From Procambarus clarkii (lineage: Eukaryota; Arthropoda; Malacostraca; Decapoda; Cambaridae), in the NCBI RefSeq assembly GCF_040958095.1, contig NC_091175.1, positions 24,619,339-24,683,338 on the forward strand: a stretch of DNA of 64,000 nucleotides, given 5' to 3'. The position numbers and the translations under genes were made by a program. Below, one piece after another: positions 1 through 64,000 of this stretch (its first letter is position 1; each line of letters starts with the position of its first letter). The notes under the pieces were generated by a model that made no database searches, had not been told where the DNA came from, and saw nothing but the letters and a program-made list of their open reading frames with translations.

Positions 1-313
1 CGTATTGGCGTTTGCCATTCCATTGTTGACTTTCGGTGCCATGGAGAGAGGGGATGTGCTGCATGGGTGACAGCTTCTCCCCCTTATCAACCTATCCTGA
101 TTTTGCGCCCTAGAGAAGTCACTTCACACAGACAACCAGAGCACCATTCCATAATTTCCTGAGACCAATGGATGCGTACTACTCTCCGCATTGCGTAGGT
201 ACATCTCTGTATCTGTGTATGTCGAAGGACAGATGCTTGGCGCTAGCCAAATTAAACTTTGCAGGATTAATTGTTTATCGGGAATCGTCAGGAAGTCAAG
301 GTCGGCTAAGTAG
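1..313. other. No gene seen
   Basis: Mixed-composition sequence with no convincing reading frame, splice signals or repeat structure. It leads directly into the minisatellite that starts near 314. Confidence 0.5.
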
Positions 314-540
314 CTCACATGATGGGGTAGGAGGGTATGGCCCACATGATGGGGTAGGAGGGGTATGTTCCACATGATGTAGTAAGAGGGTATGGCCCTC
401 ATGATGGGGTAAGTTGGTATGTTCCACATGATGGGGTAGGAGGGTATGTTCCACATGATGGGGTAGGGGGGTATGTTCCACATGATGAGGAAGGAGGGTA
501 TTTGTTTCACATGATTGGGAATGAGGGTATGGCCCAAATA
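314..540. repeat. 27-bp minisatellite, about 8 copies
   Basis: A 27-bp unit with core CACATGATGGGGTAGGAGGG, followed by TATGTTC or TATGGCC, is repeated about eight times with point variants. Because 27 is a multiple of three, all frames on both strands stay open or repeat with a 9-residue period. The apparent proteins here are by-products of the repeat and not genes. The last copies (about 480-540) are the most diverged, as is usual at array edges. Confidence 0.9.
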
Positions 541-799
541 GCCCTTCTTCACGATGTGTCTCAATGTGTAATTTTTTCAACCATATGATATGGCTGAATC
601 TCTTGTACAAATGATATTCTGTAACATCATTTGTTAAACGGATAACTGTGTTTCGCTCGAGGGGTAACCATCTGATATAAAGGAGATAGTGTGGAGGAAA
701 TGTTCCCAGTGAAGAGTGGAGGAAGGGTGTTTAGAGCTTATATAGAAAGTAAGTAATTATCAAAAGAAGGCACCAAACCAGGAAGGCTATATAGCACCA

Positions 800-3700
800 T
801 CAAATGTGCGGGATAATCAGAGGGCGCTAAATATCACCAAGGATGCCAATACGAGAACAGAAACGCATAAGCGAACGATATCAAAAGAATCCGAGTCACC
901 AAGAATAATATCAAGGGACAAGCGACTGGGGGGACGGTCGGACACACGCTTGTCCCGGAAGTCAGGACATTCAACAAGGATATGCACGACCGTAAGAGGG
1001 ACAATAAGGAGCAGGGCGGTGCTCCATCAAGTGACCATGAGTTAAGCGAGTGTGGCCAATACACAACCTCGCCAGAGCCGTTTCCCATCGCCGGTTACTG
1101 TGGTAGGAGGACGGCCACGAGGACACACAACTCTTAAGAGTACGCAGTTTGTTTCCAGTAACAGAAGACCAACAATCCTGCCAACGGGTAAGGATGGAGG
1201 AATGGATAACTGGGTAAATATCGGAATAAGGAATACCTTTACAAGGGATGGGTCAAGAGCGGACAGCTTCCCTGGCGGCAGCATCTGCACGCTCATTTAA
1301 AGAGACACCAACATGGCTCAGAACCCATCAAAACGCAACCGACTTAAATTTACTGTGAATAAGAAACAGCCAACGCTGGATCTCGACAGCCACTGGATGA
1401 ACCTGATTAAAGGACCCGAGAGCCATGAGGGCACTACGAAAGTCCACAACAACTACAAAGGAAGATTGACAACGAGAAAGCAGGAGACGAAGAGCATAGA
1501 GAATAGCATAAAGCTCCGCTGTAAAGATGCTAGTCTCCGGAGGTAAGTGACACATATAAGTGCAATCAGGAAAAGACAACAGAGTAGCCTACACTGTCCG
1601 CAAAACTTAGACCCATCAGTGAAGACGGAAACGGAGCGGGAGAGAAGAAAAGTGCTCAAGGAATAGGCGTTTTAGAACTGTAGGAGGGATAAAAGCTGTA
1701 GTGATGCGGGTTAAGGATGTACAAAACTGCGGAAGGGGGACTCTCCACAGGGGGCAAAGAAGGAACAACACGAGGAGAAATATTAGAAATACGAACTGAA
1801 AGAGAATCCTGTAAGTGAGATAACCGGACAGAAAAAGGGAGGTGGTGAAGAGGAACAGGAACAGCAGGAGGGGAAACGTTAAAGCACGACAGAGGCGAGA
1901 GGAAGGATGTTGCAAGGACCGCGCAAGATAGCGAAGACAGTAGCGATCACGGCGGTCCTGGAGAGATAGGAAGCCAGTGTCAACATACAAGCTGAGGACG
2001 GGAGTTGAACGAAAGGCACCAGAACTGATGCGCAACCGAGTATGGTGCAAAGTATCCAGACGGCGAAGAGTAGAAGGAGGAGAAGCAGACGAGTAAGCAG
2101 GGCAACCATAATCGAGCTTAGACAGGACGAGAGAGGAATGTAAATCGAGTAGTGTGCCTATCCGTTCCCCAAGAAGTATGGGACAATACCCAAAGGAGGG
2201 TAAGGGCCCTAGAGCATTCAACACGGAGATAAGAGATATGGGGCGACCAAGAGCATAAGAAATATTGCCGGAACAACCGTGGACATCTTTAAGAGAAAAC
2301 TAGATTTATTCCTCCAAGGAGTGCCGGACCAACTGGGCTGTGGTGGGTATGTGGGCCTGCGGGCCGCTCCAAGCAACAGCCTAGTGGACCAAACTCTCAC
2401 ATGTCAAGCCTGGCCTCGGGCCGGGCTTGGGAAGTAGAAGAACTCCCAGAACCCCATCAACCAGGTATCAAGACAAACGAGTGTCAAAAATCAACCCCAA
2501 AAGCTTAGCAGAATCCTTGTACACAATGGGGTGACCATAAAGCAACAAAGAAGGATGAAGAACGACACGCTTCCGAGTAAAAATCATAGCACAAGTCTTA
2601 AACGTAGAGAACCTGAAGCCATGATCGGTGGACATGGCATCAATTGCAAGTTGAAGCCGCCGTTGAAGGAGAGGCGAATCACCACCATGACAGCAAAGGG
2701 TAAGATCGTCGACATAGAGAGCGGAGAAGAAGCCTGAAGGAAGAGAGGAAAGAAGACCATTGAGGGCAACCAGAAAAAAGAGTAGTACTCAGAACACTAC
2801 CCTGGGGTACACCCTCATACTGCCGAAAAGGGGCAGAGAGAGTGGTACCAAGCTGCACACGAAAGGAACGACGAGAGAGGAAGCTGGCGAGAAAGAGAAG
2901 GAGATGACCACGAAGGCCAAAAGAATGAAGTTGGGATAGAATATGATATCGCCAAGTAGTGTCGTAAGCCTTCTCCGGGTCACAAAGAACGGCAACAACT
3001 GAGGTCTTCGCAGCAAAAGCAGTATTATTATAGACCTACAAGTTCACCAGGACATCCGTTGTCCTGCGGCACTTGCGGAAGCCAAATTGAGAAGGGGAGA
3101 GGTGGTGATGGTGTTCTAAGAACCACATCAGACGAACGTTAACCCTACGTTCAAAGAGTATGCAGACACAACTTATGAGGGCAATAGGGCGAAAGTCCTT
3201 AGGGGATGTTCCCAGAGACCCCTGGTTTGCGAACAGGGAGGATAACGGCATCGAGCCAGTCCTCAGGGACTGACGATGACTCCCAGATCCGATTATACAG
3301 ACTCAGTAAATACAGAGACATATATGCATGGAGGGAGATGGCGAAGCATCTCATAATGAATTCCATCGAAGCCCGCCACAGTAGAACCGCAGAGTGCCAG
3401 GGCAGACCGAAGTTCATAGAAGGAGAAGGGATCGTTATAGGAAAGGCGAAGATGAGTACAGAAATCCAAAGGACAAGATTCAAGGACAGGTTTATGAAGA
3501 AGGAAAGATTGGGGAAGATGAAAACCAGAGCTAACAGAAGAAAAGTGGGATCCCAGTCCGGTAGCGACCCACAACGGGTCTGCCACAAGAGTTCCACGAA
3601 GGTAAAGGACAGGTGAGACATCGGGAACGAATTTACCCGCTATCTTGCAGGTACACTTCCAGATCTGCGGCAGAGGAGTTTCGGACGTAATGGTGGAGAC

Positions 3701-4706
3701 ATAAGGCGCCCAACATTCATGTTTAGTCGTACGCATGGCCCTACGGGCCACCGCACTCGCCTTCCGAAATAAAAGAAATGAATCGGCCGTCTGCCGGTGG
3801 CGGTGTCTTCCAGGTTGCACACTTACAGCGGACAGCCCGAGCACAGTCCGTATTCCACAGGGAAGGCACTTCCGTGGGCCCCAAGAGGAAGAGCGAGGAA
3901 TAGAGCGGAAGGCAGCGTTGAAGACAGTGTCATGAAAAAGGACGAGAGAGCGAGGGAGAGGCAGAAGGGAGAGGTCAGGGAGAGCAGCACTAAGGGTAAA
4001 TAGGGTCCAGTCTGCCTTAGCAAACTGCTACCTAGGGAAGGAGAGGGGAGGGTGAAAAGAGAAAAAGGTAACAAGGATGGGGAAATGGTCACTGCCATGG
4101 AGGTCATCAAGAACCAGTCATGTGAAATCTAAGTAAAGAGAAGACGAGCAAAGAGAAAGATCAAGACAGGAAAGGGTGCAATTCCGAGAGTCCAAATGCG
4201 TGGGCTCACCAGAATTCAGAAAAGACAGGGAAGAAGAGAGGATGAACGGCTCAAGAAGGCAACCCCGGGTGTTCGTCAGATAGGTTACACATCACACTAA
4301 ACGGAATGACGACAATTGAAATCACCTAGCAGGAGCACAGACTCCGGTAAGGAGTCCAGGAGGTGTTTCAGATCGGGAAGAGAAAGCGGGACACTCGGGG
4401 GGAGATAAATGGACCAAAAGGTGTACCATTTCCTCACAAAGATACGAGCAGCAGAACAATGGAGAGGCGAAGGAAAAAGTGAGAGGACAAAGGGAACATC
4501 TGAGCGAATCAAGAGAGCAGAAGAGTTAGAAACCCCAGCAACAGGCTGGGGGGGGGGGGGAAGGAATAGCCACGAAAGCAACCAGGACAAGCACAAAGCA
4601 TCGGCTCCTGGAGACAGACACAAAGGGCCGAAAACCGCGAAATCAGAAGTTGGAGTTCAAGGAAATTGGCATAATAACCAGGAAAGTTCCATTAAAGAAT
4701 AGACAT
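800..4706 (-). pseudogene. LINE copy 1 pol: APE endonuclease - RT - RNase H, broken
   Basis: Replication enzyme of the LINE: target-site nicking, reverse transcription and RNA removal. The frame corresponding to the copy 2 start (ATG near 4706) is closed by a stop at the fifth codon. Visible landmarks in minus-strand order are the endonuclease GDFN motif (4315-4326), the RT palm core YVDD (2705-2716) and the RNase H FTDGSK motif (about 1607-1629). Between them lie RT blocks such as DFRPIALISC, QFGFRKCR and EGVPQGSVLSTTLF. Frames shift repeatedly and a 230-bp foreign segment interrupts RT at 2240-2470. The C-terminal Cys/His cluster that is readable in copy 2 is scrambled here. Confidence 0.85.
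2240..2470 (+). mobile_element. Nested 3' end of another LINE, inserted in LINE copy 1
   Basis: This segment is absent from the matching place in LINE copy 2 (around 40,170-40,180), so it is an insertion. On the plus strand it reads as the C-terminal tail of a CR1/L2-like RT, including DIFKRKLDLFLQGVPDQLG, followed by a stop and a GC-rich 3' tail. A short CAAGA-like direct repeat may mark the target-site duplication. The orientation is opposite to the host LINE. Confidence 0.7.
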
Positions 4707-4859
4707 CGACGAGAAGAGGAAGGACAACAACAGAGAACAACGAAGAAACAAAGGCGAAAAGGGAACACAGCACATTAAAGAAGCGCAGGATCAGGGTCAG
4801 GGTCAGCGAAGTCATGGTTAGGGGGCATGGGTTACCTGAGTAAAAAGGAGTGAAGGGAG

Positions 4860-6697
4860 CTAGAGGACCGACCAGGGGCGGACGAGTAGGGTCCGGAGGA
4901 GGAAGAGGGGAGATAACCGAGGGTAAAGAACAACAGCAGGAGGGGCAGAAATCAGGGGATGCATCTCAGCAAGGGCACCAACCGTGAGGGAAGCGGGGGC
5001 CATAGAGACCTCCACAGCAAGAACAGGGGGCGTGACCACCGAAACGGGAGGGGACGTAGCGAGAGAGTCAGAAGTAGGGGGCGAGAAAGAAAGCGAAGAC
5101 TTTTTACCTGCAGGGGAGGAGGAAGCAGAGCAGCCAGGCTTACGCTTCTGACTCAAAGAGTCAGGTGTCCCAGCAACTAAGTACCAGGCAACAGATTCCA
5201 GCGTCTCAACAGGAGAAGCAGATCGAGAGCATACACGACGGCCGTTGGGAGAGCGACGGACATCAGCCCGTACTGACAGGCGGCGTGGAGAGCCAATAGA
5301 CGGAGGAGAAGGATGGGAAGGAAGATTGGAGGGAGGCGAGGAAGAAGACACAGGAGACATGACAGACCGGGCAGAAAGAAGGGGAACCCTAGACAGAGGA
5401 CCAGAAGGGGGACCCCTCGGGACAGAACTCAAAGGAACAGAGGAGGGGGCGGTGGGCATATCAGGGTCAAGGCCTAAAAGCTGTTTTGAATCTGAGGAAG
5501 GTGGGAAGGACGAGGAGAGGAAGAGTGCAACACGCGAGCATAAGAGATGTTAGCACAAGGTGGGAGCCGACGAACTTGGCGCCTCGCCTCAGGAAAAGAC
5601 AAACACTCCCGGTGCTTCAAGTTGAGGATGGCAGCCTCAAGCTTGTAATGTATACACGCACGAGAGAAGGTAGGGTGGGCCTCACCGCAATTTAGGCAGC
5701 GAGCCTGGGGAGAAGTGCATTCCGACTTAGAGTAACCCTTGCCCCAACACAAAGGACAGAGAGAGACAGTTCCAGAGCAGCGGAGGGCACCATGCCCAAA
5801 CCTCAACCACTTATTACAGAGCCGAAGAGAGGGAATGTACTCCTGGATGGAGCACCTGGCACCAGCAAGACTGACAGAGGGTGGAAGGGTCCTACCATCA
5901 AAGGTAATCATCACAACCCGAAGGGGCTGACTACGGCGACCACGAGGGAGACGAGTAAATGAATCTACCTGGAGGACAGAATGGCCCTGAGCATCGAGGA
6001 TATGACGAATATCTTCATAGCAGTCCTGGAGATTCCAAACACCGGTAGCAACATGGGTTGGGAGGAGAATAGTGCCAACACTGGAATTCAACCGAGCGTT
6101 CTTGGAGACCCGAACAGGGGTCTTGCCAATTCAGGACAAGGCGGCCAAGCGGAAGGCTTCATAGAGAGAAGGTGCAGCAACGACACATGTACCGAGACGA
6201 GTGAGGTGGAAAGTAACAGAGGCATCTAAGGAATCAACAAGGTGCCTATGGAGGGAGAAATCGTCAGGAGGCACAGGATTAAAAAAGAGGAGATCAAAGT
6301 ATTTGGCCCATGAAGTGGGACCAAACAAGGCTTGATACGCATCAGTACGAGTAGAAATTGAGCGAGTGTGGCCGTGTCGAGGACGGCGTTGAGAACCCCC
6401 AGAGAGAGAAGGGTTAAAAGGCACAGTAGTCACAACTAGAGACTGAGCCTTGCCAGGGGACCAGGTGGTCACCACTGGGGGCTCGAGGCTCGACCCATCC
6501 ACAGAGGAGGGAGGGAAGCCGAGGGGAGTAGTCAGAAAAGTCAAAGGAGGAGCAAGGTCAGGGCCCAATGTAGTGGTGGCTACAGAACCCGGTCTTCCAA
6601 TACGGTCCAACTTGGGGGCTTGGTCGCCCACCCTACGAGCCTGAGAAGGTAAAAGAGGAACAGAATTCGACATGAGTACGAAAAGAAAAACATTCAT
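4860..6697 (-). pseudogene. LINE copy 1 ORF1 (gag-like, zinc knuckles), broken
   Basis: RNA-binding ORF1 of the LINE. Translation starts near 6697 and is split by an in-frame TGA at about 6131 (copy 2 has TGC at the matching position) and by a small deletion near 5470 that shifts the frame. Near the middle are three Cys-rich knuckles, two with altered ligands: CNKWLRFGHGALRC has Trp where the second Cys is expected and CPLCWGKGYSKSEC has Tyr in place of His, while CLNCGEAHPTFSRAC keeps Cys/His spacing. The C-terminal part (5459-4860) is Ser/Pro-rich. Knuckle decay and frame damage indicate a dead copy. Confidence 0.8.
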
Positions 6698-7446
6698 TCA
6701 CGAATGTGCCCCCATACCCACCATGGAGCCACAATTAGAACCAGGACACCCAACAAGAAGCTATCGCAGATCATGTCGGGCCCCCCCCCCCAAGGGTGCG
6801 TCGTGAGTATACGCCCCACAAACGCCACCTTAAGAACCGTCAGTCTGTCGAGATCGGGTTCAGTGACGAAAGGAGGATTGACAATAAAAGGTTTCCCTTG
6901 CTCTCGACGTTGGGTCCTACAATTCTACGGGTGTAAGAGAATGCCTCCTGAAGCACCCGGGCATCAAAATAGAAGAAGTCCAAAGGAATAACCAAAACAA
7001 GCAAAAGGTCGGCAGGAAACAACAAGCAGATAGGAGAAGAGTGGGGGGGAGGGGAGAAAAATGAAAAAGAGGGAAAAGGAAAAGCGATCCGGCACAATTG
7101 GAGAAGACAGCAGCAGGAGCATAAGGCCACAAAAGGACAGAGGACTGTCCCTTGGAGCATCACACTCAGGCAGCCGACCACCAAGCCCCCTCACAGCGCC
7201 AACGGGCCGGATGGGGAGGGGGAGCTTATATAAGAAGAAGGGTGTGTATATGAATGAGCTGGGTACCGGGGTTGACCCCTAGGCGACCCATGGGTACCCT
7301 CATCTCGGTTACCTATGAAAAAAATTCTTTGTTTTTTACCTAATCTCTAGTCTCCTATTAGGAATGAAATGGATCGGTCTAGTTGTCCTTGTTATGCAGC
7401 ATCTAGACTCTATGCCACATTGTTTTGACTTTTGTGATAAATGATG

Positions 7447-7638
7447 GGCGTTTGAACAAATCCAAAAGAGCCTTGGTGAGGGGTTCGAACCTATGTCCGG
7501 GATGATCCCAGACGCGCATTAGTCGATTGCGCCAGGACATGGTCAAATGTCGTGGCGCAATCGACTAAGGCGCATCTGGGATCATCCCGGACGTAGGTTA
7601 AAACCCTCATCACGGCCTTTGTGGATTTGTTCATATGA
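7447..7638. repeat. Foldback made of two inverted tRNA-like SINE heads
   Basis: Arms 7447-7540 and 7547-7638 are imperfect inverted copies around a 6-bp centre. Each arm resembles a tRNA: box A TGGCGCAATCGACTAAGGCG on the right arm and box B GGTTCGAACCC on the complement of the left arm. This is best read as an inverted pair of tRNA-derived SINE 5' regions and not a functional tRNA gene. Confidence 0.7.
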
Positions 7639-7683
7639 TGTAACACACTATTGTGCTTTCTGTTTGATTGACTTTGGTTATGT

Positions 7684-7962
7684 AGGCGCCAGACGGCTGA
7701 GTGAACCGTGCTCGGGGTTCGTAGTCCAAAGGGTCCGGGTTTGATCCCTGACAGAAGCGGAAACAAATAGACAGAATATCTGTCCCCCTGATGCTCCTGT
7801 TCACCTAGCAGTAAATATTTAGCTTGGAGTTAGACAGCTGCTTCGGGCTGCTCTCCGGATGTGTGTGTGTGTGGGAAAATTAGGATTAAGGATTTGCATG
7901 AAACGCCATGCGCACAAGAATGTAAGAACTCTTGTATATATAAATAAATAAATAAATAAGTC
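7684..7962 (+). mobile_element. tRNA-derived SINE
   Basis: A degenerate tRNA-like head carries box B GGGTTTGATCCC (about 7737-7748). The body contains CACCTAGCAGTAAATA and GACAGCTGCTTCGGGCTGC, shared in part with the SINE at 36,225. The 3' end is an AAAT-type simple repeat (about 7937-7960), typical of SINE tails. Confidence 0.75.
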
Positions 7963-8708
7963 AAAGTCTACGTCTCCCATAAGTCTACAAACTAATGTTG
8001 GGGAACTTTACATATGTTTAAGTGTTAAAATTCTGTAAAAAAGACTTTCTTCAGAATTTTTGAAAATCTCCCTCTAATTGTACTCTACATCTTTTCTTAC
8101 GGTTTAATGTTTGTTCTCAGGTAGGCCACAGTTCATGGAGGTGGCTTTATCTGCTTTTATGAGAACATTTAATTAAATCGTGTTATAGTGCAGAGTTCAG
8201 AACTGTATTGTGTATCTTAAATTGAGGCTGTAGTTAACAGCAGAGTTGTAAAATAATAATAAAGATTTTTACTTTTGACTATAATACTCTTATTTTCAAA
8301 CATTTAAACATTTGGTTTGTTAGCCAGAAGACTTCTAATTATAACTCTCATCGCATAAATGACTTGATTGTTTACTGCTGTCCATTTGAGAAGTTTAGTA
8401 ACTATGTTTTTCATGGTCTAATAATTCACTGACTTGGTTTAATTTTGGTTTCTCATCATGAAGAGCTGTAATTATTGTATTTAACTTCTTTACTTCGTAT
8501 CTTTATTAATGACACTGTCATTTTCAGTGATCGCTTAAATGAATAGCCATTAACGTGGAATTTAAGTAAAAATATTATCTTTGCAGTTATTAAGATATTT
8601 ATATTTTGTACCTGGCAGCATTCTGCCGATGCAGGATGTTAATTAAAAAATTTAGTGTTAGTGTTAACAAAAATTCCAAGTGATTACAATATTTATTTTT
8701 TATATCAG
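7963..8708. other. AT-rich non-coding stretch, possible intron
   Basis: No reading frame or known repeat is visible. It ends in a T-rich tract and TATATCAG, which serves as the splice acceptor of the candidate exon at 8709. Confidence 0.4.
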
Positions 8709-9154
8709 ATGCCAGCTCATCCCGTACTCTCTTTGTAGAAGAAGAGAGTACCGTTAGTCAGAGGGAACCTTCATTATATTTTCATTATATTATATTTTCG
8801 TCATACGCGACTTTCGACTGTACAAGGAGTAGAGATGCTACATTGGAAAAGTTTCCTTCCTATGACAAAATGTTGATTGGAATGCAGTCATATACTCCGT
8901 TACGTGAAGTTGGGCTGCGGTCTACCGAGACTCGCCATGATGAACAGACCCTTCGCCAACCGCCAACTAGTGATCTCTGTAACGGTCTCTTCCCACACTT
9001 CCTTGAATGGAATATAGGTGATCCGCTACCGTTTGACATTAGTCGTCCACATCTTAGCCTTCTTGACGAATTGGAGAGTATGTTCCCCTCCGTGACTTCA
9101 GAACCTTCCACGGAAGAGCCGGATTATTCACTTCCTTCCCCCCTCCTCTCTTAG
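8709..9154 (+). CDS. Candidate terminal coding exon of an unidentified host gene
   Basis: The frame is open from the acceptor (TTTATTTTTTATATCAG, ending at 8708) to TAG at 9152-9154, about 148 residues. No strong ATG explains the open stretch upstream of 8843, so an exon that continues an upstream coding sequence is more likely than an intact small gene. The product is acidic and Ser/Pro-rich near its C-terminus (includes FPHFLEWNIGDPLPF and ends SLPSPLLS). I do not recognise a family. A GC-rich hairpin followed by TTTTCTT lies just after the stop. Upstream exons were not found; LINE copy 1 fills the region before 7.2 kb. Composition is less AT-rich than its surroundings, which supports coding. 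It could be a chance frame. Confidence 0.4.
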
Positions 9155-9160
9155 CGAGGA

Positions 9161-9185
9161 CGGCCTCAGGGGGCCGTTTTCTTCG
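9161..9185 (+). other. Short GC hairpin with T run after the stop codon
   Basis: CGGCC and GGCCG can pair across a 6-nt loop, directly followed by TTTTCTT. It resembles a bacterial intrinsic terminator, but the context is eukaryotic, and it does not match the histone 3' stem-loop. Its role is unknown. Confidence 0.3.
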
Positions 9186-9227
9186 TACGGTGCAATGGAC
9201 CTTCCTCTTCCCCTTGTGCCCCCCGCT

Positions 9228-9276
9228 CGCCAGGTGCCCGATTCACGAAGTAGTTACGCAAGCACTTACCCAGCAA
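9228..9276 (+). repeat. Fragment of an interspersed repeat
   Basis: Contains GATTCACGAAGTAGTTACGC followed by AAGCACTTAC. The reverse complement of a closely similar stretch occurs at about 15,221-15,287, next to a large foldback. I take both as pieces of one dispersed family. Confidence 0.5.
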
Positions 9277-9544
9277 ACAATTTTAGGTTGCCACAACATA
9301 TCTGGAAAGTATTTGAAAGGATTGGAAACGTTTGTTTTATCGTATCAGATACGATATTGTGTGTGGACTTAAATAGGTTTCCAAAACTTATAACCAAGAC
9401 ATATGTATCTAACACTAATTTGAGATGTTGTGGCAACTTTACACTCCTAACATGAGTCATTCATAATCCATTCATACACCAATATGAATCTCTTGTGAAA
9501 GGTTTGAGCCTTATCTGAACCCTTTTCACATCTTTGTGTTTAAA

Positions 9545-9826
9545 GTTAAATTTCTTGAAATTAAATTATATTATTTTATATTATATTATATTATTTTTAT
9601 TATATTTTATTTTATAATGTATTATTATTTTTCTTATATTTTTTATATTATATTATTGTTTTCAATTTAAATATTAAAACCAATTTAAGGGTAAAAAAAT
9701 CAAATAATTTATATTTCTTTTATTATTTACTAACAAATCAGCAAAAATACAAAAACATATGACCTATATAATTATATATATATATAATATATATAAATAA
9801 TATATATATATAAATAATTTATATAA

Positions 9827-9893
<67 letters not shown>

Positions 9894-9930
9894 TGTAATA
9901 TATAAGAATGTAGTGTAATAGTATATATAT

Positions 9931-9994
<64 letters not shown>
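9545..9994. repeat. AT-rich tract with (TA)n
   Basis: TTATATT-type low-complexity sequence passes into long (TA)n runs at about 9835-9890 and 9945-9990. No coding sequence. Confidence 0.85.
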
Positions 9995-9996
<2 letters not shown>

Positions 9997-10240
9997 TATA
10001 TTTATATATAAATAATATATTTATATATAAATAATATATTTATATATAAATAATATATATATAAATAATATATATATAAATAATATATATATAAATAATA
10101 TATATATAAATAATATATATATACATAATATATATAAATAATATATATATATATAAATAATATATATATATAAATAATATATATATATATAAATAATATA
10201 TATATATAAATAATATATATATATAAATAATATATATATG
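9995..10240. repeat. AT minisatellite, 15-19 bp units
   Basis: Tandem units built as AAATAATATATATAT (15 bp) or longer forms such as AAATAATATATTTATATAT (19 bp), differing by TA or ATTT slippage. The minus-strand reading gives Tyr/Ile-rich frames that are artefacts. Confidence 0.85.
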
Positions 10241-10485
10241 ATAACCATCTTTGTAACCTATATGTAACTCCCTCTTTGTAACAAAGTTCAAATAAAGCAA
10301 ATATATATGTGTACATACAAAAGAATGGGGGTGGTAGACGATAATATTAGTGTTTAGTGAGTGACCACAAGGTCTCCTCTGAATACTTTTTATTTTCTTC
10401 TCCGAGGCTATGGGTCCCCACATTGGCACCAGAGGTCTTCCTCACAAACTTTTTATATAATATATATATAAATAATATATATATA
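10241..10485. other. Unassigned, probably part of an interspersed repeat
   Basis: Holds AATAAAG-type sequence near 10,292 and a stretch beginning AATGGGGGTGG. Its look suggests the end of a retroelement, but I cannot place it. It is flanked on both sides by AT arrays. Confidence 0.3.
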
Positions 10486-10494
10486 AAGGTAAAA

Positions 10495-10546
10495 CTAGCT
10501 AGTTATACGTAGATATATGATAACTAACCAACCCTACCAAACCTAA

Positions 10547-10635
<89 letters not shown>

Positions 10636-10640
10636 ATATA
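10495..10640. repeat. Remnant of the CCTAA-motif element plus (TA)n
   Basis: ACGTAGATATATGATAACTA followed by ACCAACCCTACCAAACCTAA matches the interior of the palindromic elements at 46.2-48.4 kb. It then runs into (TA)n at 10,549-10,630. Only one internal half is present. Confidence 0.55.
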
Positions 10641-11037
10641 TACACACATATATATATATAGGTTATATATAGGAATCTATATGTGTCTATATATAGACAC
10701 ATATAGATTCTTCTATATAGACATTAGAGAAGATTCAGCGGTACGCCATGCACCAGGCTCGCCACCATTTTCAGTATTCGTCATATCCAAGTCTGCTGTG
10801 TGATGCACATGTCTTCTTGCTTCACCACCCTGTAATGAAATATTGTTTGTTACTAATTGTTTTCAATAATACATTATTTTATTATATAATATTTAATTTA
10901 TTAATTAAAAACCGTTTCCATATTATAGAAAAAAAACTAAAACAAGAATCTATATAAAACTATAGAATAGAATAGAATAGAATAATAGAATAGAATCTAT
11001 ATAGAATCTATATATCATATATATATTTATAAAAATA

Positions 11038-11084
<47 letters not shown>

Positions 11085-11086
<2 letters not shown>

Positions 11087-11290
11087 GTGTGTATATCACG
11101 AAAATAAACACGTGATTAAGAATGTGACAATGTCAGACCACGGAGGAAGAATGAAACAGGAATTTCCTTAAGTACTTTCGTACTTAAATACATCTTCAGA
11201 AGGACCTTCTGAAGATGTATTTAATATACAAAAGTACTTAAGGAAATTCCTGTTTCATTCTTCCTCCGTGGTCTGACATTGTCATATTTA
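11085..11290. repeat. Foldback, about 80-bp arms
   Basis: Arms 11,125-11,202 and 11,205-11,284 are inverted copies meeting at GAAGGACCTTC. The arm includes TGACAATGTCAGACCACGGA. A single, non-inverted copy of the same arm lies at 48,529-48,652, also beside (TA)n. The arm is probably a terminal segment of a dispersed retroelement. Confidence 0.75.
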
Positions 11291-11659
11291 TATATATATA
11301 TTATTATATCCTGCATTATTCCAGCCCATTATTAGAGATAGTAGCCACCTCTTATTTTGGTTTTCTTTCATTATTAGTGCTCAGAAAATTAAATATATCT
11401 ACATATTTAGTCAAAATCAGTTACATTATTTTATCTTATTTATAGCATAAATGTTCTCAAAGATTACTAAAAAGAAATTGAATTAGACTACAGCAAATTG
11501 GCAAACTTTACCTTGTATCTGTTTCCACCGAGTTTGTTTGGGGCGTTCTTCAACATATCAGCAATACTTGTCTCAACACCTCTTTCAGTTGCATTAGTGT
11601 GGGTGTTGATACAGGCTTCTGGAAATTTATAAGAATTAATTAATATATATAATTATAAT
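11291..11659. other. No gene seen
   Basis: AT-rich intergenic sequence with a short (TA)n near 11,290. No persuasive frame or repeat. Confidence 0.4.
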
Positions 11660-12380
11660 TCACTTTGCCATTCCCCATTCCACAGTCCTCTCGTCCTTCC
11701 CACTTCCCCGTCCCCACATCATCCCCACTATTCCCACTTCCCTGTCCCATCGTCCTCCTTACCATTTTCCCCTCCCCTGTCCTTCTTCCTCCCCCACCAT
11801 CTCCCATTCACCTGTCCCTTTGTCCTCCCCAGCATTCCCCTGTCCCCACCATCCCCAACTCCCCAGTCCCCTCGTCCTCCCCACCATTACCCTCTCCTCT
11901 GTCCCCTCGTCTTCCCCACCATTCCAAACTACCTCATCCGATGCATTCTATAATGGTCTGATGCTTCCATCAGAAAATTGGGAACATCAAATGATCTGAT
12001 ATTCCCATCACTGAAAAATAAGAACAGCTAAAAAAATGAAATGAAAAAAATAAAAAAATAAACTATACTCATGAAATGAACAGTATGGTAAACAACACAG
12101 CTCAATTTCAATGCAATGTCACACAAAATTATTAAATCGAAATGAAAATAAATTGAAATCTATGAAAATTCAAATTATCAATGCAATCGGAAATATTGAA
12201 ATAATATCGCAACATAATATAGTGTGGGTTGCTCTTACGTGCAACAGACGGTGCTGTTTTTCAAAAAAGGCATGGTTTTACCTGTCACAAGTGTGGCATC
12301 TATACTTATACTCACGAAATGAACGGTACGGTAAACAACATAGCTCAATTGCAATGCAATGTCACAATAACATTTAATAA
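11660..12380 (-). mobile_element. Non-autonomous Helitron remnant (reverse orientation)
   Basis: This is the reverse complement of the Helitron family seen at 15.5, 35.4 and 37.0 kb. The C-rich block 11,665-11,940 corresponds to their G-rich subterminal region. GAACATCAAATGATCTGATA near 11,980 matches the GGGAACATCAGATCA motif, and AACAACACAGCTCAA near 12,095 and again near 12,340 matches internal repeats. Both termini (5' TC and 3' hairpin-CTAG) are missing. Confidence 0.75.
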
Positions 12381-12861
12381 CAATAATAACAATAACATTT
12401 AAATATACTTTAAGATATAATCTAGAAGAAAATAAGAACATTGAAATGGTTCATGAACTCGATTTCAATAAAGGACACTATGGGGAACTTTGAAAAACAG
12501 TTAATGAGTATAATTAGACAGACTTGTTGCTAGGCAGAGGAGTAAATAATGAGATATATGGCAAATTTTGCAAAATATACGGCACACAAACATTCATACC
12601 CAAACAAAGCCAAATGCTAGGTAAGAACAAAGCAGTTGGCCCGTAGGGGAAAGGAGATACCCACAAGACTGGAATACAAGTCATTAACAAGCACACAAGT
12701 ACTACACCACACAACAACCGCACTACTACCAGAACTGGACGAATCACTACCAAAACAACACATTGCACATCACTACCAAAACAACACAACACAACACAAG
12801 CATTGGCAAAGAATTATAGACCAGTGCCTCGGAGAGGCTATGGGATCCAGTAAGATCGTCC
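12381..12861. other. No gene seen
   Basis: Contains a CAACACAACA-type simple stretch (about 12,700-12,800) and otherwise nothing that I can name. Confidence 0.4.
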
Positions 12862-12927
12862 TTCCTTTCCTCCCTAGAATCTGGATGTAGCAGGTGCTCA
12901 ATTGTCAAAAGTGAAAAAATTTGGTTT
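12862..12927 (+). repeat. 66-bp direct repeat, left copy
   Basis: Begins TTCCTTTCCTCCCTAGAATC. A near-identical copy lies at 13,391-13,455 in the same orientation. They flank about 460 bp that contains a (TA)n tract (13,103-13,152). Confidence 0.8.
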
Positions 12928-13103
12928 GTCTTCCGAATGCACCATATCGGTAAATTTTTACAAGATCTATTATTCTAATAAGGGTTTGATAAAATACAGT
13001 AGACTGCCTACTGGTTTTTGGTTGCCAGTTTCCTCAAGTTAATTTCCGTGATTTACACACAAATTTATATACATACAAATACATATACACACATATATAA
13101 TAT

Positions 13104-13153
<50 letters not shown>

Positions 13154-13390
13154 CAAGTAAATGTAAATAATTTTACCTTGCACCTAGATCCACCAAGCCT
13201 GTACGGCACGCGTTTCAGTACTTCGGAAATCTAGAACTAGCTAGAATCTCTAATCTGCAATGAAACAATACATATTATTGCACTTACCAAAACATGGATG
13301 AATGTAGAAAATACAGAACTATTAGCTGAATATCAAATAAATGGATTTAATCTATTTCACACAGATAGATATATTAGATATTATATTATA

Positions 13391-13455
13391 TTCCTTTCCT
13401 CCTTAGAATCTGGATGTAGCAGGTGCTCAATTGTCAAAAGTGAAAAATTTGGTTT
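13391..13455 (+). repeat. 66-bp direct repeat, right copy
   Basis: Matches 12,862-12,927 with one substitution and one base missing in an A run. It may reflect a local duplication or short terminal repeats of an unknown element. Confidence 0.8.
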
Positions 13456-13470
13456 ATTTAACATACACGC

Positions 13471-14086
13471 CATAGACCGGCTTGGGAAAAAAAAGTTCGT
13501 AAAACCCAGGGGCCATAGACCGGCTATGAAAGAAAATTTGAGAAAACCCTGGGGCCATAGAACGGCTATTTAATCCCCTTGAACGGACCTGTGCATGGAC
13601 CACTGAGGCATCGAAAAAAAACACGGGCCATAGACCGGCTTGGGAAAAAAAAGTTCGTAAAACCCAGGGGCCATAGACCGGCTATTTAATCCCCTTGAAC
13701 GGACATGTGCATGGACCACTGAGGCATCGAAAAAAAAAACGGGCCATAGACCGGCTTGGGAAAAAAAAGTTCGTAAAACCCAGGGGCCATAGACCGGCTT
13801 GGGAAAAAAAAGTTCGTAAAACCCAGGGGCCATAGACCGGCTATGAAAGAAAATTTGAGAAAACCCTGGGGCCATAGAACGGCTATTTAATCCCCTTGAA
13901 CGGACCTGTGCATGGACCACTGAGGCATAAAAAAAAAACACGGGCCATAGACCGGCTTGGGAAAAAAATGTTCGTAAAACCCAGGGGCCATAGACCGGCT
14001 ATTTAATCCCCTTGAACGGACATGTGCATGGACCACTGAGGCATCGAAAAAAAACACGGGCCATAGACCGGCTTGGGAAAAAAAAG
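13471..14086. repeat. Higher-order tandem repeat, 317-bp period
   Basis: Three related monomers all begin GGCCATAGACCGGCT or a variant. A continues TGGGAAAAAAAAGTTCG, B continues ATGAAAGAAAATTTGAG, and C continues ATTTAATCCCCTTGAACGG. Their order is A B C A C A, then A B C A C A again. Matching monomers are exactly 317 bp apart (13,471/13,788; 13,514/13,831; 13,556/13,873). The minus-strand frame through it is an artefact. Confidence 0.9.
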
Positions 14087-14279
14087 CTAGGTTAGGCTAG
14101 GTAAAAAAGAAAGGAGCTAGGTTAGACTATGTATGTTTAAATCTCTGATTTAAACAGAGCCAGTGTTCAGTCAAATAACTGAATTTATCAAATCTTATCC
14201 TTGTATAATATACAAGCTGATGTGAGATCCCTGTCTACAGGTGGACTGGAACTTCTATCAACTAATCCATACATCAAAC

Positions 14280-14560
14280 CTGTCCCTTACAGCCCACAAT
14301 CTATCATTAGGAAAACCATGGGAGAAATCTTTAAGGAATTCTGATAAAGAAAGAGATCTAGGGGTGGTTCTAAATAGAAAACTATCACCTGAGGACCACA
14401 TAAAGAACATTGTGTGAGGAGCCTATGCCATGCATTCCAACTTCAGAATTGCTTTTAAATACATGGATGGCGAAATACTAAAGAAATTGTTCACCACTTT
14501 TGCTAGTCCAAAGCTAGAATATGCAGCAGTTGTGGGGTGCCCTTATTGTGTGCCCATATT
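14280..14560 (+). pseudogene. CR1/L2-like LINE RT fragment
   Basis: The plus-strand frame reads NSDKERDLGVVLNRKLSPED and then, after an in-frame TGA, AYAMHSNFRIAFKYMDGEI and SPKLEYAAVVGCP. These match the thumb and C-terminal blocks typical of CR1/L2-group reverse transcriptases (DLGVV..., F..RPHLEYA). Both ends are truncated, so it is a dead fragment. Confidence 0.8.
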
Positions 14561-14722
14561 GGTGTGCCATCACATTTAAACCAACCAAGCCCACAAATAC
14601 GTCAACATGGACCAGCATTACACAGTCTAACATACTCTGTCAGATGTAACAACTAAATTTGTGAATTCAAGACCTAATCTATTGCATAATACAGTGTTAG
14701 TACGAGAAAAACATTACTTACA

Positions 14723-15220
14723 TTCGAAGCCGTGTTTAGGTCAACCTCTTCTCGCACTTGCTTCAGCCAATATTGGTTTATTTAATAAGTGCATATGTGA
14801 CATACTAATTGATTGTGAATATTTAAAGTTTACCTTCAAAAGCTTCATAGAAAACACCGACCTCACCTAACCTTCTTAGTATGTTAAGATAAGCATCTTA
14901 TTGCTTCTTATTTACAATTATTACTTAACCTATCAATGATATAGGTTAAGTAATAATTGTAATTAAGATGTTGTTATAGATTCAGCTACTCGGAACAAGT
15001 TCCAAGTAGCACAGGCTATGGTGAGCCCGTAAGTAATTAAGAAGCAATAAGATGCTTATCTTAACATACTAAGAGGGCTAGGTGAGGTCGGTGTTTTCTA
15101 TGAAGCTTTTCAAGGTAAACTAAAATATTTACAATCAATTAGTATGTCACATATGCACTTATTAAATAAGCCAATATTGACTGAAGAAAGTGCGAGAACG
15201 GGTTGACCTAAGCCGTCGAA
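14723..15220. repeat. Foldback element, about 190-bp arms
   Basis: Left arm about 14,723-14,916 and right arm about 15,031-15,220 are inverted copies with scattered differences. The roughly 115-bp centre contains a smaller palindrome around TGATATAGGTTAAGTAATAA and the sequence CTACTCGGAACAAGTTCCAA. No transposase is present, so it is a MITE or foldback type. The small plus-strand frame in the left arm is not a gene. Confidence 0.8.
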
Positions 15221-15528
15221 GATTGAGGAAAGATGTACACGCTCGTAAGTACTTGCATAACTGCTCCGTGAATCTGGCCCCAGGTTGGTATCTTATCCTC
15301 CCTTATTGGGCGACCACTGACCAAGAGGGGCAAAGGAAAAAAGAAACCCAAAGCCGATAAAGATAACTTTACCTGCAATAGTTGCGGTTTCATTTTCCAT
15401 CTGAAGGTTTCTCTAAATTTTCATAGGTCAGTGATTCATGGGTTACTAATATTTTCCCAAGAACAAAGACCTAAACGGCGTCCTTTGGAGCCACACGAGT
15501 GACATTCTTCGCGGTTGATCTTGGATTA

Positions 15529-16828
15529 TCGATATAAATAAAAATGGAAATGTTCGTTTGTTCAAAAGGGCAGATCTCTGAAAGTTCTTCACCGATTGCT
15601 TTGATATGCTATGCCCAAGATTACCATCCGAGTTGCCATCGGGGAAGTGGCTCAAATAGCCTTGGCTATCACTTCCTTTTGACGGCCGTGATGGTCAAGT
15701 GGATTAAGGCGCCCTGTAGTTACCAGTTGCGTTGCTCCTGGGAGTATGGGTTCTAGTCACTTCTGGGGTGTGAGTTTTCATTCGCATATAGTCCTGGGGA
15801 CCATTCAGGCTTGTTCGCATACTATATCATGTCTGTGAGGGTAAAAAAAACATGTATTATCTGAAAAACTGTTTTTTTTATGTGTTTTTCATGTGAGGGA
15901 AATCTTCGAAACCTCATTACCGATTGCTTTGAAATTTTGACACAATGTTGCATTCGAATAGGCACGTCTTTTTATATATCTACTATATACATGCCTCACG
16001 TGTGTCAGTAAAAAACATTTTTTTTTTTTAAACAGTGCCATCTGTTGGACATAAGAGCAACATACGCTGTAATCTCCAAAAGTTCTTTACCAATTGCTTT
16101 GAAAATTGGACACAACGTTGCATTCGAATAGGCGCATCTTTTTTATACCTACTATATAGATGCCACACCTGTGACAGGTAAAAACATGCGTTTTTGAAAA
16201 ACAGCGCACACTGTTGAACATAATGGCAACATGCACACTATACTAAATATGTCATGAATTCCATTTCAATGTTTCTGATTGCATTGTAAAATTTTATTTT
16301 CATAGATTTCGATTTTTTTTTTTTTAATTATTTTGTGTGACATTGTGTTGGAATTGAGCTGTGTTGTTTACCATACCGTTCATTTCGTGAGTATAGTTAA
16401 TTATTTATTTCTTAACATTTTCATACAATTTTTAACTGTTTTTTTATATTTCAGTGATGGGAACATCAGATCACTTGATGTTCCCAATTTTCTGATGTGA
16501 ACATCAGACCATTTGGGAAGGCATCGGGCGAGGGAGTGGGGATGACAAGGGGGCCGGAAGTGAGAGATTGTGGGGTGGACAAGGGGACAAGGGAGGGGGT
16601 AATGGTGGGGAAGGACGAACAGACGGGTGAGTTTGGGATGGTGGGGACGAGGGGTTGGGGGAATGGAAAATGGTGGGGAGGACAAAGGGGAGTTGGACAT
16701 AGTGGGAAGGAAAAGGGGATGGTGGAGTGGGGAATGGTTGGGAGGACTGGGGGACAAGGATAGTTGCTGTGGCTCAGCAACGCACATGTGTTGCTGGGCC
16801 ACAGCAACACGTGGCCGGATACTGCTAG
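15529..16828 (+). mobile_element. Non-autonomous Helitron B, both termini present
   Basis: The 5' end starts TC after an A (15,529). The 3' end is a hairpin-forming GTTGCTGTGGCTCAGCAAC region followed by CACGTGGCC...CTAG at 16,825-16,828 and a T. TC start, subterminal hairpin, CTRR end and A/T target are Helitron hallmarks. The interior has repeated modules with GCCATCTGTTG and TGACAGGTAAAAACA, then GGGAACATCAGATCA and a G-rich block. No Rep/helicase gene is present. A SINE interrupts it at about 15,655-15,830. Confidence 0.82.
15655..15830 (+). mobile_element. tRNA-derived SINE nested in Helitron B
   Basis: Box A TGGTCAAGTGGATTAAGGCG (from 15,692) and box B GGGTTCTAGTC (about 15,748) are spaced as in a tRNA. 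The body contains CTTCTGGGGTGTGAGTTTTC. A 21-bp reverse-oriented piece of this body occurs at 48,450-48,470. Confidence 0.78.
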
Positions 16829-17111
16829 TAGTACATAAAACATGAGGCCTCGCAAACCCTAAGCATAGAGGCAAAAACACAGAACCAGAAACATGAAAAA
16901 TACAGTAACAAAACATAACCTATCAGGCACACATCGGAGCCAGGAAGAAACACCTATGCACACACAAAAGACACAAACGCAGACACAAATACAGCCAGTC
17001 ACAAATGTGTGGCTATGTTTGTGGTAGAAAATAATAATAATAAAAAAAACAGCCAGTCACACACACCCAGGAAGAAAAACAGAAGCACAGAAACATCACC
17101 AACCCCAAGGA

Positions 17112-18758
17112 CTACACATATTTATCAGGGCACTCCTGCACTGGAAAGCACAGGTAATAAGCCTCCAAAACCACCATTACAACATCGGATACCGGACGCC
17201 CAGGAGATACACTCGGCTGAATCATGAAATCCGGCACCCCACTAAAAAGTTTCTTCACATGCGGAACCCAAAAGGTAGCAGGGTCACACGGGACTAGACG
17301 CATCAGATCGTCATAATGGACCAACAAAGAATTCGACTCGTCTAACACTTCCTCGGCAAGCGAGAAGAGCGGGAGGTGCATCTCCCCAGGCGGCCGAGCA
17401 CCGGGAAGCGGACCGGAAAATGCACTGGGCGGCTCACAGGGTTGTGCACAGGGGGGATCCGCAGACGTGCCGAGGGCTCCCTAACCCGGGAACAGGAGCA
17501 GACGCCCATCCTTCTTCAATATCACGACGAGGTCACGGGCACCAGGGGCAGCCTTCCACGGAGGGGGGCCAACAGCAGGAGGCGAAGGGCTTGACACAGG
17601 AGGCAACGCAGAGCCCTCCACAGTATCCTCATCCATGTCCGCACACTCATCCGCCCACGCACGAGCGCGACACAACCTGGTCCGTCCGGAAACGCTTCGG
17701 AACAGGTCGGAGGTCATCAGAACTATCGCCCCCCACAGAAGGCACCCGAGAAGAGCCAGCGGCAGGCCGCCCCACATCTGGGAGCACATGACTCCGCAAA
17801 AGGGCATCCTCAACAACATGGAGGATAAGGCCGCCATCCACTGGGGACACCGGAGTCGGAGAGACAGCAGGCGCAGCTGGTGACAAGGAAGGGGCCCGCA
17901 CAGGGGAGGGATCCCACGATGATAGCAGGATGGGCAGAGGAGCAGGAGCGAGCACAGGCGAAGAATCCTTTGGAGACGAAGGGGTAGGCTGCGGGGGCGG
18001 CGCCGCAGACACCACCACTCCCTCATGTACAGAGCGAGGATCCACAGGCGAAGCACTATGTGAGCGCAAGGGAGGAAAATCAGCCGCATGAAATACAGAA
18101 GGCTCCATAGTGCAGACGTGCTGCACACGGCCGCAACGTGGCCCTATTTTCCACACCAGAAACAGGTGCGCGAATGGCCCTGATAGAATATTATCATGGA
18201 TAGCCCGCAGATGAAAACCCGGGAAGGGATGTCGACGATGAGTCGCATGCCAAGCATCCACACGCCAAGGCGGAGTCCATGCAGCCTACTAGAATGTAAA
18301 AAGTTGAAGCGATGTGTCACCACCGCACCAAACCTGGCAAACTCGGAATGCAGCTCCTGCTCTGGGAAATCCACTGGCACACCGTGCACACTCACAAAAG
18401 TCAGCGGGCCCCAAGGATCCGTCATCCGCACAATCACAGCAGAAGCAGGTAGCGTAAACGACTCGTCAGTGTAGCGGTGCACAAAATCAAGGTAGCCGGC
18501 TGACGTGGCAAATTTCACCCTCACACGCATAGACGGAAGTTTCTCCAGGACTAGATGATAGGCGACCTTCACATGCTAAACGTCCAGTAACATGACTTCT
18601 ATGAGAGGCCAGTCCACAGGAGCTGAGAAAGCAAGCCCCACAGTATCTACACGACGAATCGGCCTACTCCCAGCGGCCGCCATGCAGCCAGCTGACACGC
18701 CGGTAAGCAGGCGTACCACGCCACCAACACCAAACCACCTCCTCGCAGCGCCAAACAA
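17112..18758 (-). pseudogene. Gag-like retroelement ORF, broken (family G, copy 1)
   Basis: A retroelement structural protein, probably ORF1 or Gag. It reads from about 18,758 (start MFGAARRWFG) through an in-frame TAG near 18,576, an RRM-like stretch (DFPEQELHSEFARFGAVVTH), a Cys knuckle beginning SRTCFWCGK, a Pro/Ser-rich middle with RDLVVILKKDGR, and a C-terminal block with FWVPHV, LEAYYLCFP and CPDKYV, ending at 17,112. At least one stop and two frameshifts break it. The same middle and C-terminal landmarks occur at 51,415-52,344, and the knuckle region at 57,020-57,381. The A-rich plus-strand sequence 16,829-17,111 is probably its 3' untranslated tail, cut by Helitron B. Confidence 0.72.
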
Positions 18759-18781
18759 CCACTGGGAACGCGAGTGGCGAT

Positions 18782-18806
18782 GACTGCCCCCATATATATT
18801 TATTAT

Positions 18807-18855
<49 letters not shown>

Positions 18856-18857
18856 AT
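18782..18857. repeat. TTA/(TA)n tract
   Basis: TATTATTATT followed by (TA)n separates the gag-like pseudogene from the PLE fragment. Confidence 0.9.
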
Positions 18858-20115
18858 AGTCTACACTGCAGTCTACACTAAGGAAACAAATATAGGAATG
18901 TGCCTCAATGCCAACAGTGACTGCCCAGACAGGTACAAGAGGAGAGTTGTTAATGCTTATGTCGACCGTGCTCTCAGCCACAGCTCAGGATGGAAGCACT
19001 CAGTCGATGAAGAACTCAGTAGGGTAAAGCAGGTCCTACTCAACAACGGCTTCTCCAATGGTTTCGTTGAAGACATCATAAGAAGGAAGGTGAAACGCTA
19101 TGCAACCTCTGAAGAGACAACTAACACAACACCTTTGCCCCCTATTAGACTATTTTACAGGAACTTCTTTTCCACAGCTCATAAAACGGAGGAAAAGGTC
19201 CTGAAAGATATTGTTGATAGGAACGTTATCCCTACCGACAAAAATCAAAAGATACAATTGACGATTTACTATAAAACCAAAAAAACGGCCAACCTACTCA
19301 TGAGAAACTCTCCAGACACAGGGCAGAACGCTTTAAAAGAGACCAACGTCGTCTATGCCTTCAAATGCCCACTTGGGGGCTGTAAGCCTCAAAGAACTTA
19401 GTATATAGGCAAGACAACAACATCTCTTTCCAGGCGATTAACGATGCATAAGCAACAGGGCTCCATAAGGGACATATAATCTCTTCCCACAACAATCCAT
19501 CATCACCAGAGAATCCATCCATCATCATCACCAGAGAAATCTTAACACACAACACAGAAATCATCGATAGATACAGCGATAGCAGGCGGCTTGACATCTG
19601 TGAAGCACTACACATCAAGAAATCAACACCAGCAATCAACAGCCAATTAATGCACAGCTGTATTCTACCCACTTCAAGACTCCGCACCAATATAGAAGCA
19701 TCAAGAAATATGGGCCAATAGGCCCTTTGCAGTTACTTCCATCCTTCCCTTTAATTTGCCCAATTTATACCCATTATTTCGTGTTCTATCTTGTGTTGAA
19801 AGTTTTGTTCACCTCATCCAAAACTGTTGTAACATATCACCTCACCCAAATGTGGGTATATAAGATGAAAGCTGTTTAAATGATAGCATAGAACTCTGTT
19901 TAGTGTTTACAGGTTATAGTTACGTGTGTGTAAACTAAAGTCTTTGAAAATGTAATAAGTTATTACGAAACGCGTTCAAGTGTCATGTAAGACTAGAAAT
20001 AAAAATGAATTTTGAAGAATTGATTTTTCAATTACCATCGACAGTGAAAAGAAACAAAACAAATATTGAGAAAATTCGTGTTAGAATTATTAATCTTACT
20101 TTTTCGGTCATATTT

Positions 20116-20117
<2 letters not shown>
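18858..20117 (+). mobile_element. Penelope-like element A, 3' part
   Basis: Contains the post-RT linker, the GIY-YIG endonuclease remnant and about 400 bp of 3' sequence that ends GGTCATATTTAATAATATAT and runs into (TA)n. The reverse complement of the same 3' sequence is at 50,640-50,990. The RT half is missing. Confidence 0.85.
18864..19725 (+). pseudogene. PLE A linker and GIY-YIG endonuclease, broken
   Basis: PLEs prime reverse transcription with a GIY-YIG endonuclease placed after RT. The frame is open from about 18,864 (KETNIGMCLNANSDCPDRYK) through RLFYRNFFSTAH and NVVYAFKCPLGGCKPQRT to a TAG at about 19,399. It then reads YIGKTTTSLSRRLTMHKQQG, the catalytic Y-I-G part of the endonuclease. 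PLE B has Gln where this copy has the TAG. A further stop follows shortly, and a small duplication of CATCATCACCAGAGAA lies at about 19,500-19,540. Dead copy. Confidence 0.85.

Positions 20118-20207
<90 letters not shown>
20118..20207. repeat. (TA)n
   Basis: About 90 bp of TA repeats at the 3' edge of PLE A. Confidence 0.95.
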
Positions 20208-20210
<3 letters not shown>

Positions 20211-20389
20211 GACGGTGTTCCCCCCTTATATTTCTCCCACGCCTGCTGTAAGAGTCATGTCCACTTTACTCGAGCGTTCTCTACGTCGCAGGCATCAGTT
20301 TGATATATGTGGGAGAGTGTAGTGTTCTCGAGGTATCGAGAAATTTGTAAAAGAAGAGTATTTTGAGTTATGGTTTAGGCCCTTTAGGA

Positions 20390-20520
20390 AGCCAATATGG
20401 CGCTGGCTACTCTGTTTTGCCGCCAAAAACGGTGTGACGTCAGTGGCACCAGATTGGTCACCGACAGCGATGTGGCACAGGGAGCCAATGAAAACCTCCC
20501 ATGGCGAATATGACGTCACG
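20390..20520 (+). promoter_or_regulatory. Promoter-like cluster: two CRE palindromes and three CCAAT boxes
   Basis: TGACGTCA occurs at 20,435-20,442 and 20,511-20,518, a full CRE/ATF site each time. CCAAT boxes occur at 20,392-20,396, 20,453-20,457 (inverted) and 20,485-20,489. The spacing is typical of a strong pol II promoter or a retroviral-type U3 region. Confidence 0.55.
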
Positions 20521-21370
20521 AAGGAAGGGGGGTCCGGTCAGAGCGCCACGGCGGCGCCATCAGTCTGACACGACACGTCAAGGTGGACAGATGTGTGAAG
20601 GTTGATCCTGTCAATCTGACAGTAATACGTCACTCCCGTGGATCTTACGCGTCACCCGTAGTCTGCAAGTACGCCAGAGGTCTTCCTTCATTCCATGTGT
20701 GGACCGAAGAGGGAATTGACGGAATATTGAGCATCAAGTGCTCCAGGGTCGGGTGCCGTGCAGGTGAAGTCTAGGCAGTATCGTCTGGGACGTCTGATAG
20801 CTTCACAGTGACGACGTAGCGGCTGGGCCAATCCACTGGGAAGCAGCGAAAGAAGACACTAATCGGGAATCCGAACGACTGCAGCCGAGATGTAGGCAGG
20901 CAGCCGTAGCTGGGAGAAGTTGACGGCCGGGAGACCGACTCCAACCCTACAAGACGTGGAGGAGGGGCACGGACCCGCGGAGGACAGAACACAGAGACGA
21001 CACGTTTATCTTGGGACGTTGATTGAGTTCCTGGAGGACACGACAGGGTGTGTGTGGGGGCGTTCCCTACACGAGGCAGGAGCCTGGACCAGGAGCTACA
21101 ACTCAACTCTCACCGGAGGATAGGTGGAAGTAGGTGATTCTAGTTTCCCTCCCAATTCCCCTTTAGTCAGCTATATTATTTAGCCAGAGTATTTTGTATG
21201 TCGTGAGCAAGGCTCACCCATATCACAGTAAGGCACCAGTGTGCAGTGGGGCTACATAGAGCACTCACGGTATTTATTATTATTGGTGTGTGCAGGCACC
21301 CGGAGTAATTGATGAATTTACTGTGTTAATAATGTCTTTCACGAGACTTTAATATGATCATTTAGTGAGA

Positions 21371-21987
<617 letters not shown>

Positions 21988-22115
21988 TTAATCTTCACTT
22001 GTGGTTTATGCAAGTATAGGCTTATATATATATATAAATATAAATGTGCCAGTATTTGGTGTTAGGCTACGTGCCCAGTAACTACATTATTACTATTATT
22101 GATGGCTTTGATTTA

Positions 22116-22117
<2 letters not shown>

Positions 22118-22178
<61 letters not shown>
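22118..22178. repeat. (TA)n
   Basis: TA repeats within the LTR-like block. Confidence 0.95.
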
Positions 22179-22181
<3 letters not shown>

Positions 22182-22984
22182 TATGCTTGTGTATTGAATA
22201 ATCATTCATGTGTGCAATGATTAAGTGTGTTATCGCCTACGAGAGGAATTACTGAATCTAAGAACAGTACCGTGGTTAAGTGCATTCATTGCAATTATTA
22301 TTAAGTACAGTGCATTACTCTAGTACAGTGAAATATCACGTTAAGTGCTGTAGGAATGAGTTATTGAACTTGAGATCAGTGTGGTGATTCATTGCATTCT
22401 ATTTGCCATTATAGAAGTATTGTGTTGATGACAAATATAGTGATTCATGCGAATTTAAAGAAACAGCGAGTGACGTTAGGAAAACAAGCAATAAACGTTC
22501 ACACGGCGAGAAGGGCGCGGCTCAGCTGATTATGACATTGACGAGAAGGGGGAGTGTTACCCTCTAGGTGGGCCTCGATATATATATGAAGAGGGAGTGA
22601 ATTTCTGCAGTGTACTTGATTGTTGATGGATACGGATATAATACTTTGAATATTTTTAAGTAAAACACAAAAAAAACCTTGGTGTTTATATCATCCCCTC
22701 CATATTTTTTGTGGCTATATAATACATGAAAGGAAATAGAGTGATAGAAATAAATACCTGCCTGATATCAGATCTATTGAGTGTGTTCTTGCCACTGCTA
22801 CCACAATTCAACAAAACCACTGACGTGTTACTGGACACGGGAAACACCAGTTGGCAACCTTGTGGTTAGTAGTAGAGCCTAGTGTCGGGGCGGGCACACA
22901 TGCTGTAAAGAGAACAAGCTGTGTTCTCACTCATTCTCGATTAGAGTCCGGTTGGGATTGACTGGGATACTCTCCTGGCGTACA

Positions 22985-23005
22985 GTGGCGCCGCGAGGAT
23001 AGAGT
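22985..23005 (+). other. Candidate primer-binding site
   Basis: TGGCGCCGCGAGGATAG follows the TACA end of the LTR-like block by one base, where a tRNA-primed LTR element carries its primer-binding site. The tRNA match was not checked. Confidence 0.25.
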
Positions 23006-23074
23006 GAAGACCTGCAGGGCTACGGTGAGTGACCTTGGGTATACTGTTACTCGCCCCTCTTACGGTGAACCCCG

Positions 23075-23077
<3 letters not shown>

Positions 23078-23162
<85 letters not shown>

Positions 23163-23224
23163 ATATACATATATATACAGTGTGTACAATATATATATAC
23201 ACAATATACATGTATACAGTGTGT

Positions 23225-23307
<83 letters not shown>
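23078..23307. repeat. Two (TA)n tracts around an ACAGTGTGTACAA palindromic unit
   Basis: TA runs at 23,078-23,152 and 23,228-23,307 enclose TACAGTGTGTACAATATATA repeated twice. The mirror sequence TTGTACACACTGTA follows the second run at about 23,306, so the whole tract can fold back. Confidence 0.85.
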
Positions 23308-23310
<3 letters not shown>

Positions 23311-23385
23311 ACACACTGTACGTCTCTGGGTAGTGTATCGAGGCACTCGTGTTGCAACCGAATCCCAATTCGGAATTGGCTCCAT

Positions 23386-23536
23386 TTATGGCAACTTTGC
23401 TTCTTTTAAACCAGCTAGAGTTAACCCACCAATATCAGGTTTCCCTAACTTTTTATCGAATCTCGTGAGGCCTAGTTCGATAAGCTTTTGTAAATTGAAG
23501 GTATCGAATGTCTCTCTTTTTTTTCGACTGTTTGAA
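23386..23536 (-). CDS. Possible short terminal exon, unidentified
   Basis: On the minus strand the acceptor TTTCTTGTGCAG precedes a frame open for 49 residues to TAA at 23,386-23,388. It includes [20 protein letters not shown], and the remainder is Lys/Leu-rich (ends GLKEAKLP). Exon length is 151 nt and needs two bases from an upstream exon. I recognise no family. It lies downstream of the zinc-finger exon on the same strand, so it could be an alternative 3' exon, an unrelated gene or a retroelement relic. Weak support. Confidence 0.25.
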
Positions 23537-23539
23537 CTG

Positions 23540-24050
23540 CACAAGAAACATTCATAATACAAAGCCGTTTAAATCATGTACTTTCGTCGTAAAATTTTGA
23601 GAGAGAATTTATCATTTTATGTATTGTAATATATTGAAAATTTTTATTTTTTTATAACCTATACATGTATTAGAGCCTTGTTAAAAATTAAATCATATTT
23701 TCAAAATTTTATTATAGATTTACATGACAACTATTTAAAACATTTATTAATTAAAAAATTTGTTTAGCATTAACATAATCACTTTAATTTTTTGAGGCCC
23801 ACAATTAAAATAAGGAAAATCCTGGAGGATTTTCATGCATTATATCATTTAACAAAAAATAAACAAAGAAATTAAAAACTACAAAATACTGATTAGAAAG
23901 AAATACTTAAAACCGAAAATACATATTTATTCTAAACAATAAATTATATAATGTAAGATGGTCAAGCGACTTGAGCTGTCAGTCACGAAATTAATAATTC
24001 AGCTTCAACAGAGGGAAGAATTAATCTTTTTGATGTTCCATAAAAACATT
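23540..24050. other. No gene seen
   Basis: Strongly AT-rich intergenic sequence without a clear frame or named repeat. Confidence 0.5.
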
Positions 24051-24340
24051 GTAGGTCTTCGATGCCTTATAATAGTGAAAAATCATATTTATCAATGCAA
24101 GTTTTCCGGGTGCAGGAACAATTGCACATGTAACACCTATCTTATTACCATTGTGAGATTTATTGATTCATAAGATGTCCTTTTCTTACAAAGGAAATGC
24201 CATACAATGGACAGATGACTTTGCAATATGGTTTAAAGCATATTTGAAGTGTTTCTTTCATCTTGCAGCTAGAGATAACCTTAGCCTGAGACAGTGGGGG
24301 GAGTAAACTAAGTGTCACATGTATGCACATAACTACTGGA
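24050..24340 (-). pseudogene. Decayed fifth C2H2 finger-pair unit downstream of the zinc-finger ORF
   Basis: The minus-strand reading gives PPLSQAKVISSCKMKETLQI, then FKPYCKVICPLYGISFVRKG and HLMNQ before stops, followed by remnants of a second finger (CYMCNCSC). This parallels the intact units (linker PPVSREKVLFDA, then YNKVNCPLCGIVF). The second zinc ligand Cys is Tyr (CPLY), and several stops occur. It is the relic of one more linker-plus-finger-pair module, cut off by a frame change just before 24,358. Confidence 0.7.
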
Positions 24341-24357
24341 CCAAGGAATCACGCTCA

Positions 24358-26900
24358 TTAGCAAGTCTTTCCCTTGTTGCTTTGTTGCTGTGCCAAGATG
24401 CTTTTCCTGGGCGTCGATCCCGTGTGAGCGCGTAAATTATGTTTCACAAGGTTGACATCCTTGTTGAAAGAACAATCGCACATGGAGCAACTATAATACC
24501 TTTTAGCACCATGGCATTTCATGTGATTCTTGAGATGTCCTTTATTGGCGTATGTAATACTACACAGTGGACAGTTCACCTTGAAGTGCGGGTTAAATGG
24601 TCTTTTACGTGTTTTTTTATCTTTGTAGTTAGAGTGAACATTTTCCTGAGACAGTAGAGGAACAGATGAAGTCCCGTGCCCGTCTACTGAGTTTCTAGGT
24701 CCAGGCGTCGACATGCTTCCCAAGTCTCTCCCTTCTTGCTGAGCCACGGTGACCTCACTAATGATGGGTGCCTCATGAGAGAGTAGATTACGATCTTCAA
24801 TGTTGACCTTCTGCTTGAATGAACAATCACACTTGGTACACCGATATCTTTTATTAGCTCCATGGGACCTCGTGTGATTCACATGATCGTCTACGTTTGT
24901 ACATGAAACACCACACAATTGACAGTTCACTCTGTAGTCCGGGCTGGAGAAACTTTGTTTTCTTTTCCTTTTGCAGCTAAAGAAAAGCTTAGCCTGAGCT
25001 GACGAAATTTCAAGTGTATCTGGCGAAGTGATTTGCAGAGTCTGGGCGCTCGGCTGTACGGTCGGAATGCTCAGCTGCACGGTCGGGGCGCTCGGCGGCA
25101 CGGTCGGAATGCTCGGCTGCACGGTCGGGGCGCTCGGCGGCACGGTCGGGACGCTCGGCTGCACGGTCGGGGCGCTCGGCGGCACGCTCGGGGCGCTCGG
25201 CAAAACAGTCGACATGATTGGCCCAGGTGTCGACATGTTTGCCAAGTCTCTTCCTTCTTGCTGAGCCTGGGTGACCTCACTGATGATGGGTGCCTCCTGA
25301 GGGAGTACACTATGATCGTCAGTGTTGACCTTCTGCTTGAATGAACAATCACACTTGGTACACCGATATCTTTTATTAGCTCCATGGGACCTCGTGTGAT
25401 TCACAAGATTTTCTTCGTTTGTATATGAAACACCACACAGTTGACAGCTCATTTTGCAGTCCGGGTTACAAAGAAAACTTTGATGTTTTTTTTCTTCTAA
25501 GAAGTCAAGGAAAAGCTTAACCAGAAACACTTCAGGCGCAGACGAAGTTTCAAGTGTATGTAACAAACTACTTAGTGGAGTCTGGATGCTTTGCTGTAAG
25601 GCCGGGATGCTTGGCTCACGAGTCTGGGTGCTTGGCTCACGAGTTCGGGTGCTTGGCTCACGAGTCCGGGGTCTTGGCTCACGAGTCCGGGTACTTGGCT
25701 TACGAGTCCGGGTGCTTGGCTCACGAGTCCGGAGACTTGGCTTACGAATCCGGGTTCTTGGCTCACGAGTCCGGGTACTGTTCTCACGAGTCCGGGGACT
25801 TGGCTCACGAATCTGGGGGCTTGGCTCACGAGTCCAGGGGCTTGGCTCATGAGTCCGGGGGCTTCCCAAGTTATCCTTTTGTTGCTGATCCAGGATATTA
25901 TTCCTGGCCATCGGTGGTCCATGAGCTTGTATGTTGTGTTTATCAAGGGAGACCTTTATGTTGAAGGAACAGTCGCACACGGAGCATTTGTAAATCTTAT
26001 TAGCACCATGTGATTTTATGTGAATCGCAAGGAATCTTCTGCGTGGAAATACAATACCACACAGTGGACAGTTCACCTTGTTGTACGGGCTAAAGAGTTT
26101 TGTATACGTTTTGTTTATTTTGGCGTCAAACAAAACTTTTTCCCGAGACACTGGAGGAGCAAGCGAAGTATCACCCATGTTTCCTGAGGTGTTTGGTTGA
26201 GTAATAGAGTTCATCGTAAGAAGAGTCTTGCTTTGAATTTGGTGAGGGGAGTTGGAAATCATATCAAATAGATTATGTGATGTATTCTCGACTGTATTTG
26301 TCAATGCAACATCATTAGATAGAATCCATGGATTGATAGGAGACTCAAGATTAATATTAAAAGCAGGAGAAAATGGTGATCCAGAGCCATTGAGTGAGTG
26401 AATAGGTGTTTCCGGCACGGCCCAATTAAGATATGCATCAGTAGCATAAATAGGTTTCGAACTATCAAGATCATTTAAATCGGACATATATCCACGCGAG
26501 TTCTCGGAAGAAAATTTGAAGTTTGCTTCGTGCTTAGACATATATTCCACAGATTCTTCATTTGGGATTGAATGCTGGGAAGTAACAACAAATTCTTCAA
26601 GCTGCTCACCAGGTTGGAGATCCTTTTGTAGACGGTCAAGCATCTGGACATTCTGCAGCATGATTGGCTGTAAAAATTGCTCACCCCAGTGGAACTCAAC
26701 ATTTCCCTCAACCTGATGGTCATACGAGAGCTCATACCATTGCTGCTCAGGCCACTGACCTCGAGGAAGTTCAACTGCTTGGTGTCCTTGCTGCTGACGT
26801 TGTGGCTGACCACTCGAAGCAGTGCCATCACAATTAGAGAAAACCTCTTCCCCACATTGAGACTCAACTGGGACCGATGGAGGACTGTAGCTGGCACTGA
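24358..26900 (-). CDS. C2H2 zinc-finger protein, large terminal exon
   Basis: Probable DNA-binding nuclear regulator. The minus-strand frame is open from the acceptor CTGTCTTTTGTTATTCTAG (AG at 26,902-26,901) to the stop at 24,358, 846 residues with no internal stop. From the internal Met at 26,661, C2H2 fingers lie near 198-218, 226-247, 406-426, 580-600, 697-717 and 725-746. Two degenerate fingers near 434 and 608 have lost a His ligand. Fingers come in pairs, the second of each starting C-x2-C-DCSF. Linkers carry a TREPSTR heptad repeat (about 267-350), a PPSAPTV heptad repeat (about 488-543) and a basic KRKRK. The exon starts in a phase that accepts the end of the 45,527 exon. The last residues (SNKGKTC) look frame-shifted relative to the other units. 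Family and targets are unknown. Confidence 0.85.
25059..25205. repeat. Coding 21-bp minisatellite (heptad PPSAPTV)
   Basis: About seven 21-bp units, such as CGGTCGGGGCGCTCGGCGGC plus A, alternate between GGCGGCA and GGCTGCA forms and encode VPPSAPT/VQPSIPT heptads on the minus strand within the zinc-finger exon. Confidence 0.9.
25606..25866. repeat. Coding 21-bp minisatellite (heptad TREPSTR)
   Basis: About twelve 21-bp units with core CTTGGCTCACGAGTCCGGG encode TREPSTR-like basic heptads on the minus strand. The unit length equals that of the other repeat in the exon, but the sequence is unrelated. Confidence 0.9.
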
Positions 26901-26914
26901 CTAGAATAACAAAA

Positions 26915-29900
26915 GACAGTCAGTAACGCTGCCTACACAGTTATACTGCCTACACAGTCAGTTACGCTGCCTACACCGACAGTTACGCTGCCTACACAGT
27001 CAGTTACGCAGCCTACACAGTTAGTTACGCTGCCGACAAACTTACGCTGCCTACACAGTCAGTTACGCTGCGTACACAGTCAGTTACGCTGCCTACACAG
27101 TTACACTGCCTACACAGTCAGTTACGCTGCCTATACAGTCAGTTACGCTGCCGACACAGTTACGCTGCCTACAGTCAGTTACGCTGCCGACACAGTTACG
27201 CTGCCTACACAGTTACGCTGCGTACACAGTCAGTTACACTGTCTACACAGTTACGCTGCATACACAGTTACACTGCCTACACAGTTACACTGCCTACACA
27301 GTTACACTGCCTACACAGTTACGCTGCATACACAGTTACACTGCCTACACAATCAGTTACGCTGCCTACACAGTTACACTGGCTACAGTGTTACACTGTC
27401 TACAGTGTTACACTGTCTACACAGTTACGCTGCCTACACAGTTACGCTGCCTACACAGTCAGTTACACTCCCCACACAGTTACGCTGCATACACAGTCAG
27501 TTACACTGCCTACACAGTCCGTTACGCTGCATACACAGTCAGTTACACTGCCTACATAGTTACACTGCCTACATAGTTAAGCAGCCTACACAGTCGGTTA
27601 CACTGCCTACACAGTCGGTTACACTGCCTTCACAGTTACACTGCCTACATTGTCAGTTACACTGCCTACACAGTCAGTTATACTGCCAAAACAGTTACAC
27701 TGCCTTCACAGTAAGATTCATTGCCTACACAGTCACTTACACTGCCTAAATAGTTAAGCTGCCTACACAGTTACACTGCATGCGAAGTTACACTGAATTC
27801 ACAACTACACTGCCTATACAGTCAGTTACACTACCTACACAGTTACACTGCCTACACAGTCAGTTACACTGCCTACACAGTCCGTTACACTGCCTACAAA
27901 GTCAGTTACACTGCCTACACAGTCTGTTACACTGCCTACAAAGCCAGTTACACTGCCTACACAGTCAGTTACACTGCCTACATAGTTAAGCTGCCTACAC
28001 AGTTACACTGCCTACACAGTTACACTAAATTCACAGTTGTATGTTGACCAGACCACACACTAGAAATTGAAGGGACGACGACGTTTCGACTTGAGAATGG
28101 TCCAGGACGGACCGAAACGTCGTCGTCCCTTCAATTTCTAGTGTGTGGTCTGGTCAACATACTTCAGCCACGTTATTGTGACTCATCGCCTGCATGTAAA
28201 TTCACAGTTCCACTGCCTACACAGTCGGTTACACTGCCTACACAGTTCCGCTGCCTACAGAGTTACACTGCCTACACAGTCAGTTACGCAGCCAATACAG
28301 TCAGTTACGCGGCCTACACAGTTACACTGCCGACACAGTTACACTGCCGACATAGTCAGTTACGCTGCCTACACAGTCAGTTACGCTGCCTACACAGTAA
28401 CACAGCCTACTCAGTTACGCTGACTACACAGTCGGTTACACTGCCTACAGAGTTACACTGCCTACACAGTTACGCTGCCTACACAGTTATGCTGCCTTCA
28501 CAGTAACGCTGCCTACACAGTAACGCTGCCTACACAGTTATGCTGCCTACACAGTTATGCTGCCTACACAGTCAGTTACGCTGCCCACACAGTCAGTTAC
28601 GCTGCCTACACAGATACACTGCCGAAACAGTTACACTACCTACACAGTTACGCTGCCTACACAGTCAGTCAGTTACACTGCCTACACAGTTACGCTGCAT
28701 GCACAGTTACATTGCCTACACAATCAGTTACGCTGCCTACACAAATACGCTGCCTGCGCAGTTACGCTGTCTTCACAGTTACACTGCCTACACAGTTTCA
28801 TTGCCTACACAGTCACTAACGTGCCTACACAGTCAGTTACGATGCCTACACAGTCAGTTCCGCTGCCTACACAGTTACACTGCCGACACAGATACGCTGC
28901 CTACACAGTTACGCTGCCTACACAGTTAACTACACTGCCTACACAGTCCGTTACACTGCCTACAAAGTCAGTTACACTGCCTACACAGTCAGTTACACTG
29001 CCAACACACTAATGCTGCCTACACAGTTACGCTGCCTACACAGTCAGTTACGCTGCCTACACAGTCAGTTACGCTGCCTACACAGTTACACCGCCGACAC
29101 AGTTACACTGCCGACACAGTTACGCAGCCTTCATAGTCAGTTACATTGCCTACACTGTCAGTCAGTTACACTGCCTACACAGTTACGCTGGATACATAGT
29201 TGCACTGCCTACACAGTCAGTTACGCTGCCTACACAGTTACACTACCTACGGAGTTACACTGCCTACACAGTTACACTGTCTATACAGTCTGTAACCTGC
29301 CTACACACACAGTTACGGTGCCTACACAGTTACACTGCCGACACAGTTACGCTGCCTACACAGTAACACTCCTGACAAAGTTATGCTGCCTACACAGTTA
29401 CACTGCCTACACAGTCAGTTACACTGCATACACAGTTACACTGCCTACACAGTCAGTTACGCAGCCTATACAGTTATGCTGCCTACACAGTTACGCTGCC
29501 TAAACAATCAGTTACACTGCCGACACAGTTACACTTCCTACACAGTTACGCAGCCTACACAGTCAGTTACAATGCCTACACAGTTACGCTGCCTATACAG
29601 TCAGTTACACTGCCTACAAAGAAACGCTGCATACACAGTTACACTGCCTACACAGTTACACTGCCTACACAGTCAGTTACGCTACCTACACAGTTACACT
29701 ACTTACAGAGCTATACTGTCTACACAGTTACGCTGCCTACACAGTTATGCTGCTTACACAGTCAGTTACCCTGCCTACACAGTTTCGCTGCCTTCACTGT
29801 TACACTGCCTACACAGTCAGAAACCTACCTGCACAGTCAGTTACGGTGCCTACACAGTCAGTTACACTGCCTACACAGTTACACTGCCGACACAGTTACG

Positions 29901-32900
29901 CTGCCTACACAGTCAACTACACTGCCCACACAGTCAACTACACTGCCTACACAGTTACACTGCCTACACAGTCAACTACACTGCCTACACAATTACGCTG
30001 CCTACACAGTCAGTTACGCTGCCTACACAGTTACACTGCCTACACAGTCAGTTACACTGCCTACACAGTCAACTACACTGCCTACACAATTACGCTGCCT
30101 ACACAGTCAGTTACGCTGCCTACACAGTCAGTTACGCTGCCTACACAGTTACACTGCCTACACAGTCAGTTGCACTGCCTACACAGTCAGTTACACTGCC
30201 TACTCAGTTACACTGCCTTCACAGTTGCACTGCCTACATAGTTACAATGCCTACACAGTTAAACTGCTTACACAGTAAGTTACACTGCCTACACAGTCAG
30301 TAACACTGCCTACACAGTTCCGCTGCCTACACAGTCAGTTACACTGCCAACACAGTTACACTGCCTACACAGTTACGCTGCCCACAATTTTACACTGCCT
30401 ACACAGTCAGTTACACTGCCTACACAGTCAGTAACACTGCCAACACAGTTCCGCTGCCTACACAGTCAGTTACACTGCCAACACAGTTACACTGCCTACA
30501 CAGTTACGCTGCCTACAATTTTACACTGCCTACACTGTCAGTAACACTGCCTACACAGTTCCGCTGCCTACACAGTTACACTGCCTACACAGTTACACTG
30601 CCTACACAGTTACACTGCCTACACAGTTACACTGCCTACACAGTTACACTGCCTAAACAGTTACGCTGCAAACACAGTTACACTGCCTACACAATTACAA
30701 TGGCTAAAGCGTTACACTGTCTACACAGTTACACTGCCTACACACTTACGCTGCCTACACAGTTAGGCTGCCTACACAGTCAGTCACACTCCTTAAACAG
30801 TTACGGTGCCTACACAGTCAGTTACACTGCCTACACAGTTACACTGCTGACACAGTTACGCTGCTTACACAGTTACGTTGCCTACATAGTTAACTACACT
30901 GCCTACACAGTCCGTTACACTGCCTACATAGTTACACTTCGTACACAGTCAGTTACACTGCCTACATAGTTAACCTGCCTACACAGTTACACTGCCTACA
31001 CAGTTACAGTGCCTACACAGTCAGTTACACTGCCTTCATAGTTAAGCAGCCTACACAGTCGGTTACACTACCTACACAGTTACCCTGCCTACACAGTTAC
31101 GCTGCCTACACAGTCAGTTATATTGCCAACACAGTTACACTGCCTTCACAGTCAGTTACACTGCCTAAATAGTTAAGCAGCCTACACAGTCGGTTACACT
31201 GCCTACACAGTTACACTGCCTACATAGTCAGTTACCCTGCCTACACAGTTACGTTGCCTACACAGTCAGTTATATTGCCTACATAGTTACACTGCCTACA
31301 CAGTTACACTGAATTCACATTACACTGCCTATTCAGTCATTTACACTACCTACTCAGTTACACTGCCTACACAGTCAGTTACACTGCCTACACAGTCAGC
31401 TACACTGCCTACACAGTTGCACTGCCTACACAATCAGTTACACTTCCTACACAGTTACATTGCCGACATAGTCAGTTACACTGCCTACTCAGCTACGCTG
31501 ACTACACAGTTACGCTGCATATACAGTTACACTGCCTACACAGTTTCAATGCCTACACAGTCATTACCTTGCCTACACAGTCAGTTACACTGCCAACACA
31601 GTTACATTACCTACACAGTTACGCTGCCTACACAGTTACGCTGCCTACTGAGTCAGTTACATTGCCTTCACAGTCAGTTACACTGCCTACAAAGTTAGTT
31701 ACGCTGCCTACGCAGTTACGCTGCCTACACAGTCACTAACGTGCCTACACAGTCAGTTCCGCTGCCTACACAGTTACACTGCCGACACAGTTACGCTGCC
31801 TACACAGTTAACCTGCCTACATAGTTACACTGCCTACACAGTTATACTGCCTACACAGTCATTACGCTGCCTACACAGCCAGTTACGATGCCTACACAGT
31901 CAGTTACGTTGCCTACACAGTTACACTGCCAACACAGTTACACGGCCGACACAGTTACACTACCTACACAGTTACACTGCCAACTCAGTTACGCTGCCTA
32001 CACAGTCAGTTATACAGCCTACACAGTTACGCTGCATACATAGTTACACTGCTTACAGAATTACACTGCCTAAACAGTCAGTTACGTTGCCTACACAGTT
32101 ACGCTGTCTACACAGTTACGCTGCCTACATAGTGAGTTACACTGCCTATACATTTTCACTGCGTACACAGTCACTAACGTGCCTACACAGTCAGTTACGG
32201 TGCCTACACAGTCAGTTACGCTGCCTACACAGTTACACTGCCGACACAGATACGCTGCCTACACAGTTACGCTGCCTACATAGTTAACCTGCCTACACAG
32301 TTACACTGCCTACACAGTTACACTGCCTACACAGTTACACTGTCTACACAGTTACACTGCCTACACAGTTACACTGCCTACACTGTAAGTTACACTGCCT
32401 ACACTGTAAGTTACACTGCCTACATAGTTAAGCAGCCTACACAGTCGGTTTCACTGCTTACACAGTCGGTTACACTACCTACACAGTTACGCTGCCTACA
32501 TAGTCAGTTATACTGCCTACACAGTCAGTTATACTGCCAACACAGTTACACTGCCTTCACAGTCAGTTTCATTGCCTACACAGTCAGTTACACTGCCTAC
32601 ATCGTTAAGCTGCCTACACAGTTACACTGCCTACACAGTTACACTGAATTCACAGTTACCATGCCTATACAGTCAGTTACACTACCTACACAGTTACAAT
32701 GCCTACACAGTCAGTTACACTGCCTACATAGTTAATCAGCCTGTACAGTCGGTTACAATGCCTACACAGTTCCGCTGCCTACACAGTTACACTGCCTACA
32801 CAGTCAGTTACGCTGCCTACACAGTTAGTTACGCTGCCTACACAGTCAGTTACGCAGCCAATACAGTCAGTTACGCTGCCTACACAGTTACACTGCCGAC

Positions 32901-34155
32901 ACAGTTACACTGCCAACATAGTCAGTTACACTGCCTACTCAGTTACGCTGACTACACAGTCGGTTACACTGCCTACACAGTTACACTGCCTACACAGTCA
33001 GTTACGCTGCCTACACAATTACACTGCCAACACAGTTACACTGCCTACACAGTTTCACTGCCTACACAGTTTCACTGCCTACACAGTCAGTACGCTGCCT
33101 ACACATTCAGTTACACTGCCAACACAGTTACACTGCCTACACAGTTACGCTGCCTACACAGTTACGCTGCCTACTGAGTCAGTTACACTGCCTACACAGT
33201 CAATTACGCTGCCTACGCAGTTTCACTGCCTACACAGTCATTACCCTGCCTACACAGTCAGTTACGCTGCCTACACAGTAACATTGCCTTCACAGTCAGT
33301 TACGCTGCCTACGCAGTTGCGCTGCCTACACAGTCAGTTACGCTGCCTACACAGTCAGTTACGCTGCCTACACAGTTACACTACCTACAGAGTTATACTG
33401 CCTACACAGTTACGCTGCTTACACAGTCAGTTACACTGCCAACACAGTTACACTCCCTACACAGTTACACTGCCTACACATTCAGAAACCTTCCTTCACA
33501 GTCAGTTACGGTGCCTACACAGTTACAATGTCTACACAGTTACGCTGCCCACACAGTTACGCTGCCTTAACAGTCAACCACACTGCCTACACAATTACAC
33601 TGCCTACACAGTCAGTTACACTGCCTACACAGTTAACCTGCCTACACAGTTACACTGCCTAAACAGTTACACTTCCTTCACAGTTACACTGCCTACACAG
33701 TTTCACTGCCAACACAGTTACAATGCCTACACAGTAACACTGCCTTCACAGTCTGTTACACTGCCTACACAGTTACACTGCCTTCACAGTCTGTTACAGT
33801 GCCTACACAGTTACGCTGTCTACACAGTCAGTTACACTGCCAACACAGTTACACTGTCTACACAGTCAGTTACACAGCCTACACAGTCAGTTACACAGCC
33901 TACACAGTCAGTTACACAGCCTACACAGTTACACTGCCTACACAGTTACACTGCCTACACAGTCAGTTACGCTGCCTACACAGTCAGTTACGCTGCCTAC
34001 ACAGTCAGTTACGCTGCCTACACAGTCAGTTACGCTGTCTACACAATCAGTTACGCTGCTTACACAGTCAGTTACGCTGTCTTCACTGTCAGTTACGCTG
34101 CCTACACAGTCAGTTACGCTGTCTACACTGTCAGTTACACTGCCTACACAGTCAG
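26915..34155. repeat. Giant 7.2-kb minisatellite of mixed 17- and 21-bp units
   Basis: Two unit lengths are intermixed: CTGCCTACACAGTTACG (17 bp) and CTGCCTACACAGTCAGTTACG (21 bp), which differ by one extra CAGT. The base after TAC is A or G in both. The length implies roughly 350-400 units. It lies just upstream of the zinc-finger terminal exon on the transcribed minus strand, so it would be intronic. The plus-strand frames of up to about 300 codons (Leu/His/Ser/Tyr/Thr-rich) arise because the units contain no plus-strand stops; they are not genes. One foldback element interrupts the array at 28,026-28,209. Confidence 0.95.
28026..28209. mobile_element. Foldback insertion with 13-bp flanking repeat
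   Basis: The inserted segment 28,039-28,196 is flanked by TAAATTCACAGTT on both sides (28,026-28,038 and 28,197-28,209). It contains perfect 50-bp inverted arms (28,039-28,088 and 28,113-28,162) around a 24-bp centre and a right tail ending near CATCGCCTGCATG. The core GGACCGAAACGTCGTC also occurs at 49,045-49,060, beside a PLE. Probably a PLE-related terminal segment. Confidence 0.8.
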
Positions 34156-34436
34156 TTTCAAGGGATTTGTCTCTGTAGCAACAACTTTGACATCTACAAA
34201 AAATAAATGAAAAGCTAGCCAGTAAATAATTGAAATTTTAATCAAGCATGTAGTTATTAAGTGCAAATAGAGTTCTGGTAATCAATGGGAAAAATCAGCA
34301 TATCAAGTCCAAAAGAATGTTATTGTTTGTAATAAACACGACCTACTGACTAAAACTCAGCAAATGTTTTTTACTTAATCCGTGAATATTAAAAACAAAT
34401 ATGCGAGATACCCACTTATGATCAAATCAAAAGCTA

Positions 34437-34703
<267 letters not shown>

Positions 34704-34706
34704 ACA

Positions 34707-34900
34707 GCCAGCTCTGTTGGCCTAGTGGTAACTTTCGCCTCGCAAACCGTTATCTCTAAGTTCGTGTCCTGGTTAATGAGGATTGTCTGGACGGCAGTCC
34801 ATAATTGCTGGCCTGTGTTCACTCAGCAATAATTGGGTACCTGGTTGTTAACTGATTGGGGGATTGTGTTCAAGGGGAAAACTAATGAGTAAGGCTTACC
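34707..34900 (+). mobile_element. tRNA-derived SINE
   Basis: Box A TGGCCTAGTGGTAAC (from about 34,720) and box B AAGTTCGTGTCC (about 34,758) form a tRNA-like head. The body has CAGCAATAATTGGGTACCTG, related to the SINE body at 36,300. The 3' boundary is uncertain. Confidence 0.7.
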
Positions 34901-35376
34901 ATGAGCAATGGGAAGGAAAACCTTCTGAGCCTGCTAAGTGCTGTCGGATGCCGTTTATTTCTATACTCACCCGTTTAGAAAAAATAGACAAATCTGGCCA
35001 CCACCGTGTAGCACTTCTTCTAATATATTTTACATGTGTATTACATATAACCTAAATCCTAATCCTGATATTACTTCCCAAAACGTAAATAGAGAATCGG
35101 GCATATGTCTGTTCTAAAATAGGGTACTCTGCTGGGGTTTTTCCCCCCTCTCTTCCCCTGTCCTTCACTCTCCTCTCTCCCATCCTCTAAAAATCTCCGC
35201 CTCTCCACCATCCCCCCCCCATACCTTCTTTCTTTTATTCCCTCTCTCTCTTCCTTCTCCCCAACAACCTACTCATCCACCTCCCACCCTTATCTAAGTT
35301 AATACAGTATTACTATAAATTGATTATTGATAGAACTCTATTGATAACAAATACCATATTTCAGTGTAAAAACTAA
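34901..35376. other. No gene seen; pyrimidine-rich tract
   Basis: 35,134-35,290 is a C/T-rich strand (TTTTTCCCCCCTCTCTTCCC and similar), like the tract at 55,010-55,330. The rest is AT-rich intronic-type sequence. Confidence 0.5.
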
Positions 35377-36998
35377 TCTTATATAAATAAAAATGAAAAT
35401 GTTCGTTTGTTCAAAATCGCTAATCTCTCAAAGTTCTACACCGATTGTTTTGTAATTTTCACACAATGTTCCATTCGCACCCGAGCAGGTTTTTATATAT
35501 ATACTATATTGATGGCATGTCTGTGACGGATAAAAACATGTTTTTTTTAAAGAGTGTTTTTCAAGTGTTTTTCTTGCGAGAGAAATCTTTGAAACCTCTT
35601 TACCGATTGCTTTAAAATTTTGACACAACGTTGCATTCTAATTGGCGCGTATTTTTATATACGTACTATATACATGCCTTGCCTGTGACAGGAAAAAACA
35701 TGCATTTAAAAAAAAAACAGTGCCATCTGTTGGAAGTAAGAGCAACACACACCGTAATCTCCAAAGTTCTTACCAGACTGTTTTGAAATTTTGACACTAC
35801 GTTCCAATCAAATAGGCGCGTCTTTTTATATACTTACTATATAGATGCCACCTCTGTGACAGGTAAAAACACGCATTTTTGAAAAACAGCGCCATCTGTT
35901 GCACATAATAGCAACATACACTCAATACTAAATATGTCACGAATTTCATTTCAATGTTTGCAATTGCATTGATAAATTTTACTTTCAAAGATTTCGATTT
36001 ATTTTATTTTTTATTGAGTTATTTAGAGTGACATTGTGTTGGAATTGAGCTGTGTTGTTTACCATACCGTTCATTTCATAAGTATATGTATAGATGCCAC
36101 ACTTGAGACAAGTAAAACTATGCTTTTCTTGAATAACAGCGCTATCTGATGCATGTAAGAGCAACACACATGCTATTCTAAATATGTTACAATTCCATTT
36201 CAATGTTTCTGATTATATTACTGGACTTGTGATCCTGTGGTCCCGGGTTCGATCCCGGGCGCTGGCGAGAAACAATGTTCAGAGTTTCTTTCACCCTATG
36301 TCCCTGTTACCTAGCAGTAAAATAGATACCTGGGTGTTAGTCAGCTGTCACGGGCTGCTTCCAGGGGGTGGAGGCCCGGTCGAGGACCGGGCCGCGGGGA
36401 CACTAAAGCCCCAAAATCATCTCAAGATAAGAAGATACATCGATAAATTGAATTTTCATAGATTTTGATTTATTTTCATTTTGATTTAATTATTTTGTGT
36501 GAATTGCGTTGGAATTGAGCTGTGTTGTTTACCATACCGTTCATTTCATGTGTATAGTTTATTTTTTTATTTTTTAATATATTCATTTCATTTTTAAACT
36601 GCTTTTCTTATATTTCAGTGATGGGAACATCAGATCACTTGATGTTCCCAATTTTCTGATGGGAACATCAGACCATTTGGGAAGGCATCGGACGAGGGAG
36701 TGGGGAATGATGGGGATGACGAGGGGACGAAAGTGAGAGATGGTGGGGAGGATGAGAAGACAAGGGAGGGGGTAATGGTGGGGAAGGACAAGGGAACGGG
36801 AGAGTTTGGGATGGTGGGGACGAGGAGATGGGGGAATTGAGAATGGTGGGGAGGACAAAGGGACAAGGTGAGTGGGGCATGGTTGGGAGGCCGAGGAGAC
36901 GGGTGAGGAGGGAATGGTGAGGTGAACTTGTGAACAGGGAAGGTTGCTGTGGGTCAGCAACGCATGAGCCACAGCAACGCGTGGCTGGGTACTCCTAG
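35377..36998 (+). mobile_element. Non-autonomous Helitron C, both termini present
   Basis: Starts TC at 35,377 after an A and ends CTAG at 36,995-36,998, preceded by the hairpin region GTTGCTGTGGGTCAGCAACG. The interior consists of related modules of roughly 190 bp with GCGCCATCTGTTG, AGAGCAACA and TGACAGGTAAAAACA, then GGGAACATCAGATCACTTGA and a G-rich block (36,700-36,930). No Rep/helicase frame. A SINE is nested at 36,225-36,432. Confidence 0.85.
36225..36432 (+). mobile_element. tRNA-derived SINE nested in Helitron C
   Basis: Box B GGGTTCGATCCCGGGCGC (from about 36,245) is followed by GAGAAACAATGTTCAGAGTT, ACCTAGCAGTAAAATAGATA and GGCCCGGTCGAGGACCGGGC. I recognise this as a very common decapod SINE type. 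The 5' half of the tRNA head is shortened. Confidence 0.85.
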
Positions 36999-37000
36999 TT

Positions 37001-38545
37001 TCTATAAATAAAAATAGAAATGTTCGTTTGCTCAAAATCGCTAAACTCCGAAAGTTCTTCACAGAATACTTTGAAATTTTCACACAACGTTCCATTCGCA
37101 TCCGGGCGGGTTTTTATATACATACTTTATAGATGTTACGTCTGTGACGGGGAAAAACATGGTTTTTTTTTATCTATGTTTTTCATGTATTTTTCATCTG
37201 AGGGAAATCTTCAAAACCTCTTTACAGATTGCTCTGAAATTTTGACACAACAGTGCATTCGAATAGGCGAGTGTTTTTATACACCTACTATATATATGCC
37301 TCACCTGTGACAGGAAAAAATCATGCTTTTTTTTAAAACAGCGCCATCTGTTGGATGTAAGATCAACACATGCTGTAATCTCCAAAAAGTTCTTCACCGA
37401 TTTCTTTGAAATTTTAACACAACGTTCCATTCAAATACGTGCGTGTTTTTTTATACCTACTATATAGATGCCACACCTGTGACAGGTAAAAACATCCTCT
37501 TTTTGAAAAACTGCTCCATTTGTTGCACATAAGAGCAACATACACAATACTAAATATGTTACAATTCCATTTCAATGTTTCCGATTGCATTGATAAATTG
37601 AATTTTCATATATTTCGATTTATTTTCATTTTCATTTAATTATTTTGTGTAACATTGCGTTGGAATTGAGCTGTGTTGTTTACCATACTGTTCATTTCGT
37701 AAGTATAAGTATAGAGGCCACACCTGTGACAGGTAAAACCATGCTTTTTTTTTAACAGAGCCATCTGTTACATGTAAGGCAACACACGCAATACAAAATA
37801 TGTTACGATTCCTTTTCAATGTTTCCGATTACATTGAAAATTTGAATTTTCATAGATTTCGATCTATTTTCATTTTGATTTAATTATTTTGTGTGACTGC
37901 TTTGGAATTGAGCTGTGTTGGTTACCATACCGTTCATTTTGTGAATATAGTTTTTTTTTATTTTTTCATTGTTTTTCCATTTGTTTTTTTTAACTGTTCT
38001 TATTTGTCAGTGATGGGAACATCAGATCATTTGATGTTCCCAATTTTCTGATGTGAACATCAGATCATTTGGGAATGCATCTGAAGAATGAGTGGGGGAG
38101 GACAAGGGGAAGGGGAGTGGAGGATGGTGGGGGTGAACGATGGGACTGGGGTGGGGGTAATATTTGGGAGGACGAGGGGACGGGGGAGTTGGGCACGGTG
38201 GGGACGAGGGGACGGGGTAATGGAGAATGGTGGGGAGGACTAGGGGATAGGAGAGCAGGGGATGGTGGGGAGGACGAGGGTATGGGGGGAGTGGGAGATG
38301 GGGGAGGACGAGGGGACGGTGGAGTGGGGAATGGTGGAGAGGACAAGGGGATGAGGGAGGGGGGGGGGGATGGTGGGAAGAACAAGACGATGGGAGAATG
38401 GGGAATGGTTGAGAGGACGAGGGGATAGGGAAGTGGGGAATGGTTGGGAGTACAAGGGGATGCGGGAAGGGGAAAAATGGTGGGGAGGACTGGGGGACGG
38501 GAAGGCGACTGTTGCCACAGCAACGTTTGGCCGGGCGTGCGCTAC
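37001..38545 (+). mobile_element. Non-autonomous Helitron D, head-to-tail with Helitron C
   Basis: The 5' TC at 37,001 lies two bases after the CTAG of Helitron C. Same family: TATAAATAAAAATAGAAATG start, repeated internal modules, GATGGGAACATCAGATCA near 38,013, and a long G-rich block 38,085-38,500. The 3' hairpin (GTTGCCACAGCAACG) is present but the CTAG end has decayed to about CTAC. Confidence 0.8.
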
Positions 38546-38706
38546 TTTATATTTCCTAAGAATGTCAATGGGGCTACGGGTGACGATCATGAAACTCCTA
38601 TACCATTTATGTGCTATCTTGAAAAGCTTTGTAAGGCTAACGTAATGCATCTGGCCTACAACCTTGAAAAAGACACATACTTCTATAGATGTGTTGTTGG
38701 AGGGGA
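38546..38706 (+). other. Short coding-like segment, unassigned
   Basis: Between the Helitron D end and the LINE copy 2 3' end the plus frame reads FPKNVNGATGDDHETPIPFM, then CYLEKLCKANVMHLAYNLEK and DTYFYRCVVGGE, with no stop. It looks protein-like in composition. The following GTAAGT is part of the LINE tail (it also occurs in copy 1), so it is not evidence for a splice donor. Possibly a captured or truncated element gene. Confidence 0.3.
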
Positions 38707-38799
38707 AGTAAGTAATTATCAAAGAAGGCACCAAGCCGGGAAGGCTATGCAGCACCATCAAATGTGCGGGATAGTCAGTGGGTGCTATATATTACTGAG

Positions 38800-41700
38800 G
38801 ATGTCTTCGAGGGAATTCTATAGAGGGACAAGTGATCGCAGGGGACGATCGAAAAGCAAGACACACGCTCGTCCTGGAAGTCAAGACATTCAACTAGGAT
38901 ATGCACAACTGTAAGAGGGACAATGCAGTTAGAACAATAAGGAGCATGACGGCTCTCCATTAAATGTCCGTGAGTTAAGCGCATATGACCAATATGCAAC
39001 CTTGCCAGAGCCATTTCCCACCACTGGTTACGATGGTAGGAAGAGGGTCCCAGGGACACAATACTCTCAAGAGTACGCAGTTTGTTACCATTAACAGAAG
39101 ACGAACAACCCTGACAATGGGCAAGGATGGAGGAATTATTAACTGGGTAAAAGTCGGAATAAGAAATACCATTACGGGAGATAGTGCGGATAGAATCCCT
39201 AGCGGTAGCGTCGGCACTCTCATTTAAAGAGACACCAACATGGCTGGGAACCCAGCAAAAGTCAACTGTCTTAAATCAACTAGAGATAAGAAACAGCCAA
39301 TGTTGAATCTTGACTACCACCGGATGGGCTGGATTAAAGAACTCCAGAGCCATGAGGGCAATGCGAGAGTCACCTACAACCACAAAGGAGGATTGACAGC
39401 GAGAAAGCAGGAGCCGAAGAGCATAGCGAATAGTATAGAGTTATGCCTTGAAGATACTAGTCTCCCGAGGCAGGCGACACATATAGAAAAACAACAGTCA
39501 TGAAAAACGGTCATGAAAAACAACAGAGTAGCCTACACCGCCTGCTGACTTAGACCCATCGATGAAGATGAAAACGGAGTGGGAATGTAAAGGAAAGTGT
39601 TCAAGGAAAAGGCGTTTCAGAACTGTAGGAGGGGTAAAAGCTTTAGTGATGTGGGTCAGGGATTTGCAATATTAAGGAAGGGGGACCCTCCATGGGGGTA
39701 AGGATGGAACAACACGAGAAGAAATATTAGTAATACTAATCGAAAGAGAATGTTACAGGCGAGAGAACGGGACAGAAAGAGGAAGGTGGTGAAGGGGAAC
39801 AGGAACTACAGGAGGAAGAAAAGTCAAACTATGACACAGGCGAGTGTGAGGGTGTTGTAAGAATCGCGCAAGGTTGCAAAGGCAGTAGCGATCTCGGGGG
39901 TCCTGGAGAGATAGGAGGTTAGTATCAACGTACAGGGTGAAGGTAGGAGTAGAACGAAAGGCACCAGAGCTGAGGCGCAACCCCAGTATGGTGCAAAGGA
40001 TCCAGACGGCGAAGAGAAAGAAAAGAATGTGAAGGGCAACCATAATCGAGTTTAGACAGTTCGAGAGAGGAATGCAAAGAGAGGGGCGTGCGCCTATCCG
40101 TTCCCCAAGAAGTATGGGACAAAACCTTAAGTAGGGTAAGGGCCTTAGAGCATTCAAATCGGAGGTAAGAGATATGGGGCGTCAAGACAAACGAGTGTCA
40201 GAGATTAACCCCAAAAGCTTCGCAGAATCTTTGAACTCAAGAGGATGACAATAAAGCATCAAAGAGGGACGAAGAACAACATTCTTCCGAATAAAAGTCA
40301 TAAAACAAGTCTTGGATGCAGAGAGCTTGAAGCGATGGCCCAAGATGACATGGTATCAATCGCAGGTAAAAGCCGTTATTGAAGGGGAGGCGAATCATCA
40401 CCTCGACAGCAAAGATTAAGATCATCGACATAAAGAGCGGAGAAGATGCCAGAAGGAAGGGAGGAAAGAAGATCATTGAGGGCAACCAGAAAAAGAGTTG
40501 TGCTCAGAACACTACCTTGGGGTACACCTTCGTATTGCCGAAAAGAGGCAGAGAGAGTGGCACCAAGACTGACTCTAAAGGAACGACGAGAGAGGAAGAG
40601 AGGGAGATTACCACGAAGGCCAAAAGAACGAAGTTTGGACAGAATATGATATCTCCAACTTGTGTCATAAGCCTTTTCCAGGTCAAAAAAGGACAGCAAC
40701 AACGAAGGTCTTCGCAGCAAAAGCAGTACGAATATAGACCTCCAAGTTCACCAGGACATTAGTCGTCCTGCGGCAGTTGCAAAAACCAAATGGAGAAGGA
40801 GAGAGATGGTGATGGTGTTCCAAGAACCACATCATATGAACATTTACCATACGCTCCAAGAGTTTGCAGACACAACTCGTGAGGGAAATAGGGCGGAAGT
40901 CCTTAGAGGAGTCTCGAGAGACCCTGGTTTCCATATAGGGAGTACAACGGCATCGAGCCAGTCCTCAGGGACTGACGACGACTCCCAGACCTGGTTATAC
41001 AGACTCAGTAAATACAATACTGAGACATGCAAGGAGGGTGATGGCCAAGAATCTCATAATGTCATCAGAGCGTGCTGCCATAGATCCGCAGACGGCCAGA
41101 GCAGACTGAAGTTCAGAGAGAAGGGATCGTTATAGGGAAGGCGGAGATGAGTGCAGAAATCTAATGGATGAGATTCATGAACGGGCTTCCGAAGAAGGAA
41201 GGATTGAGGAAGATGAGAACCAGAGCCAACAGTAGAAAAATGTGAACCCAATTCGGTCGCGACCTTCACTGGGTCTGTAACAAGAATACCATGGAGGTGA
41301 AGGACCAGCGAGACATCTGGAACGAACTTGCCCGCAATCTCCGGATCTTCTTCCAGATCTATGGCAGGGGAGTATCGGACGTAATGGTGGGAACATAAGA
41401 TTTTCAACTCTCACGTTTAGCTGTACGGATGGTCCTACGGGCTATCGCACTTGCCTTCCGAAACAAAATAAAGGAATCAGTCGTCTGCCGGAGTTGGTGT
41501 ATCTTCCAGGCTGCACGGTTACAGCGGACAGCCCGAGCAAAATCCACATTCCACCAGGGAACGCACTTCCGCGTGCACTGGGATGTAGAGCCAGGAATAG
41601 TGCAGAAGGCAGCATCGAAGTCGGTGTCATGAAAAAGTAGGAGGGCGCGAGAAAGAGGCAGAGAGGAGAGGTCAGAGAGAGTAGCACGGAGGGTGAATAG

Positions 41701-42376
41701 GTTCCAGTCAGCCTTGGCAAACTGTCACCTAGGGAAGTAGAGGGGAGGGTGAAAAAAGAAAAAGGAAATGAGGATGGGGAAATGGTCACTGTTATGGAGG
41801 TCATCAAGAACCCACCACGTGAGATTTAAGTAAAAAGATGACAAGCAGAAAGGAAAGATCAAGACAGGAAAGGGTGCGAGTCCACATGAGTGGGCTCACC
41901 ACAATTCAGAAGAGAGGACGAATAGTTCGAGAAGGCAACGTCGGGTGTTTGTTAGAACATCGACCCATTGGACATGTCGACAGTTGAAATCACCCAACAG
42001 GAGCACCGGCTCTGGCAAAGAGTCCAGGAGGCGCTTACGATCAGGAAGGGAACGCAGGACTTTTGGGGAGGGGGGAGATAAATGGAACAGACTGTATACC
42101 ATTTACTCACAAAAACACGGGCAGCAGAACAATAGATAGGCAATGGAAAAAGAATGGAGACGAAGGGAATATCAGAACAAATCAAGAGAGCAGTAGAGTT
42201 ATGTGCCGCTGGGGGGGGGGCGGAGAAAGAAAGGAATAACCACGAAAGTGCCCAGGACGAGCAGCAAGCGTGGGTTCCTGGAGACAAACAATAAGTGGTG
42301 AAAACTGTGTAATCAGAAGATGGAGTTCATGGAAGTTGGCATAAAATCCACGAATATTCCACAGAAGAATAGACAT
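38800..42376 (-). pseudogene. LINE copy 2 pol: APE endonuclease - RT - RNase H, broken
   Basis: Begins MSILLWNIRGFYANFHELHL (ATG at 42,376), a typical APE endonuclease N-terminus, with VCLQEP following. GDFN is at 41,983-41,994, followed by RHVQW. RT blocks include DFRPISLTSCVCKLLERMVN, FFDLEKAYDTSW-type blocks and EGVPQGSVLSTTLF, with YVDD at 40,421-40,432. An RNase H DGSK-type motif lies near 39,560. A C-terminal Cys/His cluster (YCSNCIVPLTVVHILVEC) ends near 38,880. Several frame changes separate these blocks, so it is inactive, though its domains are better preserved than those of copy 1. Confidence 0.87.
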
Positions 42377-42443
42377 TATAAAAAAGAGAAAGGACAGCAA
42401 CAGAGAACAATGAAGAAACAAAAGTAAAGAAGAACAAAGTACA

Positions 42444-44364
42444 TTAAATAAGCTCAGGATCAGGGTCAGCAAAATTAGGGTTAGGGGGCATAGGTAAGCT
42501 TAGTAAGGATGGAGGGAAGGGAGCGGGAGGACAGACCAGAGGCAGACTAACGGGGCCCGGAGGAGGAGGAGACAACGGAGAGGGGGCTGTCAAGGACAGT
42601 AAGAGGAGGGGGGTAGAAACCACGGAGCGCACCTCAGTATGGGTAGAAACCGAGAGGGAATCGGAGGCTAAAGAAAACTTCATGGCCGAGACAGGGGACC
42701 CGACCACCGAAAAAGGAGGGGGATGTAGCGATAGTCAGAGGTGGGGGGGGGGCGAGGAAGAAAGTGATGCCTTTTTACCCGCTGGGGAGGTGGAAGGAGA
42801 GGAGCCAGGCTTACGTTTCTGACTCAAAAAGACAGGTGTTCCAGCAACAACGTACTGGGCGACAGACTCAGTGGTCTCAACAGGAGAAAAAGAACGGGTG
42901 CAAACAACATGAAGATTGCTGGGAGGATGATGGATCGCCTGGACAGACAGGCGGTGTGGAGGGCCAAGAGACTGGGGGGGGAGGGTTGGGAAGAAGAATC
43001 GGGGGAAGATGGGAAAGAAGACACAGAAGACATGGCAGATTGGGTAGGAAGGGGGGAAACTCCAGATGGAGAACCAAGAAGGAGACCCTTCGTGACAGAA
43101 CGTAAAGGAACAGGGGAGGAGGAAATGGGCGTGTCCGGGTCCAGGGCCTGGAAACGGTTGTGTGACTGAGGAAGATGGGAAGGATGAGGAGAGGAAAAAC
43201 ACAATATGTGAGTATAAGATACGTCGGTGAAAGGGTGGAGACGGCGGACTTGGCGTCTTGCTTCAGGGAACGTCAAACGATCCCAGTGTTTCATGTTGAG
43301 GACGGCTTCCTCAAGCCTGTAGTGTATACACGTGCAGGAGAAGGTAGGGTGGGCCTCACCGTAATTGAGGCAGCGAGCCTGGGGAGAAAAGCACAATGTC
43401 TAAGAGTGGTCATTGCCCCACACATAGGATATAAAGAGACACGACTTGAGCATTTGAGGGCACCGTGCCGAAACTTCCAGCACTTATTACAAAGTCTAGG
43501 AGAGGGGATGAACTCCTGAACTCATCTGGCACCAGCAAGAATGACAGAGGGCAGAAGGGTCTTACTATCGAAGGTGATTTTAACAACTCGAAGGGTCTGA
43601 TGACGACGACCACGAGGGGGTCGAGTGAACGTGTCCACCTGGAGGACTGGATAGCCTTGGGCTTCGAGGATATGTTTAATATCTTCATAGCAGCCTTTTA
43701 GGTTCCTAACACCAGTTGCAACATGGTCCGGGAGGATAACAGTGCCAACACTAGCATTTAACCGAGCGTTTTTGGAGACCCGAACAGGAGTCTCCCCAAT
43801 GCAGGACAATGGGGTAAGTGGGTAGCAACATCCTGAGAAGGAGCAACGATGACACGTGTATCAAGACGGGTGGGGTTAAAAGCAACAAAGGCATCTACCG
43901 AATTAACTAGGTGTTTATGGGGGGAGAAATCGTCAGGAGTAGAATCCAGATGGTGGAGATCAAAGTATTTAGCCCACGAAGCAGGAACAAACAAGGCATG
44001 GTACGTATTAGTATGGGAAGGGATTGTGCGAGAGTGGTTGTGGCGGGGACGGCGTTCAGAACCCCCAGAGAGAGGGGTTAAAAGACGCAGTAGTCATAAT
44101 GAGAGACTGGGCCGTGCCAGGGGACGAGGTGGTCACCGCTGGGGGCTTAGGGCTCGATCCAACCGCAGAGGAGGGAGGGGAGCCGAGGGGAGTAGTCAGG
44201 AGGGTCAGAGGAGGAGCTAGGTCTGGGCCCAATGTAGCGGGGGCTACAGAGCCCGGTCTTCCAAAACAGTCCGACTTGGGGGCTTGGTCGCCCACCCCAC
44301 GAGCCTGAGAAGTCAAAAGAGGAACAGTATTCAGCGAATTGAAAACGTGAGGTAATACTTTCAT
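42444..44364 (-). pseudogene. LINE copy 2 ORF1 (gag-like), broken
   Basis: Reads from MKVLPHVFNSLNTVPLLTSQ (44,364) down to the stop near 42,444 with several frameshifts. The Pro-rich N-terminal part and the segment VGTVILPDHVATGVRNLKGC match copy 1. Of the knuckles, CLNYGEAHPTFSCTC has Tyr for the second Cys. The C-terminal part is Ser/Pro-rich, as in copy 1. Confidence 0.8.
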
Positions 44365-44890
44365 TCATGAATGTTCCTGCGTATTCACAATGGAGCCACA
44401 ATTAGAACATAGGACATCCAACAAGAGACAGGTCTTGCCAGGGCCCCCCCAGGGATGTGTCGTGAGTATACTCCCCATAAACGACACCTTAAGAACCGTC
44501 AGACCATCGAGATCGAGTTCAGTGATAAAAGAAGAATTGACAATACAAGTGTCCCCTCACTCGTGATGTTGGGTACCACAGTTCTATGGGTGAGAGAGTA
44601 TGCCTCCCCAAACACCCGGGCGTTAAAACAGAAGTCCGAAAAAATAAACAAGACTGGCAAATGGTCGGTGGGAAATAACAATTAGCAAGGAGAATGGGGG
44701 GGGGGGGGGAGAAAAATGAAACACAAGAAAAAGGAAAAGATATCTGGCAAATTTGGTGATGACAGCAGCAGGAGCATAAGGCTTCAAACGGAATGAGGAC
44801 TGACCCATGGAGCATCACACACTCCGGCAGCCGTCCACCAAGCCCCCTCACGACGACAACGGGCCAGAAAGGGAGGGGAGGGGAGGGGGT

Positions 44891-45526
44891 ATTGGAGGGG
44901 AAATTAATAGAATCTGCCTCAGAATAATTCTGGCAATATCGCCTAATAGGTCTTTTACAGTTTCCTTAATTCATTGGTTCATAGTTATAGGTTAATAGGC
45001 CTAATGCAGTTTGATTTATTAATTTTTTCAATCACGTCACCCTTTTCTCTTCACCTTTCCTACAAATATATATTTTTCCAACCCCATCCTCCTGTTTACA
45101 TAATACTTTTTGGAACTATATGAACCATCATACACATATTGACGTAATGGAATATTAGTAGAATCTTGTGCTATTCACTTCATAGAGTCCGAAAAATAAA
45201 GCTAGAAACTAAAAAAAATTTCCTATGCCTTGTTTATCACATATATACTATATGAGGCCTCAGATGGTTAGGTTAGGTTGCATTAGCAACATAAAGAACC
45301 TTTTCCGGTTTGATCAAATTCAACAGTACCAAATTCTATTTTCTAATTAAATATTTCGTTAATATATGTACGTCTACATCGTCTACATCGTCTACATCGT
45401 CTCTTATCGTCTACATCGTTACGATAAATGCTCTCTAAACAGGATGGGCTGTTCTTTTCTTCTTTACAAAGATTTCTAATTCCCGGGATTTACCCAAGGT
45501 AAAACTTCTATGTGGAGAGCACTTAC
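44891..45526. other. No gene seen; small CGTCTACAT repeat
   Basis: AT-rich sequence, intronic if the proposed zinc-finger gene is right. 45,370-45,420 holds four or five 9-bp CGTCTACAT units. A short TTAGGTTAGG motif occurs near 45,272. Confidence 0.5.
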
Positions 45527-45631
45527 TTGGAGTTCTGTAGATGTCGCCGAAGAAGGGATCGGCGCTTTGTACTGATGTTCTCATCCCGAAGACATCGATG
45601 GTTCCACACGAATCGCCTTTTGTACATCCAA
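45527..45631 (-). CDS. Candidate internal exon 2 of the zinc-finger gene
   Basis: On the minus strand the acceptor TTTCTTCTTTTGTCAACAG precedes 45,631, and the donor CCAA/GTAAGT follows 45,527. The 105-nt exon is open in the frame set by exon 1 (two bases complete a split codon) and leaves one base for the next exon. It encodes GCTKGDSCGTIDVFGMRTSV, then QSADPFFGDIYRTP. The phase fits the acceptor of the 26,900 exon, which starts with two bases of a split codon. No domain recognised. The assignment to the zinc-finger gene is by strand, order and phase only. Confidence 0.55.
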
Positions 45632-45815
45632 CTGTTGACAAAAGAAGAAACTTTGAAACATTGTCAGATAATATCAGAACATATTATAATAAATTGGTCA
45701 AAACATATGGGTATTTTATTCTACAATCCAGATATAGTAAATTTAAATATAGCCTTCACTAGGCAAACAACTAAAGGCCTAGTAATTAACATCTTGTATA
45801 AAAAAATAAGCTTAC

Positions 45816-46023
45816 CGTTCAACGGAGTTGCCTTTGTACCAGTTTCGAAATTAATATGCATATCCAGGGACTTGTGGTCGACTACTTTGACCATATCAGG
45901 CTTCACGAGGTCTGCTGGGTTCTCATTGTTCTCCAGTACTCCGAACAATAAATCCTCCCTCCAGTTGGATTCCATCTTTAAGCTGTAATCGATATCAATG
46001 AACATTGGCAGTTCGTTATCCAT
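45816..46023 (-). CDS. Candidate first coding exon of the zinc-finger gene
   Basis: ATG at 46,021-46,023 (minus) has an in-frame TGA four codons upstream, supporting a true start. The frame runs 69 codons plus one base to a donor, GAACG/GTAAGC, at 45,816. The N-terminus reads MDNELPMFIDIDYSLKMESN and continues acidic (WREDLLFGVLENNENPADLV, later NFETGTKATPLN). Beyond the donor the frame continues only by chance. Joined to exon 2 and the terminal exon, the predicted protein has about 951 residues, with an acidic N-terminal region and C-terminal fingers. The promoter would lie in or near the (TA)n and MITE array at 46.06 kb and above. Confidence 0.55.
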
Positions 46024-46059
46024 CGCACTTATTCAAAGATCGAATTCAGTCTAGTTTCT

Positions 46060-46552
<493 letters not shown>

Positions 46553-46572
46553 ATATATATATATATATATAT

Positions 46573-47521
<949 letters not shown>

Positions 47522-47601
<80 letters not shown>
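47522..47601. repeat. (TA)n
   Basis: About 80 bp of TA repeats between elements 3 and 4. Confidence 0.95.
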
Positions 47602-47604
<3 letters not shown>

Positions 47605-47988
47605 GTACCTAATAGCCAGAACGCACTTCTCAGCCTACTATTCAAGGCCCGATTTGCCTAATAAGCCAAGTTTTCATGAATTAATGTTTTTTCGTCTACC
47701 TAACCTACCTAACCTAACCTAACCTAGCTTTTTTTGGCTACCTAACCTAACCTTACATATAAATATAGGTTAGGTTAGGTTAGGTAGGGCTGGTTAGGTT
47801 CGGTCATATATCTACGTTAATTTTAACTCCAATAAAAAAAAATTGACCTCATACATAGAGAAAAGGGTTGCTTTATCATTTCATAAGAAAAAAATTATAG
47901 TAAATATATTAATTCAGGAAAACTTGGCTTATTAGGCAAATCGGGCCTTGAATAGTAGGCTGAGAAGTGAGTTCTGGCTACTAGGTAC

Positions 47989-47991
<3 letters not shown>
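47602..47991. repeat. CCTAA-motif palindromic element 4 (orientation B)
   Basis: 390 bp and nearly identical to element 2, sharing small variants such as TAATAGCC at the left end and AGAAGTGAGTT at the right. Confidence 0.85.
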
Positions 47992-48043
<52 letters not shown>

Positions 48044-48046
<3 letters not shown>

Positions 48047-48433
48047 GTACCTAATAGCCAGAACTCACTTCTCAGCCTACTATGCAAGGCCCGATTTGCC
48101 TAATAAGCCAAGTTTTCATGAATTAATGTTTTTTCGTCTACCTAACCTACCTAACCTAACCTAACCTAGCTTTTTTTGGCTACCTAACCTAACATTACCT
48201 ATAAAGATAGGTTAGGTTAGGTTAGGTAGGGTTGGTTAGGTTCGATCGTATATCTACATTAATTTTAAATCCAATAAAAAAAAATTTACCTCATACATAA
48301 TGAAATGGGTAGCTTTATCATTTCATAAGAAAAAAAATTGAGAAAATATATTATTTCAGGAAAACTTGGCTTATTAGGCAAATCGGGCCTTGCATAGTAG
48401 GCTGAGAAGTGAGTTCTGGCTACTAGGTACGAC
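48044..48433. repeat. CCTAA-motif palindromic element 5 (orientation B, mosaic)
   Basis: 390 bp. The left half resembles elements 2 and 4. The right half (ATAATGAAATGGGTAGC) resembles the reverse complement of element 1, so it looks like a mosaic. Confidence 0.8.
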
Positions 48434-48468
48434 ATATATATATATATATGAAAACTCACACCCCAGAA

Positions 48469-48532
<64 letters not shown>

Positions 48533-48650
48533 ATATCACGAAAATAAACACGTGATTAAGAATGTGACAATGTCAGACCACGGAGGAAAAATGAAACAGA
48601 AAATTTCCTTAAGTACTTTCGTATATTAAATACATCTTCAGAAGGTCCAA

Positions 48651-48698
<48 letters not shown>
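48434..48698. repeat. (TA)n with a 21-bp SINE piece and one foldback arm
   Basis: (TA)n is broken by GAAAACTCACACCCCAGAAG plus T (48,450-48,470), the reverse of the SINE body at 15,759-15,779. 48,529-48,652 is a single copy of the 11,125 foldback arm (GTGACAATGTCAGACCACGG). Another (TA)n ends the block at 48,653-48,698. Confidence 0.8.
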
Positions 48699-48701
<3 letters not shown>

Positions 48702-49007
48702 TGTAGACCAACTGTGCTGTAACTGCTAGCTCTGTTTAATAGAATTGCATCATAAAATTTCACAAGTTAATAAGAAGTATATTTTATGTATAACAAGTGT
48801 TAAATATTTCCCTAGCTGAAGTACGAATTATTCATATAACTGTCTGGCCAGACACTATCACGCAAAGTCTCGGAAGATACTGTCATTGCTTCCAACCTTC
48901 CACCTGATGTTCAAATAATCTCAGACTTGCTATAAATATCTAGTTAGTTCTACCGATAATTAATATTTTACTATAACAAGACACCAAACCCACTTATCTA
49001 AAAATAT
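48699..49007. other. No gene seen
   Basis: AT-rich single-copy-looking sequence without frame or repeat that I can name. Confidence 0.4.
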
Positions 49008-49085
49008 AGGAAGTGACGACGTTTCTTCACTTCCAGAACGGACCGAAACGTCGTCAATTGTTCATTTACAGTTGGGTGCGTATAT
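49008..49085 (+). repeat. PLE-associated GACGACGTTTC/GAAACGTCGTC segment
   Basis: GTGACGACGTTTC and GGACCGAAACGTCGTC form an inverted pair around a short centre. It shares the GGACCGAAACGTCGTC core with the foldback at 28,109-28,124 and lies about 280 bp before PLE C. Confidence 0.65.
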
Positions 49086-49265
49086 TTCTGCCACAATATT
49101 TAACTTACTGTCTGCTTACTATAATAGTTATTAACTTACTATATTGCTTCATTTTATTTTTGTTTCTGAATAGGAGCAAAACGAGAACACATGATACAAA
49201 AACAATCATAAAAAATTGATTTTTTCCAATAAGGAAAAACTGGGTCCATATTGGGTCCTGGGTCC

Positions 49266-49340
49266 GTACTGGGTCCATTTAATTAACTGATGTTCAGCTT
49301 AACATCAGCTGAACATCAGTTAATTAAATGAACCCAGTAC
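49266..49340. repeat. 34-bp inverted repeat
   Basis: Arms 49,266-49,299 and 49,307-49,340 pair with one mismatch around TAACATC (arm begins GTACTGGGTCCATTTAATTA). PLE C coding sequence starts just after it. Confidence 0.85.
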
Positions 49341-50563
49341 GACATCCCCAGTCAACTAGGGCAAACCTTTAACAGTGAGCTATCAAGCCTAAAACTAAAA
49401 CACAAAACGCAAGTCGAAACAAGGACACTCCGTAAGCTGACAGTTGATCAGCAAGCCCAAGCCCTCAACGGGGGACAGTTAAAAATCCCTCGTCCAAAAG
49501 ACGGCTATATAAACCTAACTACTCATGATCTGAGCCAGGACCAACGAGACCTCTTGAATCTTGGCCTAAACTGCCAATTCATATCTAAACCAAAGAAGCA
49601 TCAAAAACGCCTGGAAATCGAAATGCTTCTGGACGACATCCACAAGTTAGAAGACAACAACAAAATCATCACTACTGACACACTTCAGGCTGAACTACTA
49701 ACAGAAGCGGGGAAAAACGAGGAACATATTCATCTACAATCTTAACTCCACGACTCAAAGAAGCAGCAAAACAACTAAAAAATCTGAAAGATGTAACAAT
49801 AAGAAAAGCCGACAAGACAGCAGCATATGTATTGATTCCTACCCAAGAATACATGAACAAAATTAGCGACATCTTTAGTGATGACACCAAATTTCAACGA
49901 ATCACGAGGAACCCTGTGGAAGACCTTAAACGCAAATGAACAAAACAATTACTGCAATCAACGCAAAGAAAGGTAATGTGCATTTCACTAACTCCAAGGC
50001 GACTATGGCTTTGGATATGCCTATGGTAATGTTAAAATACACAAACTAGGTAACCCACTGCGCCCAATAATCAGCCAAATACCAACTCCAACCTATCACC
50101 TGGCAAAAAGACTTAACGAACTCCTAACTCCATACACTCCAAGCAACTATAGCCTACAATCATCAACAGATTTCCTAGAATTAATCAACACAACTCAGCC
50201 CGATGGAATCATTGCTTCCCTGGACGTCGAATCCCTATTTACCAACGTCCCAGTCGACACAACCATAGGAATATTACTGGACAGAGTATACCGAGACGAG
50301 AGCACCCCCAAATTAGACATACCCGAGCCACACTTGAAGAGTCTTCTCGAGGCATGTTCAAACGAAGCCCCTTTCATCAGTCCACAAGGGGACATGTATC
50401 TACAAACAGGTGGAGTAGCAATGGGCTCCCCCTTAGGAGTGTTATTTGCTAATTTTTATATGGGAACCATCGAAGATAGAGTCTTCAGTAGCAGACAAAA
50501 ACCAACTGTATATTGCCGTTATGCAGATGACATATTCGTCATAGTAAAAGACTCAGAAGGTTG
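49341..50563 (+). pseudogene. Penelope-like element C, N-terminal and RT part, broken
   Basis: The plus-strand frame opens near 49,350 and includes QALNGGQLKIPRPKDGYINL and LTTHDLSQDQRDLLNLGLNC. After a frameshift near 49,715 it reads RKADKTAAYVLIPTQEYMNK. The RT core reads IIASLDVESLFTNVPVDTTI, GGVAMGSPLGVLFANFYMGT and CRYADDIFVIVKDSEG, with YADD as the catalytic motif. These are characteristic PLE RT blocks. At least two frame breaks lie between 49,715 and 50,170. It stops abruptly at 50,563, where a Helitron 3' terminus begins, so linker and GIY-YIG parts are missing. Confidence 0.87.
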
Positions 50564-50598
50564 CTGTGGCTCGGCAACACGTGGCCGGGTACAGCTAG
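50564..50598 (+). mobile_element. Isolated Helitron 3' terminus
   Basis: GTTGCTGTGGCTCGGCAACA, then CGTGGCCGGGTACAGCTAG. This has the same hairpin and CTAG end as Helitrons B and C and is followed by T of a (TA)n. No G-rich block or GGGAACATCAGATCA motif precedes it; PLE RT sequence does. Confidence 0.8.
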
Positions 50599-50640
50599 TA
50601 TATATATATATACATATTGTATATATATATGTATATTATT
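50599..50640. repeat. Short (TA)n
   Basis: TA repeats with CATATTG interruptions between the Helitron terminus and PLE B. Confidence 0.85.
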
Positions 50641-51395
50641 AAATATGACCGAAAAAGTAAGATTAATAATTCTAACACGAATTTTCTCAATCTTTCGTAC
50701 ATTTCTTTTCACTGTTGGTGGTAATTCAAAAATCAATTCTCCAAAATTCATTTTTATTTCTAGTCCGACGCGACACTTGAGCGCGTTTCGTAAAACTTAT
50801 TACATTTTCAAAGACTTTAGTTTAAACATACACAACTGAATGGAACTTACACATTTCCGATTTGTTTATATCTACATTTGAGTGAGGTGGATGGGGTGAG
50901 GTGGTATTTAATAAGGTATTAATTTCATCAACACAAGACAGAACACGAAACAATGGGTATTGAATAGAAGTGATTGTAGAAAGCCTATTGGTCCATATTT
51001 CTTGATGCTTCTATATTGGAGCGGAGTCTTGAGGTGGGTAGAATATAGTTGTGCATTAATTGGCTGTTGATTGCTGGTGTTGACTTCTTGATGTGTAGTG
51101 CCTCGCAAACGTCAAGCCGCCTGCTATCGCTGTATCTATCGATGATTTCTGTGTTGTTTACTAGGATTTCTCTGGCGATGGTTTGGTTGTGGGAAGAGAT
51201 TATATGTTCCTTAATGGAGCCCTGTTGCTTATGCATCGTTAAACGCCTAGAAAGAGATGTTGTTGTCTTGCCTATACTGGGTTTTTTGGAGCTTACAGTC
51301 CCCAAGAGGGCATTTGAAGGCATAGACGACGTTGATCTCTTTTAAAGCGTTCTGTTTTGTGTCTGGAGAGTTTCTCATGAGTAGGCTACTTATGA
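50641..51395 (-). mobile_element. Penelope-like element B, 3' part, opposite to PLE C
   Basis: Reads on the minus strand from about 51,395 (LLMRNSPDTKQNALKEINVV) through the GIY-YIG domain (IGKTTTSLSRRLTMHKQQGS) to the stop near 50,985, then about 340 bp of 3' sequence into (TA)n. A two-base loss of one AT at the TATATAGGCAAG site (about 51,278) shifts the frame, so it is not functional. It matches PLE A closely and supplies the domain that PLE C lacks, but in opposite orientation. Confidence 0.87.
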
Positions 51396-51414
51396 GAGCC
51401 CGTGGGTCTTCCAG

Positions 51415-52344
51415 ATGGTCTCTGCACGCCGTCGACGTCTTCGTCTTCCTCGTCTTCTGCTGCCGCGACTGGCCCTGTGCCCTCGCCGGGTGTCACGGCT
51501 GAGCTGGGTGCTGGGGATGGGGGGGGCTGCGGAACGTCCTGTTGTGTGCGGCTCGGTTCCCCCTGCAGTTCAGGCTGGTGTCGTATTGCGACGGGCATCG
51601 GCTCGCACGGTTTGTGAAACCCGTGGTTCTGGGTCCGCCTCCGGCTCCGAGGATGTGTGGCCGATGCCCAAGCGGTCCCGGCGTTCTTCTACTGCTTGGG
51701 CTGATGTGGAGGATTTCGACGCCGGTGGATCTTCGGACGACGATGTGGTGGATTCGGGTGCATCGCGCTCTACGTCGATGGTGTTTGCTGACGTCCATGT
51801 GCCTGCTGATGACAACGATTGTGCTTCTGATTTACTTCCTGTTCTTCCTTCTGCAGAAGGTTCTCCGCAGTGGGGGGTGGTCACTCCTACGGACGCAGGT
51901 GGTGTGGGTGCTGGTGCGGGCCGCGACCTCGTGCTGGTGCTGAAGAAAGATGCTCGGCGTGGGGGGTCCATGCAGGTGACACGTCCAGTGATTGCCGTGG
52001 GGCCCTGTGGGGCTGCCAAGGAAGCTACCAGTGCGCTGCCCGTTGCCCGGCCCCGTGGGGAAAAGCCCCTCCCGATCGTCTTGGCCTCCGGCGTGGCGTA
52101 TGATGGGAAGCAGAAGCTTTGTCTTTTCACTTCGTTGACTGCGTGCAGCCTGTTCCGTGGTGCCCCCTCGTCAGTCTGGGTTCCGCAGGCTCGGTGTTTT
52201 GTTGTGGGTGTGCTGGACTTGATGCCTGATCCTCATACGGCCCATTGTCACCCTGTTCCGGACAACATCATGTTGCTTTGGGAGGCATATTGTATTCGTT
52301 TCCCGGCGGCGGAGTGGCCGGAAAAGTATGAGCAATTTGAGTAG
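51415..52344 (+). CDS. Gag-like retroelement protein, C-terminal part (family G, copy 2)
   Basis: A 309-codon open frame ends at TAG after EWPEKYEQFE. It shares with the 17.1-18.8 kb pseudogene the PMPKRSRR-type basic stretch, the block RDLVLVLKKDARR, and C-terminal landmarks SVWVPQARCF, LLWEAYCIRFPAAEWPEKY. The N-terminal RRM-like and Cys-knuckle regions are missing, cut by the PLE B junction near 51,395, so the ATG at 51,415 is probably not the native start. GC-rich codon use contrasts with its T-rich 3' region. Likely ORF1/Gag of a retroelement, truncated but with an unbroken remaining frame. Confidence 0.6.
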   Translation: MVSARRRRLRLPRLLLPRLALCPRRVSRLSWVLGMGGAAERPVVCGSVPPAVQAGVVLRRASARTVCETRGSGSASGSEDVWPMPKRSRRSSTAWADVEDFDAGGSSDDDVVDSGASRSTSMVFADVHVPADDNDCASDLLPVLPSAEGSPQWGVVTPTDAGGVGAGAGRDLVLVLKKDARRGGSMQVTRPVIAVGPCGAAKEATSALPVARPRGEKPLPIVLASGVAYDGKQKLCLFTSLTACSLFRGAPSSVWVPQARCFVVGVLDLMPDPHTAHCHPVPDNIMLLWEAYCIRFPAAEWPEKYEQFE

Positions 52345-53532
52345 TTTGTGTGATTGCTGTATGTCTAGTGTATGCATGGGACCTGTGGTATGTTCTGCTA
52401 TGTGTTATATTTATTGTGCGCCCTTCAGGCCGGTGTTATGTTTAGTTTTCTCATGACCCTGTTTATTGTGTTTCTAAATATTTTTTAACATGCTTTGCGT
52501 GTAGCTATACCATTCACTGATTATCTGTTCCTTTGATTCTGTTGTGTTGTGTGCCCCTCTGGCTATGATGTTTGCCCTCTTGTGTTCTGTGCTTGTGCCT
52601 CTCCTTTTATTTCTTGCACGCCCAGTGGTTAGTTGTGGAATGTTCTTGTTTATTGTTTGTGTTGTTATTGTGCCATGTGTGGCGTATGTTTCTGTTTCTT
52701 GGCTTGTTGTATATTTTTATACTTTTATATTTTTTTTTTTGGTTCTTTGTTATCCTTATGCTTTCCTTATGTGTTATGATGTTTGTTAGAATGTTTTATG
52801 TGTCATTATATTTTGTGTATTGCTAGCCTGTTTCCGCTATTTTCTCTTGTGTTCTGTTGATGTTTGTTGTTTTTGTACTGTGCTGTCGGTCCTTCTGGCC
52901 AGTGGTTTTTTGTTTTGATTATTTTGTTTCTTCTGTTCTTTTTATTGTATTTATTGTCTTATGCTTGCATGCTTGCAGGTAAAAATATAAAAAAAAACCT
53001 CTTGGGAAGATATTTATGTATTTGTTTTTGTGTTGTTGTTTTCCCCTGTGTGTTCTATTCATGTATTACCTTGTTGTGTTGTGTTTCTTTTTATTTTTTA
53101 TTTTTACTTTGTTTTTATGGCTTGTTGTGTGTTGTGTATTTTCTTGTGTTGTATTTTCTTTTATACCTTATGATGTGTGTTGTTGTCGGTCCTTCCAGCC
53201 GGTGCTTGTTTGATTTGTTTATATTGTTCCTATGTTTTGTTTTATTGCTTGTATTGTTTGCTTGTTTGTTATCGTTTTATATTTTGTGTCTTGTTGTATG
53301 CTGTGTTTCTCATGCGTTGTTGTATGCTGTGTTTCTCATGCGTTGTTGTATGCTGTGTTTCTCATGTGTTTCTCCATTTTTGCTCATTGTTGCCCTGCGC
53401 TGTCGGTCCTTCTGGCCGGTGGCTTCTTGTTTTGTTCATTTGTTTTCATGTTATTTTATTGTATTTATTGTATTTCCCTTGCATGCTTGCATGTAAAAAA
53501 AAAATAAAACAAAAAAAACTCTGGGGAAGATA
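52345..53532 (+). other. T-rich 3' region of the gag-like element, partly duplicated
   Basis: Strongly T/G-rich. CTGTCGGTCCTTCTGGCC-type sequence occurs at about 52,882, 53,186 and 53,400. An A-rich end followed by CTTGGGAAGATA or CTGGGGAAGATA occurs twice (about 52,965-53,012 and 53,481-53,532), suggesting a tandem duplication of the element's 3' terminus. Cys/Phe/Leu-rich frames here are composition artefacts. Confidence 0.6.
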
Positions 53533-54480
53533 ATCTACACCGATTAGAACGACTATACCACCAGCTCTCCCAGACTAGTCTCACCATTAATTTGGCAAGT
53601 CCACGTTTGCTAAAGGTAAAGTGAAGTATCTTGGTCATGGTATAGGCAGTGGAAGCTTAGCACCTATAGACATGCATCTTCAAGTCATTCTACATTATCC
53701 TGAGCTTACTTCTCGTAAACAACTTATGAGATTCTTGGGACTAGCGTCGTACTACAGTAGGTTCTGCAAGAATTTCAGCACAGTTGCCACATCTTTAATC
53801 AATCTTACCAGCCCTAAAAGGAAATATATTTGGACTAACTCACAATCCATTGCCTTCGAACAATTGAAAACTTTGATGTGTGTACTAACCCTATTCTCGC
53901 CTCTCCAGATGTGAAACAACAGTTCATCCTTAATGTTGATGCCAGTAGCACCGGCATTGGAGGTGTCCTGATGCAACGGTGTAAGGGAGAAGTCCTACCA
54001 GTCAGCTACTACAGCTACAAGCTGAAGCCTCACCAACAAAGTAGCTGAAGCCTCACCAACAAAACTACAACACTTTAGAGAAGGAGCTACTCGCCATCGT
54101 CCAATGCTTGCAACGTTATGACCTTAACTTCAAGGACACCAACCCATTACTATCTATTCGGACCACAAACCACTTTCGTTTTCTACAACAAGCCCAATTC
54201 TCCAATCAGTGTCTACTTCATTGGGCCTTGTACCTACAAAACAACAGCTTCCAGATCTTCTACATCAAAGGATCGGATAACATAATTGCAGATTTACTAT
54301 CACGTGTTCATGAAGTGGAACATCCCGTTTTCAACTTCCTTCCAGCATCGACATCTCGGGCAATAGGAAAAGGCTTCAGGGAAAAGCTCTCACGTGAATT
54401 TTTTATTTGTGTGACAGAGAGCCATACCAACTTGTCTCAGTATTTACTGCAGTACACTAACACGTCACATATATCACGTA
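53533..54480 (+). pseudogene. Ty3/Gypsy pol fragment (RT end and RNase H), broken
   Basis: The plus strand reads LHRLERLYHQ, KYLGHGIGSGSLAPIDMHLQ, RKQLMRFLGLASYYSRFCKN, then after a frame change near 53,890 KQQFILNVDASSTGIGGVLM (the RNase H VDAS block), YNTLEKELLAIVQCLQRYD and IKGSDNIIADLLSRV. This order is diagnostic of Ty3/Gypsy RT-RNase H. The sequence GCTGAAGCCTCACCAACAAA is duplicated in tandem (54,021 and 54,044), shifting the frame. No LTR, integrase or gag is visible nearby. Dead fragment. Confidence 0.9.
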
Positions 54481-54800
54481 TATAGTATTTAATAGCCGGA
54501 ACGCACTACTTGACATAGCATGCTAGGCCCGATTTGCGTAACAGAGTGATTTCCGTTATTTTAAAATATTTATTTTCAAATATGTTTATTGGAATTAATA
54601 TTTTCATATTATATTATGGTCATGAATTACTGACTTTGTTTTAGTTATGTTAGATTAGGTTCGGATAGGATAAGTTAGTTTTTGTTTCTAGAAAGATTTA
54701 TCAAACCTAACCTATTTTCTTAGTTTCTGCCCCCACTTCCTCCAACTTTTTTTCAGTTTTTGGAGGTAGAAAAACTTTTGGAAATACATCCCAAATTTAA
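54481..54800. repeat. Diverged relative of the CCTAA-motif element
   Basis: TAATAGCCGGAACGCACTAC followed by GCTAGGCCCGATTTGCGTAA parallels the terminal repeat of the 46-48 kb elements, and TTAGATTAGGTTCGGATAGG parallels their interior. No second terminus or (TA)n flank is seen. Confidence 0.6.
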
Positions 54801-55480
54801 GCCTTCGTGAAAATCGTACGGGGTCGCTATAAATACCAATTTCCCTAAAGAGTGTAATTGGGCCGACACTGACCTATGGCACTCGCATAACCTATCACCT
54901 TTCCTGCGTCACCATGAATAGTTGGGTGTGGCTAGCTCCAGGCGTCTGGCCATAATTCTCTTTTGCAGAGGAATTCTACCATAATTACTTGATATGGTAC
55001 CAACTGTATTTGTGTCTCTTTTCCCCCCTCTCATTTTCCCTTTATCTTACTAAACCCTCTCACTTTTCTTCCCTTATCCCTCAACTCCCATTTCTCACCC
55101 ATCATCTCCCCTCTCCGTCCCTCATCTCTCTGTCACCCTCTCCATTCCTCATCTCTCTCACGCTCTCTTTCCCAATGGTTCCCAACATCATCCCTTATCT
55201 TCCATATTTCCCCTCTCTCCTCCGGTTTTCCCCACTTTCTCCTCTCTCCCAAACTCCCTTCTGACCCCTACTCTTTATCAATCCCCCCCCCCTCGTCTCC
55301 ACCCTCCCACTCCTCCCTGTCCCACCCCCAGCAATGATCCTTCGTTCTCTTCCAGCTCCTATACCACTCCTCGTGGAGTGTGGGGGACCGCCCCCACCCC
55401 TCTCCTTCCCTACACACACCATCCATCTCATAGAAAATTTAATATTAGAGCTGCAAAAATGCAAAAAACATTACAGAAAT
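54801..55480. other. No gene seen; pyrimidine-rich tract
   Basis: 55,010-55,330 is C/T-rich on the plus strand with CTCTC and CCCC runs. Frames through it are low-complexity artefacts. Confidence 0.5.
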
Positions 55481-56570
55481 CAAATCCACGATTTCAGACT
55501 TCACAAAAAATAGATTCCGATATATCATGAAAGTGGAGCCAGAGGCTGACCTCGTCTGAGCTACGATCCTCTCATGTCACTATATGCCATCTCGTCAAGT
55601 TCAACGAGGGCTAGTCCTAGACGTCTGGCCGCCAGCCTAGGACGGACAAGACCAGACAAACATTCCCTTGTATGGACATAACCTTACGGTTGAAATGTTT
55701 TGTCTCGTAACAATGTTTGCCAATACTAATTGCTATGTTTTCTACTGATGTCAATCTTTACACTCCATTGTATTTTTTTGGTTATTGGTGTTTTCTTTAT
55801 ACTCTCACGAAAGCATTTTAAATCAAATACTACACATTTTTATGGACCGTGTTCGAACATATTACATACTATTTTAATATACTTTGGGTAAGAAAGTTTT
55901 TATCAAGCAAGAACCTCAACTAATTTGACATAAAAAAGATGCTCAGCTATTTACCATTCATATGAGACTCTTTTGGCGTAAATTAGGACCGTGGCGAGGG
56001 CAACCAGAAATGTAACTCAAACTAGGCTGGCTGATCCGAATGATGTTAAACTGCTCATTGCCGCAGTTGTCTTGCTTTGTGGAGTCGTGTCAATAGACGT
56101 GAAACTCTAGTCAAGACTCGTAACTTCCCGGGAAGCGTTTCCATTGGTTGACCAGTCTCCCGCCATGTTGCTGTCCGGCCATTGGATTGTAATGTCGGGT
56201 TCAAGATTGGAATACAACGTTCAACTTCGATATCATTATGGTAAATGCATCAGTATGAGAAGACGATTCCATCCCCCCGTCCCATACAGAACCAGTTCTC
56301 AAAACATTGGTTTAAGATCTTTAATATAAATGACATTCTTCTAGATAACGAATAACAAAAGACTTTTACACGTAGCCTCCGTCTGACCTAATTTTTATAT
56401 AATCCTTCAATCATTTTCTTTGATCGACTCACACCTCTTAATCCTCCACCTGTATGCTCTTCAAACAAATAATTCCCAACGAATCCCAAGCAGTTATCAA
56501 ACCTTTTAAATTATACAGTTTAATAAATATTATTTTTATTAATTTTGGTATTATAAAATAGTAAACAAAA
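55481..56570. other. No gene seen
   Basis: Mixed and AT-rich sequence. The only regulatory-looking spot is 56,135-56,195. No persuasive exon or named repeat. Confidence 0.45.
56135..56195. promoter_or_regulatory. Possible promoter spot: two inverted CCAAT boxes and a CCGCCATGTTG site
   Basis: CCATTGGTTGACC (about 56,141) and GGCCATTGGATTG (about 56,177) contain inverted CCAAT boxes. Between them CCCGCCATGTTG resembles a reversed YY1 site. No adjacent exon was identified. Confidence 0.25.
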
Positions 56571-57019
56571 AAATGTATGCATTTCCTTGGAGGCCCGTAG
56601 CTTGTGCGGACCATAACAAGACATGGATAGGTTTGCCTGGTCCCGGAGGTTTGGCATACCACGCAGACTGTAAGCCACTTCTTAAGTCACCACCACTACA
56701 GACATTGCGTTCTCATCCCACCCTCACCCACCCCAAAACAGAAACGGTGAGGAAGAGAATAGATTTAAACGGGACCCGCCTTGTATGGGCCAGCGGCCTG
56801 CTGCCTAGCTCCTGTAACCTACCGGCTTGTGCGCTGCTGGTGTCGGGTGGTGAGGAGGGAGTTATGAGGGTTTTTTCCTCCTACTGTGAAAAAAATTAAC
56901 TCAGCCAGTTTGGAATTTTGATAGTAGACAGACTACGCTTTCATGGTTACTACAACTGTTAACCTTACTGCATGTATGAATGCACGATCTTGTTGATATC
57001 CTGATGTTACGGAATCGCT
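56571..57019. other. No gene seen; weak open frame
   Basis: A plus-strand frame of about 108 codons (56,573-56,899) starts MYAFPWRPVACADH. It has no recognisable domain, and GCCTTGTATGGGCCAGCGGC within it looks like dispersed-repeat sequence. I do not call it a gene. Confidence 0.4.
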
Positions 57020-57381
57020 GAGTGGTGTTGAAGTTTAAGACTGACGGCGTATTTGCAGCGATTCTCGGTTGTCATTGTTAGAAATGTCAACAGGCTGTTT
57101 ACATAGGTGGCTGCCTGCGACCAGCCGTTCGAAATAGCAGACGAGGTGATTACTCGTTTCATGGCGCACTTTGCTACAGTGGTGGGGTTCAGAACTTGAA
57201 TATAGCCTCGTCTGTCTCGGTTCTAGGCTGTGCGTTACATTTTGTTTATGCTGGGTCGCCCCGGACCTGTTACAAGTGTGGTGTCCAGGGACATCTTGCG
57301 GCTGCTTGCTGTGTGGAGGCGTGTGACCGCCTAAACCATTATCGGGAGGAAGATTTACCTTGTGTGGCTCCGTTGGTGTGA
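57020..57381 (+). pseudogene. Gag-like fragment with a CCHC knuckle (family G, copy 3)
   Basis: PFEIADEVITRFMAHFATVV parallels the RRM-like DFPEQELHSEFARFGAVV stretch of the 17-18.8 kb copy. After a frame change, SVLGCALHFVYAGSPRTC runs into CYKCGVQGHLAAAC, a clean C-x2-C-x4-H-x4-C zinc knuckle. The frame ends at TGA near 57,379 after PCVAPLV. It covers the middle region only and is broken. Confidence 0.65.
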
Positions 57382-57584
57382 CCAAGGATTACGTTGAAGA
57401 TTCAAATATTTTTTCTTATTTTTGTAATACTGCTTCATGCAGGTTGGCGATCAATCCCTGACCGTGCAAGTGGTTGGGCCCATCCCAAATCCTTATCCTG
57501 ACCCCTAACAAGTGTTATATATTCGTGGTGGCTTGGCGCTTTCCCTTGATAGATACTCCTAGTGACGCCCAGAAACGTGGTATG

Positions 57585-57925
57585 CTATCTAGAATGATTA
57601 GGTTCAACCGCAATGACCCCAAGTGGATAACTAAAGGACGGAAGAACGTTATTGATAAAATTAATTTTTGTAGAAGAGATTACAAAAGAGAGAAACATGT
57701 CTAGAACGGCAATTTGTCAAACTAGTTAGAAATGGTGAGATGGAAAAAATAATATACGCTTGAATTATGTATAGCAGGGCAGGTAAGAACAAATCTTAAA
57801 GGGTTTTTCAGATATATCGAACAATGATTAGGGAAGAAGACCGATCCATTAAAAACTGAGACACGACATATACCTAATAATGGCAAAGAAATTAGTATTA
57901 GTTTATACAAATATGTGAACTAATC
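57585..57925 (+). pseudogene. CR1/L2-like LINE fragment, endonuclease-RT linker
   Basis: The plus strand reads RNDPKWITKGRKNVIDKINF, CRRDYKREKHV, then in other frames TNLKGFFRYIEQ and KKTDPLKTETRHIPNNGKEI. This pattern of basic linker, FFRYI and KTDPL is typical between endonuclease and RT in CR1/L2-group LINEs. Stops and frameshifts are present. Confidence 0.75.
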
Positions 57926-58304
57926 CCACAAATAGTTGAACCATGCCGGAAACATTTACACACGCATATTTGAATCTAATTAATAATCATGATTAACCAA
58001 AAATTTGCATAACAATTTCATAACTAATAAAATAAATTGACTTCTGTGCATTAGATTTATTGTGTATAATTAAAGAAAATATTTTGTAGATATTAAGCCA
58101 GGGGGGAATATTTCTTGGCAACTGTTCCACGAGACCACATGAGACACGACCGTCGCCAGACTGACCACCACAAGACTGCAACCCGTCCCCACACTAAGCT
58201 GGGTAAAGCAGCGGTCGTCTTCCCCAGATGCACTCATCATTTTTTAACATACTGTGTATTAAAAAATGCTTTGTTCTCATAAATCAATTTGTATTTGTAT
58301 TTGA
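57926..58304. other. No gene seen
   Basis: AT-rich, with nothing that I can name. Confidence 0.45.
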
Positions 58305-58755
58305 AAAACGTGGGTGAAGCATTTATAGAATTGTGGTTTGAACAGAGAACATGAATCGAAGCACTTGTTCTGGAAGGGTTCGGATGTCATCAGTTGTGAG
58401 TCATGCTTTTCATTCATAAACAGGGGGTTTGGAGGCTGGATTAACGAACTTGGATCTTTGTATGCGATTACGGTCTGAACACTGAGAGGAGGGCTCGAAC
58501 CCACGAGTCTCAACAATGACCTAGAGTACATGCATGGCCATATGTTGGATTCTCGATCCTGCAAAAGCCAGCCCGTCCTCTATATAAAGATCCAAAAGTG
58601 ATTGCATGCACCCGCCAAACCTCCTGTTTATGAATGAAAAACGGTTTACACACGACTCGCAATTGATTTCGTTCGAACACTTCTGGAACAAGTGCTTCAC
58701 TCACGTTCTCTGTTCGAACCACCACGTTATAAATGCTTCACCCGCGTTCTGCAAA
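58305..58755. repeat. Foldback element, about 145-bp diverged arms
   Basis: Left arm about 58,308-58,450 (GGGTGAAGCATTTATAGAAT) and right arm about 58,605-58,750 are inverted copies with noticeable divergence. The centre holds GGGCTCGAACCCACGAG, a reversed tRNA-like box B. Confidence 0.75.
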
Positions 58756-59799
58756 TAAAAATAATCGCCAACAGAACCTAAACACCAAACCTAACCTATA
58801 CCTATATATACATAATGTGCTAATATATTATAATATTAATTTATATTTGAGAAAATTCCAGTTTTGAATGAACAGCATGTACAAATTTGTGAATGCGTCT
58901 GTGGGGTCGACCACTGGATGGAATGGATTTGAGTAGAGGACGGGTTGAAGCAACGGCATCAGGGCTACCCAAAATAATTAGAGGTAAGTAGATGCCTTGT
59001 AGCTAGTCTGCAACAGAGATTTATTGGGTTCTATGGAAGGGCGTTAATTCAGCGAGGCAACACCCACCCCAATTATTCATTACCTTAACTAGTCTCATAA
59101 ATTACTTGCTGAAATGAGATTTGACGTATAACAGTTACCAGCTTTTAAAAAGTGATGCGACTTTATAACCGTATTCCATTCTCCGGGCTCTAGGAGACTC
59201 GAACTGTGGGCCCCAGACATGTGAGGCTAAGACACACACGCGTTTTTACAACCGTATATTAGGGCTATGAACCTTGAGCAAATGTCAAAGGAAGGCTGTC
59301 GGGTTCGTATTTGTTCTCGTAAACTACCTCCAACTCGTGCCACGTGCTCGTAAAATAATTGTTGAGTTTAATAAATACCTAAGTTTCCTGAAGCTGAACA
59401 AATCTTTTAAGTAGTGAAGTAGGTAAGTTGATTAGGTTAAGTGGTCACCAGTGATGAACGTTATTAAACAAATGTGTAAATTAAAGCAAACACGGTTCTA
59501 AGTGCCAGTCAAAGCATTTCCCAGGTTCTCGTCTAAAAGTTAAGTTCGTCGTTTGTTTAATGTTTGTTTAAAGTTATTAGCAGAGCCGATTTCTGGACTT
59601 TTGGAAAGTTGCTAATGTGGTCGAACTAAAGGTCTAGCTTAACGTCTATTGTGTGAGGACGGGAAGAAATTGCTTGAATCGGTGCTTGCATGCTATTCGT
59701 TTACATCTTGGAGAAACGTGGTTGTAAATCATTCATTAATGCAAGAGCCCTTCACGATTAACAAAATTTGCTTTCATTCTATTCCAGTTTATTTGAGGC
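58756..59799. other. No gene seen
   Basis: Includes CAAACCTAACCTATACCTAT near 58,783 (CCTAA-type motif). Around 59,190-59,240 the reverse strand has an AGTTCGAGTCTCC box B-like motif that may be a SINE remnant. Otherwise featureless. Confidence 0.4.
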
Positions 59800-59960
59800 A
59801 GATTGTGGAAAAGATTGTACCGTTATGTTCCTTAACTTTAGCAAAGCCTTTGATGCTGTGCGTTGCAAGAGACTGACGAGATAGGTAGAAGCTCGCGAAA
59901 TTGATGGTGCTAACTAAAGTTGGATAAGGGCTGGGTTATATCACAGGAATCAAAGTAGTA
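59800..59960 (+). pseudogene. CR1/L2-like LINE RT fragment (catalytic block)
   Basis: Reads DCTVMFLNFSKAFDAVRCKR, LTR, stop, VEAREIDGAN, stop, SWIRAGLYHRNQ. This matches the RT palm block usually written LDFSKAFDxV, with the catalytic Asp changed to Asn, and the following block. Truncated at both ends. Confidence 0.75.
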
Positions 59961-60427
59961 TGAATGAAGCAAAGTCGGTGAGAAATCGTTGAAAGAGTAC
60001 TCAAAGAATCTCTCCTGTGACCTTAGTTTGCCACATATCGGTATACCGGGTTATTAATATAATTTAATTCACTGTGTTGGCGGGAGAGGCAGCCAACGTA
60101 TAAATACACGCTGTTTGTATCGAGGTACCCCCCCCCCCTCCCCCCAAGGTTGAACTACAGACACTCCCCAGGATTAAAGCCTCAGCTTTCTGAGGCTGTT
60201 TGAAAATCTGTTTGAATATGGGAAGCAAAGTTGGAAGTCCGGTTAAAAAATGCTTTGAAAATCTGTTGGTAAAATGCATCATCATTAAATATACTCCCAG
60301 GACAAGTAGAAGCGGGTGACTGCGTTGATCTCAAGCGAATGAATCAGTGTATCCTGCATAGTCCATTTGAAATATCCATCATTAGATTCATAGTTTTAAG
60401 CTAAGAATACGCTAATGAAAACCGACG
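59961..60427. other. No gene seen; poly-C run
   Basis: A CCCCCCCCCCCTCCCCCC run lies near 60,128. The rest has no clear frame or repeat. Confidence 0.45.
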
Positions 60428-60828
60428 GACAACATACCCTTGCAGACAACATACCCTTGCAGACAACATACCCTTGCAGACAACATACCCTTGCAGACAA
60501 CATACCCTTGCAAACAACATACCCTTGCAGACAACATACCCTTGCAGACAACATACCCTTGCAGAAAACATACCCTTGCAGAAAACATACCCTTGCAGAA
60601 AACATACCCTTGCAGAAAACATACCCTTGCAGAAAACATACCCTTGCAGAAAACATACCCTTGCAGAAAACATACCCTTGCAGAAAACATACCCCTTGCA
60701 GAAAACATACCCTTGCAGAAAACATACCCTTGCAGAAAACATACCCTTGCAGAAAACATACCCTTGCAGAAAACATACCCTTACAGAAAACATACCCTTG
60801 CAGAAAACATACCCTTGCAGACAAGATG
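60428..60828. repeat. 17-bp minisatellite, about 23 copies
   Basis: The unit CATACCCTTGCAGAAAA or CATACCCTTGCAGACAA is repeated in near-perfect register, with one extra C near 60,692. The first copies are mostly the GACAA form, the rest the GAAAA form, and the last returns to GACAA. Frames through it on both strands are artefacts. Confidence 0.95.
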
Positions 60829-61296
60829 AGAACCTCCACTTGGTTTTCACATCTATCTTGTAACACCATTTGTGGTTTTTAAAGTCTTTCGCTAATTCTT
60901 CATCTTGAGAGTTTATTCTTCATTTAAGAGCAATTAGCATTAGCTTGTTTTTGCTTTTGTTTACTGCGAATTCTGGTGGTAATATCATTTAACACAAATT
61001 TGTTTTGTATAATACACAAGAAAATTCCCGACCCCTGCTTCATAAGGATGTCAATAACCATACTGGCATCCATACTTGCTTTTGGGACACTGTCACACAG
61101 CCACAGTACCATGTATCTGTGTACATTAGTTAACAGAAAAATAATACAATGATATTATGGATCACCTCTAATGCGGATTAAAAGTTTGATGTTTTTCATG
61201 TTCATGAAGTAAGCATTTTTATTTATTTTATTAATTTTATTGAATTAATATTTATTTTTCGCAGTACTAATGCTAAGGGGCTCTCATTTGACGAGT
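60829..61296. other. No gene seen
   Basis: AT-rich. It would be the 3' untranslated or downstream region of the candidate exon at 61,297 (minus). Confidence 0.4.
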
Positions 61297-61521
61297 TTAT
61301 GCTTTATCTTTAGGGAAATTACCATCTATAACCAAAATTATACGAGAGAGACCTTGAGATACATCTGTCCTTGATATTGGTCTTAATACCTTAAGCATAC
61401 CTTTTCTACGAGGATGAAACCGTCCACAAATGTGTATATATCCTTCAGTAATATGAGCCGGAACTGCGTGTGCGAAAACCCTGCTCCCAAAAGTAAAGTT
61501 ATATCGATCGTCATGGCAGCT
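61297..61521 (-). CDS. Candidate terminal exon of an unidentified gene
   Basis: On the minus strand the acceptor AATTATCTTTATCAG ends at 61,522 and the frame is open in phase 0 for 74 residues to TAA at 61,297-61,299. It includes SCHDDRYNFTFGSRVFAHAV, HITEGYIHICGRFHPRRKGM and IILVIDGNFPKDKA. Residue composition is protein-like, and no simple repeat or known retroelement motif is visible. I recognise no family. Upstream exons should lie at higher coordinates, but none was found with confidence. Confidence 0.45.
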   Translation of the reverse strand, partial: SCHDDRYNFTFGSRVFAHAVPAHITEGYIHICGRFHPRRKGMLKVLRPISRTDVSQGLSRIILVIDGNFPKDKA

Positions 61522-63260
61522 CTGATAAAGATAATTATATTTTACCTAGAAATATAATAACCTTTGAAAAGAAAAATTTATGCTGAAAAATGCATAATGC
61601 ATTTGGATCTCTATAACAGTTCACGAAAAATATTCAAACACATTCGTCTCATCAAATGAAATAGTAGACTGAGAGCTGGTATAACATGATAATATTCAAC
61701 GAATTATGAAAGTATCCATTAGAAAAATCATGTAGTTATTATAACAAAAATTCTGTTTAAATATCACATAGACATTAAAACCTGGTACAGGCTTAAAGTG
61801 TTTAGGAACCAACGAGATGCTCGCTATCTTGGCCCTCGTTCCTCACCACGTGGGACTTGTAAACAACCTGAGCAAGGCCTGGAGGCGGTGTGGTTAACGT
61901 GTAGTTCAAGTATAAATGTTTTGATAATACTGGAGCAACAACAGCCAACGGAAGTACCTAAACCAAAAAGCTATCCCTTCCTAGCCAGAGAATTCCACTG
62001 GAGTAGTGGGGAAGCTTGTAAATAACAAGAGGTCCGTCCAAAGCAATGAAGACCAAGTCTCCGGAACACTATTCTAAAATCTTAAGTAAAATTGAGATAT
62101 AGTTTGTTGGCCAATTTATTCATGTCTTATTTACAATAAAGGTGGAGCGGTTACGAATGTGGCAAGACCCCGAAACAGGTCAGTACAGATTGCTCTATTA
62201 TTGCCTTCTTATCCATGAACGAACAGTGGGTGTTGACCGACACCAGCAGCCGCGTATAAGAGTGATACAGCTTAATAAATTTCATAGTTACTTGACTAAT
62301 TATACCGTTAGACAATTTCTGTCTGCAGGAGTTGTTGTGAATGGAAGACGGTGTGGTCAGCAGAGCTAGGTACAAGCACTCGTGTCCCTCCATCAACTCC
62401 AGCTAGTTAGCTAAAGAAAATTCCCCAAATGTCTTAAGTTTTAGCACGAAATGTTTGATGTCATTAATACATCTCCTCAACTGATGATCATGATGTACAG
62501 TCTGTGTTGGTGGAGATGTGGGGAGTTTCCCAGCAGGCAACTTGTTAATTTTAAATTATTTAATTATTTAAATTATTTAAATGAGTGGACTGTATGTTTA
62601 GTTTATCATTTACTGGGTGTTACCTTGTACACATAATCTTGGGGAGTTGATTCATTAGTTCATGTGGGAACCGACCTGTGAGATTTATATTTATTTAATT
62701 TATATGAATTTATATTTACGTTAATTTATATACTTCGATAGCAATTTGTATAATGATAAGTGGACTGTATTTCTGCAATAATCTCATAATCTCACAAATC
62801 GATCCTCTACACATTAGGGGGGGTTTATTAAATTAAATATATATGCAGCCAATCAAACTACAGTAATAGACTACATACATTGAAAAGGTTCCTTATCTTA
62901 TAGTACAGCAGGTTAGTCCACCAGGTATAACTAGGGTGTAGACACCAAATTATCCTCTTTGAGGTAGCTTCCATCATCCAGGTAACTGATGTACAAAGCC
63001 TTGCTTCCTCGTCTTGACCTGTCAAAAGGGCGCTAGCTGTGAAGCCAGGTTCTATATATGACAAGTATTTCAGAGAAAACTGTACATGGAACATGAAGAC
63101 CTGGCTTAATTACCTTTAGTATGAGGCAATTTCGTGATCTAACCGGATCACCCTACCCAATGACATTAATGGCCACTAATGATAGATAATGGGTTTCGGA
63201 AAGAACACTTAACTTGATTTGTAGACAGCGTGTTGATAATGGTACACTTCTGGTTTCCAT
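61522..63260. other. No gene seen
   Basis: AT-rich. Frames at 61,798-62,025 and 62,142-62,369 (plus) lack good start context or domains. The stretch 62,880-63,110 looks like dispersed-repeat sequence but cannot be named. Confidence 0.4.
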
Positions 63261-63274
63261 AACACTACGTCCAA

Positions 63275-63500
63275 GTAAATTTAACAGGAGCCGCATTTGC
63301 TCCCGTGCCTCTGGTCTAGTATAAACAACAATGGCAATGTCTAACACTCCATACTATTGACGCTACTGGCCAACATTGTCCAGATATGATAGGAGTCGAA
63401 TTTGCTCCACGTGTCTCCGAGCTGACACAACAATGGCTGCCCCTCCTTCCTCCCTCTGACGCCTGGCTTACATTGTCCACATGACAGAAAGTGATAGAAG
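63275..63500. repeat. Diverged tandem duplication, about 110 bp
   Basis: AGGAGCCGCATTTGCTCCCG ... ACAACAATGGC is followed by AGGAGTCGAATTTGCTCCAC ... ACAACAATGGC about 105-110 bp later, each near a CATTGTCCA motif. Confidence 0.5.
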
Positions 63501-64000
63501 GGTCACATTTACTCTACTTTAATATTGATAATTAAGTTAATTTATATGAGATGTTTTATGATGGTAAAGTCCAAAGACTAATGTATTTAAGAATAATTCC
63601 CACCATAATAGGTGGTGATTTATAATAGTATGTGGTGATGATATCCCGTTTTCTTTAGACGGTAATTCCACTACAAGTTACGTTTTCTATGGGTAACTTG
63701 TTTATACAACACAGCTCTTATCTGTCTGTATGATATTAAATGGTGTCGGATTTTCCGACAGTTCAATCAACCGTAAATTATACATTCATATTATTCAATT
63801 AATTTGGTTAGTGAGCTGCTCTACGGTTTGTTAATTGCATGATTGATTAATTTTAACTGTCCTGCAGATTTCCACTTTAACTAAACAGAAACACTCTTAG
63901 CTACAACGTCCCTACCCTCCGTTTTAATGAAACAGGTGGATAGGTCTCTCAGGTTGTCCCAGAAGACTCTGCCTAAGGTTTACAATGTAAAAATTGTTAC
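63501..64000. other. No gene seen
   Basis: AT-rich sequence without a supported feature up to the window end. Confidence 0.45.

Follow-up and report, generated by a model that had tools for sequence, protein, structure and literature searches.

Probable origin of the 3' end of a long intron from an expanded coding minisatellite in a zinc-finger gene of the crayfish Procambarus clarkii

The conversion of exonic sequence into intron, termed intronization, was reportedly described in 2008 by Irimia and by Catania and Lynch. Data from amphioxus and human have already led to the proposal that the growth of a repeat can bring about such a conversion. For human paralogues derived from segmental duplications, it has been described that minisatellites drive intron formation through cryptic splice sites (De Grassi and Ciccarelli 2009, PMC2812944), and for the 'mirage' minisatellites of the amphioxus globin and Adh3 genes it has been proposed that an acceptor within the exon, whether already there or newly arisen, lets the repeats turn intronic (PMC3087553). 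In fission yeast, transcripts refuted the majority of putative intronizations (PMC3629103), and an exon-indel study from 2025 keeps intronization and tandem repeats apart as causes of indels (PMC12457776). In the open-licence literature, no crustacean case of repeat-driven intronization was found by title, and no papers were found there on P. clarkii zinc finger protein 48 or on the combination of an AG exclusion zone, a branch point and a tandem repeat.

In this study, we analysed a window of 64,000 nucleotides of the P. clarkii genome (contig C26, 24,619,339-24,683,338; C18, C41 and the like below are other contigs; feature coordinates below count from its first letter), which carries on its minus strand a C2H2 zinc-finger gene with a long, repeat-rich second intron. 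We think it probable that a coding minisatellite expanded within exon 3 of this gene, lost its reading frame and became intronic by way of a downstream AG that already existed in the coding sequence. The ground for this reading is formed by observed positions, homology, reading frames, weight-matrix site strengths and agreement with the deposited protein; if it is true, it explains about 7.3 of the 18.6 kb of intron 2. The crayfish locus resembles the human case in that exonic minisatellite variation is found among recent paralogues and a cryptic site would make the repeat intronic; however the human repeats average 160 bp of 30-bp units compared with about 7.2 kb here, and the crayfish array would have been joined to an existing intron whose old acceptor is still intact (PMC2812944). 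It shares with the amphioxus minisatellites the location at an intron/exon boundary, and the acceptor-in-exon route proposed in that paper matches the crayfish case, but the mirage units described there span the splice site, whereas the crayfish unit starts some 43 nt into the old exon, leaving that site out (PMC3087553). As in the fission-yeast examples, coding sequence would have been made intronic by a new splice site, and the caution raised there by transcripts applies here as well, although the yeast cases in the section cited involve no repeat expansion, and in the crayfish it is the 3' end of an existing intron that would have been extended, with no new intron formed (PMC3629103). What makes the crayfish case useful is that the old splice site can still be read alongside the new one and that sister genes keep the apparent before-state, so that the steps are legible in the sequence; the family of a single genome appears to display single-unit coding exons, intronless forms and an expanded intronic form.

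The gene model comprises three coding exons on the minus strand. Exon 1 (45816..46023, 208 nt) starts with the ATG at 46,023 and ends at the donor GTAAGC; intron 1 (45632..45815, 184 nt) separates it from exon 2 (45527..45631, 105 nt), which ends in phase 1 at the donor GTAAGT, and intron 2 (26901..45526, 18,626 nt) separates the latter from exon 3 (24358..26900, 2,543 nt, to the TAA). Joined together, the exons of 208, 105 and 2,543 nt give 951 codons plus the stop, with phase 1 at both junctions. Splice-site scores and ranks here and below come from a simple weight matrix. On this scale the donors ACG/GTAAGC and CAA/GTAAGT (the slash marks the splice position) rank 22 and 3 among the 4,592 GT sites of the minus strand, and the acceptors at 45,631 and 26,900 rank 11 and 161 among its 3,531 AG sites. 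Between 46,400 and 26,901 there are five acceptor-donor pairs, and only exon 2 is open and phase-compatible at a length of 50-400 nt; with the same cut-offs, which were chosen near the scores of the gene's own sites, it is also the sole open, phase-compatible internal exon candidate on the minus strand of the window. The NCBI protein 'zinc finger protein 48 [Procambarus clarkii]' (P0001 below, 935 aa) is identical to residues 17-951 of the model, exon 1 agreeing with it from Met17 onwards, and therefore all four splice sites agree with the deposited model. The three minus-strand exons are as the initial annotation had described them, with their splice motifs, their phases and about 951 residues, and the in-frame stop that it had placed upstream of the ATG is a TGA, read by eye, 10-12 nt before it. 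The linkage of the exons, which had been put forward as an inference, gains support from the match to P0001, from relatives on C41 that hold the parts in the same order and on the same strand, and from intronless copies that carry the two parts in a single open frame. The gene is already present in public databases, and what is added here is the likely origin of the last 7.3 kb of intron 2.

Relatives of the gene were sought in the 4.03-Gb P. clarkii assembly. A first search gave 88 matches and revealed relatives on C18 and C41; 53 of the matches (a hand count) fell within residues 404-543, the coding heptapeptide repeat, and were not counted as relatives. A second search gave 23 matches: six fell on C41 and one each on C18 and C57, and the other 15, on C24, C55 and C68, were weak (E 0.05-0.32). 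The open frames extend over 2,182 codons in the C18 gene and over 1,327 and 1,315 codons in a pair of C41 twins (C41a1 and C41a2), each with its own coding minisatellites, and the family is best explained as one of crayfish genes whose exons repeatedly grow minisatellites. The three C41 genes that were examined closely all show, in the same order and on the same strand, a segment of first exon, a GTAAGT donor in phase 1, an intron (403, 314 and 399 nt) and the last exon. Their first exon matches both exon 1 and exon 2 of the window gene, a likeness reached by 0/300 shuffles in five of the six comparisons and by 1/300 in that of exon 1 with C41a1; intron 1 of the window has no counterpart in it. 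For the C18 gene, exons 1-2 were sought in those stretches of C18 that were read, where no hit rose above chance level, and the C41 queries gave none at E 0.5. The exon 1-2 peptide found only the window itself in the whole genome (two matches, up to E 10), in a search that was insensitive because four candidates were scored and the C41 first exons were missed.

Judged by acceptor and open frame, the last exon of the C18 and C41 genes appears to start 81-87 nt upstream of the site that corresponds to 26,900, and it is this longer exon that the sister genes presumably use. The two acceptor positions lie a multiple of three nucleotides apart in each of the six sister loci scored, and the segment between them is open in 7/7 loci (five distinct sequences), with length differences of 3 nt. 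In each of the six loci scored, the counterpart of 26,900 is an in-frame latent AG, lying as CAAG/TC or CCCAG/TC within coding sequence and scoring from -1.5 to 3.15.

In the window gene, a relic of the old exon-3 start (34150..34193, minus strand; TTTTTTGTAG/ATGTCAAAG) is found at the far end of the minisatellite, with 34,193 as the first exonic base, an acceptor score of 7.64 (rank 5 of the 3,531 AG sites) and about 43 nt of what appears to be former coding sequence. The old acceptor and exon start are identical to C18 at 59 of 80 positions (E 2e-8, in a small search space), and this alignment runs into the first repeat unit. When the first 80 nt after the old acceptor were compared with the sister exons, the likeness was reached by 0/500 shuffles for C18 and for C41_2780 and by 1/500 for C41_2782, and it was weaker for C41_2778 (12/500) and the C41a twins (39/500 and 36/500). 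The doubled repeat unit gave 0/500 for C18 and C41_2782, 1/500 for C41_2780, 2/500 for C41a1, 3/500 for C41a2 and 10/500 for C41_2778. Cut down to one unit, the array aligns end to end with five distinct sister exons, with a length of 82 nt compared with 81-87 nt.

The array itself (26916..34152, minus strand) is built of 17- and 21-nt units (TGTGTAGGCAGCGTAACTGAC and a shorter form), counted by TRF as 384 copies of 17 nt. In the frame of the sister genes the repeat unit reads CVGSVTD, and the array, which starts with DKSLETDCVGSVTDSVDSVTDCVGSVTD compared with EDKSLQVNCVVSLTVDASGVSPV in C41_2780, is free of stops over 84 codons. Read from the old acceptor, the frame runs into a stop after 15 codons, and the 1-nt shift between this frame and the CVGSVTD frame counts against our explanation; between the two acceptor sites the three frames contain 290, 250 and 289 stops. 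Taken as sequence, the array bears marks which indicate a coding minisatellite that lost its frame, and we read it as former coding sequence. The initial annotation had listed it as one more intronic repeat; its position within intron 2 stands, but a plain intronic nature does not fit with sister genes that still appear to use the same place as exon.

At the other end, the last array unit and a 15-nt T-rich tail ending in AG (26901..26936, minus strand) make up the present 3' splice site of exon 3. The acceptor at 26,900 (TTCTAG/TC) scores 2.72, below the 7.64 of the old site; none of the 685 AGs of the array outscores it, and the best donor-like site in the array scores 6.15, above both true donors. 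The last unit ends 15 nt before exon 3, and the sole yTnAy motif in the last 60 nt is CTGAC, with its A at -20. This motif lies inside the 28 nt that separate 26,900 from the previous AG and may be the branch point. P0001 skips the array segment, from which we infer that 26,900 is used in real mRNA.

In the order that these observations suggest, a 21-nt coding unit, encoding approximately C-V-G-S-V-T-D and located near the start of the last exon, would have expanded into an array of about 7.2 kb. The 17-nt units together with the 1-nt shift would have broken the frame of this array, so that splicing at 34,193 leads to the stop after 15 codons. The AG located 81-87 nt inside the exon, which reads CCCAG/TC or CAAG/TC in the sister genes and CTAG/TC here, would have come to serve as the 3' splice site in the same phase, and because this AG pre-existed in the coding sequence, the fingers would still be encoded from 26,900 onwards. 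The array, formerly exon, would now form the 3' end of intron 2, with its last unit supplying the branch-point-like motif. A bolder version, which we hold to be doubtful, is that a dormant in-frame acceptor has taken over while the higher-scoring old site is kept as a poison site. Exon 2 would then be joined either to 26,900, giving the full finger protein, or to 34,193, giving the stop after 15 codons, and the length of the array, which is expected to differ between animals, would set the balance and act as a repeat-length-tuned splice switch.

The window's introns are packed with repeats, and it could be argued that an ordinary minisatellite arose in a pre-existing intron and that the likeness of its unit to the sister exons is due to chance. 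We give this the least credence, since both ends of the array align in register with the sister exons, the old acceptor is present (with the E value of 2e-8 given above) and the similarity of the unit beats all or nearly all shuffles at six loci (0-10/500). It might also be that the annotation is wrong, and that the real transcript uses 34,193 and yields a truncated protein, with exon 3 as part of a decaying pseudogene. Such a reading would be in agreement with the higher score of 34,193 (7.64 versus 2.72), with the lack of a ligand in two of the eight fingers and with the decay of a fifth finger pair. It counts against our own reading that P0001 may have been computed with no reads spanning the exon 2-exon 3 junction, and a gene finder would likewise avoid 34,193 because of the stop. 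Exon 3, however, holds 847 open codons, and its start is constrained relative to C18 (dN 0.29, dS 0.78, dN/dS 0.37 over 101 codons), which makes a wrong annotation very unlikely in our opinion.

A third reading, which overlaps with the one that we prefer, concerns the polarity of the events and is brought up by intronless relatives. Three of the 15 weak matches were read (on C24, C55 and C68), and all three are intronless: a part resembling exon 1 is directly joined, in one open frame, to the sequence that follows the 26,900 acceptor. The two parts match exons 1+2 and the start of exon 3 of the window gene, and when both were compared with C41_2782 and with the window, 0/300 shuffles did as well in 12 of 12 tests. 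Between two anchor motifs there are 14 residues in the intronless copies, 16 in the splice product of the window gene and 41 in C41_2782 (the latter two figures being hand counts), and a segment of about 28 residues is absent from 3/3 intronless relatives read. There are two possible origins for these copies, as retrocopies of a transcript spliced at the downstream AG or as an older form without the intron; the 700 nt that follow the C24 ORF showed no poly(A) tract, and a retrocopy origin is for this reason unproven. The downstream AG could be the older site, the long exon seen in C18 and C41 being a derived state, or the ancestor could have been intronless, like the C24, C55 and C68 copies, and the segment could have arrived with the intron. 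In either case the array would have expanded in sequence that was never translated in this gene. Three relatives without the segment, with its flanks joined just where the window gene splices, would be consistent with this. However, the segment is open in all seven sister loci with length differences of 3 nt, the array can still be read through 84 codons in a CVGSVTD-type frame, which would be expected of a once translated sequence, and a retrocopy origin, from an mRNA spliced at the downstream AG, would explain the intronless copies equally well. An older downstream AG or an intronless ancestor is thus unlikely, though of the alternatives it is the one to be taken most seriously, and the polarity of events is the weakest point of our account, according to which the array was once coding.

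With regard to the start of the protein, P0001 begins at Met17 and our model at Met1, the two being identical from Met17 onwards. The leader and first 16 codons resemble the start of C41_2782 (MDNELPM versus MDQELEM; 0/300 shuffles) but not that of C41_2780 (82/300) or C41a1 (148/300), so that Met1 is favoured over the deposited Met17 by one of the three C41 sister genes tested. As the test fails for the other two, a start at Met1 is favoured but unproven, and it is possible that the deposited start is reached through an upstream exon spliced at GATTACAG/CTTAAAG (rank 301 of 3,531).

The further contents of intron 2 also lie where they had been reported, namely, in addition to the 7.2-kb minisatellite, a GA/CA tract, two Helitrons, which we would rather call Helitron-like, and a LINE. 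The GA tract (34,441-34,624) is followed by a CA tract that extends to 34,706. Helitrons are recognized by a 5' TC, a 3' hairpin with CTRR and an A/T target. The first element (35377..36998, plus strand, approximate coordinates) is non-autonomous, with 5' TC and 3' CTAG. The second (37001..38545, plus strand, right end approximate) has 5' TC and is 83% like the first over 846 nt; a 3' CTAG was not seen in it. The LINE (38706..44878, minus strand) contains an RVT_1 domain (E 1.4e-13) and is 77-78% like another copy at 747-7,221; its endonuclease match is weak and below the Pfam cut-off, and its RNase H match is weak. An ORF at 8,684-9,154 was considered as a related exon and rejected.

The predicted product is a protein of the DNA-binding type, in which four widely spaced C2H2 finger pairs would probably contact DNA. 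All four pairs are encoded on the minus strand: both fingers are intact in pairs A (25921..26070) and D (24424..24573), the second finger of pair B (25294..25446) is without its last His, and that of pair C (24772..24924) has Arg in place of its first His. The C-X2-C-X12-H-X3-5-H motif is complete in six of the eight fingers (Pfam zf-C2H2, E 2.3e-15); the C2H2-type matches are confined to exon 3, and exons 1-2 gave no Pfam match. Two coding minisatellites on the same strand fall in linkers between finger pairs, one of a TREPSPR-like heptapeptide (25602..25864, 21 nt x 12.5) and one of an APTVQPS-like heptapeptide (25040..25201, 21/42 nt). A fold prediction without alignment was uninformative (mean pLDDT 31.8). 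Long proteins with widely separated C2H2 pairs are known from the HIVEP/Schnurri group, and the likeness lies in the distant finger pairs of a long protein; the matches here are, however, generic C2H2 ones. The name of P0001 implies orthology to human ZNF48, which no result of this study supports. Protein searches, in one of which scoring was limited to the 7,991 candidates with the most shared words, gave P0001, generic finger proteins and no other close relative. This had suggested an orphan gene, an idea that was dropped since the assembly search revealed the sister genes.

In comparison with C18, the finger regions give dN/dS values of 0.88, 1.41 and 0.56, and constraint is not clear in them. 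Positive selection between units B and C was considered on the basis of a dN/dS of 4.0 over 55 codons and rejected when 108 codons gave 0.83 (binomial P 0.69). These two units have an exact tract of 83 nt in common, which suggests gene conversion or constraint. On the 3' side of the stop codon lies the decayed fifth finger pair (24082..24309, minus strand), which contains stops and is found by tblastn with unit A (E 1e-14 in an 858-nt stretch); the first AATAAA after the stop codon, at 24,164, sits within it.

Within exon 3 of the zinc-finger gene, finger units B and C (24,772-25,446), two of its four C2H2 pairs, share an identical tract of 83 nt while the flanks of this tract diverge by about 20%, which suggests that gene conversion or constraint has acted on the two units. 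Past the stop codon, a decayed fifth finger pair (24,082-24,309) lies in the presumed 3' UTR and has the first AATAAA inside it.

Sister finger genes are found in clusters on contig C41 (loci L013-L017 and L028) and contig C18 (loci L009-L010), with twins spaced 10.6 kb apart and with coding minisatellites that differ. The open frame of the C18 gene extends over 2,182 codons, and long stretches of it are made of coding minisatellites. Three C41 sister genes lack intron 1 (45,632-45,815), and exons 1 and 2 carry imperfect direct repeats (approximately GTACAAAGGC) on either side of it; as judged by eye, this intron may have been gained through tandem duplication. A second set of 15 weak relatives is clustered at loci L036-L039 on contigs C24, C55 and C68, and 11 of these have open frames of 360-372 codons. 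All three copies that were read are intronless, and the C24 copy, the sole one traced to its end, terminates inside the first finger pair.

In intron 2, a GA tract of 92 units and a CA tract, both pure (together 34,441-34,706), which read as (UC)n and (UG)n in the transcript, precede the old acceptor by approximately 250 nt. The interior of the minisatellite contains 196 nt without repeat anchors (28,023-28,219).

Directly upstream of exon 1, the region 46,062-48,536 holds a TA tract together with tandem units, each about 442-462 nt long, which are rich in TTAGG/CCTAA motifs in both orientations and 79-99% alike. Elsewhere in the window, the pieces at 18,853-19,401 and 49,992-51,385 resemble a Penelope-type retroelement. 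An RVT_1 match was obtained at 49,992-50,642 (E 1.8e-8), and 19,293-20,158 aligns with 51,385-50,599 at 79% identity across 868 nt.
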